From: Oscillospiraceae bacterium
GTDB lineage: Bacteria > Bacillota > Clostridia > Oscillospirales > Acutalibacteraceae
Direction: 5' to 3'
Length of the DNA: 64,000 nucleotides
Assembly (NCBI GenBank): GCA_015065685.1
Contig: SVPU01000003.1
Location: 1 to 64,000 of the forward strand
The notes beneath the pieces were generated by a model. The model made no database searches. It saw only the letters and a program-made list of their open reading frames with translations, and was not told the DNA's origin. The position numbers and the translations under genes were made by a program. Shown piece by piece: positions 1 through 64,000 of the stretch. The stretch's first letter is position 1; every line of letters starts with the position of its first letter.

Positions 1-298
1 AGCGTTTAGTGACTGCGGTCATTCCGAAGAAGAAAATGAAAATAAGTACGGTAAACTCTCTGTATATGCATCTTCAATAGAAAATTACCCTGAAACAGTA
101 AAAACAAAATACTCACTTAAACTGTGGTCTGCACATTTAGGTGAAAATGAGGGGTATTTGTGGGTATATTATTCTCAAGAGGGACTAGATATAAACGGCG
201 AAATAGATTATGGTAGTTGGAATATACCTTCTCTTTGGAAAGTTAAAAAAGACGCCAAAGGAAATTGGGCAGTTACAGAAATAAAAGAACACCCATAA
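1..298 (+). CDS. C-terminal part of an unidentified protein (truncated by window start)
   Basis: An open frame enters from the left edge (codons begin at base 2) and runs about 98 codons to TAA at 296–298; no start is present in the window. The visible part is polar, with Trp and Tyr residues (LWSAHLGENEGYLWVYYSQ; ending WAVTEIKEHP). The ending pattern of 'W.V...W.VTEI.E.P' resembles C-termini of small secreted or lipoprotein domains such as the DUF4829/DUF3828 type, but that is a weak resemblance. Function is unknown. Confidence 0.6.
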   Translation, partial: AFSDCGHSEEENENKYGKLSVYASSIENYPETVKTKYSLKLWSAHLGENEGYLWVYYSQEGLDINGEIDYGSWNIPSLWKVKKDAKGNWAVTEIKEHP

Positions 299-540
299 AA
301 ATTCAAATTTATTGCATTTAAATAAAGAAAATCAGGTTTTTCACCCAGTTCTTTTTCAATGAAATTCGTTCCTTGCGGAACGAGTGAAATATTGCTACGC
401 AATATGAAATACGCTTCGCGTATGAAATATGCCTACGGCATATGAAGGAACGAATTTTATTTCACATTTTGCGTTGGCAAAATATTTCATAATCCGTAAG
501 GATTATTTCATATCGGCTCTGCCAATATTTCACTGACCCT
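299..540. repeat. Intergenic hairpin array 1 (seven small stem-loops with mirrored spacers)
   Basis: From about 357 to 537 the sequence is a row of short perfect hairpins with 3–4 nt loops: CGTTCC/GGAACG, ATATTGC/GCAATAT, ATACGC/GCGTAT, ATATGCC/GGCATAT, then ATTTTGC/GCAAAAT, AATCC/GGATT and an imperfect ATAT.GGC/GCC.ATAT. In the left half the hairpins are separated by GAA (ATGAAAT context); in the right half by the complement TTTC (ATTTCAT context). The first segment (GAAATTCGTTCC) is complementary to the mid segment (GGAACGAATTTTATTTC), so the left half can also close into one large stem. No coding frame is credible here. A second array of the same design lies at 37137–37522. Confidence 0.75.
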
Positions 541-565
541 TGTCCATTCGCCGCTTTTATGTTAT

Positions 566-600
566 AAGAAAAAGCCGTGAATTTCACAGCTTTTGTTTTT
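566..600 (-). terminator. Terminator of the small XRE gene
   Basis: Read on the minus strand the hairpin AAAGC.GTGAA / TTCAC.GCTTT is followed by a short U run. The stop codon of the XRE gene lies inside the stem. The stem is nearly the same as the terminator after the V-ATPase operon (9686–9710). The plus strand also has a T tract, so it may work both ways. Confidence 0.55.
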
Positions 601-808
601 TATCTATATCATCTTCAGTAAAAACTAAAATATCTTCAACTTTACAATGTAAAATATTACATAAATCGTTAAGAGTTACAGTGCTTATTGGACGGTTGTG
701 TTTTAACCTGTCAAGTAGGCTGCGGCTAATTCCGTATTCATTTATCAATTTATAGGTTGAAATATCCTTTTCTTTTAAAGTTTTATATAAGGGCTCATAA
801 GAAATCAT
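584..808 (-). CDS. Small XRE/Cro-C1 family DNA-binding protein
   Basis: A 74-residue protein made of little more than one helix-turn-helix domain (about residues 10–65). It has the order typical of the YozG/HTH_26-type minimal Cro/C1 regulators: a YKLINEYGISRSLLDRLKHN recognition region, then a TLNDLCNILHCKVEDIL second half. The C-terminal tail is acidic then lysine-rich. The AAGAGGTGAT ribosome site sits 7 bases from the second of two adjacent ATG codons, so 808 is preferred over 811. It is divergent from the lipoprotein gene at 911 and could control it; that is inference from position only. Confidence 0.8.
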   Translation of the reverse strand: MISYEPLYKTLKEKDISTYKLINEYGISRSLLDRLKHNRPISTVTLNDLCNILHCKVEDILVFTEDDIDKKQKL

Positions 809-850
809 CATATCACCTCTTATATATTATGGTAATTACTACTCTTTTAC

Positions 851-879
851 TTGACAATGCTCTATAAAACGAGTATAAT
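851..879 (+). promoter_or_regulatory. Consensus sigma-A promoter for the lipoprotein gene
   Basis: TTGACA at 851–856, 17-bp spacer, TATAAT at 874–879; a perfect match in both boxes. The AAGGAG ribosome site and ATG at 911 follow. Because transcription starts near 886, the upstream in-frame codons before 911 cannot be the translation start. Confidence 0.85.
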
Positions 880-910
880 ATTAAACAAAATATATAAGGA
901 GTTGTTTTTT

Positions 911-1414
911 ATGAAGAAAATATTATCAGTATTTTTGTCAATCATTCTTTTGTTCACTTTATGCAGTTGTACTAATAATGAAAGTGGTTCATCTGAAAAC
1001 AAAGAAATTTCAATCAATGAAATTACAACTGTTGATGGCTTCGAATGTCAAATAAAAGAAGTAAATTGGTATTCTCCTTCTGATTTTGATTTCGATGTTA
1101 TTGAACGTGAAGAAGGTTTTGAGTATTTGGTTATTGTGTTATCCGAAAAGAATACAACTGATGACACTCAGAACGCTCCTGTTACTAGTATGTTATCAGC
1201 AGATGGTAAACAATGTATAAATTTGACAGCATTATCTTTATACAAGAAAAAATACAAAATTAATTTTGGTGCTACTTTACCTAACTCTACTGCGGAAGCG
1301 TATGTAATATATAAGGTGCCTTCTGGTGCGAGTTCGTTTAAACTTCAAATTCTCTCTAATGGTTTTGGGAGTGCTAGTGATTATATAGTTTTTAGTAGAG
1401 CAGATATCAAATAA
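911..1414 (+). CDS. Small secreted lipoprotein, DUF4352/DUF5067-like
   Basis: A 167-residue predicted lipoprotein. The start at 911 is set by AAGGAG at 897–902 and by the promoter upstream. Residues 1–19 form a signal peptide with a lipobox ending LCSC, so Cys20 should be lipidated. After a Ser/Asn-rich linker, residues about 35–160 form one beta-rich domain (YLVIVLSEKNTTDD, then AYVIYKVPSGASSFKLQI). This is the pattern of DUF4352/telokin-like extracellular domains common in Firmicutes lipoproteins. It probably sits on the outer face of the membrane. No enzyme motif is visible and function is unknown. A strong hairpin follows at 1481–1520. Confidence 0.8.
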   Translation: MKKILSVFLSIILLFTLCSCTNNESGSSENKEISINEITTVDGFECQIKEVNWYSPSDFDFDVIEREEGFEYLVIVLSEKNTTDDTQNAPVTSMLSADGKQCINLTALSLYKKKYKINFGATLPNSTAEAYVIYKVPSGASSFKLQILSNGFGSASDYIVFSRADIK

Positions 1415-1480
1415 TTTAATACAACTTTAAATTATAAAATTTCTCGGTTTTCAACGCGTTCTTTTTTGGTAAGTAGAGCC

Positions 1481-1520
1481 AAACGAAAATCCGTTCACGA
1501 AAGTGGGCGGATTTTCGTTT
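1481..1520 (+). terminator. Strong hairpin downstream of the lipoprotein gene
   Basis: Perfect 13-bp arms AAACGAAAATCCG (1481–1493) and CGGATTTTCGTTT (1508–1520) around a 14-nt loop. The right arm ends in TTT and is followed by GTATTATT, so it is a weak intrinsic terminator, or the first arm of the repeat that follows. Confidence 0.5.
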
Positions 1521-1523
1521 GTA

Positions 1524-1628
1524 TTATTCATTCTTCAATATTCATCATTCATTATTTATTAAACGAGAACGGATTTTCAAATGAATAATGAATATTGAAG
1601 TCGTTTACGCTGATGAAAAATGAATAAT
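1524..1628. repeat. AT-rich nested inverted repeat (MITE-like)
   Basis: A 21-bp arm at 1533–1553 (CTTCAATATTCATC…) pairs with 1580–1600 with one mismatch, leaving a 26-bp loop. An outer pair, ATTATTCATT at 1524–1533 and AATGAATAAT at 1619–1628, encloses it. The pieces ATTCATT/AATGAAT recur several times. This looks like a small non-autonomous repeat rather than a regulatory hairpin; no coding potential is seen. Confidence 0.6.
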
Positions 1629-1679
1629 TATTGCGGCTTTGCCGCTTTTATGCTATAATTTACTCATGGCGGTGGGAAA

Positions 1680-2189
1680 ATGAAAAAAATTAACCAAGGT
1701 AAATATGAGCTTTTTACTACAAAGCAGGATGCAATAGATAAATTTATGAAAATGCAAGGCATTTGCAGGGAAGAAATCAGCGGCGAAGGTGCAATCGAAT
1801 TTTATTGTTTTAAAAACGGTAAAATTTTTATTTCCCATCCACGCACAAGGCATATTGAAAATGATAATTCTACCAATCTTTACGCCAAGGTTGTAGAGCA
1901 AGATGGTAAAACTTATGTTGTGTATCATACGGAGTATAGCAAATCGAGTAGCGTTTCAAAGCTGATTTTTTTGGTGATAGATATTTTGGTAGCAATTCTT
2001 GCGATTGCAATAACTGTTAGCAGTAAACAAAAGATGTATTATCTTCCGCTTTTGGTTTTATCTATATTGCTTTTTTCAATTAAATTTTTTAATGCCACCC
2101 GCGAAGAAAAAAATTCTCCCGCAGATTCTGAAATATTGATAAAAGAGCTTGAAAAAAGGGTGGAAGCAGTAAATTTGTGGGACAAATAA
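1680..2189 (+). CDS. Orphan membrane protein with two transmembrane helices
   Basis: A 169-residue protein that I do not recognise. Residues 1–92 are soluble, with beta-type stretches (IEFYCFKNGKIFISHP; KTYVVYHTEY). Two hydrophobic helices follow at about 95–113 and 120–137, joined by a short SSKQKM loop, then a charged cytoplasmic tail (NATREEKNSPAD…LEKRVEAVNL). A TATAAT box lies at about 1654–1659 and a weak GGTGGG ribosome site precedes the ATG. It stands alone between a repeat and the V-ATPase promoter. It may be a small sensor-like or bPH-like membrane protein, but nothing decides this. Confidence 0.65.
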   Translation: MKKINQGKYELFTTKQDAIDKFMKMQGICREEISGEGAIEFYCFKNGKIFISHPRTRHIENDNSTNLYAKVVEQDGKTYVVYHTEYSKSSSVSKLIFLVIDILVAILAIAITVSSKQKMYYLPLLVLSILLFSIKFFNATREEKNSPADSEILIKELEKRVEAVNLWDK

Positions 2190-2306
2190 TAGAAAAATAT
2201 AATATTTAAGATTTATTATAGATTGCTTTTTATCAGTGCGAGCATTGATAACCGCGGTGTGCTTGATTTGGTGGATTACACACAAGTTAATTTGATATAA
2301 AAAGCC

Positions 2307-2335
2307 TTGACTGGAAAAATATAGTATGTTATAAT
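2307..2335 (+). promoter_or_regulatory. Sigma-A promoter of the V-ATPase operon
   Basis: TTGACT (2307–2312), 17-bp spacer, TATAAT (2330–2335). Predicted start of transcription is near 2342, leaving a leader of about 105 nt before the first gene. From 2190 to 2306 I see no gene, only a short open stretch too small to call. Confidence 0.8.
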
Positions 2336-2356
2336 ATTAACAATATAGTTAATGTT

Positions 2357-2403
2357 GAAAGGAGCCAGCTGTCTGAGGGGATAGTGGGTTCTTTTTGTTT
2401 TTT
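2357..2403 (+). promoter_or_regulatory. Terminator-like structured leader of the V-ATPase operon (possible attenuator or ion riboswitch)
   Basis: Directly after the promoter the leader can fold as GAGCC (2362–2366) with GGTTC (2387–2391) and, inside it, CTGTC (2369–2373) with GATAG (2380–2384), around a TGAGGG loop. A/U pairs can extend the base. A T tract (2392–2403, one G) follows. This is the form of an intrinsic terminator placed before, not after, an operon, so it should act as an attenuator. Na+-sensing riboswitches (the DUF1646-motif class) are known in front of V-ATPase operons, which makes that an attractive but unproven reading; I cannot confirm the motif by eye. Confidence 0.45.
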
Positions 2404-2447
2404 ATGGATAAAAAAGGGTAAAATAACTTCAAAAAGGAGAAACGAAT

Positions 2448-3053
2448 ATGGAAATTCAACTTGGGGAACTTATTGAACAAATAAAAAAAGAAGGTGTAGA
2501 GGCCGCTGAGACAGAGGCTGAATCTATACTCAATGCGGCTAAAGCTGATGCTGAAAAGATTATTGCGGATGCTAAAGCACAGGCTGATAAAATTTTATTG
2601 GATGCTAAAAATGAAAACGAGCGTATGGTGAAATCAAGCGAGGATGCTATTCGCCAGGCGGGCCGTAACCTTCTTATTTCTTTCAGAGAAAGTGTTGCAA
2701 GAGAATTAAATGTTATTTTAAGCGAAAATGTTGCAGCCGTGTATTCAAAGGAAAATTTGGCACAGCTCATCATTAGTGTTGTTGAGGGATGGGCAAATAA
2801 ACCCGAGACTGAAGATATTGCGGTTATTTTAAATACAGAGAGCTTGAATTCACTTGAAGAAATTATTCTTGCGGGAATTAAAGAAAAAATGCTAAAAGGC
2901 ATTACTCTTAAGGCAAACGATAATTTCGATGGCGGTTTCCGTATCGCAGTGTCGGATGGAGGCGCTTATTATGATTATTCCACAGAGGCTGTGGTTGATA
3001 TGCTTTCTAATTATCTTAGCCCTAAGGTTACCGAGCTTTTGAAAGAGGCGTAA
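2448..3053 (+). CDS. ntpE: V-type ATPase subunit E (peripheral stalk)
   Basis: A 201-residue peripheral-stalk subunit. Residues about 1–75 form a long Ala/Glu/Lys coiled coil (ESILNAAKADAEKIIADAKA), and the C-terminal globular half (about 110–201) has the subunit E pattern, ending in a DGGFRIAVSDGGAYYDYS strand pair before a last helix. AAGGAG lies 10 bases before the ATG. It is the first gene of the operon, and the next gene starts 2 bases after its stop. It tethers the catalytic head against rotation. Length is normal for the family. Confidence 0.9.
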   Translation: MEIQLGELIEQIKKEGVEAAETEAESILNAAKADAEKIIADAKAQADKILLDAKNENERMVKSSEDAIRQAGRNLLISFRESVARELNVILSENVAAVYSKENLAQLIISVVEGWANKPETEDIAVILNTESLNSLEEIILAGIKEKMLKGITLKANDNFDGGFRIAVSDGGAYYDYSTEAVVDMLSNYLSPKVTELLKEA

Positions 3054-3055
3054 TT

Positions 3056-3607
3056 ATGGCTGAATATTATCTGATTTCACAGCTGCCATCGTTAGATGGA
3101 ATAAGTGAAAACACACCAATACCCATCACAGAAGAAGCACTTTTGGAGCTTTGTAGCCGCTTTTTAGGAAAAAAGGCATTGAGTGAGCTGGAAAATTTAA
3201 CACTTGTGCCGCAAATTGATTCCGCGAAATCGAATTCCTCATTGATTGAGGCGTGGAATACGGGCGAGCGTGAATTACGCTTGGCGCTCGGCAAAGCAAG
3301 GGCCGAGAGAATGAACAAACCATTCGATTTGCAAAATAAGAATTTACCTACAGAGCTTATTAAGACTGCAAACACCGCTGTGGAAATAGAAAATCCTTTA
3401 GAGGCGGAAAATTTTCTTCTTAGGTACCGTTTGAACTTTTTGGAAACGCTCAGACCAATGGATAGCTTTTCGGAAGATTATATCTTTTATTATGCATTGA
3501 AGCTTAAGTTGATTTTGAGAATAAGACAGTTTGATGTGGCTCTTGGCGAGGCCACATATAAAGATATTTATAACTCCATTTTGAATGGAGAAAAGGTGGA
3601 GGCTTAA
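3056..3607 (+). CDS. DUF2764 family protein of V-ATPase operons (probable C/d-like subunit)
   Basis: A 183-residue, mostly helical protein starting MAEYYLISQLPSLDGISE. That N-terminal pattern is typical of DUF2764, a family found between subunits E and A in V-ATPase operons of Bacteroidetes and spirochaetes. No separate NtpC or NtpF/G gene occurs in this operon, so this protein probably fills the place of the funnel subunit C/d that links the rotor axle to the membrane ring; that role is inference. It follows ntpE by 2 bp and precedes ntpA by 2 bp, so translation is probably coupled. Confidence 0.8.
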   Translation: MAEYYLISQLPSLDGISENTPIPITEEALLELCSRFLGKKALSELENLTLVPQIDSAKSNSSLIEAWNTGERELRLALGKARAERMNKPFDLQNKNLPTELIKTANTAVEIENPLEAENFLLRYRLNFLETLRPMDSFSEDYIFYYALKLKLILRIRQFDVALGEATYKDIYNSILNGEKVEA

Positions 3608-3609
3608 CG

Positions 3610-5379
3610 ATGAGCGAAAATATTGGAAAGGTTGTCAGTGTTAACGGCAACCTGGTGTCGGTAGAGTTTAACTGTAATGTTTCTATGAATGAAATATGTT
3701 TTGTTAAGGTGGGCGATACCGCTCTTAAAAGCGAGGTTATTCGTATAAAGGGTAATATCGCACAAATACAGGTTTATGAAATGACCGGCGGTATTAAATG
3801 CGGAGATATGGTTGAATTCACCGGAGAAATGCTATCAGCAGAATTAGGACCCGGTTTGCTTGGCCAGATTTATGACGGACTTCAAAATCCGCTGCCTCTC
3901 TTAGCGGAAAAAGCAGGCTGGTTTTTGGAAAGAGGCAACTATGCAGATGGCCTTGATGCAGATAAAAAGTGGGAGTTTACCCCAACTGCTAAAATCGGTG
4001 ATACTGTGCGTGCAGGTGAGTATATCGGAACCGTTCCCGAAGGTGCTTTCACACACAAAATATTTATACCGTTTTATCTGCTTGGAACTTATACTATAAA
4101 GTCTATTGCCGAAAAGGGCGAATACACCATAAAAGAAACTGTGGCTGTTATAGCAGATGAACGCGGACGCGAAATATCTGTTGCAATGTCTTTCAAGTGG
4201 CCAGTTAAGCGTGCCATAAGCTGTTATAGCGAGAGATTGGCTCCAACCGAGACAATGGAAACAAAGGTGCGCCTTGTGGATTCATTCTTCCCTGTAGCAA
4301 AAGGAGGAACATATTGTACCCCCGGACCCTTTGGTGCAGGTAAAACCGTTTTGCAGCACACCACCTCTAAATATGCCGATGTGGACATTGTAATTATTGC
4401 GGCTTGCGGTGAGCGTGCGGGTGAGGTTGTTGAAACCTTGACCGAATTCCCCGAGCTTACCGACCCTAAAACAGGCCGCTCACTTATGGAAAGAACAATT
4501 ATTATTTGTAACACCTCTTCAATGCCGGTTGCTTCCCGAGAGGCTTCGGTTTATACCTCGGTAACGCTTGCTGAGTATTATCGACAAATGGGACTTAATG
4601 TTTTGCTTCTCGCTGACTCGACATCCCGCTGGGCACAGGCGCTCAGAGAAATGTCGGGAAGACTTGAAGAAATCCCCGGCGAAGAAGCTTTCCCCGCATA
4701 TCTTGAATCTTATATCGCATCCTTCTATGAAAGAGCGGGCTATGTTCGTTTGCCGGACGGAAGCCGCGGCTCGGTTACTATCGGCGGTACTGTTTCCCCT
4801 GCGGGCGGTAACTTTGAAGAACCTGTAACACAAGCAACCCTCAAGGTTGTTGGTGCTTTCCACGGACTTTCCCGTGAGCGCTCGGATGCCAGAAAATACC
4901 CTGCTATCGACCCGCTTATTTCATGGTCGAAATACAAGAGTGTTATAGATACGGAAAAATCACAATATTGCAAGGATGTGCTTCATCACGGAAACGAAAT
5001 TGAATCTATGATGAAGGTTATCGGTGAAGAGGGCACAACCCTTGCCGATTATATTATTTATTTGAAATCGGAAATGCTTGATTCGGTATATCTGCAACAA
5101 AACTCATTCGATTTGGTTGAGGCTAACTGTGGTACTGAGCGTCAGCGCTATGTTACCGACAAGCTTATTAGTATTTTAGGCAGCGAATTTGCGCTTAGCA
5201 GTAAAGATGATGCGCGTGTATATTTTAACCGTATGCGCCAAAGATTTATTGACTGGAACTATACCGAATTCCAGAGCGATGCCTTCAAAAAGGCTGAAGG
5301 TGAAATTGATGCTCTTTACAATGAGGGCGGCGGCAAATTAACCCATGATACCGAGCGTTTATTGAAGGGCGGTGAATGA
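3610..5379 (+). CDS. ntpA: V-type ATPase catalytic subunit A
   Basis: A 589-residue catalytic subunit of full family length. The N-terminal beta-barrel is followed by the 'non-homologous' bulge typical of A subunits, then the nucleotide-binding domain with P-loop GPFGAGKT at residues 239–246. The downstream sequences [27 protein letters not shown] and the ending helical domain are characteristic. ATP is hydrolysed at its interface with subunit B to drive ion pumping. Start codon ATG overlaps a GGAGG-type site in the end of the previous gene. Its TGA overlaps the ATG of ntpB. Confidence 0.97.
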
Positions 5380-6677
5380 GAATGAACAAAGTATATAACC
5401 GAATTGAATCAATTGTTGGTAATGTTATTACCGTTAGAGCAAGCGGTGTTCAATATAACGAGTTGGCACAAATCAACACTCGTTTCGGAAAGTCCTTAGC
5501 ACAGGTTAATAAAATCGATGGCGATATCGTGTCTCTTCAGGTTTTTGCGGGTGGTAAAGGTGTTTCAACGGGTGATGAAATTCGCTTTTTAGGGCACGAA
5601 ATGCGAGTATCCTTCAGTGAGGATTTATTGGGCCGAATTTTCAACGGCTCGGGCGAGCCGAGAGACAAGGGCCCTGCACTCACCGATAATATGAAGGCTA
5701 TCGGCGGACCTTCGGTTAACCCCACAAAGCGTATTCTCGCCAACCGAATGCTTAGAACAAACATCCCAATGATTGATATGTTCAACACATTGGTTGTTTC
5801 TCAAAAATTGCCCATTTTCTCAATCTCAGGCGAGCCTTATAACCAACTTCTTGCCCGTATTGCAATGCAGGCAGAGGCGGATGTTATCGTTCTCGGCGGT
5901 ATGGGACTTAAATATGATGACTTCCTTTATTTTAAGGATGAGCTTTCAAAGGGCGGAGCGCTCAGTAAAACGGTTATGTTTATTCACACCGCTTCTGACC
6001 CTACGGTTGAATGTATGATGATTCCCGATATGGCTTTGGCTGTGGCTGAGCAGTTTGCTTTGCAGGATAAGGATGTGTTGGTGCTTCTCACCGATATGAC
6101 CAACTTTGCCGATGCTATGAAGGAAATCGCAATCACTGGGGAACAGGTGCCTTCAAACCGCGGTTATCCCGGAGACCTTTATTCTCAGCTTGCTGCGCGT
6201 TATGAAAAGGCGGTTGACTTTGCAAATTCCGGCTCGGTTACAGTGCTTGCGGTTACCACTATGCCGGGCGATGATGTAACCCACCCCGTTCCCGACAATA
6301 CGGGCTACATCACTGAGGGACAGTATTACCTCAAGGGTGGCCGCATTGAACCGTTCGGCTCTCTTTCGCGACTTAAGCAGAATGTTAACGGCAAAACAAG
6401 AAAAGACCACCGCGCCCTTATGGATGCGATGATTCGTATGTATTCTTCATATAAGGAGACCCTTGAAAAGAAGAATATGGGCTTTTCAATGAACCGTTGG
6501 GATGAAAAGCTGCTCAAATACGGCGAGCTTTTTGAAAATAAACTAATGGATTTATCGGTTAACCTCTCTCTTGAAGAGGCGCTCGATTTAGGATGGGAAA
6601 TTTTAGCGGACTGCTTCGAGAAGGATGAAACCGGAATTAAGTCAGACCTTACAGATGAATTCTGGCCTAAAGATTGA
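5376..6677 (+). CDS. ntpB: V-type ATPase regulatory subunit B
   Basis: A 433-residue non-catalytic partner of subunit A. In place of a P-loop it has the B-subunit variant [16 protein letters not shown] near residue 150, and it keeps [15 protein letters not shown] and the arginine-containing [11 protein letters not shown] region. The ATG at 5376 overlaps the ntpA stop (ATGA) and has AAGGGCGGTG just upstream; an alternative ATG at 5382 would remove two residues. Three A and three B subunits form the hexameric head. Confidence 0.96.
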
Positions 6678-6695
6678 GTAAGGAGGACTTAAGCT

Positions 6696-7328
6696 TTGGC
6701 AAAAATCAAACTAACTAAAAATGAGTTAAAGGTACAAAAGGATGCTCTCAAAATGTACCGGAGATATTTGCCGACACTAACACTTAAAAAGCAACAGCTC
6801 CAATCTGAAATTCGCACTATTGAAGCAAATGCCAATGCGGTGCGTAAGGCAAAGCAAGAGCTCGAAAAGGGCTTTAGTGATTGGATTGCTGTTTTCAGCG
6901 AAAAGCAGGCCTTCCCCGAGGGAATAATCACAGTGAGCAATATCCGCAAAGGAAAGGGTAATATTGCGGGTGTTGATATTCCCACCTTTGAGGGCGCAGA
7001 GTTTTCGCGTGGCGACTATGATTTATACACCACTCCGCTTTGGGTGGATATGGCTGCTAATCATATGGAAAAGGCAATTTCGCTCGATTTAGAGGCCGAA
7101 GTGTTAGATGAGCAGGTAAGACTATTAGAGGCAGAGCTTCGTGCAACATCTCAAAGAGTTAACCTGTTTGAAAAGGTGAAAATTCCCGAGACACAGGAGA
7201 ATATCAAAAAAATATCAATTTATATGGCAGACCAGCAGGTTAGCGCTGTAGTGCGTTCTAAAATATCAAAGCGCAAAATCGCTCTTCGTAATAAAGAAAC
7301 ACCTGAAGCGGAGGTGTATTCATTATGA
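6696..7328 (+). CDS. ntpD: V-type ATPase subunit D (central rotor shaft)
   Basis: A 210-residue rotor axle. It begins MAKIKLTKNELKVQKDALK and continues YLPTLTLKKQQLQ, the conserved N-terminal helix of subunit D; a matching long C-terminal helix spans about 130–200 for an antiparallel coiled coil. The start is TTG, fixed by AAGGAGG at 6680–6686. Its TGA overlaps the next ATG. No subunit F gene, its usual partner, follows. Confidence 0.93.
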   Translation: MAKIKLTKNELKVQKDALKMYRRYLPTLTLKKQQLQSEIRTIEANANAVRKAKQELEKGFSDWIAVFSEKQAFPEGIITVSNIRKGKGNIAGVDIPTFEGAEFSRGDYDLYTTPLWVDMAANHMEKAISLDLEAEVLDEQVRLLEAELRATSQRVNLFEKVKIPETQENIKKISIYMADQQVSAVVRSKISKRKIALRNKETPEAEVYSL

Positions 7329-9226
7329 TAGTGCCTATGAAAAAGATTTCTCTCATAACCTTGGGAGAAAAAAGAAAAGAAACCCTTAAAAAGCTTCGCA
7401 AGCTCGGCATTGTTCATATTGAAATTAACGAAGGCTTTGGCGAAAAGCTTAATGAGTTAAAAGAACAAATCACACTGCTTGAACATGCAATTTTTGCTGT
7501 TGGCAAGGCTAAAAACGGCGAGCAGCAATCGGCAGAAACCGAAAAGGCTTTAGAGCTTGCCTTAGAAATAGATTCGCTCACCGAAGAGAAGAATTCAGCA
7601 TTGTCTGAGAGAGCGGCGCTTGACGGCGAGCTTGAAAGATTAAAAAGCTGGGGCGATATTGACCCCGATAGCATAAGCGATTTAAAATCAAGCGGTGTGG
7701 AAGTGGCATTTTATGAAATGCCGAAATCCGAGTATAAGGCATTGCCTGACTCTTTGAAAACCGTAAAGATATTCGCAAACAAGTCGACCGTTAGATTCTT
7801 GCTGCGTAAAGAAACTGATGAGCAAGAGCTTGATTTGAGCGGTTATGAATTGACACTGCCTAAGATGCCAACCGCAAAAATAAAGCAAAGAACCGAAGAG
7901 CTTACTAATCGCATAGCGGAAATAGATAATCGAATATCTTCCTATGCTTGTTATGCCGAAAGCATAAAGGCTGCAATAAAAGAGCTTGAAAAACAGGTTG
8001 AGTTTGAAGTTTATGCAACGGGTATGGAAGCCAAGGTTTTATCGGAAGATGAAACCCGCAAGGTTTCGGTTGCATATTTTAACGGTTATATCGAGGAAGA
8101 AAGACTCGAAAAGCTGAAAGCTACGGCAAGGGAAAATTCTTGGGGACTTTTTGTAACAGATCCCACAGAAGAGGACAATGTTCCCACAAAGCTTAAAAAC
8201 AATAAGTTTGTAAGCCTTATTTATCCTCTTACCGACTTCTTGGGCACTGTTCCCGGATATTTTGAATATGATATTTCCGGATGGTTTTTAGCGTTTATTC
8301 TTATATTCTTCGGAATAATTTTCGGCGATGGCGGTTACGGACTGTTTATATGTGCCGTTGCGGCAATTCCGATTATAAAATCGTTAATTGCCAAAAAGCC
8401 GATAGCCCCCACATTTTTACTTGTGGGACTCTTCGGATTATCAACAATTATTTGGGGAACTCTCACTTGCACATGGTTTGGACTTTCTCCCGAACAGCTG
8501 CCACAGTGGTTGAAGGCGTTATCAATACCCTTGATTTCCAATGTCTATGGTGATAAACTTTGGGCTCTGCCTTGGACGGCCGAGGGTGTTGGACTTACCA
8601 CCGCACAAAACTTGCAGATTTTCTGTTTTTCGTTGGCACTCATTCAGTTAACTGTGGCACACGTCAAGGGCGCAATTCGTAACAAGAGCTCACTTAAAAT
8701 GCTCGGTGATATTGGTTCAATATTACAGCTTATCGGTATTTATTATTTGGTGTTGAGCCTTGTTGTAAATGCTGAGGTTTTCAGCTTCGGCTTGGTAATA
8801 GGCGGTATTCCCGTTGGAACGGTTGCTATTGTGATGATAGGAATTGGTTTTATTATGAGCTTTGTTTTCTCGAACTATGAGGGAAGCGTTATAAAATCCA
8901 TTCTTTCAAGTCTTACTAATATCGTTTCGGTATTGCTTGGCGTGGTAAATGTATTTTCGGATATTGTATCATATATACGCCTATGGGCAGTTGGTCTTGC
9001 GGGTGCGGCAATATCTGCAACGGTGAACGAATTAGCAGGTCCGTTGCTTGGAAACTTCTTGTTTATGATAATTGCAATTGTTCTTTTGGTGTTTGGTCAC
9101 GGACTTAATATGATTCTTAATGTTCTATCGGTTATAGTTCACGGAATCAGACTTAACACATTGGAATTCTCCTCGCATTTGGATATGTCGTGGAGTGGTC
9201 ATAAATTTAAACCATTTGAAGAGTAA
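7325..9226 (+). CDS. ntpI: V-type ATPase membrane subunit I (a subunit)
   Basis: A 633-residue stator membrane subunit. The first 300 residues are a cytoplasmic domain with coiled coils (about 30–110 and 185–220). From about 315 there are seven or so transmembrane helices. The conserved arginine-bearing helix reads SYIRLWAVGLAG with Arg at residue 552, which releases the ion from the rotor ring. It overlaps ntpD by four bases and is followed 22 bp later by ntpK. It forms the ion half-channels together with the c-ring. Confidence 0.95.
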   Translation: MIVPMKKISLITLGEKRKETLKKLRKLGIVHIEINEGFGEKLNELKEQITLLEHAIFAVGKAKNGEQQSAETEKALELALEIDSLTEEKNSALSERAALDGELERLKSWGDIDPDSISDLKSSGVEVAFYEMPKSEYKALPDSLKTVKIFANKSTVRFLLRKETDEQELDLSGYELTLPKMPTAKIKQRTEELTNRIAEIDNRISSYACYAESIKAAIKELEKQVEFEVYATGMEAKVLSEDETRKVSVAYFNGYIEEERLEKLKATARENSWGLFVTDPTEEDNVPTKLKNNKFVSLIYPLTDFLGTVPGYFEYDISGWFLAFILIFFGIIFGDGGYGLFICAVAAIPIIKSLIAKKPIAPTFLLVGLFGLSTIIWGTLTCTWFGLSPEQLPQWLKALSIPLISNVYGDKLWALPWTAEGVGLTTAQNLQIFCFSLALIQLTVAHVKGAIRNKSSLKMLGDIGSILQLIGIYYLVLSLVVNAEVFSFGLVIGGIPVGTVAIVMIGIGFIMSFVFSNYEGSVIKSILSSLTNIVSVLLGVVNVFSDIVSYIRLWAVGLAGAAISATVNELAGPLLGNFLFMIIAIVLLVFGHGLNMILNVLSVIVHGIRLNTLEFSSHLDMSWSGHKFKPFEE

Positions 9227-9248
9227 ATTGATTTAAAGGAGAATCATT

Positions 9249-9674
9249 ATGAATTTAGGATTATTAGCAACAGCATTAAGTATGGGCATTGCAGCTATAG
9301 GCTCTGCCATTGGTATCGGTATTGCGGGTCAAGCATCAATCGGCGCTTGGAAAAAGTGTTATATGAACAACAAAGCAGCGCCCTTTATTCTTACCGTTTT
9401 TGCCGGTGCACCGCTCACACAAACGATTTACGGCTTTCTCTTAATGCAACAGATGAAAGCATCAACTGCTGACCCTGCATTCTTGCTCGGGCTCGGTGTC
9501 GCTTCGGGTCTTGCAATGGCACTTTCAGCTGTTTTCCAGGGTAAAGCAGGTGCTGCCGGTGCAGATGCATTGGCAGAAACCGGAAAAGGCTTCTCACAGT
9601 ACATCACAGTTGTAGGTCTTTGTGAAACCGTTGCGTTGTTTGCACTCGTTTTCAGCATGGTAGCCTTAGGTTAA
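9249..9674 (+). CDS. ntpK: V-type ATPase proteolipid subunit K, sodium-binding type
   Basis: A 141-residue double-hairpin proteolipid (four transmembrane helices) that forms the rotor ring. Aligned by eye with Enterococcus hirae NtpK, the Na+ ligands are kept: Thr57–Gln58 in APLTQTIYG, Gln97 in FQGKAGAAG and Glu126 in GLCETVALF. The first hairpin has no carboxylate at the matching site, as in NtpK. The enzyme is therefore probably a Na+ rather than H+ pump. AAAGGAG precedes the ATG, and a strong terminator ends the operon. Confidence 0.93.
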   Translation: MNLGLLATALSMGIAAIGSAIGIGIAGQASIGAWKKCYMNNKAAPFILTVFAGAPLTQTIYGFLLMQQMKASTADPAFLLGLGVASGLAMALSAVFQGKAGAAGADALAETGKGFSQYITVVGLCETVALFALVFSMVALG

Positions 9675-9685
9675 TAAGAAAAATA

Positions 9686-9717
9686 AAAAGCCGTGAATTT
9701 CACGGCTTTTATTTTTT
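9686..9717 (+). terminator. Terminator of the V-ATPase operon
   Basis: AAAAGCCGTG (9686–9695), five-base loop, CACGGCTTTT (9701–9710), then ATTTTTT. Perfect 10-bp stem. Confidence 0.9.
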
Positions 9718-9731
9718 GTAAATATTTGCAT

Positions 9732-9777
9732 TTTACCAAAAAATACTATTGAAAAATGGTTGCGGTTTTGGTAAACT
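9732..9777 (+). promoter_or_regulatory. nagA promoter with inverted-repeat operator
   Basis: TTGAAA (9749–9754), 17-bp spacer, TAAACT (9772–9777). A 10-bp inverted repeat, TTTACCAAAA (9732–9741) and TTTTGGTAAA (9766–9775), brackets the promoter, the right arm overlapping the -10 box. This position suits a repressor, perhaps of the GntR or LacI type, that is not encoded next to it. Confidence 0.6.
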
Positions 9778-9810
9778 TAAGTTGGCAAGATTTTTTCTCG
9801 GAGGTGCGAT

Positions 9811-10953
9811 ATGAAAGCCATAGTTAACGGTAAAATTATTTTAAAGGACCGTATCGTTGAAAATGCTGCTTTGCTTTATTCGGATGTTATTGAGGGCATT
9901 GTTTCGGCAGAAAACATTCCCGCAGAAGCAGAGATTATCGATGCAAAGGGCGGATATGTTTCTCCCGGTCTTATTGATATGCACATTCACGGCTATCTTG
10001 GAAAAGATGTATGTGATGGTGAAGAAGAAAGCATCAGAACAATTTCGGGCGGTTTGCTTAAAAACGGTGTAACGGGTTATCTTCCCACTACTATGACGGT
10101 GGATATGAAGGTAATAAGAAAAGCGCTTGAGGTTTGCAGAGCGTTAAAGCAAGAAAGCAAGACCTGGCAAGGCAGTGAAATTTTGGGCTGCCACGCAGAA
10201 GGCCCGTTTATAAGCGAGAGCAAGAAAGGCGCACAGGATGCGAAATACATATTAAAACCCGATGCGGCTTTTGTTAAGGAATATGCTGATATTATAAAAA
10301 CAATAACCTTGGCGCCCGAAACCGATGAAAATGATTTTGCGGCTATTCGTGAGATTACACGCGACACCGATGTTGTTATTTCTATGGGACACACCTCTGC
10401 AGATTACGAAACCGCAATGGCGGGTGTTAATGCGGGTGTTAAGCATGTTACACATTTGTTTAATGCTATGACTCCGTTGGCTCACAGAGCTCCCGGTGTT
10501 GTTACAGCAGCCTTGAACTCGGATGTGAGCGTTGAGCTTATAGTTGATACCTTCCATGTTGACAAGTGCTTCTATGATATGCTCTGGAAGCTAAAGGGCA
10601 GAAAGCTTTGCTTTATTACGGACTGTCTGCCCGCGGGTGGCTTGCCTTACGGCGAATATACCCTTGGTGGCGCCAAGATAATTTACAGAGATATCGTTTG
10701 CCGCTTGGAAGACGGAACGGTTGCAGGAAGTGTGCTGCACCTAAACCACGGCGTGTGGAATGTTTATAAAAATTCTAACATACCGCTTTATGAGTGTGTT
10801 AACTGTGCATCCTTAAATCCTGCCACCGCAATAGGAATGGCTGACCGTAAAGGCTCACTTGAGGTTGGCAAGGATGCGGATATTATAATAACCGACAATG
10901 AATTTGAAGTTAAGAAAACCATTATCAGAGGAGAAACTAGATATGAATCTTAA
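9811..10953 (+). CDS. nagA: N-acetylglucosamine-6-phosphate deacetylase
   Basis: A 380-residue amidohydrolase that removes acetate from GlcNAc-6-phosphate to give glucosamine-6-phosphate. The metal and catalytic residues of NagA are visible: His58 and His60 (DMHIHG), Glu130 (HAEGPF), His194 (MGHTSADY), His215 (THLFNAM) and Asp271 in ITDCLPAGG. GGAGG precedes the ATG. The gene overlaps the following ROK gene by 11 bases. A second, more distant NagA is encoded at 26756. No nagB follows directly; the deaminase-like genes are at 15746 and 25998. Confidence 0.92.
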   Translation: MKAIVNGKIILKDRIVENAALLYSDVIEGIVSAENIPAEAEIIDAKGGYVSPGLIDMHIHGYLGKDVCDGEEESIRTISGGLLKNGVTGYLPTTMTVDMKVIRKALEVCRALKQESKTWQGSEILGCHAEGPFISESKKGAQDAKYILKPDAAFVKEYADIIKTITLAPETDENDFAAIREITRDTDVVISMGHTSADYETAMAGVNAGVKHVTHLFNAMTPLAHRAPGVVTAALNSDVSVELIVDTFHVDKCFYDMLWKLKGRKLCFITDCLPAGGLPYGEYTLGGAKIIYRDIVCRLEDGTVAGSVLHLNHGVWNVYKNSNIPLYECVNCASLNPATAIGMADRKGSLEVGKDADIIITDNEFEVKKTIIRGETRYES

Positions 10954-12319
10954 AGTTAATGCAAAATTAGACCCCAATTTCCAGCCTCTTTCACTTGTTT
11001 GCCGCGAAATGCGTGAAAACACCACGGAAAACGGACAGGATATTGTTATAGCAGTTGAAAGAAACAAGGGCTATACCTCTACATATAAAACCCGTATTTA
11101 TAAAGATAACACAGGCCACGATGAAGAAAACTTCCGCTTTGTTGAGAGAATTGCAAAGTCACTTTTGTGGGTTGCAGGCGGTTATAAAATTATAATTGCA
11201 GGAAGCGAAGTTGTTGGTAACAAGATTAAAGAGGCTTATACCGATGGCGGTCTCCGTGATTTTGATGTTCACTTTATGGAGAGGGTTTACGAGCAGAAGT
11301 TTGAGGTTGAGGTTTGCTCACTCGAAATCGCACCGAAAGATAAATCTGCCGCTGCGCCTATCGGCCGCCATCTTGATGGTTGCCGCATTGGTTTTGATGC
11401 GGGCGGTAGCGACCGTAAGGTTAGTGCAGTTATAAATGGTGAAAGCGTTTATTCTGAAGAGGTTGTTTGGTTCCCCAAAACCAATTCCGACCCTAACTAT
11501 CATTATGAGGGCATAAAAGAAGCAATGAAAACCGCCGCTTCACATATGCCAAGGGTTGATGCTATCGGAGTTTCAAGTGCGGGCGTTTATGTTGATAATC
11601 GCATAATGGTTGCTTCTCTTTTCCTTAAAGTGAGTGATGAAGATTTCGACAAAAAAGTTAAAAATATGTATTTAGATGTTGCAAAGGAAATCGGAGAGAA
11701 TATTCCGATTGAAGTTGCTAACGACGGTGATGTAACAGCACTCGCAGGCGCTATGGACCTTGAGGATGATTCTGTTCTCGGTATAGCTATGGGCACAAGT
11801 GAGGCTGGCGGATATGTTGACCCACAGGGTAATATCACAGGTTGGCTTAATGAGCTTGCCTTTGTTCCGGTTGATTTCTGCGAAGAGGCTATGGTTGACG
11901 AATGGTCGGGTGACTATGGCTGCGGTGTTAAATATTTCTCACAAGATGGTGTTATTAAGCTTGCACCCTTTGCGGGAATTGAGCTTGATGAAAAGCTTTC
12001 GCCCGCCGAAAAGCTTAAGGTTGTTCAGGGCCTTATGAAAGAGGGCGATGAGCGCGCTGCCGCTATCTACGATACAATCGGTGCATATTTCGGCTATGCT
12101 ATAGCATACTATGCAGAGTTCTATGATATCAAGCATGTGCTCATTATGGGTCGTGTTACCTCGGGCGAGGGCGGAGTTATTCTTCTCGAGCGCGCTCAGG
12201 AAGTGCTTGATACCGAATTCCCCGAGCTTTCAAAACAGATTAAGCTTCACATTCCTGATGAAAATTCACGCCGCGTTGGTCAGTCCGTGGCAGCAGCAAG
12301 CTTGCCTAAGATTAACTAA
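10943..12319 (+). CDS. ROK-family sugar kinase-like protein with N-terminal extension
   Basis: A 458-residue protein. The C-terminal part (about 135–458) is an actin-fold ROK domain: GFDAGGSDRKVSAVINGE is the phosphate-1 loop, EVANDGDVTALAGA the catalytic-Asp region, and AMGTSEAGGYVD the phosphate-2 loop. The zinc motif CxCGxxGCxE of typical ROK kinases is not present; DYGCGVKYF occupies that area. The first ~130 residues are an extra domain I do not recognise and hold no HTH. The AGAGGAG site at 10927–10933 fixes the start at 10943. Overlap with nagA suggests it phosphorylates an amino sugar feeding NagA; this is inference. Confidence 0.75.
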   Translation: MNLKVNAKLDPNFQPLSLVCREMRENTTENGQDIVIAVERNKGYTSTYKTRIYKDNTGHDEENFRFVERIAKSLLWVAGGYKIIIAGSEVVGNKIKEAYTDGGLRDFDVHFMERVYEQKFEVEVCSLEIAPKDKSAAAPIGRHLDGCRIGFDAGGSDRKVSAVINGESVYSEEVVWFPKTNSDPNYHYEGIKEAMKTAASHMPRVDAIGVSSAGVYVDNRIMVASLFLKVSDEDFDKKVKNMYLDVAKEIGENIPIEVANDGDVTALAGAMDLEDDSVLGIAMGTSEAGGYVDPQGNITGWLNELAFVPVDFCEEAMVDEWSGDYGCGVKYFSQDGVIKLAPFAGIELDEKLSPAEKLKVVQGLMKEGDERAAAIYDTIGAYFGYAIAYYAEFYDIKHVLIMGRVTSGEGGVILLERAQEVLDTEFPELSKQIKLHIPDENSRRVGQSVAAASLPKIN

Positions 12320-12332
12320 AATTTGATGTTTT

Positions 12333-12366
12333 AAAAGGGTTATCTCAAAAAGAGATAGCCCTTTTT
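12333..12366 (+). terminator. Terminator after nagA–ROK
   Basis: AAAAGGGTTATCTC pairs with GAGATAGCCCTTTTT around a short A-rich loop; U tract follows. Confidence 0.9.
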
Positions 12367-12388
12367 AGCGCTCAAATTTAAAAAAATG

Positions 12389-12417
12389 TTGCAAATAGGG
12401 CTTTTTTACCATATAAT
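12389..12417 (+). promoter_or_regulatory. Promoter of the cysteine synthase gene
   Basis: TTGCAA (12389–12394), 17-bp spacer, TATAAT (12412–12417). Transcription should begin near 12424, which rules out an in-frame ATG at 12386 and supports the start at 12449. Confidence 0.8.
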
Positions 12418-12448
12418 GTTAGAGATATCATTTGCGGAAGGTAAACTT

Positions 12449-13375
12449 ATGATTTGTGATTCAATTTTAGATGCAATGGGGAATACCCCGATTATAAAAT
12501 TAAGAAATATGACTTCCCCCGAAGATGCTGAGATTCTCGTTAAATTCGAGGGGCTTAATGTTGGCGGCTCTATAAAGACCAGAACGGCTTATAATATGAT
12601 TTGCGAAGCTGAAAAGCAGGGTATTATAAACGAAAATACAGTTATTGTTGAGCCAACGAGCGGAAACCAAGGAATAGGTCTTGCTCTTGTTGGTGCGGTC
12701 AAGGGTCTTAAGGTTAAAATCATTATGCCCGATTCTGTTAGTGAAGAGCGCAGAAAGCTGGTTAATCATTACGGCGCAGAGGTTATTTTGGTCCACGATG
12801 ACGGTAATATCGGTCTTTGCATTGAAGAGTGCCTTAATTTAGCCCTTAAAATGAAAGCGGAAGACCCTAATGTTTTTGTTCCTCAGCAGTTTGAAAACCC
12901 CGCAAACCCCGAAATTCAGCGCATTGGCACTGCAAGGGAAATTTTAGAACAGGTCGGCGGAAGAATTGACGGCTTCTGCTCGGGTATAGGCACGGGCGGC
13001 ACAATAACGGGTATAGGGGAAACATTAAAGGCTCAAAATCCCGATATGGTAATCTGGGCGGTTGAGCCCGAGAATGCGGCAATTTTATCGGGCGGCTCGA
13101 TAGGCACTCATATCCAAATGGGTATTGGAGATGGCATTATCCCCGAGATTCTTAATCAAAATATTTATGATGATGTTTGCATTATAAAGGATGAAGAAGC
13201 CATAAACACCGCCAAAGCCTTAGCCGCAAAGGAAGGAATTATGTGCGGAATAAGCAGCGGCACGAATGTTGCGGCGGCTATAAAGCTTGCCAAAAAGCTT
13301 GGCAAAGGCAAAAGGGTTGTAACTGTTTTGCCAGACACGGCGGAAAGATATTTCTCAACCCCACTTTTTGAATAA
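12449..13375 (+). CDS. cysK: Cysteine synthase family (O-acetylserine sulfhydrylase)
   Basis: A 308-residue fold-type II PLP enzyme. The PLP lysine is Lys43 in GGSIKTRTA, the glycine-rich phosphate loop is GIGTGGTITG, and the C-terminal SSGTNVAAA region is typical. It makes cysteine from O-acetylserine and sulfide. The substrate loop reads PTSGNQGIG instead of the common TSGNTGIG, so a related activity on another acceptor or leaving group is possible. Start set by GGAAGG at 12436–12441. Monocistronic: own promoter and terminator. Confidence 0.85.
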   Translation: MICDSILDAMGNTPIIKLRNMTSPEDAEILVKFEGLNVGGSIKTRTAYNMICEAEKQGIINENTVIVEPTSGNQGIGLALVGAVKGLKVKIIMPDSVSEERRKLVNHYGAEVILVHDDGNIGLCIEECLNLALKMKAEDPNVFVPQQFENPANPEIQRIGTAREILEQVGGRIDGFCSGIGTGGTITGIGETLKAQNPDMVIWAVEPENAAILSGGSIGTHIQMGIGDGIIPEILNQNIYDDVCIIKDEEAINTAKALAAKEGIMCGISSGTNVAAAIKLAKKLGKGKRVVTVLPDTAERYFSTPLFE

Positions 13376-13394
13376 ACAAAGGTTTTAAATGCGA

Positions 13395-13428
13395 GAAGAG
13401 CAGAACTTCTGCTCTTCTTATATTTTTT
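13395..13428 (+). terminator. Terminator after cysK
   Basis: GAAGAGCAG (13395–13403), five-base loop, CTGCTCTTC (13409–13417), then TTATATTTTTT. Confidence 0.85.
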
Positions 13429-13432
13429 GATG

Positions 13433-13461
13433 TTGTTGAGCAAAAGAATATATGGTATAAT
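13433..13461 (+). promoter_or_regulatory. Promoter of the GNAT gene
   Basis: TTGTTG (13433–13438), 17-bp spacer, TATAAT (13456–13461), upstream of the ATG at 13500. Confidence 0.65.
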
Positions 13462-13499
13462 GGATATAGTTAAAATAATTAATTCAAAGGAAAACGATT

Positions 13500-13931
13500 A
13501 TGGAACTCAAGGTTAAAAAATTCGAAGAGTTAACCGCGGCAGAGATATATGAAATTCTAAAGGCAAGGGCACAGGTGTTTTTGCTTGAGCAGGGAATTAT
13601 CTGTCAGGATATGGATGATTTTGATTATAAAAGCCACCATTTTTATTTTTTAGAGGATAATGGGGTAATTGCTTATTTAAGGGCTTTTAAGAGTGATGAT
13701 AAAACCGTAAAAATCGGAAGAGTGTTAAGCATCGAACACAATAAAGGTCTTGGCACCGAGCTGATGGAGAAAACGATTGAATATATAAAGCAAAACACGA
13801 ATGCCTCTAAAATTGCTCTTAACTCTCAAAAGACAGCGATTGATTTTTATAAAAGATTTGGATTTAGTGTTGTCTCGCCCGAGTTTTTAGAGGAGGGCGT
13901 TTTGCACGTTAAGATGGAATTAATCCTTTAA
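13500..13931 (+). CDS. ElaA-like GNAT N-acetyltransferase
   Basis: A 143-residue acyltransferase. The N-terminal block ALKARAQVFLLEQ-type sequence (here LKARAQVFLLEQGIICQDMD) is the ElaA subfamily signature. The acetyl-CoA region reads IGRVLSIEHNKGLGTELMEK, and residues 120–135 (AIDFYKRFGFSVV) form the end of the fold. Substrate unknown. AAGGAAAACGATT precedes the ATG. It shares a transcript with the HAD gene 65 bp downstream, since no terminator separates them. Confidence 0.85.
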   Translation: MELKVKKFEELTAAEIYEILKARAQVFLLEQGIICQDMDDFDYKSHHFYFLEDNGVIAYLRAFKSDDKTVKIGRVLSIEHNKGLGTELMEKTIEYIKQNTNASKIALNSQKTAIDFYKRFGFSVVSPEFLEEGVLHVKMELIL

Positions 13932-13996
13932 AAAACTTTTTGATAAGACAATATTTTTGTGAAAATTCAAAACGCAATAAAAAAAGGTGTGGTCAT

Positions 13997-14641
13997 ATGA
14001 ATACTAAAGCTGTTATTTTTGATATGGATGGCACTCTGCTTGATACACAGAGAATTTGTATAGAGGCATGGGATTTTGCGGGTGAAAAGCAAGGCTTTGA
14101 GAATATAGGAAGATATATACCCGAAGTTTGCGGAATGAATGAGGCGGGTTGGACCAAAGAACTCGAAAGACTTTTAGATGGCGGAGATATTGAGAAGTTT
14201 AAAGAAGATTCACGGGATTATATCATAAAAAATTTAAAGGTTGAGTTTAAAGAGGGCGCTTTGGAAACACTTTTGTTTTTAAAGCAAAAGAATATTAAAA
14301 TGGCGTTGGCATCAGGGTCTACGGTGGGCTCTATAATGCATCATTTAAAAGAAGTGAACGCAACTGATTTTTTTCAAGTGATTGTGGGAAGCGGTGATGT
14401 GAAAAACGGAAAACCCGCACCCGATATTTTTCTTTTGGCTGCTGAAAAATTGGGCGTGGAGCCGAGTGAATGTATCGTTTTTGAAGATTCCGAAAACGGA
14501 ATAAAAGCTGCGCATTCTGCGGGTATGAAGACGATAGGAATTCCCGATTTAAAGGGTTTTTCTGAAGACACAAAAAAGCTTATGTTTAAAGAAATGAAAA
14601 CCATGAGCGAGGCAATAGATTTTTTCGAAGACTCTTTTTAG
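13997..14641 (+). CDS. HAD-superfamily phosphatase, beta-phosphoglucomutase-like
   Basis: A 214-residue HAD hydrolase. Motif I is DMDGT (Asp9, Asp11), motif II LASGST, motif III Lys in NGKPAPDIF, and motif IV FEDSENGIKAA. The helical cap between residues 17 and 85 places it with the PGMB/phosphatase subgroup acting on sugar phosphates. AAAGGTG precedes the ATG at 13997; an in-frame upstream ATG at 13940 lacks a ribosome site. It lies just before the amino-sugar region but faces a terminator, so a direct link is not shown. Confidence 0.85.
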   Translation: MNTKAVIFDMDGTLLDTQRICIEAWDFAGEKQGFENIGRYIPEVCGMNEAGWTKELERLLDGGDIEKFKEDSRDYIIKNLKVEFKEGALETLLFLKQKNIKMALASGSTVGSIMHHLKEVNATDFFQVIVGSGDVKNGKPAPDIFLLAAEKLGVEPSECIVFEDSENGIKAAHSAGMKTIGIPDLKGFSEDTKKLMFKEMKTMSEAIDFFEDSF

Positions 14642-14660
14642 GGTGATATTATTTAAAAAC

Positions 14661-14702
14661 AAAAACAGACTCATTCGCATTTTGCGAGTGGGTCTGTTTT
14701 TT
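14661..14702 (+). terminator. Terminator after the HAD gene
   Basis: AAAAACAGAC.CATTCGC pairs with GCGAGTG.GTCTGTTTTTT; also suited to stop the opposing AraC transcript. Confidence 0.9.
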
Positions 14703-14767
14703 AGCAAGAAATGTTAAATATCGCAGCGAACACTGTCAAAGACACTAAAACAAAGGAATGTTATATT

Positions 14768-15667
14768 TTAATCAGTAGAATTATCACTTTTAAGACTGCT
14801 TGGTGCTTTTCCGCAGGCTGTTTTATAGGCTCTTGTAAAGGCGTGTACCGAGGAATAACCCAACATATTTGAAACCTTTGTTACGGAAGTTTCGCGTAAG
14901 AGTTCAGTTGCGGTTTCCATACGGAGTTTTATGAAAAAATCTTTAAGACTTTCTTTCATAACATCTGAAAAAAGGTGCGAGATATAGGAATAACTGTAGC
15001 CTATATCGGCGGGGAGATTTTTTAGCGCATTTATATTATAAACATTGTTTTTAAGATAACTTATGACATAAAAAAGCAGACTTTCTTTCATTGAAATGCT
15101 TTTTGAATAGTTCTCGTTTGTGCTTGTGAATTTTTTAAGGACCGTTCCTATAATATAGTTCAGCGAATTTGTTGCTAAAGCAGAGTGTATTTGGTTATTT
15201 TCCTCTTCTTTAATGGTAGAAAGCGCATTCATACAAGAAGAATGCATATCATTCATACCTTTTATTATTGAGTCTTGACCGCTTAAAATTTGGGATTTTG
15301 CCTGATTACGAAGGTTATATAAAGGATTGCTGTTTTCAAGTTCAAAGCCGATACAATAAAATTTAAGCGGATTGATTCTTGAGGGTATTATCTGGTGCAT
15401 ATCTTCTTTAAAGCAAAGATGAATCTGTCCTTGGCGGATGGGCTCTCTTTTATCGTTTGTGATAACCTCGCCCTCACCACTGTAAACAAAGGTGATTTCA
15501 TCACACCACTGCTTATGAATTCCGTTGCATTCGTTAGAGGATTTACAGTGCACATCTGCAATAATAAAAAGTTTTAAACCGTTATTGCATTCCATATTAA
15601 GCAGTTCGGCGTGTTTAAAGAGGGCAATATAATATTTTTGTTCTCTTTGTGATAAAAAGTTTTTCAA
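14768..15667 (-). CDS. AraC-family transcriptional regulator 1
   Basis: About 299 residues. The N-terminal cupin-like sensing domain (about 20–120) precedes a helical linker and a C-terminal double HTH (about 200–295; ADIGYSYSYISHLFSDVM, then VTKVSNMLGYSSVHAFTRAYK). The ribosome site GAAGGTG lies 6 bases before TTG at 15667, so that start is favoured; GTG at 15676 falls inside the ribosome site. It is divergent from the deaminase gene at 15746 with overlapping promoters, and so is likely its regulator. Confidence 0.88.
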   Translation of the reverse strand: MKNFLSQREQKYYIALFKHAELLNMECNNGLKLFIIADVHCKSSNECNGIHKQWCDEITFVYSGEGEVITNDKREPIRQGQIHLCFKEDMHQIIPSRINPLKFYCIGFELENSNPLYNLRNQAKSQILSGQDSIIKGMNDMHSSCMNALSTIKEEENNQIHSALATNSLNYIIGTVLKKFTSTNENYSKSISMKESLLFYVISYLKNNVYNINALKNLPADIGYSYSYISHLFSDVMKESLKDFFIKLRMETATELLRETSVTKVSNMLGYSSVHAFTRAYKTACGKAPSSLKSDNSTD

Positions 15668-15682
15668 ACGGCGCACCTTCTT

Positions 15683-15726
15683 TTAACAGTTTTTGTTATC
15701 ATAACATAAAATAATTTTTAAATCAA
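15683..15726. promoter_or_regulatory. Overlapping divergent promoters, AraC1 / deaminase
   Basis: Plus strand: TTAACA (15683–15688), 18-bp spacer, TAAAAT (15707–15712). Minus strand: TTGATT (complement of 15721–15726), 17-bp spacer, TATGAT (complement of 15698–15703). The small palindrome GTTAT.ATAAC at about 15695–15705 covers both. One bound regulator could set the balance between the two genes. Confidence 0.6.
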
Positions 15727-15745
15727 CATTTTTGGGGAGGAAATT

Positions 15746-16561
15746 ATGAGCAATACCTACACAGCAACAAGAGAAGAATTTGTAAATAGCTCTAAAATAC
15801 CGCTTAGAGTTATGAAGAGTGAGGCTGCAATTTATGAGGAAATGGCACAGATAATGTTTGACACCATTGTTAAAAATAAGGGTGAGCTAACTGTAATAAT
15901 CTGCCCTGTAGGCCCTGTTGGGCATTATCCGATTTTTGCAGAAAAGGTGAATAAGGCACGGTTATCACTTAAAAACTGCGTATTTATTAATATGGACGAA
16001 TACTTGGATGAAAGCGGTGAACTGATACCCTATGAGCATCCGCTGAGCTTCCGTTTTGCAATGGATAAGTTTCTTTATAGCCGTATTGATGAAGAACTCT
16101 GTGTTCTGCCTGAAAACAGAATTTTTCCTGAGCCTTCAAAGGAAAAAGAAATTGACGCTTTAATAGACAGTTTCGCTAAGGTTGACCTTTGCCTTACAGG
16201 TGTTGGAATAAATGGACACATTGCTTTCAATGAGCCACCCAAAGAAGTTATAAGTGAGGAAGAGTTTGGGAATATCGGCACGAGATGTCTGGATATTGCC
16301 ACCGAAACAATCGTTAACAACGGCTCGAGAAAATACGGCGGTGCGCTTGATGCTTTCCCTAAAAGATGCATAACCCTCGGTATGAGACAGTTACTCAAAG
16401 CAGAGGTTTTAAAGGTTTACCTTTATTGCGATTGGCAATGGGGAATTGCACGGAAAATCGCTTTGGAGGACACCTCTGTAACAGCTCCGGCTTCTTTTCT
16501 GCAAAGTCATAAAAATGCAGAAATGATAATAACAGAAGAAATAGCAAATTTCAAAATTTAA
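15746..16561 (+). CDS. Glucosamine-6-phosphate deaminase/isomerase family protein (NagB-like 1)
   Basis: A 271-residue sugar-phosphate isomerase. INMDEYLD holds the catalytic Asp84, and GVGINGHIAFNEPP holds His158 and Glu163. The Asn before Gly-His is normal for Gram-positive NagB proteins. It should convert an amino-sugar 6-phosphate to a ketose phosphate with ammonia release. It is longer than classical NagB and diverges in the N-terminal phosphate loop (CPVGPVGHYP), so the true sugar may not be glucosamine. GGGGAGG precedes the ATG. The downstream oxidoreductase starts 13 bp later. Confidence 0.8.
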   Translation: MSNTYTATREEFVNSSKIPLRVMKSEAAIYEEMAQIMFDTIVKNKGELTVIICPVGPVGHYPIFAEKVNKARLSLKNCVFINMDEYLDESGELIPYEHPLSFRFAMDKFLYSRIDEELCVLPENRIFPEPSKEKEIDALIDSFAKVDLCLTGVGINGHIAFNEPPKEVISEEEFGNIGTRCLDIATETIVNNGSRKYGGALDAFPKRCITLGMRQLLKAEVLKVYLYCDWQWGIARKIALEDTSVTAPASFLQSHKNAEMIITEEIANFKI

Positions 16562-16574
16562 AGGAGATTAGGTT

Positions 16575-17588
16575 ATGAAAAAGAGAATTGGTATTATTGG
16601 TTTTGGTTGGATAGCAAGGGATGTGCATTTCCCTCAGTATGAGGAAATTAAGGACCAGTGCGAAATAACTGCAGTTTGCGATATTTCACCCGAGGCACTT
16701 AAAAATGCAAAAGAAAAAATCGGTCTTACAGACGACGAACTTTTTACCGATTATAAGGAACTTATCGACAGCGGACTTTGTGATGCGGTTGATATTTGCA
16801 CGCCCAACTATCTTCACTGTGAAATAGCAAAATATGCGCTGAATGCAGGAGTGCGTGCGAGTATCGAAAAACCCGCAGGTATAAACGCTCAAGAGGTTAA
16901 AGAACTTTATGATTTATCGCAAGAAAAGAAGTCGCCTGTGTTTGTTTGCTTCTCTTGGCATCACCGCCCGAACCTCAGATATTTTAAGGACCTTATTGAC
17001 AGTGATATAACAGATGGTATTAACCATATTTATATTAACTGTATTAAAGACAGTGCTTTGTGGCCGGGACGACGTCTTGAATGGAGATTTATTAAAGAAC
17101 AGAGTGGTACGGGCGTTCTTTGCGACCTCGGTTCTCATATGATTGATTTACTTAACTGGATGGGCGCGGATGTTGTTGGTCTTACCGCAAATTACGGCAC
17201 CTTTGTTAAGGAACGTCAACTTATAGGTAGTGACGAATGGGGCAAGGTTACAACAGATGACTGGGCAAATATTATCCTTGATTTAAGTAACGGTGCAAGC
17301 GCAACCGTTAATCTGTCAAGAGGTTGTGCAACCTGCGGAGCGAGAACAGAGGTTGAAATTTTTGGAAATAAGGGAAGACTTAAATTTGCCGATGCTGACC
17401 ACGAGCATATCTTAATAAGTACCCAAAAAGGCGAAGTTGAGAACAGACGTATTCCTGAAGAATATGGTGACCCTCACGAGATGAGACAGTGCAAATCTTT
17501 TGTAAACCTTCTCAATGGTAACAATAGAATTGATAGCAGATGGCAGACATATTCCGCGCGAGCATATGTTATTGCCTTATATGATTAA
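16575..17588 (+). CDS. Gfo/Idh/MocA-family oxidoreductase, probably C-terminally truncated
   Basis: A 337-residue NAD(P)-dependent sugar oxidoreductase: Rossmann start GIIGFGWIARDVH and the family sequence IEKPAG near residue 98. It ends abruptly in SARAYVIALYD, whereas relatives continue about 15–20 residues past this final helix. The next bases belong to a serine-recombinase remnant in another frame, so the natural C-terminus was probably replaced at about 17585–17600. It may still be active, since the lost part is peripheral. It is cotranscribed with the NagB-like gene. Confidence 0.8.
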   Translation: MKKRIGIIGFGWIARDVHFPQYEEIKDQCEITAVCDISPEALKNAKEKIGLTDDELFTDYKELIDSGLCDAVDICTPNYLHCEIAKYALNAGVRASIEKPAGINAQEVKELYDLSQEKKSPVFVCFSWHHRPNLRYFKDLIDSDITDGINHIYINCIKDSALWPGRRLEWRFIKEQSGTGVLCDLGSHMIDLLNWMGADVVGLTANYGTFVKERQLIGSDEWGKVTTDDWANIILDLSNGASATVNLSRGCATCGARTEVEIFGNKGRLKFADADHEHILISTQKGEVENRRIPEEYGDPHEMRQCKSFVNLLNGNNRIDSRWQTYSARAYVIALYD

Positions 17589-17591
17589 AGG

Positions 17592-17976
17592 TGCAGATAA
17601 AATTGCACTTATAACGGATGAATGGTTTATGCAGTTATCCCATAAATACGAAGTGGAGCGTATGGAGCTGAAAACCAAGATCGCATCCTTAAACGAGAGG
17701 ATAAACAATCTTGGCACAATGCAACAGAACAAAGACCGATTTATAGGCGCTATCCGAAGATTTATGGAAATGCAAAAGCTGACTGCACCGCTTCTTCGGG
17801 AACTCATAGATGAAATAACGGTTTATGAAACCGAAGGCGTTGGCAAAAACCGCAGTCAAAGGATAATGATCCACTATAAATTCATTGGGTATATTGAGAT
17901 ACCCGAATGCGGAAGTAATTACAAGGCAGACACACGAAAAGGTGTAGCTGTCGAGTATATTACCAAATCCGCATAA
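17592..17976 (+). pseudogene. 3' remnant of a large serine recombinase (DUF4368 domain)
   Basis: About 125 codons encode only the C-terminal DUF4368 part of a Tn-type large serine recombinase: ITDEWFMQLSHKYEVERMEL, then DRFIGAIRRFMEMQKLT, LIDEITVYETEG, IMIHYKFIGYIEIPE and a final TRKGVAVEY. The resolvase catalytic domain and zinc-ribbon are missing. An in-frame ATG lies at 17515 but codes for unrelated residues. This is the scar of a mobile element next to a tRNA gene. Confidence 0.8.
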
Positions 17977-17983
17977 AACAAAA

Positions 17984-18005
17984 GAGCAGGCTTCAAAACC
18001 TGCTC
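17984..18005 (-). terminator. Minus-strand terminator beyond tRNA-Leu
   Basis: GAGCAGG/CCTGCTC stem with an 8-nt loop; on the minus strand it is followed by TTTTGTTTT. Possibly brought by the recombinase remnant. Confidence 0.65.
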
Positions 18006-18033
18006 CATACATAGCGAAGAAACTCGAAATTAC

Positions 18034-18079
18034 AAAAAAATCGAGTGTCCATAACTCAAATCCGTTATGAACACTCGAT
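18034..18079 (-). terminator. Terminator of tRNA-Leu
   Basis: On the minus strand ATCGAGTGT.CATAAC pairs with GTTATG.ACACTCGAT, followed by seven T. It begins one base after the encoded CCA end of the tRNA. Confidence 0.9.
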
Positions 18080-18080
18080 A

Positions 18081-18163
18081 TGGTGCGGGTGACAGGACTT
18101 GAACCTGCACGCTAAAGCGCTAGCTCCTAAGGCTAGTGCGTCTGCCAATTCCGCCACACCCGC
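18081..18163 (-). tRNA. tRNA-Leu(TAG), CCA end encoded
   Basis: Minus strand. Acceptor arms GCGGGTG and CACCCGC enclose a D arm with GGCGGAATTGGCAGACGC, an anticodon arm CTAGC–CTTAGGA–GCTAG (anticodon TAG in the loop), a long class II variable arm (CGCTTTAGCG) and a T arm GCAGG-TTCAAGT-CCTGT. CCA is encoded at 18081–18083. The 83-nt length, long variable arm and anticodon identify leucine, reading CUA and related codons. Its first 19 bases are repeated at 18352–18370. Confidence 0.96.
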
Positions 18164-18517
18164 AAACATAAGTATTAAGTTGTAGTAAAATGAATAAATT
18201 TAAACTGCAAAAACTTTGGCAGCCGCACTATGCACGCTTTTCCCTCAGAAATATAGTCGCACTGCTCGCTTGGAGCGCTTCGCATTGCTCCTTATTTCTT
18301 CACCTCAGCGCTGTGCCTTTATCATCCACTGGATGCGGCACACCGCTTCGCCCAATTCCGCCACACCCGCGAATGCGACTCAGATTAGTAAAATTGCGAC
18401 ACACCTAACACAAGTAGAGAATGTTTTACCTAAACAATTCTACTTTAAAATCAAACTGTTGTCAAGTAAAAAAAGAGAGAAAGACTCAAAAATGTCGTTC
18501 TCTCTTTTTGTATGAAC
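18164..18517. other. Non-coding stretch with a 19-bp duplicate of the tRNA-Leu 5' end and a minus-strand promoter
   Basis: Bases 18352–18370 (CCAATTCCGCCACACCCGC) repeat the tRNA 5' end (18145–18163) in the same orientation. A minus-strand promoter TTGACA–17–TAGAAT lies at 18465–18437, about 60 nt before the duplicate, which is the place expected for the original tRNA promoter. Between the copies (about 190 bp) are small hairpins such as GGAGC/GCTCC and GCGG/CCGC but no gene I can support. This is either an att-like scar or the remains of a tandem tRNA. Confidence 0.7.
18469..18511 (-). terminator. Terminator of the ceramidase-like gene
   Basis: On the minus strand AAAAAGAGAGA…TTCTCTC followed by seven T, with a short inner CGAC/GTC pairing. 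Confidence 0.8.
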
Positions 18518-19810
18518 TTAATTAGTTATTTTCTTTAAAGCTTCTTTAAAGTTTTTGGTTAACTTTTCGTTTATGCCTTTCTTAAACGGTCCTATAAGAC
18601 CATATTCAACATGGCATTCGGCTTCGTAACCACCCTCTTGTAAAACCTTATCGTCCGGCACATAGGCGCAGGCATCGGTATAGCCGATAAAACAGGTGTC
18701 ATAGTCCTTGAGAGCTTCTTTAACCGTTTTCTTTATCCCGTAGCAAGGCTCACCGCCAATAGTTGCAATTAAGAATTCGGGGGTTAATTTTATAATCTGG
18801 CAGTAAAGGTCCATACTCTTTTCTAACTTTTCATAGCCGCCGTTTGCTATAAGCTCGGAGTTTGTGATGGGTGCACTATGGCCTTGACCTTTATAGAATT
18901 CCCACTCTTTTTGGAAAAGAGATAAAGGCGCGGGGTCCATTTCTAATACTGTTACAAATTCATCGGCTGAAACTGAAAGATCGCTTGTTTTCATAGAGTC
19001 CGACTCTACGATTTTTCCAACCTCTTCACACATACTTGCGGCAAAATTATCAATATCGGCAAAGGTCATCGATTTCCAACCGAAGCTGCCATCATCATTT
19101 TTATTAACAGTGGGTGCAGGTCGCACATCTCCGCCTGCTGATTGGAAGTATAAGGCGGTACAACCGCTGTACTTTGTTTCAAGGTGCTGACACACTCTTG
19201 CGGGGAATTCACCGCTAATGATTTGCTGAGCGGGGTAGAAAACAGGATGGCACGCATAGTTCACAAGAGCCGCTTTGATATTGCCGTTTGTATCTTTCAC
19301 GCACAAAACAAAAAGCTCGGTATCGTGCTCATAATTAAAGTTGGGGCAATTATCGTATTTTCCATTTATAATACCTCGACGACTTATGTTCAAGTCAACA
19401 TCTGCTCTTCCGTATTCAAGTTTCCCCTCAAACATTGAAACAAACGCTCTGTCGATACAGTCCTTACCGCGCTCAATTAAAAATTCCTCGTATTCATCAG
19501 TATGATACCCTGGGTTATATCCTTTAACTGCGGGTGCTGTGTGAGCGTGTGTGTAAGAAACACAAACCGCATCTTTGTTTATTCCGTATTTTTTGAATGC
19601 ATAGTCCTTTAAAGCGTTATTAAGACTACGGTCATGGAAAAGCAAATCAAAAGACATTGTAATAGCTTTATTGGCACCGTCATCAAAAATGATGCATCTG
19701 CAATAAACATCATCGTGAATAGTTATAAAATCAAGTTCGCATTTTCCGCAACAGGCAACCTTGGTTTTGCATTTGGGGGTAATTATTTCTTTTGCTACAC
19801 CAAACTTCAT
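18518..19810 (-). CDS. Neutral/alkaline ceramidase-like amidase
   Basis: About 430 residues. The neutral-ceramidase N-terminal domain is recognisable: SYTHAHTAPA (about 85–94), NYACHPV (184–190) and SAGGDVRP (224–231), which in the family supply zinc ligands and the active-site serine region. It is shorter than secreted ceramidases, lacks a signal peptide and lacks the C-terminal Ig-like domain, so it is probably cytoplasmic and acts on another amide. AGGATGG supports ATG at 19810 over 19822. It is transcribed away from AraC2 and shares its 38-bp control site with the amino-sugar operon. Confidence 0.75.
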   Translation of the reverse strand: MKFGVAKEIITPKCKTKVACCGKCELDFITIHDDVYCRCIIFDDGANKAITMSFDLLFHDRSLNNALKDYAFKKYGINKDAVCVSYTHAHTAPAVKGYNPGYHTDEYEEFLIERGKDCIDRAFVSMFEGKLEYGRADVDLNISRRGIINGKYDNCPNFNYEHDTELFVLCVKDTNGNIKAALVNYACHPVFYPAQQIISGEFPARVCQHLETKYSGCTALYFQSAGGDVRPAPTVNKNDDGSFGWKSMTFADIDNFAASMCEEVGKIVESDSMKTSDLSVSADEFVTVLEMDPAPLSLFQKEWEFYKGQGHSAPITNSELIANGGYEKLEKSMDLYCQIIKLTPEFLIATIGGEPCYGIKKTVKEALKDYDTCFIGYTDACAYVPDDKVLQEGGYEAECHVEYGLIGPFKKGINEKLTKNFKEALKKITN

Positions 19811-19860
19811 ATAAAACACCATCCTATAAGTTATATTCTACATCAAATAGTAAAAAAAGC

Positions 19861-19898
19861 AATGCACTGCATTGATATTTTTTTGGATAATATTGCTC
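19861..19898 (-). promoter_or_regulatory. Control site A (AraC2 regulon) upstream of the ceramidase-like gene
   Basis: A 38-bp sequence whose reverse complement matches 20917–20954 with two differences. It contains the palindrome AATGCACTGCATT. On the minus strand it overlaps a -35-like TTGCTT, with TAGAAT 16 bp further on, then the gene at 19810. Confidence 0.75.
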
Positions 19899-19940
19899 GA
19901 TATTTCTCTTTTTCATTCTAATACTTGAGATTTTTGTTGT

Positions 19941-19997
19941 CAATATTTAAAAAAATGACTCCTAAATATTGCATTTTTGAGGTAGGCGTGTTATCTT
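19941..19997 (+). promoter_or_regulatory. araC2 promoter with inverted repeat and TTGAGGTAGG direct repeat
   Basis: TTGCAT (19969–19974), 17-bp spacer, TATCTT (19992–19997). CAATATTTA (19941–19949) and TAAATATTG (19963–19971) form an inverted repeat ending on the -35 box. TTGAGGTAGG occurs at 19977–19986 and again at 20016–20025 near the ribosome site. Autoregulation is likely but not shown. Confidence 0.55.
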
Positions 19998-20031
19998 AAT
20001 ATTAACCGAATGAATTGAGGTAGGTGAGGTT

Positions 20032-20913
20032 ATGCGAAATCAAGCGAAAGCATATAAAAGGTTTACATTCAAAGATGAAAACCTCAAAATAATACAAAGA
20101 ATAAATTCAACCTCTTTTATAAACACTGCCGAGGAGTATTCAAGCGACTTTCACGAGGAGATTGAAATAAAATTTTTCTTCGAGGGCAGCTCCACCTTGA
20201 TTATAGGGGAGGAGAACATTGTAACCGAGCCGGGCGATGTTATTTTCATTAACCCTTATGAGTTTCACACCACCGTGGGATTTAAAGAGAAAAAGGGTAA
20301 ATACCATCTGCTTATGGTGGGACTCGATTTTTTCAAGGATGAAAACCGCGACCTGCTTGATTTGAGGTATTTATTCATAAAAGAGCATACCACAATAAAG
20401 CATCTTATAAGAGGAAATAAAAGAATTGCAGCCATAATTTCGCAAATTATGACCGAGCTTAACGAAGGCGACGAAATGTATGAGCAGATGATAAGAGGGC
20501 TATTATTAGAGCTCTTTGTTCTGCTCTTGCGAGATTATAAATTCACAACCACCCTTAATTATCTCAACGATAAAAAAATCAGAAATTACGAGCTGATATA
20601 TCCCGCAATAAGAAGAATAAGAACCGATTACCTTTCAAGACCGAGTATTGAAGAATTATCAAATATGTGTGGGGTAAGCAAATATCATTTTTGCAGAATT
20701 TTCAAAAAAGCAACCGATATGACGGTTGTGCAATATCAGAATGAATTCAGGCTTAGAATAGCCGACACCCTTTTGAAAACGAGCGATAAAAACATAAGAG
20801 AGATAGCCGAGAGTTGCGGATTCGATGATGTGAGTTATTTTAGCAGGTGCTATAAGAACAAATTTGGAGAATCTCCGCTTAAAAGCAGGTCAAAAAAACG
20901 CAATAATCAATAA
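20032..20913 (+). CDS. AraC-family transcriptional regulator 2 of the amino-sugar operon
   Basis: A 293-residue activator-type protein. The N-terminal cupin (about 25–110) has the usual FHEEIEIKFFFEG start and EPGDVIFINPYEFH turn. The C-terminal HTH pair (about 190–290) contains PSIEELSNMCGVSKYHFCRIF and then REIAESCGFDDVSYFSRCYKN. It lies between two copies of the same 38-bp site, one serving the ceramidase-like gene on the minus strand and one the operon from 21005, so it very probably controls both in response to a sugar bound in the cupin. Confidence 0.9.
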   Translation: MRNQAKAYKRFTFKDENLKIIQRINSTSFINTAEEYSSDFHEEIEIKFFFEGSSTLIIGEENIVTEPGDVIFINPYEFHTTVGFKEKKGKYHLLMVGLDFFKDENRDLLDLRYLFIKEHTTIKHLIRGNKRIAAIISQIMTELNEGDEMYEQMIRGLLLELFVLLLRDYKFTTTLNYLNDKKIRNYELIYPAIRRIRTDYLSRPSIEELSNMCGVSKYHFCRIFKKATDMTVVQYQNEFRLRIADTLLKTSDKNIREIAESCGFDDVSYFSRCYKNKFGESPLKSRSKKRNNQ

Positions 20914-20916
20914 AAT

Positions 20917-20981
20917 GAGCAATATTGTCCAAAAAAATATCAATGTAGTGCATTGATATTTTTTTATTTATGCAGTAAAAT
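20917..20981 (+). promoter_or_regulatory. Control site B and promoter of the amino-sugar operon
   Basis: The 38-bp match to site A is 20917–20954. It runs into a palindrome with 15-bp arms around TAGTG (20931–20965). TTGATA (20953–20958), 17-bp spacer and TAAAAT (20976–20981) form the promoter, so the site touches the -35 box, a usual place for an AraC activator. The palindrome plus T run could also end the araC2 transcript. Confidence 0.75.
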
Positions 20982-21004
20982 CAAAACAGTGGAGATGATG
21001 TTTT

Positions 21005-21928
21005 GTGAAGAATGTTAAAAACACACCAAAAATTGATATTCACGCTCATGCGGTGGCATTCAGAGAATATTATCCGCCGCACTTTCCGGGTCAATATGAA
21101 TCTGTTTTTATTTCGGCAGAACAACTTATTGAATTTTATGATAAGTTAGGGGTTGAAAAGGGAATATTGCTCCCAATTTCTTCGCCCGAAGGGCAGGTTT
21201 CACCCATGACCAGTGAAGCGTGCAAATATTTGGTTGATAAGTACCCTAACAGGTTTGATTGGTTTTGCAATGTTGACCCAAGAGCCTTTCCAAACACCAA
21301 AGATGGTGATTTGGCACATCTTATAAGGCATTATAAATCACTCGGTGCTAAGGGCGTTGGTGAAATCACAGCTCACATTGCCGCAGATGACCCTAAGGTT
21401 GATAATCTTTTTTCTGCCTGTGAAGAATGTGATATGCCGGTGATTATACATATTTCTCCCACCTATGAATCGGGCTACGGTATATATGATGAAATGGGCC
21501 TTCCAAGACTTGAAAAAATGATAAAGAAGCATCCAAACCTTAAATTCTTGGGACATTCGCAGGCGTTCTGGACCGAGATAACAGGCGATATCAGAGAAGA
21601 AGACCGAATGGATAACCCCGAGCGCAAGATAACTGAGGGCGGTCGTGTTGTTGAACTTCTTCGTAAGTATCCGAATCTCTATTGCGACCTTTCTGCAAAC
21701 AGCGGTTCAAACGCTTTGATGCGCGATCCTGAGTTTGCGGTGAAATTTATCGAAGAATTTTCAGACCGTGTGATGTATGGCTGCGATATATGCCGCCCCA
21801 CAAACACCCATCCTTATCCCTTCAAAGAGTTTTTAGAAAAAATGCTGGATGAAGGAAAAATCAGCGCAGAAAATTATAAGAAGTTAGTTCGTGAGAATGC
21901 TATTCGCATTCTTAAATTGGAGGAATAA
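21005..21928 (+). CDS. Amidohydrolase family 2 metal-dependent hydrolase
   Basis: A 307-residue TIM-barrel enzyme of the amidohydro_2 (ACMSD-like) family. The metal motif is DIHAHA (His13, His15); VIIHISPTYE, LKFLGHSQAFW and the late VMYGCDICRPTN region carry the remaining ligand positions. Reactions in this family are hydrolysis or decarboxylation, and the substrate is not predictable. The start is GTG with GGAG 10 bases upstream; it is the first gene after control site B. The next gene starts 2 bp after its stop. Confidence 0.85.
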   Translation: MKNVKNTPKIDIHAHAVAFREYYPPHFPGQYESVFISAEQLIEFYDKLGVEKGILLPISSPEGQVSPMTSEACKYLVDKYPNRFDWFCNVDPRAFPNTKDGDLAHLIRHYKSLGAKGVGEITAHIAADDPKVDNLFSACEECDMPVIIHISPTYESGYGIYDEMGLPRLEKMIKKHPNLKFLGHSQAFWTEITGDIREEDRMDNPERKITEGGRVVELLRKYPNLYCDLSANSGSNALMRDPEFAVKFIEEFSDRVMYGCDICRPTNTHPYPFKEFLEKMLDEGKISAENYKKLVRENAIRILKLEE

Positions 21929-21930
21929 AT

Positions 21931-22710
21931 ATGCATGTTGTTATACTTACCGATTTAGAGGGAGTTTCCTGTGTTGATTCAATAGATATGATTCCTTACG
22001 CTAACGAGGGTTATAAAAAAGCGTGCGAATATTTAATGTATGATACAAATGCCGCGGTTGACGGTGCCTTCTTGGGCGGTGCCACAAAGGTTACTGTTAT
22101 TGATGGGCACGGCGGTGCAAATAATTTTATTATGGAATTGTTAGATAAGCGAGCAACCTATCTTCCTTGCAGGGAATTTTGCCGCGAGCCGATTGAAAAA
22201 TTCGGATTTGATGCTTTAATGTGCGTTGGAGCACACGCTATGGCGGGAACGGTTAATGCGTTTTTAGACCATACCGAAAGCTCAATTGAATGGTTTGAGT
22301 ATCTCATAAACGGAGTTCCGGGCGGCGAAATGGTGGCAGAGGCACACACCTTGGCGGCAGTAGGAGCGCCCTTTATTATGGCGAGCGGCGATGAGGCTGT
22401 TTGCAAAGAGGCAAAGGAATTGGTGCCAAACATTTCTGTGGCGGTTGTGAAAAAAGCAATTGGTCGCAACAAAGCCGAGTGTTTACCGCTTGAAAAGGCA
22501 ACCGAGCTTATAAGAAAAGCCGCAAAGGAAGCGGTTGAAAACTGCAGTGATATTAAACCAATTGAGCTAAAATTGCCTGCGGAAATTACAGTTACCTTCA
22601 CCCGTAACGATTATTGCGATGAGCATTTAGGCGAGGGTTTAGTTAGAAACGGCAGAACACTAACCAAGAAAATAAATAAAGTTGTTCGTTATACAGACTT
22701 ATTAATTTAA
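21931..22710 (+). CDS. M55-family D-aminopeptidase (DppA-like)
   Basis: A 259-residue zinc peptidase. It keeps the DppA ligands nearly position for position: Asp8 and Glu10 (LTDLEG), His60 (DGHGG), His102 (VGAHA) and Glu133 (GGEM), with His114 as the likely catalytic histidine. DppA removes N-terminal D-amino acids such as D-Ala from peptides and forms a decamer. Its place in an amino-sugar operon suggests a substrate with a D-amino acid amide, possibly from peptidoglycan; this is inference. GGAGGAATAA precedes the ATG. Confidence 0.88.
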   Translation: MHVVILTDLEGVSCVDSIDMIPYANEGYKKACEYLMYDTNAAVDGAFLGGATKVTVIDGHGGANNFIMELLDKRATYLPCREFCREPIEKFGFDALMCVGAHAMAGTVNAFLDHTESSIEWFEYLINGVPGGEMVAEAHTLAAVGAPFIMASGDEAVCKEAKELVPNISVAVVKKAIGRNKAECLPLEKATELIRKAAKEAVENCSDIKPIELKLPAEITVTFTRNDYCDEHLGEGLVRNGRTLTKKINKVVRYTDLLI

Positions 22711-22728
22711 TGAAAAGAGGAAAATTTT

Positions 22729-24051
22729 ATGTCAGAAAAATTAGCATTATTAGGTGGTAAACCTGCAATTGATGAAAAGCCCTATGAAGAGCTTTTTAAG
22801 TGGCCCATAATCACTGCAGAGGATGAAGCAGCTGCTATGGACGTTATCCGCAAAAACAGCTTCTCAGCAACAGATATCACAGAAAAATTTCAGGATGAAT
22901 TTGCAGAGTGGATGGGCAGAAAATATGCTATTGCTTACTGTAACGGCACAGCATCTTTAACTGCTGCAATGTTTGCAATCGGTCTTGGTAAGGGAGATGA
23001 AATTATTTGCCCCACCAAAACCTATTGGGGAAGCGTTTCGCAGGCAATCAACTTTGGTGCTTCTGCAGTTTTTTGTAATATTGATAACAATTTGAGTATG
23101 GACCCCGCAGATCTTGAGCGTTGTATTACTCCTAAAACAAAGGCTATAATGGTTGTTCACTATTATTCATATCCCTGTGATATGGACAAAATAATGGAAA
23201 TTGCCAATAAGCACAATCTTATTGTTATTGAGGATGTTTCTCATGCACAGGGCGTTGTTTATAAGGGCAAAAAGGTGGGAACCTTTGGTCATATTGCTGC
23301 TATGTCTCTTATGAGTGGTAAGGCTTTTGCTGCAGGTGAGCTTGGTATCCTTGTTACTGATGACACAAAGCTTTATGAACGCGCAATGGCTTTCGGTCAT
23401 TATGAGCGTAACAACGAAAACTATATTAAGGAAAGCGATGATTTAAAGGATTATTTCCATATCGCTCTTGGCGGCATCAAGGGAAGAGCAAATCAACTTT
23501 GCGCTGCCCTCGCTCGCGGTCAGCTTAAATATTATGATGAGCGCACAGCAGAAATTCGCAAGGCTATGAATTATTTCTGGGATTTACTCGAAGGAGTTCC
23601 CGGTATTCGCTCAATCCGTGTTAACGAAGAAGAAGGCTCGCATATGGGTGGTTGGTATTCACCTCACGGCATATATATTCCCGAAGAGCTCGGCGGTCTT
23701 TCGGTTAAGAAATTCTGCGAGGCACTTCGCGCAGAGGGTGTTGAAGCTTGGGAAGGCGGAAACTTCTGCTTACATACCCATAAATTCTTCAAGACCTTTG
23801 ACTTTGACCATTCAGGCGCGCCTTCAAGAATTGCGTATAACGACAGGGATGTTCGCCTTGATGATGATAAGTGTAAGCCATCTGAGAGTATTTATTGCTA
23901 CTCTGTTCCGTGGTTTAAGAAGTTTGACAAGGAATGGATAGAAAAATATGCTAATGCCTTTAAGAAGGTAGTTGACAACTACGAGCAGTTATTAGAGGGC
24001 GATGAAAAAGGCGCTCAGGGCGGCAGATGGTACGGAATGGAAAACGCATAA
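22729..24051 (+). CDS. DegT/DnrJ/EryC1/StrS sugar aminotransferase 1
   Basis: A 440-residue fold-type I PLP enzyme. The PLP lysine is Lys198 in LMSGKAFAAGELG and the pyridine-binding Asp169 lies in IEDVSHAQG. The family adds or removes an amino group at a keto-sugar carbon, using glutamate or glutamine. About 30–40% alike by eye to the paralogue at 28909, sharing the EKLALxGG start. A Gfo/Idh oxidoreductase follows, the usual partner that makes the keto group. AAGAGGA precedes the ATG. Confidence 0.92.
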   Translation: MSEKLALLGGKPAIDEKPYEELFKWPIITAEDEAAAMDVIRKNSFSATDITEKFQDEFAEWMGRKYAIAYCNGTASLTAAMFAIGLGKGDEIICPTKTYWGSVSQAINFGASAVFCNIDNNLSMDPADLERCITPKTKAIMVVHYYSYPCDMDKIMEIANKHNLIVIEDVSHAQGVVYKGKKVGTFGHIAAMSLMSGKAFAAGELGILVTDDTKLYERAMAFGHYERNNENYIKESDDLKDYFHIALGGIKGRANQLCAALARGQLKYYDERTAEIRKAMNYFWDLLEGVPGIRSIRVNEEEGSHMGGWYSPHGIYIPEELGGLSVKKFCEALRAEGVEAWEGGNFCLHTHKFFKTFDFDHSGAPSRIAYNDRDVRLDDDKCKPSESIYCYSVPWFKKFDKEWIEKYANAFKKVVDNYEQLLEGDEKGAQGGRWYGMENA

Positions 24052-24079
24052 TTCTAAACTTTTTATAGGGTGTGATAAA

Positions 24080-25084
24080 ATGTCCAACAAGGTAAGATTC
24101 GCAATTGTAGGTTGCGGAATGATTGCCGATTTTCATGCAAAGGCTATAAAAAGTCTTGAATCGGCAGAGTTGGTTGGCGCGGTGGACAGTTTTCCGAAAA
24201 ATTTAAACGCTTTTTGCGAGAAATACGATATAAAGGCGTTTGACAGTTTTGATGAGGTTATAGCTAGTGAGGGTGTGGATGCGGTTTGCATCTGCACCCC
24301 TAGTGGCTTTCATGCAAAGCAGGCTATAGAGGCTCTTAAAAACGGAAAACACGTGGTTATTGAAAAACCAATGGCATTAAATACAGAAGATGCAGACAAA
24401 ATTATTGCAGAGTGCGAAAAGAGCAATTGTTTGTTAACAGTTATTTCTCAACTTCGATTTACCGAAGGTGTTCAAAAAATAAAATCACTCATTGAAGAAA
24501 ACGCTTTCGGTAAAATAGCACTTTGCGATTTATATATGAAATATTGGAGAAGCCCCGATTATTATAAGGGCGGCGGTTGGAAGGGCAGTAAGGCTCTTGA
24601 CGGTGGCGGTGCGCTTATGAATCAGGGTATTCACGGAATTGATATTATTCAGTATATGGTTGGTGAAGCCGAACTTTTGCACGGAAAAACCGAGACTGTT
24701 TTCCACGATATTGAGGTGGAAGATTTGGCGGTTGCAACCGTTAAGTATCCTTGTGGTGCAGTTGGTGTTATTGAAGGCACCACCTGTTGTTATCCTGGCT
24801 TCGAGAGAAGAATTGAAATTCTCGGCAGTAACGGTTGTGCAGTATTAAACGAGGGTATCATTGAAAAACTCGTTATAAACGGTGAAGATGTTACCGAAAA
24901 GAAGCAGGAAGAACAAAGACCTTCAACCGCAAATGATCCTTCGGCTATGAGTTACAAGCTTCACGCTATGCAGATAGAAAATTTTGTTAATGCGATAAAC
25001 GGAAAAGAAAAGCTGCTGATTGATGCTAAGGCAGGCAAGGTGGCAGTGAAGCTTATAGAGGATATTTATAATTTCAACAAGTGA
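24080..25084 (+). CDS. Gfo/Idh/MocA oxidoreductase 2
   Basis: A 334-residue sugar oxidoreductase. The NAD(P) loop is AIVGCGMIADFHA and the family lysine lies in IEKPMA (about residue 98). The C-terminal half contains GGGALMNQGIHGIDIIQY, where the histidine and aspartate pair are typical substrate ligands. The start at 24080 is set by AGGGTGTGAT; an in-frame ATG at 24002 lies inside the previous gene. It probably oxidises a hydroxyl of a sugar for the neighbouring aminotransferase. Confidence 0.9.
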   Translation: MSNKVRFAIVGCGMIADFHAKAIKSLESAELVGAVDSFPKNLNAFCEKYDIKAFDSFDEVIASEGVDAVCICTPSGFHAKQAIEALKNGKHVVIEKPMALNTEDADKIIAECEKSNCLLTVISQLRFTEGVQKIKSLIEENAFGKIALCDLYMKYWRSPDYYKGGGWKGSKALDGGGALMNQGIHGIDIIQYMVGEAELLHGKTETVFHDIEVEDLAVATVKYPCGAVGVIEGTTCCYPGFERRIEILGSNGCAVLNEGIIEKLVINGEDVTEKKQEEQRPSTANDPSAMSYKLHAMQIENFVNAINGKEKLLIDAKAGKVAVKLIEDIYNFNK

Positions 25085-25101
25085 TTTTGGAGGAAGAAAG
25101 T

Positions 25102-25983
25102 ATGTTTAGAATAGGAATTATAGGAACTGAAAATTCACACTGCCATCATTTTATTAATGTTTTCAACAAACCCGATGAAAACGGAAAATTCCGTTATCCC
25201 GATTGCCGCGTAACATTGGTTTACGGTCATTACGCGGAAGAAAACAAACGCGCAGTTGAAGAACTCGGCGCAGAAAAAGTTGCTGAAAGCATTGAAGAGA
25301 TGGTTGCTAATGTTGATGCGGTTATGGTTACCGCACGCGATGGCAAATTTCATTATGAATTCGTAAAACCCTTTATTGAGGCAGGTATTCCTGCATTTAT
25401 TGATAAGCCTTTCACAGTAGACCCCGAAGAAGCAGTTGCTTTAGTGAAATTGGCAAAGGAAAAGAATGTTGCCATTTGCGGTGGTTCTTCACTTAAGTTT
25501 GCCGATGGAATTATTGAACTTAAAAAGATAAGAGAAGAAAACAGCGATAAAATCAATAGCGGCAGCGTGGCTGCACCCCTTATTTTCAACAGTGAGTATA
25601 GCGGCATATTCTTCTATGCGCCGCACCTTACCGAAATGACCTTGGAGATTTTCGGCTATAATCCCAAGAAAATTTTTGCGGTTGAGAAAAACGGCGGAAT
25701 TTGTGCTATTGTGAGCTATGATGACTTTAATATTTCCAATCATTTTAACGCAAACGGACCTCATTATTCTGCAGGTGTTTATACCCACGGCGGAATATAC
25801 AACAAGAATATTGACCCTTCAACTTGCGGAGATGTTGAGTGCAAAGATTTTGTTAATATGCTAAGAACAGGTAAATCTTCTCAAACCTACCGCCAACTCG
25901 TAATGCCTGTTTATTATATGAACGCTTTGAAGAAGTCTTATGAAACAGGCGAATGGGTAGATATTAATTGCGAAATTGAATAA
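25102..25983 (+). CDS. Gfo/Idh/MocA oxidoreductase 3 (short type)
   Basis: A 293-residue member, shorter than most. It begins RIGIIGTENSHCHHF, where the loop glycines are spaced unusually and histidines replace the common Ala/His run; IDKPFT (about residue 96) keeps the family lysine. The C-terminal beta domain is reduced. Substrate unknown. TGGAGGA (about 25089–25095) sets the ATG at 25102. It sits between oxidoreductase 2 and the NagB-like gene. Confidence 0.85.
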   Translation: MFRIGIIGTENSHCHHFINVFNKPDENGKFRYPDCRVTLVYGHYAEENKRAVEELGAEKVAESIEEMVANVDAVMVTARDGKFHYEFVKPFIEAGIPAFIDKPFTVDPEEAVALVKLAKEKNVAICGGSSLKFADGIIELKKIREENSDKINSGSVAAPLIFNSEYSGIFFYAPHLTEMTLEIFGYNPKKIFAVEKNGGICAIVSYDDFNISNHFNANGPHYSAGVYTHGGIYNKNIDPSTCGDVECKDFVNMLRTGKSSQTYRQLVMPVYYMNALKKSYETGEWVDINCEIE

Positions 25984-25997
25984 AGGAAAGACAAAAT

Positions 25998-26759
25998 ATG
26001 AAAACAGTAATCAAAGACAATTTAAAAGTTGAAATTTATGAAACTCGCAAAGAAATGGGCGCGGCTGCGGCAAAACTTGCGGCAGAAAAATTGAGAGAAT
26101 GCCTTAAAGAAAAAGAAAAAGTAAATGTTATCTTTGCGGCGGCACCCTCACAAAATGAAACACTCGAATCCCTCATAAACGAAGAGGGAATTGACTGGAG
26201 TCGCGTTAACGCTTTTCATATGGATGAATATATCGGTCTCTCGGCTGATGCGCCCCAAGGTTTTGGAAACTTCCTTAAAGAGCATATATTCGACAGACTT
26301 CCCTTTGGCAGTGTTAACTGTATAAACTGTCAGGCAGAGGACCCCAAAGAAGAATGTGCACGATACACAAAACTTTTAGAGGAAAATGTTGTTGATATTG
26401 TGCTTTTGGGAATAGGCGAGAACGGACACATCGCATTTAACGACCCCCACGTTGCAGATTTCAACGATACTGCATTGGTTAAGGTGGTAAGCCTTGATGA
26501 TGTTTGCCGTCAACAACAGGTAAATGACGGTTGCTTTAAGGCTATTGATGATGTCCCGAAATTTGCTTTAACACTCACAATTCCTGCCCTCACAAGAGCA
26601 AAGCATATGGTTTGCACCGTTCCTGCGGCTACAAAGGCTTGGGCAGTCGGCAGAACTGTTAACGGTGAAATAAGCGAAGAATGTCCTGCAACTATTATGA
26701 GAAAGCACGACAGCGCAGTAATGTTCTGCGATAGCGACAGTGGGAGAGATTTGCTTTGA
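25998..26759 (+). CDS. Glucosamine-6-phosphate deaminase family protein (NagB-like 2)
   Basis: A 253-residue NagB-type isomerase. Asp76 lies in FHMDEYIGL and His144 in GIGENGHIAFNDP. Glu of the classical FNEP is Asp149 here, a conservative change at a residue that helps His in ring opening. It lacks the allosteric C-terminal residues of E. coli NagB, as in Gram-positive enzymes. Its TGA overlaps the TTG start of the NagA-like gene, a strong sign the two act in sequence on one amino-sugar phosphate. Confidence 0.85.
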   Translation: MKTVIKDNLKVEIYETRKEMGAAAAKLAAEKLRECLKEKEKVNVIFAAAPSQNETLESLINEEGIDWSRVNAFHMDEYIGLSADAPQGFGNFLKEHIFDRLPFGSVNCINCQAEDPKEECARYTKLLEENVVDIVLLGIGENGHIAFNDPHVADFNDTALVKVVSLDDVCRQQQVNDGCFKAIDDVPKFALTLTIPALTRAKHMVCTVPAATKAWAVGRTVNGEISEECPATIMRKHDSAVMFCDSDSGRDLL

Positions 26760-27913
26760 TTACTAAAATTTCAAAGGGAAAAATCATTTTAGAAGATAGA
26801 GTTTTAGAAGGAAGTAATGTTTATATAGATGACGGTGTTATTAAAGCCGTTACAACCGATGAACTTGAGTTTGACAAAGAGATAAACGCCGAGGGATATT
26901 ATGTATCCCCGGGGTTTATTGATTTGCATCTTCACGGCGCGGCAGACGGTGATTTTTCTAATGCTTCGGTTGAAGAAAATATTGCGGCCGTGAATTATCA
27001 TTGTAAACACGGAACAACCTCGCTTTTCCCCACAACACTTTCGGTATCCTTTGAGGGCTTAATGGCTTCTCTTGATGCTATGAGAGAAACAATGCAAAGC
27101 GATAAGACTTTTCTGAATATATGCGGAGTTCACTTGGAGGGACCTTATTTCTCGCAAAATCAGAGTGGGGCACAAAATAAGGATTTCATCACCCCGCCAA
27201 TTAAAGAGGATTACGATAGAATTCTCGAAAAACACGGCGATATTATAAGCCGTTGGAGCTTTGCCCCTGAAAACGAGGGTAGCATTGAGTTTGTGGAAAC
27301 CCTCGAAAAGCATAATGTTATTCCATCTATTGCACATAGCGATGCAAAGTATGATGATGTGATGCGGGTTTACGAAAAGGGCTGCAAGCTTATAACCCAT
27401 TTTTATTCTTGTATTTCAAGTATAACTCGTGAAAAAGGCTTCAGAAAGCTCGGTATTATGGAATGCGGCTATTTGCTCGATGATATGGATATCGAAATTA
27501 TCGCAGATGGTTGCCATGTACCTAAAGAGCTATTTAAGCTTGCACTCAAAATTAAAACAAGCGATAATATTTGTCTTGTAACCGATGCGATGAGCTGCTG
27601 CGGTAGTGATAAAACGATTTCCTCGCTTGGCGGAGTGCCTTGTAAAATCAAAAGCGGTGTGGCTTATCTTATGGATGAATCCGCCTTTGCGGGTAGTATT
27701 GCCACGACTGACAGATTGGTAAGATTCTGCGTTAAAGAAGCAGGGCTTAGTATCTTTGAAGCGGTTAAAATGATAACTGTTAACCCTGCAAGAGTTATGA
27801 AGCTTAGCAAAAAAGGTAAAATTGCCGCAGGGTATGATGCCGATATATTACTTTTTGATGATGATATAAATATTAAAAAAGTTATAGTTGGCGGAAAGGA
27901 GGCGGCTTTATGA
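26756..27913 (+). CDS. N-acetyl amino-sugar-6-phosphate deacetylase (NagA-like 2)
   Basis: A 385-residue deacetylase. Ligand positions match NagA 1: His58/His60 (DLHLHG), Glu128 (HLEGPY), His194 (AHSDAKYD), His215 (THFYSCI) and Asp277 (VTDAMS). The substrate loop HFYSCISSITREKGFR differs from the HLFNAMTPLAHRAPG of classical NagA, so another N-acyl amino sugar is likely. TTG start with GGGAG nine bases upstream; it overlaps both neighbours by four bases. Confidence 0.85.
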   Translation: MITKISKGKIILEDRVLEGSNVYIDDGVIKAVTTDELEFDKEINAEGYYVSPGFIDLHLHGAADGDFSNASVEENIAAVNYHCKHGTTSLFPTTLSVSFEGLMASLDAMRETMQSDKTFLNICGVHLEGPYFSQNQSGAQNKDFITPPIKEDYDRILEKHGDIISRWSFAPENEGSIEFVETLEKHNVIPSIAHSDAKYDDVMRVYEKGCKLITHFYSCISSITREKGFRKLGIMECGYLLDDMDIEIIADGCHVPKELFKLALKIKTSDNICLVTDAMSCCGSDKTISSLGGVPCKIKSGVAYLMDESAFAGSIATTDRLVRFCVKEAGLSIFEAVKMITVNPARVMKLSKKGKIAAGYDADILLFDDDINIKKVIVGGKEAAL

Positions 27914-28884
27914 ATATAGCATTTGCAGGTCTTAGACACGGGCATATATTCGCTCTTTATGACCAAGCCGTTAATAACCCTTATTTTAATGTTTGCGGTG
28001 CTTTTGAAGAAAACAACGAAGCAAGACAAGTGGCAGAACAAAAAAGCGTTAAATTCGGTTACAAAAGTTATGAAGAGTTACTCGCGGATGACTTGGTTGA
28101 TGTTGTTGCTTTAGGCGGTTGTTACGGCGACCGCGGTCAAATGGCTATAAAAGCGTTAAAGTGCGGTAAACACGTTATTGCGGATAAACCTTTGTGCATT
28201 AGTACCGATGAATTAAACCAAATTGAAAAGGCCGCAAAGGAAAATAACCGACTTGTCAGCGTTATGTTTACAATGCGCTTTGAACCTAAAATAAATGCCG
28301 TTAAAAAGTTGGTTGAGAGCGGCGTTTTGGGTGAAATAAACAATGTTTATTTTGGTGGTCAGCATCCGCTTCAATATGGCAGACGACCAATGTGGTATTT
28401 CGAAAACGGAAAACACGGCGGCGTTATCAATGATATTGCAATTCACGGAATAGATATTTTAAATTATGCTTTAGGGATTAAAGTTAAGGACATTTTATCT
28501 GCAAGATGCTGGAATAAATTTGCAGAAAGTGAGCCTGAATTTAAAGATAGTGCTCAGTTTATGCTCACAGCAGAAAACGGTGCGGGAGTTGTTTCGGATG
28601 TTTCTTATGCTATTCCCGACGGTGTTGAATTTGCACTTCCCTTTTATTGGCAGTTTTATATTTGGGGAACAAACGGCACTTTGCGTTTCTCTCTTGGAGA
28701 TGAAAAGATAGAGTACTACATAAAGGGAGATGCAAACCCCCATATTTTAGAAGAAGCACCCGTTACCGAGTATCTTACTGATTTTTACCGTTTATTAAAC
28801 GGCGAAAAAGATATAATTTTACCGATGCAAGATGTTTTAAGTGCAACAAGAGCAACACTTAAAATTCAAGAAGCGGCTATTTAA
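27910..28884 (+). CDS. Gfo/Idh/MocA oxidoreductase 4
   Basis: A 324-residue oxidoreductase starting MNIAFAGLRHGHIFALY, with ADKPLC as the family lysine motif (near residue 95) and GGVINDIAIHGIDILNY as the substrate-site stretch. The nucleotide loop again carries RHGH rather than the usual sequence, as in oxidoreductase 3. AAAGGAGG precedes the ATG, which overlaps the nagA-like stop. It precedes the second aminotransferase, repeating the oxidoreductase/aminotransferase pairing. Confidence 0.88.
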   Translation: MNIAFAGLRHGHIFALYDQAVNNPYFNVCGAFEENNEARQVAEQKSVKFGYKSYEELLADDLVDVVALGGCYGDRGQMAIKALKCGKHVIADKPLCISTDELNQIEKAAKENNRLVSVMFTMRFEPKINAVKKLVESGVLGEINNVYFGGQHPLQYGRRPMWYFENGKHGGVINDIAIHGIDILNYALGIKVKDILSARCWNKFAESEPEFKDSAQFMLTAENGAGVVSDVSYAIPDGVEFALPFYWQFYIWGTNGTLRFSLGDEKIEYYIKGDANPHILEEAPVTEYLTDFYRLLNGEKDIILPMQDVLSATRATLKIQEAAI

Positions 28885-28908
28885 TTTTTTAGAAAGAAGG
28901 AATTTATT

Positions 28909-30228
28909 ATGGCAGAAAAACTAGCATTATTTGGTGGCGAAAAAGTAGTAGGAGATGTTCAATGTCAGCTCCCTTTAGTTGCGCCTGAAACTTATGATGT
29001 GGTAAAAGAACTTATGCAAAAAGATGAGATTTCAACATCTCCCATCGTTAACAAGTTTGAAAAGAAATTTGCAGATTACATAGGCGTTGATTACGGCCTT
29101 TGCTGTGTTAACGGTACCACTTCAATTCAAGCGGGTCTTTTCGCAGTGGGCGTTGGCGCAGGTGATGAGGTTATCGTTCCTTCGTTCACATTCTGGGCAA
29201 CTGTAGGTCCTGTTGCAGCAGCAAACGCAATCCCCGTTTTTGCTGATGTTGATGAAGATACCCATACTCTGACCGCAGCAGATATTGAAAAGCATATAAC
29301 ACCTAGAACAAAGGCAATCCTCGTTGTTCACGTTTGGGGAAATCCTTGCGATATGGATCCTATTATGGAGCTTGCAAAAAAGCACAATTTAAAGGTTGTT
29401 GAAGACTGTTCACACGCTCACGGTGCCACATATCACGGCAAAAAGGTTGGTAGTATCGGCGATGTTGGTTGTTTCTCAATGCAGGGTTCTAAAGTTCTCG
29501 CAGCAGGTGAGGGCGGCATTCTTGTTACAAATAACCGCGAATATTTTGAGCGCGCTTGTGCACTCGGCCATTATGAGAGATTAGGCGGATTCCCCGATGG
29601 TTCAGAATATAAAAAATTCGCTCTTACAGGCTTTGGTTATAAGCACAGAATTCATCCTCTCGCAGTTGCTATTGCAGACGGAAACCTCAACAGACTTGAT
29701 GAATTAAACAAAAACAGAACAAAGGGCGCACTTTATTTAGAAGAACTTATTTCCGACCTTGATTTTATTAAACCTTTGAAAACTTTTGATGATAGCGAGA
29801 GGGTTTTTGCTTATCATTATGCGCAGTATATTCCCGAAAAATTAAAGGGCCTTTCGGTTATAACCTTCCTTAAAGCGCTTGCTGCTGAAGGTGTTTATTG
29901 CGGAAGCTGCGGTTACGGAAAGTTGCATCAGTCACCTTTCTATAACGGCGAAGGTCCTTTTGGTAAAGGTTGTCCTTTCGCTTGTCCGCACTATGCCGAG
30001 AAATATGTTCCCACACAGGTACTCGAAGTTACCGAGAAACTTGCTAAAAATTCAGTAATGATTGCGCCAAGATTTGAAATTGATAACAAAGAAGTTGTTG
30101 AGCAATACGCAAAGGCTTACCATAAGGTATATGAAAATATTGATGAACTTCTTAAATACGAAGAAGAAAACAATCTCGCAGAGAAAAAGATTGTAAATGA
30201 CGGAAGAAGTATCAACGTATTCCGTTAA
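28909..30228 (+). CDS. DegT/DnrJ/EryC1/StrS sugar aminotransferase 2
   Basis: A 439-residue PLP enzyme with Lys195 in MQGSKVLAAGEGG and Asp166 in VEDCSHAHG. The Ser-before-Lys (GSK) and the C-terminal EKYVPTQVLEVTEK part differ from paralogue 1, so the two probably act on different carbons or in opposite directions. AAGAAGGA precedes the ATG. The next gene begins 32 bp later without a terminator. Confidence 0.92.
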   Translation: MAEKLALFGGEKVVGDVQCQLPLVAPETYDVVKELMQKDEISTSPIVNKFEKKFADYIGVDYGLCCVNGTTSIQAGLFAVGVGAGDEVIVPSFTFWATVGPVAAANAIPVFADVDEDTHTLTAADIEKHITPRTKAILVVHVWGNPCDMDPIMELAKKHNLKVVEDCSHAHGATYHGKKVGSIGDVGCFSMQGSKVLAAGEGGILVTNNREYFERACALGHYERLGGFPDGSEYKKFALTGFGYKHRIHPLAVAIADGNLNRLDELNKNRTKGALYLEELISDLDFIKPLKTFDDSERVFAYHYAQYIPEKLKGLSVITFLKALAAEGVYCGSCGYGKLHQSPFYNGEGPFGKGCPFACPHYAEKYVPTQVLEVTEKLAKNSVMIAPRFEIDNKEVVEQYAKAYHKVYENIDELLKYEEENNLAEKKIVNDGRSINVFR

Positions 30229-30260
30229 GATAAACTGACTTTTAGTTTAGGGTGGTAAAT

Positions 30261-31733
30261 ATGAAGTATAAAATTATTCCAAAAAGAAAAGAGAATCATA
30301 TTGTTTCGAAATATTTGCATTCTGTATTTTTTGAATATTTCGGCAAGGTGATTTATGACGGTATCTGGGTTGGCAAGGATAGCGAAATCGAGAATATTGA
30401 CGGTATCCGCAAGGATGTTATTGACGGTTGCCGTGAACTCGGTGTTGGCGCAATGCGTTGGCCCGGAGGTTGCTGTGCCGACTATTATCATTGGAAAAAC
30501 GGTATAGGAAAAGAAAGATTTGCAAAGATACATTCTGAATGTGACCCTGCGAACCCATATTTCAGAAATGATTTCGGTACAGATGAGTTTTTGCGTTTTT
30601 GCGAACTTACGGGCGCGGACCCCGTAATCACTGTTAACACCGCAACAGGCACACCAGAAGAATTTGCCGATTGGTATGAATATGTTAACGCTCCAACCTT
30701 CACAAAGTACGGTGCTTTAAGAGCCGAAAACGGCCACCCCGAGCCTTACAATGTAAAGTTTTGGGGTCTTGGAAATGCGGATGCTAATGTTTGGGACGGT
30801 GACTATAACAATCCCAACGGATATGCTCAGACATATTTGAAATTCCAAACAACCTTGCTTCTCCAAAGAAAAGACCTTAAATTTATAGGGCTTGGATTAT
30901 CTACAAGACACAAAATGCCCGGTTGGGCAGGAAAAGCGTTGGATTATATAACGCATAACCAACGCAGCAAGGCTCCCGATGCGCTTTCGATTCACCATTA
31001 TCTTGGCGGTGCAAAACAAAACGGTGGCGATTGTGGAGATGCAGTTGATTATACAGATAAAGGATATTACAAACTGCTTGATTTGTTGGAACGCTATCAA
31101 TATGATATTGATTTACACAGAACAATCATAAGAGAGCACACACCCGAAAATTCGGGAACAAAGATCTGCTTTGATGAATGGGGCGCTTGGCATCCGGAGG
31201 CTACTCCTGCGGCAAATCTGCATCAGCGCCAAACTATGCGCGATGCTATTTTTGCGGCTCTTACTATGCATATTTTTTACCGCAACTCAGATATCGTTGA
31301 GTTTGCAATGGAAACACAACTTTCAAACCTGCTTCAAAGTCTGTTTGAAACCGATGGCGCAAAGTTCTTTAAAACTCCGACATTCTATGTTATGAAACTG
31401 TTTAAAGAGCATTTGGGACAAACTCTAATCCATGTTTTGCCAGATGATATCGATGAAGATTTGGACACAGTTGCAACAATTTCTGAAGATGAAAAGCAGA
31501 TGACAATCAGTATTATTAACCGTCATTTATATGATGCTAAGGAAGTTACTTTCAATCTTCCTGATGGTTGGAAAGTGGTTAAATCCGATATTGTGACTTG
31601 CGATGATGTTCGTGCCATTAATACTTTTGAAGACCCCGAACGCATCAGCGAGAGTGAATTTACAGTGCCCGAATCTTTAAACTTTGCAGTCCCGAAACAT
31701 AGTGTGGTACGAATTTGTTTAAAAAAGGATTAA
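30261..31733 (+). CDS. GH51-family alpha-L-arabinofuranosidase-like protein lacking the usual acid/base Glu
   Basis: A 490-residue cytoplasmic protein with a (beta/alpha)8 barrel and a C-terminal beta domain as in GH51. MRWPGGCCADYYHWKNGIG and the nucleophile motif FDEWGAW (Glu306) are kept. The acid/base motif, normally GNE, reads FWGLGNADAN with Ala173. GCG differs from GAG by one base, so this may be a true loss or a sequence error. Other GH51 motifs (SIHHYLGG) are intact. Start set by TTAGGGTGG before ATG at 30261. Last but one gene of the operon. Confidence 0.82.
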   Translation: MKYKIIPKRKENHIVSKYLHSVFFEYFGKVIYDGIWVGKDSEIENIDGIRKDVIDGCRELGVGAMRWPGGCCADYYHWKNGIGKERFAKIHSECDPANPYFRNDFGTDEFLRFCELTGADPVITVNTATGTPEEFADWYEYVNAPTFTKYGALRAENGHPEPYNVKFWGLGNADANVWDGDYNNPNGYAQTYLKFQTTLLLQRKDLKFIGLGLSTRHKMPGWAGKALDYITHNQRSKAPDALSIHHYLGGAKQNGGDCGDAVDYTDKGYYKLLDLLERYQYDIDLHRTIIREHTPENSGTKICFDEWGAWHPEATPAANLHQRQTMRDAIFAALTMHIFYRNSDIVEFAMETQLSNLLQSLFETDGAKFFKTPTFYVMKLFKEHLGQTLIHVLPDDIDEDLDTVATISEDEKQMTISIINRHLYDAKEVTFNLPDGWKVVKSDIVTCDDVRAINTFEDPERISESEFTVPESLNFAVPKHSVVRICLKKD

Positions 31734-31738
31734 TTTAA

Positions 31739-32758
31739 ATGAAAAGTTTAGTTATAACAGGGGACAGTCTTTCTTACAATCGTTACGGATATGATGAAAT
31801 CCCAAGAAATGATGCTTGGAATTGCCATATTGGTATGCAGTCCTGGAGCTTCAGATTGCGCAATCTGTTTTTAACCTCTGCCGAGGGCTTTAAATATGCT
31901 GATGAGCTGCAGTTTGAAGAAGAAAACGTTTCGGGTCTCGGTGAAAATTGCAACCTGCAAGACGCCATTTTCGGCGAAAGGGTAAAAACTATAATTCCAA
32001 AGAATGATAAAATTCATTTTTCTGCCGAATCCAACAATGGAAAATTGGTCCTTTATTTTCAAAAACGCCCTAAAAATTATTGCAGATTTAAGATTTCAGT
32101 TGATGGCGTTTGTAATGAAAATATAATTGACACAAACGGTGAAGACGGTTTTTATCAAGGCTGGAGTATTTTGAGTATAGAGGTTTCGTGCGATAAAAAC
32201 CGAAATCTGCACGATGTGGTTTTATTTGATTTTGAATATACCGAATTTACCCCACTCGTTACACTGGCAGGTGTTAGCTGCGAGGCTAAAAACGCAGCTG
32301 TAACGGGTCAAGGCAGCAGAACTGCGAAGTTTATTAATTATCATTATGATGAGCGCATAAGAAAGTATAACCCCGACAAGCTTATAATTATATTCGGCGG
32401 AAATGACTGTATTCGTTACGGAACACAAGAATATAAAGCCAACTTGGAGAGCATTTTGGGGAAGGTTAAAACCGATTTTCCAAGTTGTGAAATTCTTGGC
32501 ATCACAATACCGCCTTCAAGACTTTATACGGGGGATGCTAACGGCAAAAGATTTACCTCCCAAGAAGCGTGGAACGATTATATTGATGAATATAATGCTG
32601 TTTTCAAGGAAACCTTTAAAAAATATGGCGCAGAAATCATTGAAACGGCCAAGGTTTTCGAAGGCATTCCAACTGAAAAGTGGAGATTTGATGAGGTTCA
32701 TATGACAACGTTTGGAAATGATCTGCTTTTTGATGCGGTCTGCAAAAAAATATTCTAA
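31739..32758 (+). CDS. SGNH/GDSL-type esterase
   Basis: A 339-residue two-domain hydrolase. Block I is TGDSLS (Ser10), block III GGND (about 218–221), and block V DEVH (Asp318, His321). Between about 60 and 170 is a jelly-roll-like beta insert, as in carbohydrate esterases of the CE2/SGNH type. No signal peptide, so it acts inside the cell, probably removing an acyl group from a sugar. AAAGGA in the end of the GH51 gene is its ribosome site. It ends the operon, and a terminator follows. Confidence 0.85.
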   Translation: MKSLVITGDSLSYNRYGYDEIPRNDAWNCHIGMQSWSFRLRNLFLTSAEGFKYADELQFEEENVSGLGENCNLQDAIFGERVKTIIPKNDKIHFSAESNNGKLVLYFQKRPKNYCRFKISVDGVCNENIIDTNGEDGFYQGWSILSIEVSCDKNRNLHDVVLFDFEYTEFTPLVTLAGVSCEAKNAAVTGQGSRTAKFINYHYDERIRKYNPDKLIIIFGGNDCIRYGTQEYKANLESILGKVKTDFPSCEILGITIPPSRLYTGDANGKRFTSQEAWNDYIDEYNAVFKETFKKYGAEIIETAKVFEGIPTEKWRFDEVHMTTFGNDLLFDAVCKKIF

Positions 32759-32761
32759 AAA

Positions 32762-32806
32762 AGAAAGCATATCTGTGGGTTTGTTTAACCGCTGATATGT
32801 TTTTTT
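32762..32806 (+). terminator. Terminator of the amino-sugar operon
   Basis: AAAGCATATC…GTGGGTT pairs with AACCGC…GATATG, then seven T and ATTTT. Confidence 0.85.
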
Positions 32807-32844
32807 ATTTTATAAAATAAAATCTTTTATTTTTGTGCTTGTTA

Positions 32845-32853
32845 TGATATAAT
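32845..32853 (+). promoter_or_regulatory. Extended -10 promoter of the DUF1292 gene
   Basis: TGaTATAAT (TATAAT at 32848–32853); no good -35 box 17 bp upstream, consistent with an extended -10 promoter. Confidence 0.55.
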
Positions 32854-32896
32854 AACACTAAACAAAGCAGTGATTTTAAGAAATGAGGTAATAAAA

Positions 32897-33208
32897 ATGG
32901 CTGAACAGATAAATAATAATGAATATAATCCCGATATCGTAACCCTTACTGATGACAACGGAAAGGAATATACCTTTGAGGTGCTCGATGCAATTGAGAG
33001 CGACATGGGTCGTTATCTTGCGTTGCTTCCCACCTATGATAATCCCCAAAAGCTGCTCGAAGAAAGCGGCGAATTGGTTATAGTTAAGGTTGGCGAAGAA
33101 AACGGCGAGGAATATTTCTATGAAATCGAAGATGATGATGAATACGAAACCGTTGCCGATGCATTTGTTGACCGACTCGAAGAATTTTTCGAGATAGAGG
33201 ACAAATAA
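32897..33208 (+). CDS. DUF1292 family protein
   Basis: A 103-residue acidic protein of the DUF1292 family (YrzB-like), recognised by VTLTDDNGKEYTFEVLDAIE, then RYLALLPT and a strongly acidic YEIEDDDEYETVADAFVDRLEEFFE end. The family is widespread in Firmicutes and of unknown function, often beside ruvX (yrrK) and mgtE or rRNA-processing genes; here it stands alone before the 6S RNA gene. GAGGT precedes the ATG at 32897. Confidence 0.88.
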   Translation: MAEQINNNEYNPDIVTLTDDNGKEYTFEVLDAIESDMGRYLALLPTYDNPQKLLEESGELVIVKVGEENGEEYFYEIEDDDEYETVADAFVDRLEEFFEIEDK

Positions 33209-33215
33209 TAAAAAA

Positions 33216-33405
33216 GTCCTGCTCTGTTCGCGGACCGTGACTTATATAACCCTACAACCTTTTTAAAGGGGCCAAAGCTCACATAGCGGGCTTGCAGACC
33301 TCCCGCGGCTGTGCCGAGTTCGGAAGAAGGGAGCGCGAAGCTGTGTGGCCGGCACCCACCTGCGTTTTTGCAGGTTATCTTAAGCACATTACGGCAGAGC
33401 GGGAC
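33216..33405 (+). ncRNA. ssrS: 6S RNA
   Basis: A structured, GC-richer stretch of about 190 nt between two genes. The outer arms GTCCTGCTCTG (33216–33226) and CAGAGCGGGAC (33395–33405) pair to close the molecule. Just inside lie TGTTCGC on the 5' side and CGGCA on the 3' side, the conserved pair of 6S RNA next to the closing stem. The interior has a large bulge and an imperfect long hairpin, as expected. 6S RNA mimics an open promoter and sequesters the sigma-A holoenzyme in stationary phase. A terminator follows at 33452. Confidence 0.82.
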
Positions 33406-33451
33406 GCAGAATTTAAGTAAGAGTGAAAAGTGAATAGTGAAAAGGTAAAAT

Positions 33452-33485
33452 AAAAGGCCCTGAACCTCACCGTTCAGGGCCTTTT
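33452..33485. terminator. Bidirectional terminator between 6S RNA and a convergent gene
   Basis: AAAAGGCCCTGAAC, six-base loop, GTTCAGGGCCTTTT; T-rich on both sides. Before it (33421–33445) is a short AGTGAA-type direct repeat run. Confidence 0.85.
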
Positions 33486-33492
33486 GATATTT

Positions 33493-33780
33493 TTATTTGT
33501 CTTTTAATGCTCTTTCTAACCAAACAAAGCCAACATCTAATGCGTCAAAGAAGGAATCCTTGGTTGTTTCTTTAACAATTCGGTCCTTTTCCGCCAACTG
33601 AATATCGCTTTTGAGAAGCTGAAGCTTTACCTTTTGGGGAACCTCCATATCACCGTCTTTCACGGTTGAGAGAACATCGAATTTTATTACAAAAGGCTCT
33701 GCCATATCACCGTAATAAATAACATTTCCGCTGCGTACGAGCGGTTTTTCTTTATAGGTTAAAAACTTGTTTTCTGCCAT
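33493..33780 (-). CDS. Conserved clostridial protein of unknown function
   Basis: A 95-residue protein starting MAENKFLTYKEKPLVRSG. It has the pattern of a small soluble beta-sheet protein (NVIYYGDMAEPFVIKFDVL) with a C-terminal helix (SFFDALDVGFVWLERALK). Similar short proteins are common in Clostridia, but I know no function. AAGGAG (minus strand) sets the start at 33780. It is divergent from glyS and the intergenic region holds an inverted repeat AAGTCAAT/ATTGACTT at 33867–33888 that may be an operator. Confidence 0.75.
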   Translation of the reverse strand: MAENKFLTYKEKPLVRSGNVIYYGDMAEPFVIKFDVLSTVKDGDMEVPQKVKLQLLKSDIQLAEKDRIVKETTKDSFFDALDVGFVWLERALKDK

Positions 33781-33946
33781 TATATTTGCTCCTTTATGGG
33801 ATTTATTTATAAAATACATATTAAATTTGGTATAAATAAAGTATAAACCATATAAATTAATATGTCAAGTCAATTAATTTATTGACTTTTTGACATTTTT
33901 TAAGTAGTATAGTAATTGTAGGAAACTGCGTTTTGGAGGAAAAATA

Positions 33947-35338
33947 ATGGAAAATGCAAATAAAAATATGGAAACGATTGTAGCTCTTGCTAAGGGTAGA
34001 GGATTTGTTTATCCAGGTAGTGAAATCTATGGCGGACTTGCAAACTCTTGGGATTACGGCCCCTTGGGTGTTGAGCTTAAAAACAACATCAAAAAGGCTT
34101 GGTGGAAAAAGTTTGTGCAGGAATGTCCTTACAATGTGGGACTTGACAGTGCGATACTTATGAACCCTGAAACCTGGGTGGCATCGGGCCATTTAGGCGG
34201 CTTCTCAGATCCTCTTATGGACTGTAAGTCTTGTAAAACCCGCCACAGAGCAGATAAGCTTATAGAAGATTATGTTGCAGAAAACGGACTTTCTGACAAT
34301 CCTGCTGCTATGAGCGACGAGGAAATGATGGCTTATATCAGAGAAAAGGGAATCGCTTGTCCTCACTGTGGTTCACACGATTTCACTGATATTAGAAAGT
34401 TTAACCTTATGTTTAAAACCTTCCAGGGTGTTACTGAGGATAGCACATCAACACTTTATCTTCGTCCTGAAACTGCACAAGGTATTTTCGTTAACTTTAA
34501 GAATATTGCAAGAACAACTCGCAAGAAGGTGCCCTTCGGTGTTGCACAGATTGGTAAATCCTTCCGTAATGAAATCACTCCCGGAAACTTTATTTTCCGT
34601 ATTCGTGAATTCGAGCAGATGGAGTTAGAATTCTTCTGCAAACCCGGTACGGACCTTGAGTGGTTTGATTTCTGGCGTTCATATTGCCGCGATTGGTTGC
34701 TCAATTTAGGTATGGATGAAAGCAGCCTCAGACTCCGCGATCACGACAAGGATGAGCTTTGCTTCTATTCAAAGGCCACAACCGACTTTGAGTTCTTGTT
34801 CCCGTTTGGTTGGGGAGAGCTTTGGGGCGTTGCTGACAGAACAGATTATGACCTTTCGCAGCACTCAAAGCATTCGGGCGAGGCTATGGAATATTTTGAC
34901 CCCGAAACCAATGAGAAATATGTTCCTTATGTTATTGAGCCTTCCCTTGGTGCAGACCGTGTTTTCTTGGCATTCTTCTGCAATGCTTACGATGAGGAAA
35001 CAGATGAAAAGGGCGATACACGTGTTGTAATGCATTTGCACCCCGCTTTAGCACCCTTCAAGGCTGCAGTTCTCCCGCTTTCTAAAAAGCTTTCTGAAAA
35101 GGCTTTAGAAATCCATTCAGAGCTTTCAAAATATTTCCCTGTTGATTTCGATGAGACAGGCTCAATCGGCAAAAGATACAGAAGAGAGGATGAAATCGGA
35201 ACACCTATTTGCATCACCTACGATTTCGATTCCCTTGAGGATAACTGTGTTACTGTTCGCGACAGAGACACAATGGAGCAAAAGCGTATTCCCATCGCAG
35301 AGCTTAAGGAGTACATTGAAAAATCAATAGAATTTTAA
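33947..35338 (+). CDS. glyS: Glycyl-tRNA synthetase, homodimeric (eukaryote/archaea-like) type
   Basis: A 463-residue class II aminoacyl-tRNA synthetase that charges tRNA-Gly. Start [23 protein letters not shown], motif 2 region [22 protein letters not shown], motif 3 region [16 protein letters not shown], and the anticodon-binding domain from about 365. A CxxC pair (PHCGSHDF; also CKSCKTRH) lies in the insertion between motifs 1 and 2. TTTTGGAGG precedes the ATG. No T-box leader is present upstream. A Na/Pi transporter gene follows 44 bp later with no terminator. Confidence 0.97.
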
Positions 35339-35382
35339 TTGAGAAGAAGTTTAGTGTGACATAAAGAGAATAGGAGACAAAT

Positions 35383-37131
35383 ATGACACAAATCTTAACT
35401 ATGACGGCAATGCTTCTCGGCGGACTTGCGTTTTTCCTTTACGGAATGAATGCGATGTCGGGCGGTCTTGAACAAATGTCGGGCGGCGGCCTTGAAAAAG
35501 CAATGAATAAAGTAACCTCGAACGATTTCTTTGGTTTCTTTTTAGGTGCCGGTATTACGGTTGCTATTCAGTCATCCTCGGCGTTCACTGTTATGCTAGT
35601 AGGTCTTGTAAACTCAGGAATTTTAGAGTTTGGCAACACCTTTGGTATGATAATGGGCTCGAATGTCGGAACAACACTTACGGCTTGGCTTTTGAGCCTT
35701 GCGGGCATTGGTGAGGGCAATTTCTTCATAACCCTGCTTCAGCCCATGACCTTTGCGCCGATACTTGCCTTTATCGGCATAATACTCAGAATGGTGGGCA
35801 AATCGGAAAAGAAACAGCATTTGGGTATTATATTTATTGGCTTCGCCATTTTAATGTTTGGTATGGAGCTTATGAGTGATTCGATGAAATCTGTCAGAAC
35901 CTTAGATGGCTTTGATACATTTCTTGCAACGCTTAAAAGTCCTATAATTGCATTGCTTATTTCTACTGTTTTCACCGGTGTTATACAGTCTTCTGCAGCA
36001 ACAATCGGTATAGTTCAAGCCTTGGCGCTTGCGGGCGGAATTACTTGGGAAATGGCAATTCCTTTGGTACTTGGTGCTAATATCGGTACATGCGTAACAG
36101 CGCTTATTTCGGCAGTTGGAACGAATAAAAATGCCAAACGCGTTGTTGTTATGCATTTTTCGGTTAATGTTTTCGGCTCGTTGCTTTGTATGATAATTAT
36201 GTATATTATGCGCGGCTTTGGAATAACATTGCTCGCGGCCGAAATCACTATGATTGGTGTTGCTATAGTTCATACAATGTTTAATGCTGTTACCACTGTT
36301 GTTCTATTGCCGATTAAGAAATGGCTTATTAAATTTTGTGAATTTGTTGTGCCGCATAAAGAGGAGGAAACTCATACCGTTTTCTTGGACGAGCGTATTT
36401 TCGCAAATTCACCGCTTGCTATTGCAGAATGTCATAGACTTGCGGGTGAAATGGCGATTCATGCAAGGGATTCTCTGCTTAAAGCGATAAATCTTATTTC
36501 TCAGTATGACGAAAAGACCATGGAATATATTCGCGAAACCGAGACTCTTACCGATAAATATGAGGACAGGCTCGGCACATATCTCGTAAGGCTAAGCAAT
36601 AACGATTTAAGCGAAAATAATTCGCACGCAGTGGCTCGTATGCTCCACAGTATCGGGGATTTAGAGCGAATTTCAGACCACGCGCTTAATGTTGCGGAAT
36701 TGGCTGCTGAAATGCACCAAAAGGGCATTAAATTCTCGGATGATGCTCTTAAAGAGCTTGCAGTTATAACCGAGGCGGTTTCCGAAATTATCGGAATGAC
36801 TGTGGAATCCTTTGTTAACGATGATGCTGTGCTTTCTTCACGCGTTGAGCCGCTTGAGCAGGTTATTGATGGCCTTAAAGAGCAGCTCAGAGCAATGCAT
36901 ATTTCAAGACTTCAGAATAACGAATGCACAATAGAGCTCGGCTTTATATTCACAGACCTTCTCACAAATTACGAGCGTGTTTCGGACCATTGCTCCAACA
37001 TTGCGGTTTACACAATGCAGCTGCCGACCGATATGCTTGATGCCCATAAATATCTTAATAAAATTAAGACATCGGCAACAGGCGAGTTTGTGGATAATTA
37101 CAATATGTATTCTGAAAAATATAGACTTTAA
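35383..37131 (+). CDS. Na+/phosphate cotransporter with C-terminal PhoU-like domain
   Basis: A 582-residue membrane protein. The two repeated QSSSA-type motifs of the NaPi-II family are at Gln63 (AIQSSSAF) and Gln202 (GVIQSSAAT), each starting an inverted repeat unit. About eight hydrophobic segments cover residues 5–320. From about 350 to the end is a helical PhoU-like domain (EDRLGTYLVRLSNNDLS…DLERISDHALNVAELA and RVSDHCSNIAVY). It imports phosphate with Na+, which would use the gradient set up by the Na+-type V-ATPase. GGAGACAAAT precedes the ATG. Confidence 0.92.
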   Translation: MTQILTMTAMLLGGLAFFLYGMNAMSGGLEQMSGGGLEKAMNKVTSNDFFGFFLGAGITVAIQSSSAFTVMLVGLVNSGILEFGNTFGMIMGSNVGTTLTAWLLSLAGIGEGNFFITLLQPMTFAPILAFIGIILRMVGKSEKKQHLGIIFIGFAILMFGMELMSDSMKSVRTLDGFDTFLATLKSPIIALLISTVFTGVIQSSAATIGIVQALALAGGITWEMAIPLVLGANIGTCVTALISAVGTNKNAKRVVVMHFSVNVFGSLLCMIIMYIMRGFGITLLAAEITMIGVAIVHTMFNAVTTVVLLPIKKWLIKFCEFVVPHKEEETHTVFLDERIFANSPLAIAECHRLAGEMAIHARDSLLKAINLISQYDEKTMEYIRETETLTDKYEDRLGTYLVRLSNNDLSENNSHAVARMLHSIGDLERISDHALNVAELAAEMHQKGIKFSDDALKELAVITEAVSEIIGMTVESFVNDDAVLSSRVEPLEQVIDGLKEQLRAMHISRLQNNECTIELGFIFTDLLTNYERVSDHCSNIAVYTMQLPTDMLDAHKYLNKIKTSATGEFVDNYNMYSEKYRL

Positions 37132-37136
37132 TAACA

Positions 37137-37522
37137 AAAAAAAGAGACTCGGTTGAGGCACCCTCCGTAAGGAAGGTGCCTCAGTTATATTCGCCTGACG
37201 GCGAGTGATATTGCTACGCAGTTATATTATGCTACGCATAGTGATATTGTCCTTCGGACAGTTAAATGGCGAATATAATATCACTGAAACCGTTAGGTTT
37301 CGATATCACTTTTGCTGCAAAGCAAAAATATCACTGCAAACGATAGTTTGCAATATCACTTTACCTGCCGAGAAAGATATTCTTTATTTTCGGCAAGTAT
37401 TTACTATTCTCAAAGTATGTGACCCACTATGACACTTTCAAAAACAGAAAGTGTCATTTTTTTATATAGAAAAACGGAGACTACTTCTTTACGAAGTGTC
37501 TCGGTTTTGAGTCTCTTTTTTT
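37137..37522. repeat. Hairpin array 2: 386-bp element with terminal inverted repeats
   Basis: The ends AAAAAAAGAGACTC (37137–37150) and GAGTCTCTTTTTTT (37509–37522) are complementary. Inside, after a GAGGCACC/GGTGCCTC hairpin, comes a row of short stem-loops: TCGCC/GGCGA, TATGC/GCATA, TTGTCC/GGACA, then GAAACC/GGTTTC, TTTTGC/GCAAAA, GCAAAC/GTTTGC. Left-half spacers read AGTGATAT or AGTTATAT; right-half spacers read ATATCACT. The opening AGTTATATTCGCC is complementary to the mid GGCGAATATAATATCACT. The architecture is that of the array at 357–537 with a different spacer word. No gene is seen. Confidence 0.8.
37431..37463 (+). terminator. Terminator inside the array-2 element
   Basis: GACACTTTC (37431–37439), short loop, GAAAGTGTC (37447–37455), then A and seven T. 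A second hairpin with AAAAC.GAGAC.ACTTC arms follows at about 37470–37507 before the terminal repeat. Confidence 0.8.
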
Positions 37523-37545
37523 ATAATGAAAAATTTTGTAATCAC

Positions 37546-37574
37546 TTGAAAAACCATTATATATATGTTAAAAT
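37546..37574 (+). promoter_or_regulatory. Promoter of the miaB–mutSL operon
   Basis: TTGAAA (37546–37551), 17-bp spacer, TAAAAT (37569–37574); the TTG start of miaB is at 37607. Confidence 0.65.
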
Positions 37575-37606
37575 ATATTGAATATATATAAAAGGGAGAA
37601 TTTGTC

Positions 37607-39007
37607 TTGTTGGGCGAAAAAAACAATGCTTCGGCTTTTGCTGAACAGACTGTATATATAAACCGTTTGATAGAAAAATTACCCGAGGTTTATGAAGGCA
37701 CACCTAAAGCGTGTGTTATAACCTTCGGGTGTCAGCAAAACGTGAGCGACTCTGAGCATTTAAAGGGTATGCTGGCGTGTATGGGATATGAAATAACCGA
37801 GGATGAAAAGGATGCGGACTTCATAATTTTCAACACCTGTGCGGTGCGCGGTCATGCTGAGGACAGGGTTTATGGAAATATAGGCAAGGTTAAACAACTC
37901 AAAAAGGATAACCCAAGGTTAATTGCTGCGGTTTGCGGTTGTATGGCACAGCAGCAGATTGTTGCTGATAAAATTAAGAAAAGCTATCCTTATATTGATA
38001 TGGTTTTCGGAACGCAGGTTTTTCACCGCTTGCCCGAGTTTATTTACAAAAGAATCACAGGCTCCGGCAGAATCTTTGAGCTTAGCCTCGAAAATGAAAA
38101 AATAGTTGAAGATGTTCCCGTAAAACGAGACGGAACCTTTAAAGGTTGGCTTCCGATAATGTATGGCTGCAATAATTTTTGCACCTATTGCATTGTGCCG
38201 TATGTAAGAGGAAGAGAGCGTTCAAGAGAGCCCGAGAAGATTCTCGCAGAAGCAAGGGAAATGGTGAATGCGGGTTATAAAGAAATAACCCTGCTTGGAC
38301 AAAATGTTAATTCCTACGGCAAGGGCTGTGAGCACGGAATAACCTTTGCAAAGTTGCTCAGAATGATAAATGACATTGAGGGCGATTTCAGAATAAAGTT
38401 TATGACCTCGCACCCCAAGGATTGCACTATAGAGCTGCTTGACACAATTAAGGAGTGCGAGAAAATAAGCCATCATCTGCATCTGCCTTTCCAAAGCGGA
38501 AGCAGCCGCATTTTAAAAAGAATGAACAGATACTATGATAGGGAAGCATATTTAAGGCTTATTAAAGAGGCTAAAGAGAGAATACCCGATGTATCACTCA
38601 CGAGTGATATAATCGTCGGCTTTCCGGGCGAGACTTATGAGGACTTCAAAGAAACCCTGAGTCTTGTGCAAGAGGTTGAATTTTCTTCACTCTTCACATT
38701 TATCTTTTCTCCCCGAAACGGCACTCCCGCAGAAACAATGCCCGACCCCATAACGCGAGAGGAAAAGGGCAAATGGTTTGACGAGTTGTTACGCTTGCAA
38801 GAAAAAATAGCCGAAAAGAACATTCAAAAATATGTGGGTAAAACCTATAGGGTGCTTTGCGATGAGATAGTATCTGATGGTGTTTTATCGGGCCACACAA
38901 ACGGCACTGCGACTATAATCTTCGAGGGCGATGAAAAGCTTTTGGGCGAGTTTGTAAACGTTAAGGTGGTATCAGCTACAAATTCCCTTAACGGTGTTAT
39001 AGTATAA
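37607..39007 (+). CDS. miaB: tRNA-2-methylthio-N6-dimethylallyladenosine synthase
   Basis: A 466-residue radical-SAM methylthiotransferase acting on tRNA A37 after MiaA. The UPF0004 domain supplies Cys42 (FGCQQN), Cys78 (NTCAVR) and Cys112 (CGCMA) for one 4Fe-4S cluster; the radical SAM motif is Cys188, Cys192, Cys195 (GCNNFCTYC). A TRAM domain ends the protein. TTG start with GGGAG 8 bases upstream. miaA lies four genes downstream. Confidence 0.96.
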   Translation: MLGEKNNASAFAEQTVYINRLIEKLPEVYEGTPKACVITFGCQQNVSDSEHLKGMLACMGYEITEDEKDADFIIFNTCAVRGHAEDRVYGNIGKVKQLKKDNPRLIAAVCGCMAQQQIVADKIKKSYPYIDMVFGTQVFHRLPEFIYKRITGSGRIFELSLENEKIVEDVPVKRDGTFKGWLPIMYGCNNFCTYCIVPYVRGRERSREPEKILAEAREMVNAGYKEITLLGQNVNSYGKGCEHGITFAKLLRMINDIEGDFRIKFMTSHPKDCTIELLDTIKECEKISHHLHLPFQSGSSRILKRMNRYYDREAYLRLIKEAKERIPDVSLTSDIIVGFPGETYEDFKETLSLVQEVEFSSLFTFIFSPRNGTPAETMPDPITREEKGKWFDELLRLQEKIAEKNIQKYVGKTYRVLCDEIVSDGVLSGHTNGTATIIFEGDEKLLGEFVNVKVVSATNSLNGVIV

Positions 39008-39034
39008 TCAAAATTAAAAAAAGAGGTTTTTAAA

Positions 39035-39439
39035 ATGGATATCATTGAACAAGCAAGAATTTTAGGAAAAGCAATTCAACAGGATGAGCGCTACATCAGA
39101 TATGCAAAGGCAACGCTTCAGAATGAAAGCAACGAAGAGCTTCAAGAAGCAATCAGAGAGTTTAACCTTATTCGTATGCAGCTTGATAACAAGCTTTCTG
39201 CTGATGAAAAGGATGAAGAAGCAGTTGCAGAGCTTAACGAAAAGCTTCGCAGTGTGTATGCAAGCATAATGTCAAACGATACTATGGTTGAATATAACAC
39301 CGCAAAGGTTGAGCTTGACCAGCTTATGAGTCAGGTTAATATAATCATTTCCAAGAGTCTTGACGGCGAAGACCCCGAGACCTGTGAAACGACCTCGGGC
39401 TGCGGCGGAAGCTGTGCTACCTGCGGTGGTTGCCACTAA
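39035..39439 (+). CDS. YlbF/YmcA-family protein with cysteine-rich tail
   Basis: A 134-residue helical protein of the Com_YlbF family (residues 1–110). The tail after the helices is rich in Cys: 117, 123, 127, 130, 133, then a terminal His134 (CGGSCATCGGCH). In Bacillus the YlbF–YmcA–YaaT complex carries Fe-S clusters and steers RNase Y. The position between miaB and mutS is that of ymcA in Bacillus. The tail may ligate the cluster. AAAGAGG precedes the ATG. Confidence 0.88.
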   Translation: MDIIEQARILGKAIQQDERYIRYAKATLQNESNEELQEAIREFNLIRMQLDNKLSADEKDEEAVAELNEKLRSVYASIMSNDTMVEYNTAKVELDQLMSQVNIIISKSLDGEDPETCETTSGCGGSCATCGGCH

Positions 39440-39473
39440 TTTTATTTAAATTCTTCGAAAGGGAAGTTGAAAA

Positions 39474-42074
39474 ATGGCGGAATTATCCCCAATGATGCGG
39501 CAATATCTTAACATTAAAGAAGAGAATAAGGACAGCATTCTGTTTTTCAGAGTGGGAGATTTTTATGAAATGTTCTTTGAAGATGCAGAGCTTGCATCTC
39601 AGGAGTTGAGCATAACTCTCACGGGAAAGGATTGCGGTCTTAGTGAGCGCGCCCCAATGTGCGGAGTGCCTTATCACAGCTGTGATGCATATATTGCCCG
39701 CCTTATTGATAAGGGATATAAGGTTGCGATTTGTGAACAAACCGAAAATCCTGCAGCGGCAAAGGGAATAGTTAAAAGAGAAATTGTGAGAACTATCACC
39801 CCCGGCACTGTTTTAGAAGATGAAATGCTCGATGAAGGCAAGAATAACTTTCTTGCGGCCATTGCCATTTCAAAAAACGATTCGGCTATTTGCTTTACTG
39901 ATGCTTCAACCGGAGAATGCTATGTTACAACCCTTTCGGGCGAAAACACAAAGCAACACATTATTGACGAGTTAACAAGATTCAGACCGCGTGAGGTTTT
40001 GATTGGCACTAAGCAATTAAAAGAAATGCCCGAAATTAAAAATTTCGTTGAGGATGTGCTTCTTGGCGCAATCACCGAGCGCGAAGAAAAGAGCTTTGAC
40101 CCTAAGGAAACTGAGCAGAGAATTTTATCACACTTTGAGGTTGTGAGCACCGAGAATTTGGGCTTTACCTCTGAAAGTGCGGCTTCAAGCGCAGTGGGGG
40201 CTATTCTCGAGTATCTTTATGAAACCGGTGTTACAGGTAATATCTCGGTTAAAAACATTGAAATTTACACCGAGAATCAGTATATGAGACTCGATATGAC
40301 CGCTGTGCGTAATTTGGAACTGCTTGAAACAATGCGTTCAAAGTCCAAAAAAGGCTCGCTTTTAGGCGTTCTCGATAAAACGAGAACCTCAATGGGAAGA
40401 CGATTGCTCACAAGCTGGATAACCCAGCCGCTAATGAATATAACACAGATATCTCTTCGTCAAAACGCCGTTGAGGAGCTCTGCTCAAACACAGTTCTTC
40501 GCGGCGAGCTTATGCAGTATATGAGCTCGGTGAGGGATATTCAAAGAATTATGAGCCGAATGGTTTATGGCTCGGCTTCTGCAAAGGATTTAAATTTCAT
40601 TGCCGATACAACGGTTAATCTTCCCATAATCAAGAACCTGTTGCGTGAAGCGAACTGCAAAATGCTCAAAGAAATTTGCGATTCGATTGACACATTAGAG
40701 GATGTTCGCGAGCTTATAACTGCCGCTATAGTTGATAAACCGCCAACAACAATCAAAGAGGGCGGAATCATTAAAAAGGGCTATAATGCAGAGCTTGATA
40801 TGCTTCGCGGTGATATGACCGATGGGACAAGCATTTTAAACCAAATCGAAGCAAGAGAAAAAGAGAGAACGGGAATTAAAAATTTAAAGGTTAATTTCAA
40901 TAAGGTTTTCGGCTATTATATTGAGGTTACAAATTCCTTCCTTGATAAAGTTCCCGAGGATTACATCAGAAAACAAACCCTCACAGGCTGTGAGAGATTC
41001 ATAACCGAAGAATTAAAGGATATTGAGCACAGATTACTCACCGCTAAGGATAGATCCTTCCAGCTGGAATATGAGTTGTTTGATAGTGTGAGACGGCAGA
41101 CTGCAGCACAGGTGGTGCGTTTCCAGAAAACCGCCGCCGCTATTGCAAAGCTCGATGTGCTTTGTTCAATTTCCACCGTTGCGGTTAATAATCAGTATTG
41201 CAGACCGCTTATCAACAACAGCGGAACTGTTATGATTAAATCGGGCAGACACCCCGTGGTTGAGCAGCTGATTAAAACTCCGTTTGTTGCGAATGATACA
41301 TATCTCAACAACAAGGAAGACCGCTGCGCTATAATCACAGGTCCTAATATGGCGGGTAAATCAACCTATATGCGCCAAGTGGCACTTATAGTGCTTATGG
41401 CACAAATGGGTGGCTTTGTTCCCGCAGAATCGGCCGAAATCGGCCTTGTGGATGCAGTTTTCACAAGAGTTGGCGCTTCAGATGATTTGGCCTCGGGCCA
41501 GTCAACCTTTATGGTTGAAATGAGCGAGGTTGCGGACATATTAAAGCACGCAACCAAAAATAGCTTGCTTATTCTTGATGAAATAGGCAGAGGAACCTCT
41601 ACCTTTGATGGTATGTCTATCGCACGTGCGGTTTTAGAGCATGTTGTTGAAAAGCGCAAGCTTGGTGCTAAAACCCTGTTTGCAACCCATTATCACGAGC
41701 TCACCGAAATGGAAAACGAGCTTGAGGGTGTGAGAAATTATAATATTGCCGCCCAAAAACGCGGCGATAACATCATATTCCTCAGAAGAATTGTAAAGGG
41801 TGCTGCAGATGATAGCTACGGCATCGAGGTTGCAAAGCTGAGCGGTATACCAAGCAGCGTTATCGAGCGCGCAAAGGAAATTCTTAAGAAAACCGAAGAG
41901 GAAGGTATTGTTACATATAAGGTTTCGGCAGATTCCGAAATGCAGTTGCCTCTCGAAATGCTTGGCGCACAAGAAATTTTAAGCGAGCTCAAAACGGTTG
42001 ATGTTAATACCTTAACACCGATTGAAGCAATGCAGATTCTTTTTGAAATCTGCAATAAAGCAAAAAATATTTAA
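39474..42074 (+). CDS. mutS: DNA mismatch repair protein MutS
   Basis: An 866-residue mismatch sensor. The N-terminal mismatch-binding motif is FFRVGDFYEMF, whose Phe-x-Glu (FYE) contacts the mispair. The ATPase has P-loop GPNMAGKS (623–630), LILDEIGRGTSTFDG as Walker B, and ATHYHELTEME. The C-terminus ends after a short helical clamp, length normal. AAAGGGAAG precedes the ATG. mutL starts 21 bp downstream. Confidence 0.98.
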   Translation: MAELSPMMRQYLNIKEENKDSILFFRVGDFYEMFFEDAELASQELSITLTGKDCGLSERAPMCGVPYHSCDAYIARLIDKGYKVAICEQTENPAAAKGIVKREIVRTITPGTVLEDEMLDEGKNNFLAAIAISKNDSAICFTDASTGECYVTTLSGENTKQHIIDELTRFRPREVLIGTKQLKEMPEIKNFVEDVLLGAITEREEKSFDPKETEQRILSHFEVVSTENLGFTSESAASSAVGAILEYLYETGVTGNISVKNIEIYTENQYMRLDMTAVRNLELLETMRSKSKKGSLLGVLDKTRTSMGRRLLTSWITQPLMNITQISLRQNAVEELCSNTVLRGELMQYMSSVRDIQRIMSRMVYGSASAKDLNFIADTTVNLPIIKNLLREANCKMLKEICDSIDTLEDVRELITAAIVDKPPTTIKEGGIIKKGYNAELDMLRGDMTDGTSILNQIEAREKERTGIKNLKVNFNKVFGYYIEVTNSFLDKVPEDYIRKQTLTGCERFITEELKDIEHRLLTAKDRSFQLEYELFDSVRRQTAAQVVRFQKTAAAIAKLDVLCSISTVAVNNQYCRPLINNSGTVMIKSGRHPVVEQLIKTPFVANDTYLNNKEDRCAIITGPNMAGKSTYMRQVALIVLMAQMGGFVPAESAEIGLVDAVFTRVGASDDLASGQSTFMVEMSEVADILKHATKNSLLILDEIGRGTSTFDGMSIARAVLEHVVEKRKLGAKTLFATHYHELTEMENELEGVRNYNIAAQKRGDNIIFLRRIVKGAADDSYGIEVAKLSGIPSSVIERAKEILKKTEEEGIVTYKVSADSEMQLPLEMLGAQEILSELKTVDVNTLTPIEAMQILFEICNKAKNI

Positions 42075-42095
42075 TTTTGAAACGGAGTGAAAGTA

Positions 42096-44024
42096 ATGCC
42101 TTTTATAAATGTTCTACCTAAAAATGTTGCTGAGCTTATAGCGGCAGGCGAAGTGGTTGAAAGACCGGCCTCGGTTATAAAGGAACTGGTTGAAAATTCA
42201 ATTGATGCGGGTGCTAAGCTAATTACCGTGGAAATTAAAAACGGCGGCATTACTTATATCCGCGTTACAGATAACGGTTGCGGAATTGAAAGCCAAGAGG
42301 TGCCCACGGCATTTTTGCGCCACGCAACCAGTAAAATCAAAACCGACACCGACCTTGATTCAATCGCCACATTAGGCTTTAGAGGTGAAGCTTTGGCGGC
42401 AGTTTCATCGGTAGCGAGAGTGGAAATGCTCACGGCAAAAAAAGGTGCGGCATCGGGCACACATTATAAAATTGAAGGCTCTAACGAAATTCTGTTTGAA
42501 GAAAGCGGTTGTCCTGAGGGAACCACTATTGTTATAAGAGATTTATTTTTCAACACACCCGCAAGAATGAAATTTCTTAAAAAGGATGTTTCGGAAGCTA
42601 ACGCTTGTGCAGCGGTGGTTGATCGAATCGCATTATCTCATCCTGAGATAGCATTTAAATTTATTCGTGATGGCAAAATAACCTTGTCAACCTCGGGGGA
42701 CGGAAATATTAAATCCGCGGTATACAGTGTTTTGGGAAGAGAGTTTTCTTCCACTCTTATGGATATTAAACCGACCGAGCTTGAGGGAATAAGCGTTTCG
42801 GGTCTTGTTTGTAAGCCCGTTAACTGTAAACCCACAAGAAATAATCAGTTTATATTCTTAAACGGAAGACTTGTGCGCTCGGGAACGGTTGTTGCCGCGG
42901 CAGAGCAAGCATTTAAAAACAGTGCAATGATTGGAAAATTTCCCGCATTTGTTATTTATGTGAATGTTCCGTTTAACACGGTGGATGTTAATGTTCATCC
43001 CGCAAAAACCGAGGTGCGTTTTTCTGATGAAAAGCGGATTTTTAATGCGGTTTATACCGCCATTAAAACCACGCTCATTTCTTCTGACACAAGACCCGAA
43101 ATAAATCTTAAAACCCCCGAATTTAACCGCTTTGAGCATATGACCACCGAAGAATTCCGTCAGCAAGCAATAAAAACAGAGGAAACTGTTGCTGAAAAAA
43201 TATATAATCAAAAGCCAAAAGAATATGAATATAAACCACAACAAAATATTCTCCTTTCAGGTAGTGGCTTCGATTTTGCCAAAAAGACTTCTTATGTTAT
43301 GCCTGACGGCAGCGAAAGTAAGGCATTGAGTAAAGAGGAAGCGGCAGAAGAGTTTAAAGAGGAAATTTTCACACCCGCGTCCGAGCCAAAAACAGAAATA
43401 AGCGTTCCCAAAATTAAAGAACCCATAAATGTTGACATAGAAAAAGAGGCACAGGAAGAGCCCGAAATTAAGATTATCGGCGAGGCGTTTTCAACCTATA
43501 TTGTTGCCGAAATGAGCGACAGCGTGTTTTTAATTGATAAACACGCGGCGCACGAGCGAATTTTATTCAATCAGCTAAAGCAAAAGCACAAAATTGAAAT
43601 TCAGCCACTTCTTATGCCCGTTTCGGTTGTTCTTGTTAAAGAGGAATATGATGCGGTAATAAATAATCTTGAGTTATTAGAAGAAAGCGGCTTCGAGATA
43701 GAAGATTTCGGTGCTTCAACGGTTGTTGTGAGAGCAGTTCCCGCAATTTTGGTTGATGAGGATATAAGCGCATTAATATCGGAAATTTCTGCCTCTCTCA
43801 CGCTTTCGGGCAAACCGCAAACCGAAAGAGAGGAGCGGCTCTTCCACACGGTTTCGTGCAAGGCAGCAATAAAAGCGGGAACAAAAATTTCTCTCTTAGA
43901 AATGGAAAGCCTTGCAAGAAAGGTGCTCTGCTCTAAAGAAATAATGTATTGTCCTCACGGAAGACCCGTTGCATTTGAAATAAAAAGAAGAGAGCTTGAA
44001 AAACAGTTTGGAAGAATACAATGA
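42096..44024 (+). CDS. mutL: DNA mismatch repair protein MutL (with endonuclease-type C-terminus)
   Basis: A 642-residue GHKL ATPase. ELVENSIDAGA, TDNGCGI and TLGFRGEAL are the nucleotide motifs. After a variable linker (about 350–460), the C-terminal domain keeps the endonuclease metal motif as DKHAAHERI (DQHAxxE type) and the CPHGRP motif, so this MutL should nick the new strand, as in Bacillus, which lacks MutH. GGAG at 42084–42087 selects ATG at 42096. Its TGA overlaps the miaA ATG. Confidence 0.97.
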   Translation: MPFINVLPKNVAELIAAGEVVERPASVIKELVENSIDAGAKLITVEIKNGGITYIRVTDNGCGIESQEVPTAFLRHATSKIKTDTDLDSIATLGFRGEALAAVSSVARVEMLTAKKGAASGTHYKIEGSNEILFEESGCPEGTTIVIRDLFFNTPARMKFLKKDVSEANACAAVVDRIALSHPEIAFKFIRDGKITLSTSGDGNIKSAVYSVLGREFSSTLMDIKPTELEGISVSGLVCKPVNCKPTRNNQFIFLNGRLVRSGTVVAAAEQAFKNSAMIGKFPAFVIYVNVPFNTVDVNVHPAKTEVRFSDEKRIFNAVYTAIKTTLISSDTRPEINLKTPEFNRFEHMTTEEFRQQAIKTEETVAEKIYNQKPKEYEYKPQQNILLSGSGFDFAKKTSYVMPDGSESKALSKEEAAEEFKEEIFTPASEPKTEISVPKIKEPINVDIEKEAQEEPEIKIIGEAFSTYIVAEMSDSVFLIDKHAAHERILFNQLKQKHKIEIQPLLMPVSVVLVKEEYDAVINNLELLEESGFEIEDFGASTVVVRAVPAILVDEDISALISEISASLTLSGKPQTEREERLFHTVSCKAAIKAGTKISLLEMESLARKVLCSKEIMYCPHGRPVAFEIKRRELEKQFGRIQ

Positions 44025-44956
44025 GTAAAATAAAAACAGTTTTCATAGTTGGCCCCACCGCTTCGGGAAAAACTGCACTCAGTATAGAAGTCGCAAAGTG
44101 CTTCGGTGGCGAAATTGTTTCGGCAGACTCTATGCAGATTTATAAAGGCATCCACATTGCTTCAGCTGCGCCCGACCAAGAAGAAATGTGCGGAATAAAG
44201 CACCATTTGATTGAGTTTTTGGAGAGGGATAGGCAATATTCGGTTGCGGAATATGTGAAGGCGGCAAAGGAATGCATAAATGATATAGCGCAAAGAGGCA
44301 AATTGCCGATTGTGGTTGGCGGCACAGGGCTTTATATCAGCTCGCTGCTTGATAACACCGAATATATTGAAGAGCAGACTGATTACGAATTAAGGCAAAG
44401 CTTGGAAGAAAAGTTTGATAAGGTTGGCGCAGAGCTTATGCTCGAAGAATTGGCGCAGTTTGATTGTGAAACGGCTAAAAGGCTGCACAATAACGATAGG
44501 CGCCGCATTATAAGAGCGTTCGAGGTTTATTTAACCTCGGGAAAGACGCTAACCGAACAAAACGAATTATCCCACGCAAATGAATCTGACCTTGACCCAC
44601 TCGTGATAGGAATAACTTTTAAGGACAGAGAGATTTTATATGAAAGAATAAACAAGCGAGTGGAAATAATGCTCAGTAGAGGCTTGCTTGAAGAGGCAAG
44701 GGAGGCCTTTAGGAAATCGGGTGGCAATGCTGCAAATCAGGCGATAGGCCACAAGGAATTATTTGGATTTTTAAAAGGCGAATGCACTTTAGAAGAAAGT
44801 GCAGAATTACTTAAAAGACAAACAAGGCGCTATGCCAAACGCCAATTAACCTGGTTTAGACGGGATGAAAGAATAAACTGGGTATATCCCGATGTTATGA
44901 CTGATATTTTGGCAGAGGTTAGTGAATTAACAGAAGAATTTTTAAAGGAGGAATAG
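44021..44956 (+). CDS. miaA: tRNA dimethylallyltransferase
   Basis: A 311-residue enzyme that prenylates A37 of tRNAs reading U-starting codons. P-loop GPTASGKTAL near residue 12, then DSMQIYKG, and GGTGLYISSL. The C-terminal KRQTRRYAKRQLTWFR stretch is the tRNA-contacting signature. It overlaps mutL by four bases. It supplies the substrate of MiaB encoded upstream in the same run. Confidence 0.97.
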   Translation: MSKIKTVFIVGPTASGKTALSIEVAKCFGGEIVSADSMQIYKGIHIASAAPDQEEMCGIKHHLIEFLERDRQYSVAEYVKAAKECINDIAQRGKLPIVVGGTGLYISSLLDNTEYIEEQTDYELRQSLEEKFDKVGAELMLEELAQFDCETAKRLHNNDRRRIIRAFEVYLTSGKTLTEQNELSHANESDLDPLVIGITFKDREILYERINKRVEIMLSRGLLEEAREAFRKSGGNAANQAIGHKELFGFLKGECTLEESAELLKRQTRRYAKRQLTWFRRDERINWVYPDVMTDILAEVSELTEEFLKEE

Positions 44957-44959
44957 GCA

Positions 44960-46156
44960 TTGAAGGGCTCATCAATTTTAAAACTGTTTTTAATGCTTTT
45001 AGCGGCAGTTTTTATAATTAATCAGCTTATTTCCTCTCTTTACAGTCCTGTAAAGACCGAGAGTGCAGTTTTTTTCACTGCCTCTGACGGTCTTGATATA
45101 ACCGGCATAATAATCAGAAATGAAACCTTGGTTGAGTATGACGGCAACGGCGTTATGCACTATTTGATTTCGGATGGAAGCAGGGTTTCAAATGGCGGTG
45201 TAATTGCAAATGTTTACACCGATGAGGCAACTTCAATTTCAGTAACAAAGGCCGATTCCATAAAAAAGCAGATTTCAGAGCTTGAGGATATTTTAGGCTA
45301 TAACGATATTGAAGCGGCAAATCTCGATGTTATTAATCAAAAAATTGATCAAAAGGTAAACGAAGCATTATTGTCTGCTTCAACGGGTGATTTTAATGAG
45401 ATGGAATACTATTCCGACCAATTGCTCACTTCCTTTTGGAGAAGGCAGGCCGCCACAAACAATACCGCGGCTTTTACTGCACAGCTTGAAGCGTTAAAAG
45501 CACAGCTTCCGACAATCGATTCAGCACCAAAGAGCCGCGTTTTAGCGGCCAAATCGGGATACTTTGTTTCTAAGACCGATGGCTATGAAACGGTTTTTAA
45601 AACCGAAAATATTGGAGAAATAACCCCTGAATTTTTAAAAGGCATTAAAGCGCAAGAATATTCTGCAAGCACTATCGGAAAGATTGTTTCCGACTATGAA
45701 TGGTATATAGCAGCAGAGGTTTCAATAAACGAATCTTTAAATTATAAAGAGGGCGAAGAGCTCAGAATAAAAACCGCCCTTAAGGCTTCACCTGAGCTAT
45801 CCGTAAAGGTGGCTAAAATAAATATTTCAGATACCGATGCTTCTGCGGTTGTGATATTCAGCTGTAATGAAATGAATAGTGAGCTCGCTTCTATGAGAAG
45901 CGGACCGATGACGGTTATAAAGGCCGAATACAGTGGCCTTAAGGTGCCAAGAAAGGCACTGAGAGTGGTTGATTCTGTCAGAGGTGTTTATGTGCTTACG
46001 GGAATGCAGATAAGCTTTGTTCCGGTGGATATAATCTATTCGAATGACAGTTATATACTCTGCAAGAAAATAACTGATAACGAAAAGAATTTAAAGCTTT
46101 ATGACAAGGTTGTTGTGAGGGGGAAGAACTTATATGATGGAAAAATTGTCGGCTAA
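44960..46156 (+). CDS. HlyD-like membrane-anchored protein
   Basis: A 398-residue protein with one N-terminal membrane helix (about 7–26) and a large outer part. A lipoyl-like half (VMHYLISDGSRVSNGGVIANVYT) is followed by a helical hairpin (about 95–185) and a second beta part (SGYFVSKTDGYE), the order of HlyD/membrane-fusion proteins. No ABC partner is adjacent. The gene regularly precedes yggS–sepF in Clostridia, so a cell-envelope role near division is possible. TTG start with AGGAGGA upstream. Confidence 0.75.
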   Translation: MKGSSILKLFLMLLAAVFIINQLISSLYSPVKTESAVFFTASDGLDITGIIIRNETLVEYDGNGVMHYLISDGSRVSNGGVIANVYTDEATSISVTKADSIKKQISELEDILGYNDIEAANLDVINQKIDQKVNEALLSASTGDFNEMEYYSDQLLTSFWRRQAATNNTAAFTAQLEALKAQLPTIDSAPKSRVLAAKSGYFVSKTDGYETVFKTENIGEITPEFLKGIKAQEYSASTIGKIVSDYEWYIAAEVSINESLNYKEGEELRIKTALKASPELSVKVAKINISDTDASAVVIFSCNEMNSELASMRSGPMTVIKAEYSGLKVPRKALRVVDSVRGVYVLTGMQISFVPVDIIYSNDSYILCKKITDNEKNLKLYDKVVVRGKNLYDGKIVG

Positions 46157-46841
46157 AGAGTTTGATTTAAATTTCTCTGAAATTCGCGAGCGGGTTAAAA
46201 AAGCAGCAGAAAAAAGCGGCAGAACAGCCGATGATATCATTCTGCTTGCAGCAACAAAGACGGTTGATGTTGATACTATAAATTATGCAATCCAGAGCGG
46301 TATAAACTATATAGGTGAAAACAAGGTTCAAGAGCTTTTAGCAAAGGATGGTGGAGTGATTTCGGCTCATAAGCATTTTATCGGCCACCTTCAAACCAAT
46401 AAGGTTAAGGATATAATTGAAAAGGTTGAGCTTATACAGTCGGTAGATTCCCTGAAGCTTGCCCGTGAAATTTCCAAACAAGCCGTGAAAAAAGGCAAGG
46501 TTATGAATATTTTGCTTGAGGTTAATATCGGCGGCGAGGAATCAAAATGGGGTTTTGAGCCTCAAACACTTGAGCAAAATCTTAGAGAAATTTCAGCACT
46601 CCCGAATATTTCGGTTAAAGGACTTATGGCTATTCCGCCCATTTGTAACGAAGCGGAAGAAAACCGCAAATATTTCAAAAAAATGCATAATCTGTTTGTT
46701 GACATAAGAGAGAAAAAAATAGATAATAGTAGTATGGAGATTCTTTCGATGGGTATGTCGGATGATTTCTCGGTTGCAATTGAAGAAGGCGCAAACCTTG
46801 TCAGAGTGGGCACAGCTCTTTTTGGCAAGAGAATATATTAA
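46134..46841 (+). CDS. YggS/PROSC-family PLP-binding protein
   Basis: A 235-residue single-domain alanine-racemase-like barrel. The PLP lysine lies in LLAATKTVDVDTI (about residue 36), and IGHLQTNK, LEVNIGGEESKWG and SMGMSDDFSVAIEEG are family motifs. It has no racemase activity in known members and keeps PLP supply in balance. ATG at 46134 or 46137 both fit the GAGGGGGAAG site. It overlaps the previous gene by 23 bases and precedes sepF, the usual Firmicutes order. Confidence 0.92.
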   Translation: MMEKLSAKEFDLNFSEIRERVKKAAEKSGRTADDIILLAATKTVDVDTINYAIQSGINYIGENKVQELLAKDGGVISAHKHFIGHLQTNKVKDIIEKVELIQSVDSLKLAREISKQAVKKGKVMNILLEVNIGGEESKWGFEPQTLEQNLREISALPNISVKGLMAIPPICNEAEENRKYFKKMHNLFVDIREKKIDNSSMEILSMGMSDDFSVAIEEGANLVRVGTALFGKRIY

Positions 46842-46859
46842 ATTTAAAGGAGACTAATT

Positions 46860-47330
46860 ATGGGATTATTAGACAGCATTAAAAATATTCTTACAATACC
46901 TGAGGAAGATGAGTTCGATGAGGGCTTCGAAGAAGCAGTAGAAAAGGAAGAGCCTAAGAGACGCGTTGTGCAAGAAAGCGCTCCCAAGAAAAGCGAATCT
47001 GCACCCAGAATCATAGGTGGCGGTAAAGCGAAAACTGTAAGCTTTAATCCCGCGCAAATGCAGGTTGTACTTGTTAAACCCGATAGATATGAGGATGTAA
47101 CAGCAATAGCAGACCATCTTAACGAGCGCAAGACCGTGGTGCTTAACCTTGAAAATGCAGACCGCGACCTTTCAAGAAGAATTGTTGACTTTTTAAGCGG
47201 CGCTACATACGCAAACCACGGAAATATCCGCAAGGTTTCAAGAGGAACCTTCCTTATTGTGCCGGATGGCGTTGATATGATGGGCGAGTTAATGCTCGAA
47301 GATTTCGAAGAGGGCAGCTTATACCTTTAA
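46860..47330 (+). CDS. sepF: Cell division protein SepF
   Basis: A 156-residue protein. The N-terminal amphipathic helix (MGLLDSIKNILTIPEED) binds membrane, an acidic/basic linker follows, and the C-terminal domain (about 70–150) has the SepF core, RYEDVTAIADHLNERKTVVLNLE and RRIVDFLSGATYA. It tethers FtsZ to the membrane. AAAGGAGA precedes the ATG. TAATG links it to the next gene. Confidence 0.95.
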   Translation: MGLLDSIKNILTIPEEDEFDEGFEEAVEKEEPKRRVVQESAPKKSESAPRIIGGGKAKTVSFNPAQMQVVLVKPDRYEDVTAIADHLNERKTVVLNLENADRDLSRRIVDFLSGATYANHGNIRKVSRGTFLIVPDGVDMMGELMLEDFEEGSLYL

Positions 47331-48064
47331 TGGAGCAGGAAATTTTAAAAGCGAGACTCACTGACACTTTAGAAATCTGCAGCAACAGCGGCAAGCCGAA
47401 ATTTCTTGGATTTTTATCAATGGAACAGTCGGTTTATGCCAGACTTTTTCTTGAAAGCAGGTTTAAAAACTTTGTGGTGTTTGGCGGCTATGAAAATGCC
47501 GAAAGGGTTATGGTTGGCTGTTTTCCGGAATGGATGGAAGAAAAGAACTTTCCCATTGATGCTATAACCATTACTTTCAGAAAAAATGATAAGCTTTATC
47601 ATAAGGACTTTTTGGGAAGCCTTATGGCTTTGGGGCTTAAAAGGGAAGCTATAGGCGATATTTTGATTGAAGAGGGCAGAGCCGTAATTTTTGTTTCGTC
47701 TGACATAACAAAATATGTTTTAACCCAGATTGAAAAAATCGGTAGAACGGGTGTTGCGGTTTGTTTGGGCTTTAAAGAGCCGTTACCAAGGCGCGAGGAA
47801 TTGCTTGAATTTTCAAGCACCGTTTCTTCTGAGCGACTCGACTGTGTGGTTGCGGCGCTTTGCAGCATTTCCCGCACACAAGCGGTCGAGAAAATTCTCG
47901 AGGGATTAGTTTCGGTTAATTCTATACCCTGCGAAAAGGTAACCAAGGCCTTGTGCGAAGGGGATGTGGTTACTGTTCGCACAAAGGGTAAGTTTATAAT
48001 TGAAGCCTTGAGTGAGAAAACAAGAAAAAATAAAATTATTCTCAGATATAAAAAATATGTTTAA
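47330..48064 (+). CDS. ylmH: YlmH-type S4-domain RNA-binding protein
   Basis: A 244-residue protein of the YlmH family. The N-terminal half resembles an RNP-like domain and the C-terminal ~70 residues form an S4 RNA-binding domain (RLDCVVAALCSISRTQAVEKI, then GDVVTVRTKGKFII). In Bacillus YlmH acts in ribosome quality control. Its start overlaps the sepF stop by one base. Order sepF–ylmH–divIVA is conserved. Confidence 0.9.
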   Translation: MEQEILKARLTDTLEICSNSGKPKFLGFLSMEQSVYARLFLESRFKNFVVFGGYENAERVMVGCFPEWMEEKNFPIDAITITFRKNDKLYHKDFLGSLMALGLKREAIGDILIEEGRAVIFVSSDITKYVLTQIEKIGRTGVAVCLGFKEPLPRREELLEFSSTVSSERLDCVVAALCSISRTQAVEKILEGLVSVNSIPCEKVTKALCEGDVVTVRTKGKFIIEALSEKTRKNKIILRYKKYV

Positions 48065-48078
48065 AGGGGATGTGCTTT

Positions 48079-48828
48079 ATGTTAAGTGCAACAGAAATTA
48101 AAAATGTTAAGTTTGCAAGGGCAATGAGCGGTTACAAGCAAGAAGAGGTTGATATTCTTTTGGATAAGGTTGAGGCCGATTATGCTCAGTTTGACCGTGT
48201 TATTAAAGAACTGAAAGCAAAAATCGATTCCCTGGAAAAAGAAAATAACGAGTTTAAGGATTCGCAAAACAGCATCCAAAGCGTTTTACTTAGTGCACAG
48301 CGCCTTGCGGATGCCATTATCAATGAAGCAAAAGAAAAAAGCGAAGAGATAATTAAAAGTGCAGAGGCTAATATTGAAACAATAACCGCGCACGAAAAAG
48401 AACTTTCCCAAACCTTTGAAATTAAAGCACAGGAAAGAAAGACCGAGCTTGAAAAAGAATTGAACAGCATGGTTAATGATGCTAAAACCAAGGCAGATAG
48501 CATTACTGCTGCCGCTGAGGACAGTGTTAAGCGCCAGCAAATGCTTTTCGAAAAATTGAAGCTCGAGATAGCTGCTTTCAAAAGCGCAATTCAGGCAAAA
48601 TATAAAGAGCATCTTGAGATTTTAAGCGTTATTCCTGATACTGTGCCGTTAGACCCCGTTCATATGGCAGAATTGGTGGCTTTGGAGATTGATAAGGCTC
48701 CCGCACCGCAAGAGTTCATTAAACCTGAAGAAGCAGAAGAAATTATTCTGCCGGAGGTTTTGGAAACCGAGTCCGAAGCAGATGATGGATTTAATATTGA
48801 GCAGATTGATCTTATAACCGAAGAATAA
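48079..48828 (+). CDS. divIVA: DivIVA-domain cell division protein
   Basis: About 249 residues. The N-terminal DivIVA lipid-binding motif is IKNVKFARAMSGYKQEEVD, followed by a long coiled coil (about 28–170) with Lys/Glu heptads, and an acidic, variable tail. It recognises negatively curved membrane at septa and poles. AAGGGGATG selects ATG at 48079, four codons into the longer frame. Confidence 0.92.
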   Translation: MLSATEIKNVKFARAMSGYKQEEVDILLDKVEADYAQFDRVIKELKAKIDSLEKENNEFKDSQNSIQSVLLSAQRLADAIINEAKEKSEEIIKSAEANIETITAHEKELSQTFEIKAQERKTELEKELNSMVNDAKTKADSITAAAEDSVKRQQMLFEKLKLEIAAFKSAIQAKYKEHLEILSVIPDTVPLDPVHMAELVALEIDKAPAPQEFIKPEEAEEIILPEVLETESEADDGFNIEQIDLITEE

Positions 48829-48845
48829 AAGTTTGAGGGAAAGCT

Positions 48846-49349
48846 TTGATTACATATATTTTAGGAGTTCTTTGTGCGCTGGCAATTATAGTGATTGACA
48901 GAATAACAAAGATTTATATATCCTCTAATTTCTCATTAGGGGATACGGCAGAGTTTTTAAAGGGATTTATTGATATATCCTATATTCATAACCGTGGCGC
49001 CGCTTGGGGAATGCTAAGCGGACAAACTATGCTGCTATTGCTTATACCAATAGCAGTTATTATAGTTTGCATTATAGCGCTTATAAAGTATGGAAAAAAC
49101 AGTAAATTATTGTTTTGGGCGGCAATGCTTGTGCTATCGGGCGGAATCGGCAATCTTATAGACCGCGCTTTTAATGACGGAAATGTTATAGATTTTCTTC
49201 ATTTTGAATTCTGGCCGCAGTTTCCCGTTTTCAATGTGGCAGACTGTGCAATAGTTGTGGGCTCTGGTCTTTTATTGCTTTATTTCGTGATTGACACGGT
49301 TAAAGACATTAAAAAACAAAAACAGGAAAAAGAAAATGCAGACATTTGA
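48846..49349 (+). CDS. lspA: Lipoprotein signal peptidase (signal peptidase II)
   Basis: A 167-residue membrane aspartyl protease with four helices. Conserved pieces: VIDRITKIYISSNF, NRGAAWGML, GGIGNLIDRAFNDGNVIDFL with the first catalytic Asp, and FNVADCAIVVG with the second. It cleaves prolipoproteins such as the one encoded at 911. TTG start with GAGGGAAAG upstream. It overlaps rluD by 14 bases. Confidence 0.95.
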   Translation: MITYILGVLCALAIIVIDRITKIYISSNFSLGDTAEFLKGFIDISYIHNRGAAWGMLSGQTMLLLLIPIAVIIVCIIALIKYGKNSKLLFWAAMLVLSGGIGNLIDRAFNDGNVIDFLHFEFWPQFPVFNVADCAIVVGSGLLLLYFVIDTVKDIKKQKQEKENADI

Positions 49350-50241
49350 AAAGGTTTATGAGGGTGGGGAAGCCATTCGCATTGATGTGTTTGCTTCGGA
49401 AATTGCGGATGTTTCCCGTTCGAGAATAATTTCTTTAATTGAAGAAGGCAATGTTCTGCTTAATAGCCAAAAAACCGCTAAAAACAAAAAGCTCAGTTTT
49501 GGCGACAAGGTAACCGTTATTTTGCCTGAACCTAAGGAATATGACATCCAGCCGCAAGAAATACCGCTTGATATAGTTTATGAAGATGATGATATTATTG
49601 TTGTTAACAAGCCTAAGGGTATGGTTGTGCACCCTGCGGCAGGTAATTATGAGGGAACACTTGTCAATGCACTTATGTTCCATTGCGGTGCCTCACTTTC
49701 GGGGATAAACGGTGTTTTAAGACCGGGCATCGTTCACCGAATTGATAAAAACACGAGTGGGCTTTTAATGGTGGCTAAAAATGACATTGCACATAATTTT
49801 TTGGCAGAGCAAATTAAAGAGCATTCTTTCACAAGAGAATATGCCGCAATAGTTTACGGTAATCTCAAAAACGATAGCGGAACAATAAACGCTCCCATTG
49901 GCAGACATCCGATAAAAAGAAAACAGATGGCTGTGGTCGCAAAGGGCGGTCGCGATGCTGTTACGCATTATGAGGTTATTGAACGATTAAGCGGCTTCAC
50001 ATTTGTTAAGCTAAGGCTTGAAACAGGGAGAACGCATCAGATAAGAGTGCATATGGCACATATAGGGCATCCCGTTGCAGGGGATGATGTTTACGGACCG
50101 AAAAAGGTTATAACCGCATTGAACGGGCAGTGCTTACATGCGAGAAAAATAGGTTTTATTCATCCTGCAACTAAGAAATATCTTGAATTTGAAACCGAAT
50201 TGCCTGATTATTTTGAGAAATTTTTAAAGGGGAACAGATAA
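49336..50241 (+). CDS. rluD: RluA/RluD-family 23S rRNA pseudouridine synthase
   Basis: A 301-residue enzyme. The N-terminal S4 domain (about 12–65) binds RNA. The catalytic motif HRIDKNTSGLL holds Asp137, and ETGRTHQIRVHMAHIGHPVAGDDVYG is the RluA-family signature. AGGAAAAAG before ATG at 49336 decides the start. It follows lspA in the conserved Firmicutes order. The exact uridines modified cannot be told by sequence alone. Confidence 0.93.
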   Translation: MQTFEKVYEGGEAIRIDVFASEIADVSRSRIISLIEEGNVLLNSQKTAKNKKLSFGDKVTVILPEPKEYDIQPQEIPLDIVYEDDDIIVVNKPKGMVVHPAAGNYEGTLVNALMFHCGASLSGINGVLRPGIVHRIDKNTSGLLMVAKNDIAHNFLAEQIKEHSFTREYAAIVYGNLKNDSGTINAPIGRHPIKRKQMAVVAKGGRDAVTHYEVIERLSGFTFVKLRLETGRTHQIRVHMAHIGHPVAGDDVYGPKKVITALNGQCLHARKIGFIHPATKKYLEFETELPDYFEKFLKGNR

Positions 50242-51072
50242 ATGGGTATTTTTGATGGGTGCCTGCTCGCAAGTGATATTGACGGCACCTTGGTTGAAAA
50301 CGGCGAGATATCAGAGAGAAATTTCGAAAAGGTGGATTTTTTCTTAAGAGAGGGCGGAAGGTTTTCGCTTTGCACGGGAAGGTCTGTCAGCGCTATAGAA
50401 TATGTTCGCTCAAAATTCAAATATCTTGACCCTTGCATTCTCGCAAACGGCTGTATGGCTTACGATTATAATAAAAAAGAAATTCTTTTTCAGCACACGC
50501 TCGAAAAGGAAGATTATAAAATAGCGAGAATGGTACAAAATTGCGGACTTAATATTGGAATCGAAATTCACTGCGAAGAAAATGTTTTCACATTAAGAAG
50601 AACTAAAGAGACCGATATTCACCAAGAATATGAGGGATTAAACGGTATACCGATTAATTTTGAAGAAGTTAGCAAATATAATTGGAACAAGGCTTTATAT
50701 ACTTTTGAGTCTGCGGAAGACAGAGAAAAATTCAAAGAATTAATCGGAAAAGAAAAAACAAATAGCAGATTTATTGACACAATCGCTATGATTTACGGAC
50801 AAGAACGATACTATCACGAACAACTGCCAAAAGGTGTTTCAAAGTTTAGCGCAATAAAACAATTAGCGGAAATTTTAAACATAAGGCAAGGCGGCTTGTT
50901 TGCGATTGGTGATTATTATAACGACCTTGAAATGATTAAAAACGCCGATATCGGTGCTGCGACCTGTGATGCGCCAGATGAAGTGAAAAACGCCGCAAAG
51001 TTTATTACCGGCTCTTGTGAAGACGGTGCGGTTGCTGATTTTATTGATTATCTAACTGAAAAGTTTAAATAA
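50242..51072 (+). CDS. Cof-type HAD-superfamily hydrolase
   Basis: A 276-residue HAD IIB hydrolase. Motif I SDIDGTLVENG (Asp12, Asp14), motif II CTGRSVS, motif III Lys near KGVSKFSAIKQ, motif IV GDYYNDLEMI. The long alpha/beta cap (about 85–190) is the C2B type, used for sugar phosphates and nucleotides. Starts one base after rluD with AAAGGGG ribosome site. Confidence 0.9.
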   Translation: MGIFDGCLLASDIDGTLVENGEISERNFEKVDFFLREGGRFSLCTGRSVSAIEYVRSKFKYLDPCILANGCMAYDYNKKEILFQHTLEKEDYKIARMVQNCGLNIGIEIHCEENVFTLRRTKETDIHQEYEGLNGIPINFEEVSKYNWNKALYTFESAEDREKFKELIGKEKTNSRFIDTIAMIYGQERYYHEQLPKGVSKFSAIKQLAEILNIRQGGLFAIGDYYNDLEMIKNADIGAATCDAPDEVKNAAKFITGSCEDGAVADFIDYLTEKFK

Positions 51073-51093
51073 AAAATCGAAAGGATGGAAAAA

Positions 51094-51930
51094 ATGGAAA
51101 CTGCAGTTAAAAAAGAATTGCAAATTTTAGCCTGTAAAATAAGAATGGGCGTTATCGAGGGGGTACACGCTGCAAAATCGGGACATCCGGGCGGCTCACT
51201 TTCATGTGCAGATATAATGACTTATCTTTATTTCAAACATATGAATATTGACCCTAAAAATCCTAAGATGGAAAACAGAGACCGTTTTGTTTTATCAAAA
51301 GGTCACGCGGCGCCTGTGCTTTATGCAACGCTTGCCGAACGCGGATTTTTTAGCACAGATTTGTTAAAAACTCTTCGCAAGCCCGACAGTATTTTACAGG
51401 GACATCCTGATATGAAGAATATTCCAGGTGTTGATATGTCCTCGGGTTCACTCGGTCAGGGAATTTCTGCCGCAGTGGGTATGGCACTTTCTGCTAAGCA
51501 CTTCGGCAACGATTTCAAAGTTTACACTGTTTTGGGCGATGGCGAAATCGAAGAGGGTCAGGTTTGGGAGTCTGCAATGTTTGCGGCTAATAAAGGGCTC
51601 TCAAATTTAATCGCAATTGTTGATTTTAATAACTTACAGATTGATGGCACTATTGATGAGGTTAACTCTGCAAAGCCTATTGATAAGAAGTTTGAGGCTT
51701 TTAATTGGCACACAATTATAATTGACGGTCACGATTTTGAGCAGATTGAGAACGCTTTGAATGAGGCCGAAAAAATTGATAAGCCCGTTGCAATTATTGC
51801 AAACACAGTTAAGGGCAAAGGCGTTTCATATATGGAAAATAATGTTAGTTGGCATGGTTCTGCGCCAAATGATGAACTCTACGAACAAGCAATGGCAGAA
51901 CTTAAGGCTCAGTTCGAAGCATTACAATAA
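51094..51930 (+). CDS. Transketolase, N-terminal subunit
   Basis: A 278-residue protein equal to the TPP-binding half of transketolase. HAAKSGHPGGSLSCADIM, FVLSKGHAAPVLYA, the TPP motif GDGEIEEGQVWE and ending KGKGVSYMEN are typical. It works with the separate C-terminal subunit encoded 13 bp downstream, moving two-carbon units in the non-oxidative pentose phosphate route. AAAGGATGG selects ATG at 51094; a second ATG at 51085 overlaps that site. Confidence 0.95.
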   Translation: METAVKKELQILACKIRMGVIEGVHAAKSGHPGGSLSCADIMTYLYFKHMNIDPKNPKMENRDRFVLSKGHAAPVLYATLAERGFFSTDLLKTLRKPDSILQGHPDMKNIPGVDMSSGSLGQGISAAVGMALSAKHFGNDFKVYTVLGDGEIEEGQVWESAMFAANKGLSNLIAIVDFNNLQIDGTIDEVNSAKPIDKKFEAFNWHTIIIDGHDFEQIENALNEAEKIDKPVAIIANTVKGKGVSYMENNVSWHGSAPNDELYEQAMAELKAQFEALQ

Positions 51931-51943
51931 GGAGGGGAAGTAA

Positions 51944-52891
51944 ATGTCTGAAGTTAAAAAGGTTGCCACCCGTGCGGCTTACGGTAATACACTTGTGCAG
52001 TTGGGTGCCGAGAGAGATGATTTTGTTGTTTTAGATGCTGACCTTGCAGCAGCAACACAAACAGGTATGTTTAAGAAGGCTTTCCCCGAAAGATTTTATA
52101 ATTGCGGAATTGCTGAGCAGAATATGATAGGCATTGCTGCGGGTATTGCGGCAACAGGCAAAAAGGTTTTTTGCAGTTCTTTTGCAATGTTTGCGGCAGG
52201 CCGCGCTTATGAGCAGGTGAGAAACTCTATCGGTTATCCGCACCTTAATGTTATTATCGGCGCAACACACGCCGGTATTTCGGTTGGTGAGGATGGCGCA
52301 ACACACCAGTGTTGTGAGGATATTGCTCTTATGAGAACAATTCCGGGAATGACAATTATAAACCCCGCAGATGAAACCGAGGCGGCTTTGGCGGTAAGAG
52401 CGGCAATTGACCATGACGGACCTGTTTATATGCGCTTCGGCAGACTTGCAGTTCCGGTTGTTTTCGGCGATGATTATAAGTTTGAAATCGGAAAAGGCGT
52501 GGAACTAAAGGGCGGTAACGATGTTACTATCGTGGCTACAGGACTTATGGTGAATGAGGCTTTAGAGGCTTATGAACTCTTGAAAGAAGAGGGAATAAGC
52601 GCAAGAATTATAAACATTCACACTATAAAGCCTCTTGATAAAGAGATAATCTTAAAAGCTGCAAAAGAAACAGGCGCTATCGTTACTGCCGAAGAACATT
52701 CGGTTGTAGGCGGACTCGGCAGTGCGGTTAGCGAAGTGCTTTCTGAAGAATATCCCGTTCCCGTTTTGAAACTCGGCGTTTATGACAGATTCGGTTATTC
52801 GGGCCCCGCACCCAAACTTCTTGATGAGTTTGGACTCAGAGCGGTTAATATAGTAGAAAAGGCTAAAAAAGCATTAGAACTTAAGAAATAA
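51944..52891 (+). CDS. Transketolase, C-terminal subunit
   Basis: A 315-residue protein equal to the pyrimidine-binding and C-terminal domains of transketolase. FYNCGIAEQNMIGIAAGIA holds the Glu that activates TPP; GGTHxG is replaced by IIGATHAGISVGEDGATHQ; PVYMRFGR and the EEHSVVGGLGSAVSE stretch follow. AAGGAGGGG precedes the ATG. Split transketolase is common in anaerobes and archaea. Confidence 0.95.
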   Translation: MSEVKKVATRAAYGNTLVQLGAERDDFVVLDADLAAATQTGMFKKAFPERFYNCGIAEQNMIGIAAGIAATGKKVFCSSFAMFAAGRAYEQVRNSIGYPHLNVIIGATHAGISVGEDGATHQCCEDIALMRTIPGMTIINPADETEAALAVRAAIDHDGPVYMRFGRLAVPVVFGDDYKFEIGKGVELKGGNDVTIVATGLMVNEALEAYELLKEEGISARIINIHTIKPLDKEIILKAAKETGAIVTAEEHSVVGGLGSAVSEVLSEEYPVPVLKLGVYDRFGYSGPAPKLLDEFGLRAVNIVEKAKKALELKK

Positions 52892-52927
52892 AAAAAGTCC
52901 CGTGTCGCAAGACACGGGATATTTTTT
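52891..52927. terminator. Bidirectional terminator between transketolase and the ABC trio
   Basis: GTCCCGTGTC, GCAA loop, GACACGGGAT with A/T runs on both sides; serves both convergent units. Confidence 0.92.
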
Positions 52928-55133
52928 ACATATTAGACATTTCACGCTGAGCCATAACAAGATTATAATAAATGCCTTTGTTTTTAAGCAGTTCGGTATG
53001 CGTTCCGATTTCTGCTATTTTGCCTTTATCCAACACAACAAGCCTGTCAGCATTTCTAAGAGTTGAAAGTCTGTGCGCTATTGCTATGGTTGTTCTGTGT
53101 GATGAAAGACGCGCTAAAGCATCCTGAATTTGTTTTTCGGTTTCGGTATCAAGAGAAGCGGTGGCTTCATCCAAAATAAGAATTTTTGGGTTGTGAAGAA
53201 GCGCTCTCGCAATGGCAACTCTTTGACGTTCGCCGCCCGAAAGGGTGTAACCCCTTTCGCCAACCTTTGTGTTGTAACCATCGGGTAATTTTGTAATGAA
53301 ATCGTGGCAACCTGCAAGTTTTGATACCGCAATAATTTCTTCACGCGTGGCGGTTGGTTTTGCATAACATATATTCTGATAAATAGTGCCTGAGAAAAGG
53401 AAGGTTTCCTGAAGCACCACACCCATTTGTGAACGCAGAGTGTCTTGCGACAGGTCTCTGATATCAACACCGTCAACCTTTATACTTCCGTCTTCCACAT
53501 CATACATTCTCATAATAAGGTTAATAAGTGTTGATTTTCCAACGCCCGAAGCGCCGACAATACCGATAAATTCACCTTTATTAATATGGAAATTTATTTT
53601 ATGCAAAACTTCAGTGCCGTTTTCATATCCAAAGGAAACATTTTCGATATCAATATTGCCTTCAATTACAACTTCTTTTGGTTGTTCGGGGTTTTCAATT
53701 TCCTCGGTTTCGTCAAGAATTTCATAAATTTTTGATGATGAGGTTGCAAAGTTCATAACATGGCGCGGGATGTGCGCTATCATTCTCAAAGGTCCGTAAA
53801 TCATAGCGGTGTATGAAGAAAACTGCGCCATTTCACCCAAGGTCATATTACCGTCCAAAATATTGTTGCCAACATAAAATAGAATTATAAACTCGCCGAA
53901 GCTTATCATAAATCTGAGGCATGGCATAATAAAGCTCCAGATGCAGTCGGTCTTTTCTTGCATATATTTTTCGAATTTTGCCGCATCGTCAAACCGCTTG
54001 CTTTCTCTGTGCTCCATACCGAAAGCCTTAACAACTCGGATACCTGAGAAAATATCGTGCAAAATCGAATTTGTTTTAGAAGCGGCAAACCATCTTTTTC
54101 TAAAGAGTGTTCGCATATATTTCCAGAAAAGGTTAAAGCCAAAAACAACAAGCGGGGTGGGGAGCATTATCATAAGGAACAATTTAGGGTCGTAAATAAG
54201 GATGAAAATCCCAACCGCCGCAAATATTGTGAGTTGTTCCAAAACACTCGGCAGATAATTTATAAGAAAATTCTCCATTGTTGCTGTGTCCGAGGTGACT
54301 CTGTGCATCAAGTCACCTGCGGCACGCTTCGAAATTTTTGCAATTGAAAGATGCTGAATTTTATCAAAAAGAGTGTCTCTTAAAGAAACTGTCATTTTAG
54401 TGCTCGCCAAAATAAGCAGATGCGAACGAAGCATGGATATCAGTTTAGTTACAAAATTGAGTATAAGCATTGAAAGAAGAACTAAAACATAAGCGCTCAA
54501 ATCAACGCTTTGGGGGGTTGGACTGTTTATATATGAGTCCACAAGCACGCGATTAACATAAGGCAAAAGCAGGTTAAGCCCACTTACCACAACAAAAAGC
54601 AAAACCGCTGTGAAAACAAAGAATTTAAATGGTGCAATTAGCTGCCAGGTGCGAAGAATAAAACGCTTTTTACCTGTGCAGAAAGGACATTTCGCTGCGC
54701 CGTTTCTATAAGGTCTTCCGCATTTTGGGCATCTGTCTTGCAAATCCGTAAGAGCGGGCACCTTGCCATCCTCAAGGAAGAGATTTAGTTTTCTTGCTGT
54801 TCTTATTATATTCTTTGAAAACTTGAGGTCTGAACGGCATAAAAGGTGGAAGCTATCGTCATTTTTCAGTTTATAGGAAACAAAAACACAACCCACCCCG
54901 ATATCTGTTATAAATTCAGAAATATCGCTGAGTTTTACTGTTTCCAAAACTTCGCCGTCGCGAATAACACGCAAAATATCTGCATCGGCAGTTATAAAGC
55001 CTTCGCAAACTTTTTCGGCAAGGGTTGGATGCAAATTGTATTTAAATGTGAAAATTTGTTGTTCTGCAATTTCCTTTGGCAGAATATCCGAAAGCTTTTT
55101 TGCAGAGCCCTTTTTCTTTTTAAATTTAAACAC
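52926..55133 (-). CDS. ABC exporter with N-terminal zinc-ribbon extension (trio gene 3)
   Basis: A 735-residue half-size exporter. Residues 1–130 form an extra domain, beta-rich with a closing helix (LSDISEFITDIGVGCVFVSY), of PH-like look. Then comes a zinc ribbon, Cys135-x2-Cys138…Cys149-x2-Cys152. Six membrane helices span about 165–460. The ATPase has Walker A GASGVGKS (527–534), signature LSGGERQ (631–637), Walker B ILILDEA with Glu656 and His687. GTG start, AAAGGG 10 bases upstream. Likely a heterodimer with the ABC protein encoded upstream. Substrate unknown. Confidence 0.85.
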   Translation of the reverse strand: MFKFKKKKGSAKKLSDILPKEIAEQQIFTFKYNLHPTLAEKVCEGFITADADILRVIRDGEVLETVKLSDISEFITDIGVGCVFVSYKLKNDDSFHLLCRSDLKFSKNIIRTARKLNLFLEDGKVPALTDLQDRCPKCGRPYRNGAAKCPFCTGKKRFILRTWQLIAPFKFFVFTAVLLFVVVSGLNLLLPYVNRVLVDSYINSPTPQSVDLSAYVLVLLSMLILNFVTKLISMLRSHLLILASTKMTVSLRDTLFDKIQHLSIAKISKRAAGDLMHRVTSDTATMENFLINYLPSVLEQLTIFAAVGIFILIYDPKLFLMIMLPTPLVVFGFNLFWKYMRTLFRKRWFAASKTNSILHDIFSGIRVVKAFGMEHRESKRFDDAAKFEKYMQEKTDCIWSFIMPCLRFMISFGEFIILFYVGNNILDGNMTLGEMAQFSSYTAMIYGPLRMIAHIPRHVMNFATSSSKIYEILDETEEIENPEQPKEVVIEGNIDIENVSFGYENGTEVLHKINFHINKGEFIGIVGASGVGKSTLINLIMRMYDVEDGSIKVDGVDIRDLSQDTLRSQMGVVLQETFLFSGTIYQNICYAKPTATREEIIAVSKLAGCHDFITKLPDGYNTKVGERGYTLSGGERQRVAIARALLHNPKILILDEATASLDTETEKQIQDALARLSSHRTTIAIAHRLSTLRNADRLVVLDKGKIAEIGTHTELLKNKGIYYNLVMAQREMSNM

Positions 55134-55149
55134 TCAATTTAAACCCTTT

Positions 55150-55677
55150 CTAGAGATAAAGTTCAATTTTCTTATAGCTTTTTTTATCAAGCGCGGAAAT
55201 ACTCTCAATAACAAAGCGGTTGCCATCCACATCGAGCAGAATGGCTTTGTCTTCGCCAACTCTTATAATGTTGCGGAAGGTATCCTGCATAGTGAAATTG
55301 ATGCTTCTGTTATCCATAGTCAAAACATTCCAATAGGAAAAACCGTAACGCTCCTTAAGAGAGTGAATTGTCTTGATTTTAGGCTGATAATATTTCTTTG
55401 CAAGCTCATCCTTGAGCAGCTGCTTGATTTCCTCACCGAAATCCTCAACAGAATAGATAACACCGATTTCATTAAGGTCGGAATCAAGCACCGAAATATA
55501 TTCCCAAAGAAGTTCAAAAGGGAATATTCTGTGCAGAAAAACACGGTCGTGGGTTTTAGTGTCGTCATCTTTTAAATTAAGCACCAAAAATCCGTTTTTG
55601 GTGAAAAATTCTGCATTATCGCGGCTTATTTTTTTAATGTTTGCCGCAGAATCGGTCAGTAAAGTTTTTTCTGTCAA
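55150..55677 (-). CDS. DUF1854 family protein (trio gene 2)
   Basis: A 175-residue soluble protein of the DUF1854 family. RVFLHRIFPFELLWEYISVLD, EIGVIYSVEDFGEE, KDELAKKYYQPKIKTIHS and ILLDVDGNRFVIES are its conserved pieces. Members elsewhere occur with ABC transporters of similar form, some annotated as cyanophycin-metabolism associated; no cyanophycin gene is in this window. It lies between two ABC genes (12 and 16 bp gaps), so it is probably a cytoplasmic partner of the exporter. TTG start with GGAGGG upstream. Confidence 0.82.
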   Translation of the reverse strand: MTEKTLLTDSAANIKKISRDNAEFFTKNGFLVLNLKDDDTKTHDRVFLHRIFPFELLWEYISVLDSDLNEIGVIYSVEDFGEEIKQLLKDELAKKYYQPKIKTIHSLKERYGFSYWNVLTMDNRSINFTMQDTFRNIIRVGEDKAILLDVDGNRFVIESISALDKKSYKKIELYL

Positions 55678-55689
55678 AATAATCCCTCC

Positions 55690-57975
55690 TTATTCTGCGA
55701 TTCCGGCATTTTTAAGTGCCTCGAGTTGTAAAGTATAGAGTTTATTGTAAACACCGTTTTCAATTTTTAAAAGCTCTGTGTGTGTGCCTGTTTCGGCTAC
55801 TTTTCCGTGCTCAATCACTATGAGTTTGTGAGCATCGCGGAGAGTTGAAAGGCGGTGCGCTATCATAATTGTGGTTTTGTTTTTGGTGAGTTTTGAAAGA
55901 GCGCTTTGAATAAGTTTTTCGGTTTTGGTATCCATAGCGGCGGTCGCTTCATCGAGAATCAAGATTTTAGGGTCGCGAAGAATTGCACGGGCTATGGAAA
56001 TACGCTGTTTTTCACCGCCTGAAAGGTCTTTATTGCCAAAACCGATTTTGGTATTGTAAGCATCGGGCAACTTCATTATAAAATCGTGAGCGCCTGCATA
56101 TTTTGCGGCGGTTATTATTTCTTCGTATGTAGCATCGGGTTTGGCGTATTTTATGTTCTCGAGAATAGTGCCGATAAATAAATAGGTCTCTTGAGAAACT
56201 ATCGCAATGTTTTCATATAAAGACTTGAATGAAAGGTCTTTAACATTAACACCGTCAATAAATATACCGCCGTTGTCTGCATCATAAAGCCGCATAATAA
56301 GATTTGCGATGGTGCTTTTTCCCGCACCCGTGTGGCCTACTATGCCGAGAATTTTTCCCGCTTCGATATCGAAACTCACATCATCAATTATCTTTTTGGA
56401 TTTTGTATAACCAAAGTCAACATTCTTGAATTCAACCTTGCCGTCAATTTCAAGCTCAACTGCATTTTCTTTTTCGGTTATATCGGGCTCGGTATCATAA
56501 ATTTCAAAAAGTCTTTGCAGTGAGTTGGTGCAGGAAGCCGACCAGTTTATCATATGTGCGAAGAAATCAATAGGGCTGTAAATCATATTAACATACGCCG
56601 TAAAGGTTATGAGTTCGCCGTATGTAAATTTACCTTTCATAACCATATATCCGCCAACGCCTAAAGAAATTATGTTGCCGAGATAAAGGATAAAGCCAAT
56701 GGATGGATAAGCATAATTATTGAAAACCGAGAGTTTTTTATTGCTGATAGCGGCTCTGTGGTTGCTGACATTGAATCTTTCGATTTCTGCGTTTTCTTTT
56801 GAAAAGGCTTTAACCACTCTGATTCCGCCGAGCACGTCGGACAGTTGCGAGTCCATTCGGCGAGTACCCGAGTATTTTCTTGCATTCAGTTTTTTAGATA
56901 CCGTAAATGTATACCGCAAAACTATAAAGAAAATCGGAACTGTGATAAGTGAAAGTGCCGCGAGAAGCGGATTCATCACAAACAGAATAACACTAAGCAC
57001 CGCAACCTGAACAATATTTATAAGGAAATAGGGAACACCGTCACAGAAGAAGCCGTAAATCGTGTTAGAATCGGAATTGACCTGAGTCATAAGTCCGCCT
57101 GTTTGTCTGCTATTAAAGAATCCCATTGAAAGTTTTTCAATGGCGCCGAATATGGTGTTTTTAAGGTCATAAACGATTTTAGCGGCAATTTTGGTTGATA
57201 TGTAACCGTTTATCATATCGGCAACTTGCGAAAGCACTTGGGTGGCAATAACAATGCCAACCGCCAAAAGTACCTCGCCGTAAAGACTGCCGTTTTTATC
57301 GAGAACTTTATCAAAGAAGAAACCTTTTGAAAAATAAGGGGTTAAGATTCCTGCACCCGTGAGAACTGTGAGAGAAAGGAATAAAATAACCAATTCTTTT
57401 TTGTATTTCAAAAAGAAAACACCGAAACGGGAGAAAAGTTTGCCCTTTTCCATACACCTTGGACAAATTTTTCTATTGCGGTCAGGGTAACGCATACCGC
57501 ATTTAGAACAACAGTTTTCTTTAGGGTCATCTTCCGCATCGATTTCAAAATCGGTCGAAGTTATTTCACCCTTTAAAATCTTGGTTAAATATTTTGTGAA
57601 AACCTGCGCATTTGCTTTGCAAAAATTGGTCATAGCACAAATGAAAAGGGAATCACCGTTTCTGAGTTTTGCGGTCAATCTGGCACTTGAGAGAAGTTCC
57701 TCAACCAACACGGTTTCAATATCCTCCAAAGCATATTCGGCATAAGAGTTTTCTTGCCAGAAAGAATCAAGTCCTTTTCGGTTATGTTTAGGGGACAACA
57801 CTTCAGTTCCTGAAATAATCAAAAGACTGCTTTTGGTAACTGCAATATAAGAGTCGCAGAAAATATGCTCGTTATTCATATCGCAATAGGTTAAAAGATA
57901 AATATCTTCTGATTTCACGCTTTTGGCATAAAGCAAATCAAAAACATATTGCGGAATATTACCAAAACAGAACAA
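55690..57975 (-). CDS. ABC exporter with N-terminal PH-like domain and zinc ribbon (trio gene 1)
   Basis: About 761 residues. Residues 1–140 form a PH-like beta domain (SYIAVTKSSLLIISGTEVL; YALEDIETVLVEELL). A zinc ribbon follows, Cys156-x2-Cys159…Cys171-x2-Cys174, then six membrane helices and an ATPase with GHTGAGKS, LSGGEKQR and ILDEATAAMD. The start is TTG at 57975: AAGGGGG lies 9 bases before it, and the promoter at 58009–58037 puts the transcript start near 58002, downstream of an in-frame GTG at 58017. First gene of the trio. Confidence 0.85.
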   Translation of the reverse strand: MFCFGNIPQYVFDLLYAKSVKSEDIYLLTYCDMNNEHIFCDSYIAVTKSSLLIISGTEVLSPKHNRKGLDSFWQENSYAEYALEDIETVLVEELLSSARLTAKLRNGDSLFICAMTNFCKANAQVFTKYLTKILKGEITSTDFEIDAEDDPKENCCSKCGMRYPDRNRKICPRCMEKGKLFSRFGVFFLKYKKELVILFLSLTVLTGAGILTPYFSKGFFFDKVLDKNGSLYGEVLLAVGIVIATQVLSQVADMINGYISTKIAAKIVYDLKNTIFGAIEKLSMGFFNSRQTGGLMTQVNSDSNTIYGFFCDGVPYFLINIVQVAVLSVILFVMNPLLAALSLITVPIFFIVLRYTFTVSKKLNARKYSGTRRMDSQLSDVLGGIRVVKAFSKENAEIERFNVSNHRAAISNKKLSVFNNYAYPSIGFILYLGNIISLGVGGYMVMKGKFTYGELITFTAYVNMIYSPIDFFAHMINWSASCTNSLQRLFEIYDTEPDITEKENAVELEIDGKVEFKNVDFGYTKSKKIIDDVSFDIEAGKILGIVGHTGAGKSTIANLIMRLYDADNGGIFIDGVNVKDLSFKSLYENIAIVSQETYLFIGTILENIKYAKPDATYEEIITAAKYAGAHDFIMKLPDAYNTKIGFGNKDLSGGEKQRISIARAILRDPKILILDEATAAMDTKTEKLIQSALSKLTKNKTTIMIAHRLSTLRDAHKLIVIEHGKVAETGTHTELLKIENGVYNKLYTLQLEALKNAGIAE

Positions 57976-58008
57976 AAGCCTTTTCCCCCTTTTAATACTA
58001 TTTAGATT

Positions 58009-58037
58009 ATTATACACCTAATTTTATAATGAGTCAA
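58009..58037 (-). promoter_or_regulatory. Promoter of the ABC–DUF1854–ABC trio
   Basis: Minus strand TTGACT (58037–58032), 17-bp spacer, TATAAT (58014–58009). Confidence 0.85.
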
Positions 58038-58038
58038 T

Positions 58039-58074
58039 AAAATTAAAAGCAGGTTAAAACCTGCTTTTAATTTT
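58039..58074. terminator. Terminator between thiT and the ABC trio
   Basis: A perfect 15-bp stem, AAAATTAAAAGCAGG and CCTGCTTTTAATTTT, around TTAAAA; ends the minus-strand thiT transcript just upstream of the next promoter. Confidence 0.9.
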
Positions 58075-58666
58075 ACACTTTCACTATTTTTTTAATTTGC
58101 GGGAGATTAAATAAAATCACCGCACCGATAACAGTTATTATAATTTCGGGTAACATATAAAAGGCGTTGTAACTTAAAGAATAAAGGAATGGGCGGTTCA
58201 CAAAGATTTCGCCGAAAATTTCAAATTGTTCGAGTTCTTTGAAAATCACGCAACCCGAAATCAAATGACAGATAAATCTTAAAACGAGCGCTGAAATAAC
58301 GCCGAAACAAATTCCGCCATTTCCTTTTTTGGCGAAAACACCCGCAATACCAAGCACCGAAAACGCAAGAACATAATCAAGCGTAATTGTGCCGATAAGC
58401 ATAACGGGGGTAAGTCCCCAACCCAAGAGTCCGTCAAGTGCAATACCAAGTGCCAACTGAATGAGTGAATAAACGAATGACACCGCCATTCCCCATTTAA
58501 CACCAAGCATACACGAAATCATAACGATGGGCAACATACTGAAAAGCGTTACAGACCCGCCCAGCGGCATCTTTATTATTTTGATGAGGCTGAGCACTGT
58601 TGCGAGTGCAATAAAAATAGCACTCAAGGTTAATTTGTTTGCTGAGATTTTTGTTTTTTCTTTCAT
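58073..58666 (-). CDS. thiT: Thiamine-specific ECF transporter S component
   Basis: A 197-residue membrane protein with six hydrophobic helices, typical of ECF S components (KLTLSAIFIALATVLSLIK; GGSVTLFSMLPIVMISCMLG; SYNAFYMLPEIIITVIG). The TPP riboswitch directly upstream identifies thiamine as the cargo. It would work with the general ECF module (EcfA/A'/T), which is not in this window. AAAGGAG sets ATG at 58666; a longer frame would run into the terminator. Confidence 0.92.
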   Translation of the reverse strand: MKEKTKISANKLTLSAIFIALATVLSLIKIIKMPLGGSVTLFSMLPIVMISCMLGVKWGMAVSFVYSLIQLALGIALDGLLGWGLTPVMLIGTITLDYVLAFSVLGIAGVFAKKGNGGICFGVISALVLRFICHLISGCVIFKELEQFEIFGEIFVNRPFLYSLSYNAFYMLPEIIITVIGAVILFNLPQIKKIVKV

Positions 58667-58721
58667 TTTTCTGTTCTCCTTTAAAGGTTTTTTGTTGTGC
58701 AATTTCCTGTGTTGGAAAACG

Positions 58722-58750
58722 AAAAAAGCCGCAGGCAATTTACCTGCGGC
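58722..58750 (-). terminator. Riboswitch-controlled terminator of thiT
   Basis: Minus strand GCCGCAGG…CCTGCGGC followed by TTTTTT, between the TPP aptamer and thiT. TPP binding should favour it. Confidence 0.9.
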
Positions 58751-58763
58751 AATACTTTCAGTA

Positions 58764-58856
58764 TTTCCCTACGGCGGCATTATCCGCATCAGGTTAAAGG
58801 TCGAAATCATAGTAAAACGGATTTCCTCTCAGCCTGAGTTTCATCAAGCTCCCTAT
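58764..58856 (-). promoter_or_regulatory. TPP riboswitch (THI element)
   Basis: Minus strand, the two conserved halves are plain: GGGAGC…ACTCAGGCTGAGAGGAAA and ACCTGATGCGGATAATGCCGCCGTAGGGAA (given here only in part; the second half lies at about 58766–58795). TPP binds between the two and turns off the downstream thiamine transporter gene through the terminator at 58722–58750. Confidence 0.97.
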
Positions 58857-58865
58857 TGCAAGAGT

Positions 58866-58894
58866 ATTATAGCACTCATAAATTACTATGTCAA
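58866..58894 (-). promoter_or_regulatory. Promoter of the TPP riboswitch–thiT transcript
   Basis: Minus strand TTGACA (58894–58889), 17-bp spacer, TATAAT (58871–58866): a perfect consensus. Confidence 0.9.
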
Positions 58895-58905
58895 GTAGAT
58901 TTTTG

Positions 58906-58933
58906 TTGACTTTTCGGGTTAATATGGTATAGT
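58906..58933 (+). promoter_or_regulatory. Promoter of the MFS gene
   Basis: TTGACT (58906–58911), 16-bp spacer, TATAGT (58928–58933) with a TGG-extended -10. Back to back with the thiT promoter. Confidence 0.7.
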
Positions 58934-58971
58934 AAACTTTAGTTGATAAAACAAAGCTAAAGGGGATTTTT

Positions 58972-60174
58972 ATGAATCGCAAATTCACGGCAAAAAGCCT
59001 TGGAATTTTTCTTATGTTTGCGTATCTCGTGAGTTATGTAACAAGAATAAATTTTGGCGCAGTCATCATTGAAATGGTAACTGATTTAGGCACTTCAAAA
59101 ACAGCCCTTTCGGTTGCGGTAACAGGAAGTTTTATAACCTACGGAATCGGTCAGATTGTAAGCGGCTGGTTGGGCGATAAGGTGCAACCTAAAGCACTGG
59201 TTTTAACAGGTCTTTTATCCACAACTTTAATGAATTTGCTTATTCCTTTTTGCCCTAATCCTTTTTTTATGACGGTTGTTTGGTGTGTTAACGGTTTTGC
59301 ACAAGCGCTTATGTGGCCGCCAATAGTTAAAATTATGGCCAATTTTTTATCGGGTGAAGATTACGATAAGGCTTCGTCTATTGTAATTTACGGCGGAACT
59401 TTCGGTACAATTTTAGTATACCTTGTTTGCCCAATTATTATTTCATTGTCATCCTGGCATATGGTTTTTGTTTTTTCTGCCGTTTGCGGAATTATAATGT
59501 CAATTATATGGAAAAAGTTATGCCCTATAGTAAACCTTAATAAAAAGGTTGAACAAAAAGAAAAAGCGAATATATTTAAAATAATTCTTTCACCGTTGCT
59601 TATTTTTATAATGTTGTGTATTGTTTTTCAAGGCGCATTGCGTGACGGAATTACAACTTGGATGCCTTCTTATATGGCTGAAACTTATGATTTGGGTAAT
59701 ACCATTGCAATTTTAACAAGTGTTGTTCTTCCTGTTTTCACACTCATTTTTGTGAAACTTGCAAATTATATTTATGAAAAGATTTTCCGAAATCTTTTGC
59801 TTTCGGCAGGCGTTTTTTTCGGCGCAGGCAGTGTTTGTGCAATTTTACTTTTTATGTTTTCGAATTCGAGCCCGATTGTTTCAATAGCACTTTCGGCTCT
59901 TCTCACAGGCACTATGAACGGTGTAAACTTTTTGCTTATTTGCATAATGCCTAAATATTTTAAGTTCACAGGTTGCGTTTCTCTAATTTCGGGAATACTT
60001 AATTTCTGCACATACATAGGAAGCGCAATTTCGACCTTTGGTATTGCATTTTTAACCGAAAATCTGGGTTGGAAGCCTACAATATTCATTTGGTTTGCGG
60101 TGGTATTTATGGGAACTGTTTTTTGTTTGGTGTTCACGCCAAGGTGGAAGAAATTTGTAAAGCATTATAGTTGA
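58972..60174 (+). CDS. MFS transporter, OPA (organophosphate:phosphate antiporter)-like
   Basis: A 400-residue protein with twelve predicted helices. The N-terminal YLVSYVTRINFGAVIIEM and FITYGIGQIVSGWLGDK stretches resemble the GlpT/UhpT-like OPA group. A central charged loop (about 180–200) separates the halves. The cargo is not predictable; the neighbouring thiT has its own divergent promoter, so a thiamine link is only positional. GGGG ribosome site before ATG. Confidence 0.8.
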   Translation: MNRKFTAKSLGIFLMFAYLVSYVTRINFGAVIIEMVTDLGTSKTALSVAVTGSFITYGIGQIVSGWLGDKVQPKALVLTGLLSTTLMNLLIPFCPNPFFMTVVWCVNGFAQALMWPPIVKIMANFLSGEDYDKASSIVIYGGTFGTILVYLVCPIIISLSSWHMVFVFSAVCGIIMSIIWKKLCPIVNLNKKVEQKEKANIFKIILSPLLIFIMLCIVFQGALRDGITTWMPSYMAETYDLGNTIAILTSVVLPVFTLIFVKLANYIYEKIFRNLLLSAGVFFGAGSVCAILLFMFSNSSPIVSIALSALLTGTMNGVNFLLICIMPKYFKFTGCVSLISGILNFCTYIGSAISTFGIAFLTENLGWKPTIFIWFAVVFMGTVFCLVFTPRWKKFVKHYS

Positions 60175-60218
60175 AAAAAGGGGATTACTGATATATAATA
60201 TATTGGTAATCCTTTTTT
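60171..60218 (+). terminator. Terminator of the MFS gene that also contains the mtaB promoter
   Basis: AAAAAAGGGGATTAC pairs with GTAATCCTTTTTT around an AT-rich loop (60174–60218). TTGAAA (60171–60176), 17-bp spacer and TATAAT (60194–60199) overlap the left arm and loop, giving mtaB its own promoter within the terminator. Confidence 0.8.
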
Positions 60219-60230
60219 GGAGTTGAATTA

Positions 60231-61514
60231 ATGAAAGTTTATTTTTATACCCTTGGTTGTAAGGTTAATCAATATGAAACGCAAAGTATGCGCGAAATAT
60301 TTGAAACAGCAGGGTACACTGTGAGTTCTGAACAAGATTTTGATATTGCAGTAATTAATTCTTGCACGGTTACGGCAGAAAGCAACCGAAAAACAAGGCA
60401 GGTAATACATAGGCTAAAAAGAAAAAATCCTGATGCTATAATTGTTTTAACGGGTTGTATGGCACAGGCATTCAGTAAAGAATCAAGTGAAATTGAAGAC
60501 GTTGATATCGTTGTGGGAAACACCGATATAACTAAAGTCTTTTCTTTAACCCAAGAGTTTCTGCAACAAAAAAATAAGATTTTTAATGTGTCGGAGCACG
60601 AAAGATACGAACACTTTAACACACCGTCCATAAACGATTTTGCCGAGCGCACACGAAGTTATATGAAGATTGAAGACGGGTGTGAGAGGTATTGCACCTA
60701 TTGTATTATACCGTTTGCCCGTGGCTTTGTCCGTTCAAAACCTCTTCGTGAGATAAAAAGAGAAGCCAAGGTTTTAGCAGACAAGGGCTTTCGCGAGATT
60801 GTGCTTGTGGGTATTAACCTTTCGGCTTATGGAAAGGGCGAGGATTTCAACCTTTGCGATGCGGTTGATGCGGTCTGCCAAGTTGACGGTATCAAACGGG
60901 TGAGACTCGGTTCATTAGAACCCGACCACATAAGCGATGAAATGCTTGAAAGATTCAAAAATCAGGAAAAGTTTTGCCCGCAGTTTCATTTGTCGCTTCA
61001 GTCGGGCAGTGATGCAACACTTAAAAGAATGAACAGGCATTATGACAAAGCGTTTTATCTCGATTTGGTAAACAGAATAAGAGCAATGTTCCCCGATGCC
61101 GCAATCACAACCGATATAATGGTTGGGTTTGCGGGGGAGACAGAGGAGGAATTCTCGGAAAGCCTTGAATTCTTAAAAGAAGTTGGGTTTGCAAAGGCTC
61201 ACGTGTTCGCATATTCAAGGCGAGAAGGAACTGTGGCTTTCGGTATGCCGAATCAAGTCACAAACACGGAAAAACAAAGGCGAAGCAAAATAATGCTTGA
61301 AGCCGCCGCACAAAGCGAAACCGCATTTTTAGAAAGGCAAAAAGGCAAAACGGTTCCTGTTTTGTTTGAAACCGAAGAAAATGGCTGTTATTTCGGATAC
61401 ACGCCCAATTATTCAAGGGTTTGTGTTAAGAGTGAAGAGGATTTAAGCGGTGAGATTAAAAATGTTGAAATAACTTCGTGTGAAAACGGAGTTTGTTACG
61501 GAAAATTGGTATAA
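60231..61514 (+). CDS. mtaB: tRNA t6A37 methylthiotransferase
   Basis: A 427-residue radical-SAM enzyme that converts t6A37 to ms2t6A37 in ANN-decoding tRNAs. UPF0004 Cys10 (LGCKVNQYE), Cys45 (NSCTVTAES) and Cys76 (TGCMA); radical SAM Cys151, Cys155, Cys158 (GCERYCTYC); TRAM domain at the end. The CKVNQYES-type start separates MtaB from MiaB. TTTGGAG precedes the ATG. Confidence 0.95.
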   Translation: MKVYFYTLGCKVNQYETQSMREIFETAGYTVSSEQDFDIAVINSCTVTAESNRKTRQVIHRLKRKNPDAIIVLTGCMAQAFSKESSEIEDVDIVVGNTDITKVFSLTQEFLQQKNKIFNVSEHERYEHFNTPSINDFAERTRSYMKIEDGCERYCTYCIIPFARGFVRSKPLREIKREAKVLADKGFREIVLVGINLSAYGKGEDFNLCDAVDAVCQVDGIKRVRLGSLEPDHISDEMLERFKNQEKFCPQFHLSLQSGSDATLKRMNRHYDKAFYLDLVNRIRAMFPDAAITTDIMVGFAGETEEEFSESLEFLKEVGFAKAHVFAYSRREGTVAFGMPNQVTNTEKQRRSKIMLEAAAQSETAFLERQKGKTVPVLFETEENGCYFGYTPNYSRVCVKSEEDLSGEIKNVEITSCENGVCYGKLV

Positions 61515-61516
61515 AC

Positions 61517-61546
61517 AAAACGGTTGCAAGTTATTGCAACCGTTTT
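61517..61546 (+). terminator. Terminator of mtaB
   Basis: AAAACGGTTGCAA pairs with TTGCAACCGTTTT around GTTA. Confidence 0.88.
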
Positions 61547-61560
61547 ATGTTATCACAAAA

Positions 61561-61613
61561 TTATCGAAAAACGATAAAAAATTATTGACAAACGATAATT
61601 TCCGTGCTATATT
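61561..61613 (+). promoter_or_regulatory. Promoter and putative operator of the DUF2975–XRE–DUF4173 operon
   Basis: TTGACA (61585–61590), 17-bp spacer, TATATT (61608–61613). TTATCG (61561–61566) and CGATAA at 61572–61577 and 61593–61598; the two CGATAA copies are 21 bp apart, on the same helix face, and flank the -35 box. Likely the site of the operon's own XRE protein. Confidence 0.7.
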
Positions 61614-61647
61614 GAGTTTAGAAAATATTGGCAAAGGGGTAATTTTT

Positions 61648-62115
61648 ATGTGGAACAGTAAAAAATCTGCAATGCTTTCAATCGTGGTTTGTGCCGTGGT
61701 GGCGGTAGTTCTTTTAACGCTTATTTTGTTTGGACCGATGATTTTCGAGAAATATCTTGTGTCTTACAGAGGGTTCGCGCCAAACGGCCAAGCGCTCCAA
61801 AAATTGCAGACGGTGTTTGCTTGGTGCTTTTATCCGAGTGCGGCTTTTGCGGGCGTGATTCTTTATTCGCTAATAAAGCTTTTGTTTAACATAAGAAAAG
61901 AAGAAATTTTTATCCCCGAAAATGTTAAAATCTTCAGAACTGTTTCGTGGTGCTGTTTTATTATAGCATTCATAACCTTAATAGGTGGAATTTTCTATAT
62001 GCCGTTCTTATTTGTTTCGGCTGCGGGTTGGTTTGTTGGTGTGTTGCTCAGAGTGCTTAAAAATGTTATGCAGTCGGCAGTGGCAATAAAGCAAGAAAAT
62101 GACCTTATGATATAA
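61648..62115 (+). CDS. DUF2975-type membrane protein
   Basis: A 155-residue protein with four hydrophobic helices (about 7–32, 52–72, 93–115, 120–142). Small four-helix proteins of this kind (DUF2975) are commonly paired with a minimal XRE regulator, as here. AAAGGGG supports ATG at 61648; a longer frame upstream would precede the promoter. Role unknown; possibly a membrane sensor that controls the XRE partner. Confidence 0.75.
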   Translation: MWNSKKSAMLSIVVCAVVAVVLLTLILFGPMIFEKYLVSYRGFAPNGQALQKLQTVFAWCFYPSAAFAGVILYSLIKLLFNIRKEEIFIPENVKIFRTVSWCCFIIAFITLIGGIFYMPFLFVSAAGWFVGVLLRVLKNVMQSAVAIKQENDLMI

Positions 62116-62126
62116 GAGGTGGAAAT

Positions 62127-62339
62127 ATGATAGAAGTTAGTTTGGATAGGGTGCTGGCAAAAAAGCACATCACCTCTTTAGAGCTTGCCGAAAAAATAGG
62201 TATAACACAAGCAAACCTTTCTATACTTAAAACAGGCAAAGCCAAGGCGGTGCGTTTTTCAACCTTGGAGAGCATTTGCAAGGTTTTGGATTGTCAGCCA
62301 GGTGAAATTTTGAAATATATACCAGAAAGCGAGGAATAA
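62127..62339 (+). CDS. Minimal XRE regulator (YozG/HTH_26 type)
   Basis: A 70-residue single HTH domain: SLDRVLAKKHITSLELAEKI, then ITQANLSILKTGKAKAVRFS and LESICKVLDCQPGEIL. It resembles the orphan XRE protein at 584–808 in size and plan. Starts 11 bp after the DUF2975 gene with AAGAGGTGG, and likely binds the CGATAA repeats in its own promoter. Confidence 0.85.
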   Translation: MIEVSLDRVLAKKHITSLELAEKIGITQANLSILKTGKAKAVRFSTLESICKVLDCQPGEILKYIPESEE

Positions 62340-62341
62340 AA

Positions 62342-63970
62342 ATGGAAGAAAAAATCTTTGTAGAAAATTCAGCAGCAGAAGAAGAAAAATATGTTCCAAA
62401 AACCTTTGAGCTTTCAATAAAGGATGGCATTTTTGCTTTGCTTTTTTGCGTTGCGTCGGTGATGTTTTCTTCGTTTGGTCTCTTTGGCGGTTTTTGCGGA
62501 GGCTTCACGGTTTCGTTTTTAGTTATTTTCGGTGTTATCACAGCATATCTTTGCACAAAAAATGTTAAGATAAGCGCAATAGGCGTGGTATTGGGAATGC
62601 TCAGCTGCGCATTATCGGTGATATTTTCGATAACCTCAAACGGTTCTGTGAGATTTTTCGGATTTATATGCATTGTTTTGAGCACTATTATATGGTTTGA
62701 TTCTCTTGTGAGAAAAGATAAGATAAAGAGCGAAGTGAGTCTTTTAGCAAGTATTTTCGCACAGGTTTTCGAAGAAATGCTGCCGAATTTACCCGTAACC
62801 TTTACTAGCTTTTTTAACGGCAAAGGAAAATTTGGCAAGAATTTGGGCAGAGTGTTAATAGGTATAGCTCTTGCAATTCCCGTGCTTATTATTGTGGTGC
62901 CGCTTTTAATGTCTTCAGATGATGCCTTTAAAGGCTTTGTTGAAATGCTGTTTGATAATGTTGCCCTCACATTACTCGAATTTGCAATTGGAATTGTAAT
63001 TGCAGTTATGGTTATTACATATTGCTTAACCCTTAAAAAAGAAAATTCCAAAACTGTAGAAATAAAGGGCTTTGGCGGTGTGGAAAATGCAATTATAATT
63101 TCCTTTCTTTCGGTTATTTCGATTTGTTATTTAACCTATCTGTTTTCGCAACTTGCGTATTTCTTCAGCGCATTCAAAGGATTTCTACCGAAAGATTATA
63201 AATTCACCTATGCGGAATATGCGCGAAAAGGCTTTTTTGAGATGTGCGCAATAGCGGGGATAAACCTTGTGCTTATTCTTGTTGTGTTTATAATTTCAAA
63301 AAAGAAAAATGGAAAGGTTAACATCGCTTCAAGACTTTTCTGTGTGTTTATAGGTCTTTTCACATTACTTATAATCACAACCGCCATTTCTAAAATGGTA
63401 TTATATATTGATACTTACGGTATGACAGTGTTAAGGCTGACAACAAGCGCGTTTATGATTTTCTTAGCGGTGGTATTTATTGCGGTTATGCTTAAGCTTT
63501 TTATAAAACGGATAAGAATTATTTATACGGCGCTTATCACAGCAAGCATTATTTTGTTAGTGCTCGGAATTGGAAATGTTAACAAGGTGGCGGCCGATTA
63601 TAATTATTATGCTTATAAAAACGGTTTATTAGAAACAGAGGTTGATGTTTATTCGTTTTATGAGTTGGGCGATGAGGGCGTGCCTTATCTTGTGAAGCTT
63701 TGTGATGAGCAGGATTTAACCCTGAGAGAGGATGCAAGAGAGCAGGTTAAGTCGTTAATAACATTCGGGGATTATTATGAAACCGAATATGAGGAAATTA
63801 AAGGAAATCTTTATGGCTTTATAGGCAGATATGAAGTGAAGGGCAAGGTTTATGATAAACCCTCACAGTTTAGCTTCGCAAGAAATGAAGCGTATGAAGC
63901 GCTTGATAAATTCATAGAAGAAAACCCCGAGATTTTATATGTGAAAAACGAAAGTAATTATTCATATTGA
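62342..63970 (+). CDS. DUF4173 (DUF4153-like) membrane protein
   Basis: A 542-residue polytopic membrane protein with about ten to eleven helices between residues 25 and 420. The family stretch KFTYAEYARKGFFEMCAIAGINL (given in two parts: YAEYARKGFFEM, then a helix) is typical of DUF4173. The last ~115 residues are soluble and helical (VDVYSFYELGDEGVPYLVKL). Function of the family is unknown; many members sit with small XRE/DUF2975 pairs. Starts 2 bp after the XRE gene. Confidence 0.8.
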   Translation: MEEKIFVENSAAEEEKYVPKTFELSIKDGIFALLFCVASVMFSSFGLFGGFCGGFTVSFLVIFGVITAYLCTKNVKISAIGVVLGMLSCALSVIFSITSNGSVRFFGFICIVLSTIIWFDSLVRKDKIKSEVSLLASIFAQVFEEMLPNLPVTFTSFFNGKGKFGKNLGRVLIGIALAIPVLIIVVPLLMSSDDAFKGFVEMLFDNVALTLLEFAIGIVIAVMVITYCLTLKKENSKTVEIKGFGGVENAIIISFLSVISICYLTYLFSQLAYFFSAFKGFLPKDYKFTYAEYARKGFFEMCAIAGINLVLILVVFIISKKKNGKVNIASRLFCVFIGLFTLLIITTAISKMVLYIDTYGMTVLRLTTSAFMIFLAVVFIAVMLKLFIKRIRIIYTALITASIILLVLGIGNVNKVAADYNYYAYKNGLLETEVDVYSFYELGDEGVPYLVKLCDEQDLTLREDAREQVKSLITFGDYYETEYEEIKGNLYGFIGRYEVKGKVYDKPSQFSFARNEAYEALDKFIEENPEILYVKNESNYSY

Positions 63971-63971
63971 T

Positions 63972-64000
63972 AAAAAATCAGGACTGTCGCATTTGCGACA
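63972..64000 (+). terminator. Left part of a terminator cut by the window end
   Basis: AAAAAATCAGGACTGTCGC followed by ATTT and GCGACA: the loop and the start of the right arm are visible, and the rest is beyond the window. Confidence 0.6.

What the first reader, a model, noticed from the sequence alone, without database searches (positions are those of the whole stretch)
21005..32758. Eleven-gene amino-sugar/amide operon with no transporter or kinase
Seen: one co-directional run with short gaps and several 4-bp overlaps encodes an amidohydrolase, M55 D-aminopeptidase, two DegT aminotransferases, three Gfo/Idh enzymes, NagB-like, NagA-like, GH51-like and SGNH enzymes. Known: Gfo/Idh plus DegT convert a hydroxyl to an amino group via a keto sugar (as in kanosamine synthesis by NtdC/NtdA), and NagA/NagB deacetylate and deaminate. 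Inference: a route that builds or takes apart an unusual N-acyl amino sugar, perhaps linked to D-amino acids or peptidoglycan. I know no described pathway with this set.
Basis: partly seen in the sequence, partly recalled or inferred. Interest (0 to 1): 0.72.

Follow-up and report, generated by a model that had tools for sequence, protein, structure and literature searches.

The report
Gut bacterial amino-sugar breakdown operon
A run of eleven enzyme genes in an uncultured bacterium, with many relatives in the guts of grazing animals, looks like a regulated kit for taking apart an unusual amino sugar; parts of the same kit recur in dozens of relatives, but its exact food is unknown.

Summary
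In detail: eleven co-directional cytoplasmic enzyme genes at 21005-32758 (three 4-bp overlaps, gaps up to 28 bp) after a co-directional AraC gene, with no transporter, kinase, glycosyltransferase, nucleotidyltransferase or N-acyltransferase. Related Clostridia often keep a core of AraC, amidohydrolase (AH2), DegT1 and Gfo1: in 80 DegT1 loci every AH2 (44 of 44), Gfo1 (32 of 32) and AraC (25 of 25) hit of at least 35% lies on DegT1's strand. Some add M55, Gfo2, Gfo3, NagA, NagB or GH51-like genes, and several add other sugar-cleaving genes. A neighbouring ceramidase-like gene probably belongs too. Best reading: catabolism, in which an amide hydrolase frees an amine, DegT swaps it for a keto group and a Gfo/Idh enzyme reduces that (WlbA/WbpE-like chemistry backwards), plus a NagA/NagB pair that duplicates ordinary copies elsewhere in the genome. 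Two oddities: the GH51-like clade lost its acid/base glutamate but kept its nucleophile (6 of 6, against 0 of 16 ordinary GH51), and the NagB subfamily has a rebuilt phosphate loop. The D-amino-acid/peptidoglycan idea is not supported. Substrate unidentified; direction inferred.

The parts
20032..20913 (+). AraC-family regulator, probable controller of the operon
   Evidence: Pfam HTH_AraC/HTH_18/AraC_binding; relatives at 35% or more lie on DegT1's strand in 25 of 25 hits
20953..20981 (+). promoter-like site between the AraC gene and the first enzyme gene
   Evidence: TTGATA-17-TAAAAT, 10 of 12; consensus match only
21005..21928 (+). AH2: amidohydrolase of PF04909; H13, H15, H184 and D261 invariant
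   Evidence: Pfam; alignment A3 of 33 sequences; no PDB relative at E <= 0.001
21931..22710 (+). M55 (DppA-like) zinc peptidase/amidase
   Evidence: Pfam 192.9 bits; PDB 1hi9; putative metal ligands largely kept in the alignment of 11 (ligand roles recalled)
22729..24051 (+). DegT1: DegT/DnrJ/EryC1/StrS aminotransferase, lysine K198 invariant
   Evidence: Pfam; alignment A1 of 18
24080..25084 (+). Gfo1: Gfo/Idh dehydrogenase; nearest solved structures are 3q2k and 3q2i (recalled as WlbA 3-dehydrogenases)
   Evidence: 171.4 and 165.9 bits over nearly the full length, next best 98
25081..25983 (+). Gfo2: short Gfo/Idh protein; relatives (31-46%) also neighbour NagA/NagB elsewhere
   Evidence: Pfam; L125, L127, L130 and L132
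25998..26759 (+). NagB-like protein with an altered phosphate loop (FAAAPSQNE)
   Evidence: Pfam, below the NagB equivalog cut-off; alignments
26756..27913 (+). NagA-like deacetylase
   Evidence: TIGR00221 247.3 bits against cut-off 225.65; altered THLYNAM...REPG segment
27910..28884 (+). Gfo3: Gfo/Idh dehydrogenase
   Evidence: Pfam; nearest PDB entries 3u3x and 2p2s are named only as oxidoreductases
28909..30228 (+). DegT2: second DegT aminotransferase
   Evidence: Pfam; in L242 a 70% relative lies between a ceramidase-like gene and a Gfo3 relative
30252..31733 (+). GH51-like protein without the acid/base Glu, nucleophile Glu kept (start may be 30261)
31739..32758 (+). SGNH/GDSL esterase
   Evidence: Pfam Lipase_GDSL_2, 51.4 bits against 32.9
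18518..19822 (-). ceramidase-like protein (possible N-acyl amidase), divergent, just outside the operon; probably part of the system
   Evidence: weak Pfam hit below gathering (28.1 against 32.1 bits); 56% relative, divergent, beside Gfo1-DegT1-AraC in L161; 49% relative in a Cer-DegT2-Gfo3 run in L242
33451..33486 (+). terminator-like hairpin downstream of a DUF1292 gene (32870-33208)
   Evidence: 15-pair stem

Best explanation
An AraC-controlled, cytoplasmic catabolic operon for an N-acylated amino-sugar conjugate that enters through a transporter encoded elsewhere. The SGNH esterase and the GH51-like enzyme trim O-acyl and glycosidic groups. An amide hydrolase (AH2, M55 or the neighbouring ceramidase-like protein) uncovers an amine that is not at C2. 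A DegT enzyme moves that amino group to a keto acid, leaving a keto sugar, and a Gfo/Idh enzyme reduces it to an ordinary hydroxyl. This is the chemistry of the WlbA/WbpB plus WbpE pathway (3-dehydrogenation, 3-amination) in reverse. NagA-like and NagB-like enzymes remove acetate and ammonia from C2 and deliver a ketose. Shown here: the gene content, the recurrence of the core and the residue changes. Inferred: the reaction direction, the order, the C3 position and the regulator's role. Not shown: the substrate, the transporter, and whether the NagA/NagB substrates carry a 6-phosphate.
For: Among 51 loci with at least 3 kb on both sides, 32 have a hit (any identity, E <= 1e-10) to AH2, M55 or Cer on the same strand within 4 kb, 26 one to a Gfo, 19 both; 0 of 16 NagB-centred control loci has such a hydrolase hit (one of the 16 has an AH2 hit about 6 kb away). 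Extended versions: L162 (AH2 twice, DegT1, M55 twice, GH51 68%, Gfo1, Gfo2, Gfo3, NagA, NagB, AraC), L151 and L146. Of nine DegT2-centred loci, L242 has Cer-DegT2-Gfo3, L243 AH2-DegT2, L248 Gfo2-AH2-DegT2-Gfo1. Sugar-cleaving neighbours in relatives: GH20 357 bp after NagB-NagA-Gfo3 (L047) and GH78 overlapping NagB (L049); SASA esterase and GH28-like (L162), melibiase (L161). Gfo1's nearest solved structures are 3q2k/3q2i (recalled as WlbA), and it has a 133-bit UDP-GlcNAc 3-dehydrogenase match below cut-off; the 3-dehydrogenase/3-aminotransferase pair is described in PMC10622841 (passages). DegT1's lysine is invariant. No signal peptides by hydropathy. No N-acyltransferase, nucleotidyltransferase or glycosyltransferase in the operon.
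Against: Homology does not give direction: DegT and Gfo/Idh enzymes are mostly known from biosynthesis (recalled). 19 of the 51 well-flanked DegT1 loci have no same-strand hit to these hydrolases within 4 kb and 25 none to a Gfo; for DegT1 below 64% identity only 6 of 17 have a hydrolase. WbpE is not among the 20 PDB hits of DegT1 at E <= 1e-30 and ranks only 21st of 47 for DegT2; the PDB entry actually named wbpB (3o9z) is a distant hit of Gfo1 (54.8 bits). Gfo1's best NCBIfam match is inositol 2-dehydrogenase (147 bits, cut-off 355), and L222 has an inositol-type block directly upstream of the core, so aminocyclitols remain possible. Other flanking ORFs were very mixed: of 91 scanned, no glycoside hydrolase family is among the 25 families shown of 118, and GNAT acetyltransferases occur in two. 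The GH51-like protein has lost a catalytic residue and may not be a hydrolase at all.
Confidence: 0.5

Rival explanations
1. Biosynthesis: Gfo/Idh and DegT enzymes make a 3-amino (or diamino) sugar for the cell surface, as in the Wbp/Wlb or Gnn pathways, and the hydrolases recycle or edit it.
For: Gfo1 resembles WlbA-type enzymes and both DegTs match biosynthetic sugar aminotransferases in the PDB; DegT enzymes are usually biosynthetic (recalled).
Against: No N-acyltransferase, nucleotidyltransferase, UDP-sugar 6-dehydrogenase, epimerase or glycosyltransferase in the operon. AraC regulator, esterase and glycosidase-like genes around. In the reverse scheme amide hydrolases are needed; in biosynthesis an acyltransferase is.
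Confidence: 0.18
2. Aminocyclitol (inosamine-like) breakdown: DegT deaminates an amino-inositol, Gfo1 is an inositol-type dehydrogenase and AH2 opens a ring or lactone.
For: IolG is the top NCBIfam hit of Gfo1, though far below cut-off; scyllo-inosose-type aminotransferases are among the nearest PDB entries of both DegTs; in L222 an IolB/PfkB/aldolase block precedes DegT1-AraC-Gfo1-NagB.
Against: NagA, NagB and GH20 partners point to hexosamines; in the window's own genome the matching block lies on another contig.
Confidence: 0.14
3. Ordinary GlcNAc-6-phosphate use: the NagA/NagB pair handles sugar phosphates made elsewhere and the other genes only share a promoter.
For: NagA passes the TIGR00221 cut-off; NagB keeps the key lysine and a hydroxyl residue of the phosphate site (contacts from PMC8369159).
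Against: The genome has other copies: a higher-scoring NagA in the window at 9811-10953 (344 bits) and a NagB with the loop TGSSP on contig C4; the operon NagB is below the equivalog cut-off (131.8 against 236.9) and its loop is rebuilt.
Confidence: 0.13
4. D-amino-acid or peptidoglycan-fragment recycling, with M55 as the key enzyme.
For: M55 is DppA-like.
Against: M55 at 35% or more occurs in only 9 of 80 loci; no muropeptide-type family in the operon; far below the DppA cut-off.
Confidence: 0.05

Closest known systems
Wbp/Wlb pathway to UDP-2,3-diacetamido-2,3-dideoxy-mannuronic acid (WlbA or WbpB, WbpE)
   Same: A Gfo/Idh 3-dehydrogenase and a PLP aminotransferase act as a pair (PMC10622841); Gfo1's nearest solved structures are 3q2k and 3q2i (recalled as WlbA)
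   Different: No 6-dehydrogenase, N-acetyltransferase, epimerase or glycosyltransferase in the operon; WbpE is not among DegT1's PDB hits at E <= 1e-30
Nag catabolic pathway (NagA, NagB)
   Same: Adjacent, overlapping NagB-like and NagA-like genes
   Different: Rebuilt NagB phosphate loop, no kinase or PTS in the operon, other NagA and NagB copies elsewhere in the genome
GH51 arabinofuranosidases
   Same: Similar over most of the length (2vrq, 230.6 bits) and nucleophile Glu kept
   Different: Acid/base Glu replaced by Ala (Thr in five relatives)
3-keto glycoside oxidation by the gut Gfo/Idh enzyme DgpA (PMC11239390, passages including part of the abstract)
   Same: A Gfo/Idh enzyme of a gut bacterium (Dorea sp.) that oxidises C3 of sugars in glycosides
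   Different: DgpA acts on C- and O-glycosides such as puerarin; here DegT aminotransferases and amide hydrolases accompany the dehydrogenases
NtdABC kanosamine synthesis
   Same: DegT plus Gfo/Idh logic (recalled)
   Different: NtdA is a distant hit of DegT2 only (E 5.5e-30); no phosphatase family in the operon (NtdB as a phosphatase is recalled)

Membership tests
Nag pathway (GlcNAc-6-phosphate) | NagA above the curated NagA cut-off | tested here: met
   TIGR00221 247.3 against 225.65 bits
Nag pathway (GlcNAc-6-phosphate) | NagB above the curated NagB cut-off | tested here: not met
   TIGR00502 131.8 against 236.9 bits
Nag pathway (GlcNAc-6-phosphate) | NagB 6-phosphate contacts | tested here: inconclusive
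   Against SmuNagB (PMC8369159): Ser37 to Pro and Arg127 to Glu, but Thr38 to Ser and Lys194 kept, in 20 of 20 members aligned (Arg127 position read from the 2ri0 alignment; that 2ri0 is SmuNagB is recalled). Arg127 is not universal: Asn in E. coli, Leu in the own C4 copy
Nag pathway (GlcNAc-6-phosphate) | kinase or PTS in the operon | tested here: not met
   Pfam of all eleven genes
Wbp/Wlb diamino-sugar biosynthesis | 3-dehydrogenase and aminotransferase pair | tested here: inconclusive
   Nearest PDB of Gfo1 is 3q2k/3q2i (identity as WlbA recalled, paper titles seen), but the entry named wbpB is distant (54.8 bits) and WbpE is absent from DegT1's hits at E <= 1e-30
Wbp/Wlb diamino-sugar biosynthesis | N-acetyltransferase and UDP-sugar enzymes | tested here: not met
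   none in the operon
GH51 | catalytic nucleophile Glu | tested here: met
   6 of 6 clade sequences covering it
GH51 | acid/base Glu in GNE | tested here: not met
   0 of 6 clade sequences covering it; 16 of 16 ordinary GH51 have it (roles of the two Glu recalled)
DppA D-aminopeptidase | M55 family | tested here: met
   Pfam 192.9 against 25 bits
DppA D-aminopeptidase | DppA equivalog score | tested here: not met
   106.5 against 430 bits
PLP sugar aminotransferase (DegT) | Schiff-base lysine rather than the histidine of dehydratases | tested here: met
   K198 invariant in 18 sequences; role recalled
Inositol dehydrogenase IolG | curated cut-off | tested here: not met
   147 against 355 bits for Gfo1

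The most novel reading that the evidence does not exclude
A dedicated pathway that degrades 3-amino or 2,3-diamino sugars by running WlbA/WbpE-type reactions backwards (deacylate, transaminate, reduce), followed by a NagA/NagB pair that works on unphosphorylated or otherwise unusual amino sugars, and opened by a GH51-like enzyme that cleaves without a general acid/base, for instance a linkage with a good leaving group.
Probability: 0.22. Interest if true: 0.75.

Novelty: new variant of a known kind. Interest (0 to 1): 0.52.

Why it matters
If right, gut bacteria have a catabolic logic for amino groups that the Nag route cannot reach: an amide hydrolase, an aminotransferase and a dehydrogenase used together. 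Diamino sugars occur in bacterial O-antigens (PMC10622841) and in some lipid A (abstract of PMC5644692 in the listing), and my searches listed no breakdown route for them. The cluster gives clear enzyme targets, and the GH51-like clade without an acid/base residue is a cheap and sharp biochemical test.

Tried and rejected
Peptidoglycan/D-amino-acid reading: dropped, M55 is optional (9 of 80 loci). Kanosamine reading: dropped, NtdA is distant. 'Phosphate site of NagB lost': weakened after reading passages of PMC8369159, because Lys194 and a hydroxyl residue remain. 'No kinase at all': dropped, L222 has FGGY and PfkB kinases in the same-strand run, the own genome has matching genes on contig C16, and the window has a weak ROK hit at 10898-12319. 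Structure prediction of AH2 was asked five times and not accepted, so no fold was predicted and no fold search was made. Literature searches: (0 papers; 0; 0; 121 papers, 15 listed; 67, 15 listed; 14, 14 listed; 30, 15 listed; 4; 5), 84 (597, 12 listed); among those listed I saw no paper on such an operon. Only passages of PMC10622841, PMC11239390 and PMC8369159 were read. The library holds open-access papers only, so 'not described' is limited to it.

Genome tallies include the window's own genome. The first gene maps mis-called some ORFs in some loci, so the counts rest on tblastn. The NagB-centred control (16 loci) is small and not matched by genome. Of 110 flanking ORFs I scanned 91, leaving out 19 short, end-truncated or doubtful ones by hand.
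Full report
What is there. Eleven co-directional genes at 21005-32758 encode soluble enzymes, with gaps of 2 to 28 bp and three 4-bp overlaps. An AraC-type regulator gene precedes them on the same strand, 91 bp upstream, and a strong terminator-like hairpin follows a DUF1292 gene at 33451-33486. The window lies in a 1.48-Mb draft genome of 24 contigs. The 80 named carriers of close DegT1 relatives are titled almost throughout as Clostridia, Clostridiales, Clostridiaceae, Oscillospiraceae, Ruminococcaceae or other Bacillota MAGs, with one planctomycete; 36 of the 80 titles name a gut or rumen site of sheep, goat, deer, yak, water deer or water buffalo, one a chicken, and most of the rest name no source that I could read.

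Is it a real unit? DegT1 is a patchy subfamily: 7 of 150 genomes sampled in the family (E <= 1e-60) and 24 of 295 in the order (E <= 1e-110), the own genome included each time. In the 80 best named loci, relatives of at least 35% identity are found for AH2 in 36, Gfo1 in 31, AraC in 25, M55 in 9, NagA in 7, Gfo2 in 7, NagB in 6, Gfo3 in 5, GH51 in 2, DegT2 in 2 and the ceramidase-like gene in 1. All AH2 (44), Gfo1 (32), AraC (25), Gfo2 (7), NagB (6), Gfo3 (5) and GH51 (2) hits are on DegT1's strand; M55 is in 9 of 10, NagA in 5 of 7, DegT2 in 1 of 2 and Cer in 0 of 1. So the core is AraC, AH2, DegT1 and Gfo1, and a second block (Gfo2, Gfo3, NagA, NagB) is added in a few. L162, L151 and L146 carry much of the window's set in other orders. 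DegT2 relatives occur in 10 of 285 genomes of the order (E <= 1e-110). Of nine DegT2 loci fetched, one has Cer and Gfo3 (L242), one AH2 (L243), one AH2, Gfo2 and Gfo1 (L248), one Gfo1 (L249), one is a tandem array (L250), and four show no other window family at E <= 1e-8.

Which way does it run? Sequence families do not say. For breakdown speak: a hit to an amide hydrolase of one of three families lies on the same strand within 4 kb of DegT1 in 32 of 51 well-flanked loci, against 0 of 16 NagB-centred control loci (the control is small and not matched, and one of its loci has AH2 about 6 kb away); sugar-cleaving neighbours in several relatives; an AraC regulator; and the absence of acyltransferase, nucleotidyltransferase and glycosyltransferase genes in the operon. 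Against: 19 of 51 loci lack such a hydrolase hit, other flanking genes are mixed (91 of 110 ORFs scanned; two carry GNAT acetyltransferase domains), and biosynthesis is the better known role of DegT enzymes.

What chemistry? Gfo1's nearest solved structures are 3q2k and 3q2i (171 and 166 bits; the next is 98). The tool names them only oxidoreductase and dehydrogenase; I recall them as the WlbA enzymes of two bacteria, and the titles of the WlbA papers are in the reference list seen. WbpB oxidises C3 of a UDP-linked 2-acetamido sugar and WbpE aminates it (PMC10622841, passages). Against a close match: the PDB entry named wbpB (3o9z) is only a distant hit of Gfo1 (54.8 bits), WbpE is not among DegT1's 20 hits at E <= 1e-30, and it ranks 21st for DegT2. 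I lowered the probability of the novel case from 0.25 to 0.22 when I wrote these facts in. The reverse sequence, with an amide hydrolase first, would turn a 3-acylamino sugar into an ordinary sugar; that order is inference.

The NagA/NagB pair. The genome has a higher-scoring NagA at 9811-10953 in this window, a third on contig C16, and a NagB with the loop TGSSP on C4. The operon NagB belongs to a subfamily among the 73 of 290 genomes of the order that match at E <= 1e-40, a count that also includes ordinary NagBs at the weak end. All 20 subfamily members aligned have FAAAPSQ where E. coli NagB and the C4 copy have TGGTP and TGSSP, and Gly at the place of the arginine of NSRFF or NARFF (for that register; L151 and L162 have Lys there). 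Compared with the phosphate contacts given for SmuNagB (PMC8369159, passages), two are replaced and two are kept, so whether a phosphate is bound is open. The operon NagA differs from E. coli NagA in the THLYNAM-REPG segment; the role of that segment in phosphate binding is recalled.

The GH51-like protein. It is similar to GH51 over most of its length, but the acid/base Glu is Ala here and Thr in five relatives, while the nucleophile is kept in the six that cover it; 16 of 16 ordinary GH51 proteins of the order have both. The clade is rare: the own genome plus three in 290 of the order (51 to 74% identity; the other matches are at 31 to 37%), only the own genome in 299 of the phylum (E <= 1e-110), plus L162 and L175 among the named loci. 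In L175 it lies between AH2 and DegT1. What it cleaves, if anything, is unknown.

Verdict. A conserved amino-sugar operon family, not described in the listings I searched, most likely catabolic, with a coherent but untested chemistry and two testable catalytic oddities. The enzyme families are all known, so I call it a new variant of a known kind.

Noticed in passing
window 18518-19822 (-): Ceramidase-like gene, divergent from the operon, whose relatives lie near DegT/Gfo genes in L161, L194 and L242; proteins annotated as ceramidase-like also lie about 9 to 12 kb from the DegT1 relatives on two haloarchaeal plasmids.
   Followed up: partly
L074, L075, L250: Tandem arrays of DegT genes: three DegT1-like copies in two genomes and five DegT2-like copies in one.
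   Followed up: no
G000 contig C16 (L224, L226): Variant NagA next to GH123, then genes weakly like sulfoquinovose isomerase and GlcD (both far below cut-off), a Fer4 protein, class II aldolase, PfkB, IolB-like and FGGY-like genes; eight of these match the block before DegT1-AraC-Gfo1-NagB in L222 at 71-98% identity.
   Followed up: partly
G000 contig C4 (L225:5665-8396): NagB with the usual loop directly after an APH-type kinase-like gene and a nucleotidyltransferase gene, possibly an N-acetylhexosamine kinase route (the kinase role is a guess).
   Followed up: no
window 9811-12319: Higher-scoring NagA gene followed by a gene with a weak ROK-family hit, about 9 kb upstream of the operon.
   Followed up: no
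window 14768-17588: Divergent AraC gene, a 271-aa protein with no Pfam hit and another Gfo/Idh gene: possibly a second small sugar cluster.
   Followed up: no
L176:4737-6700: A further divergent NagA/NagB-like pair (37% to the operon's) upstream of AH2-Gfo1-DegT1.
   Followed up: no
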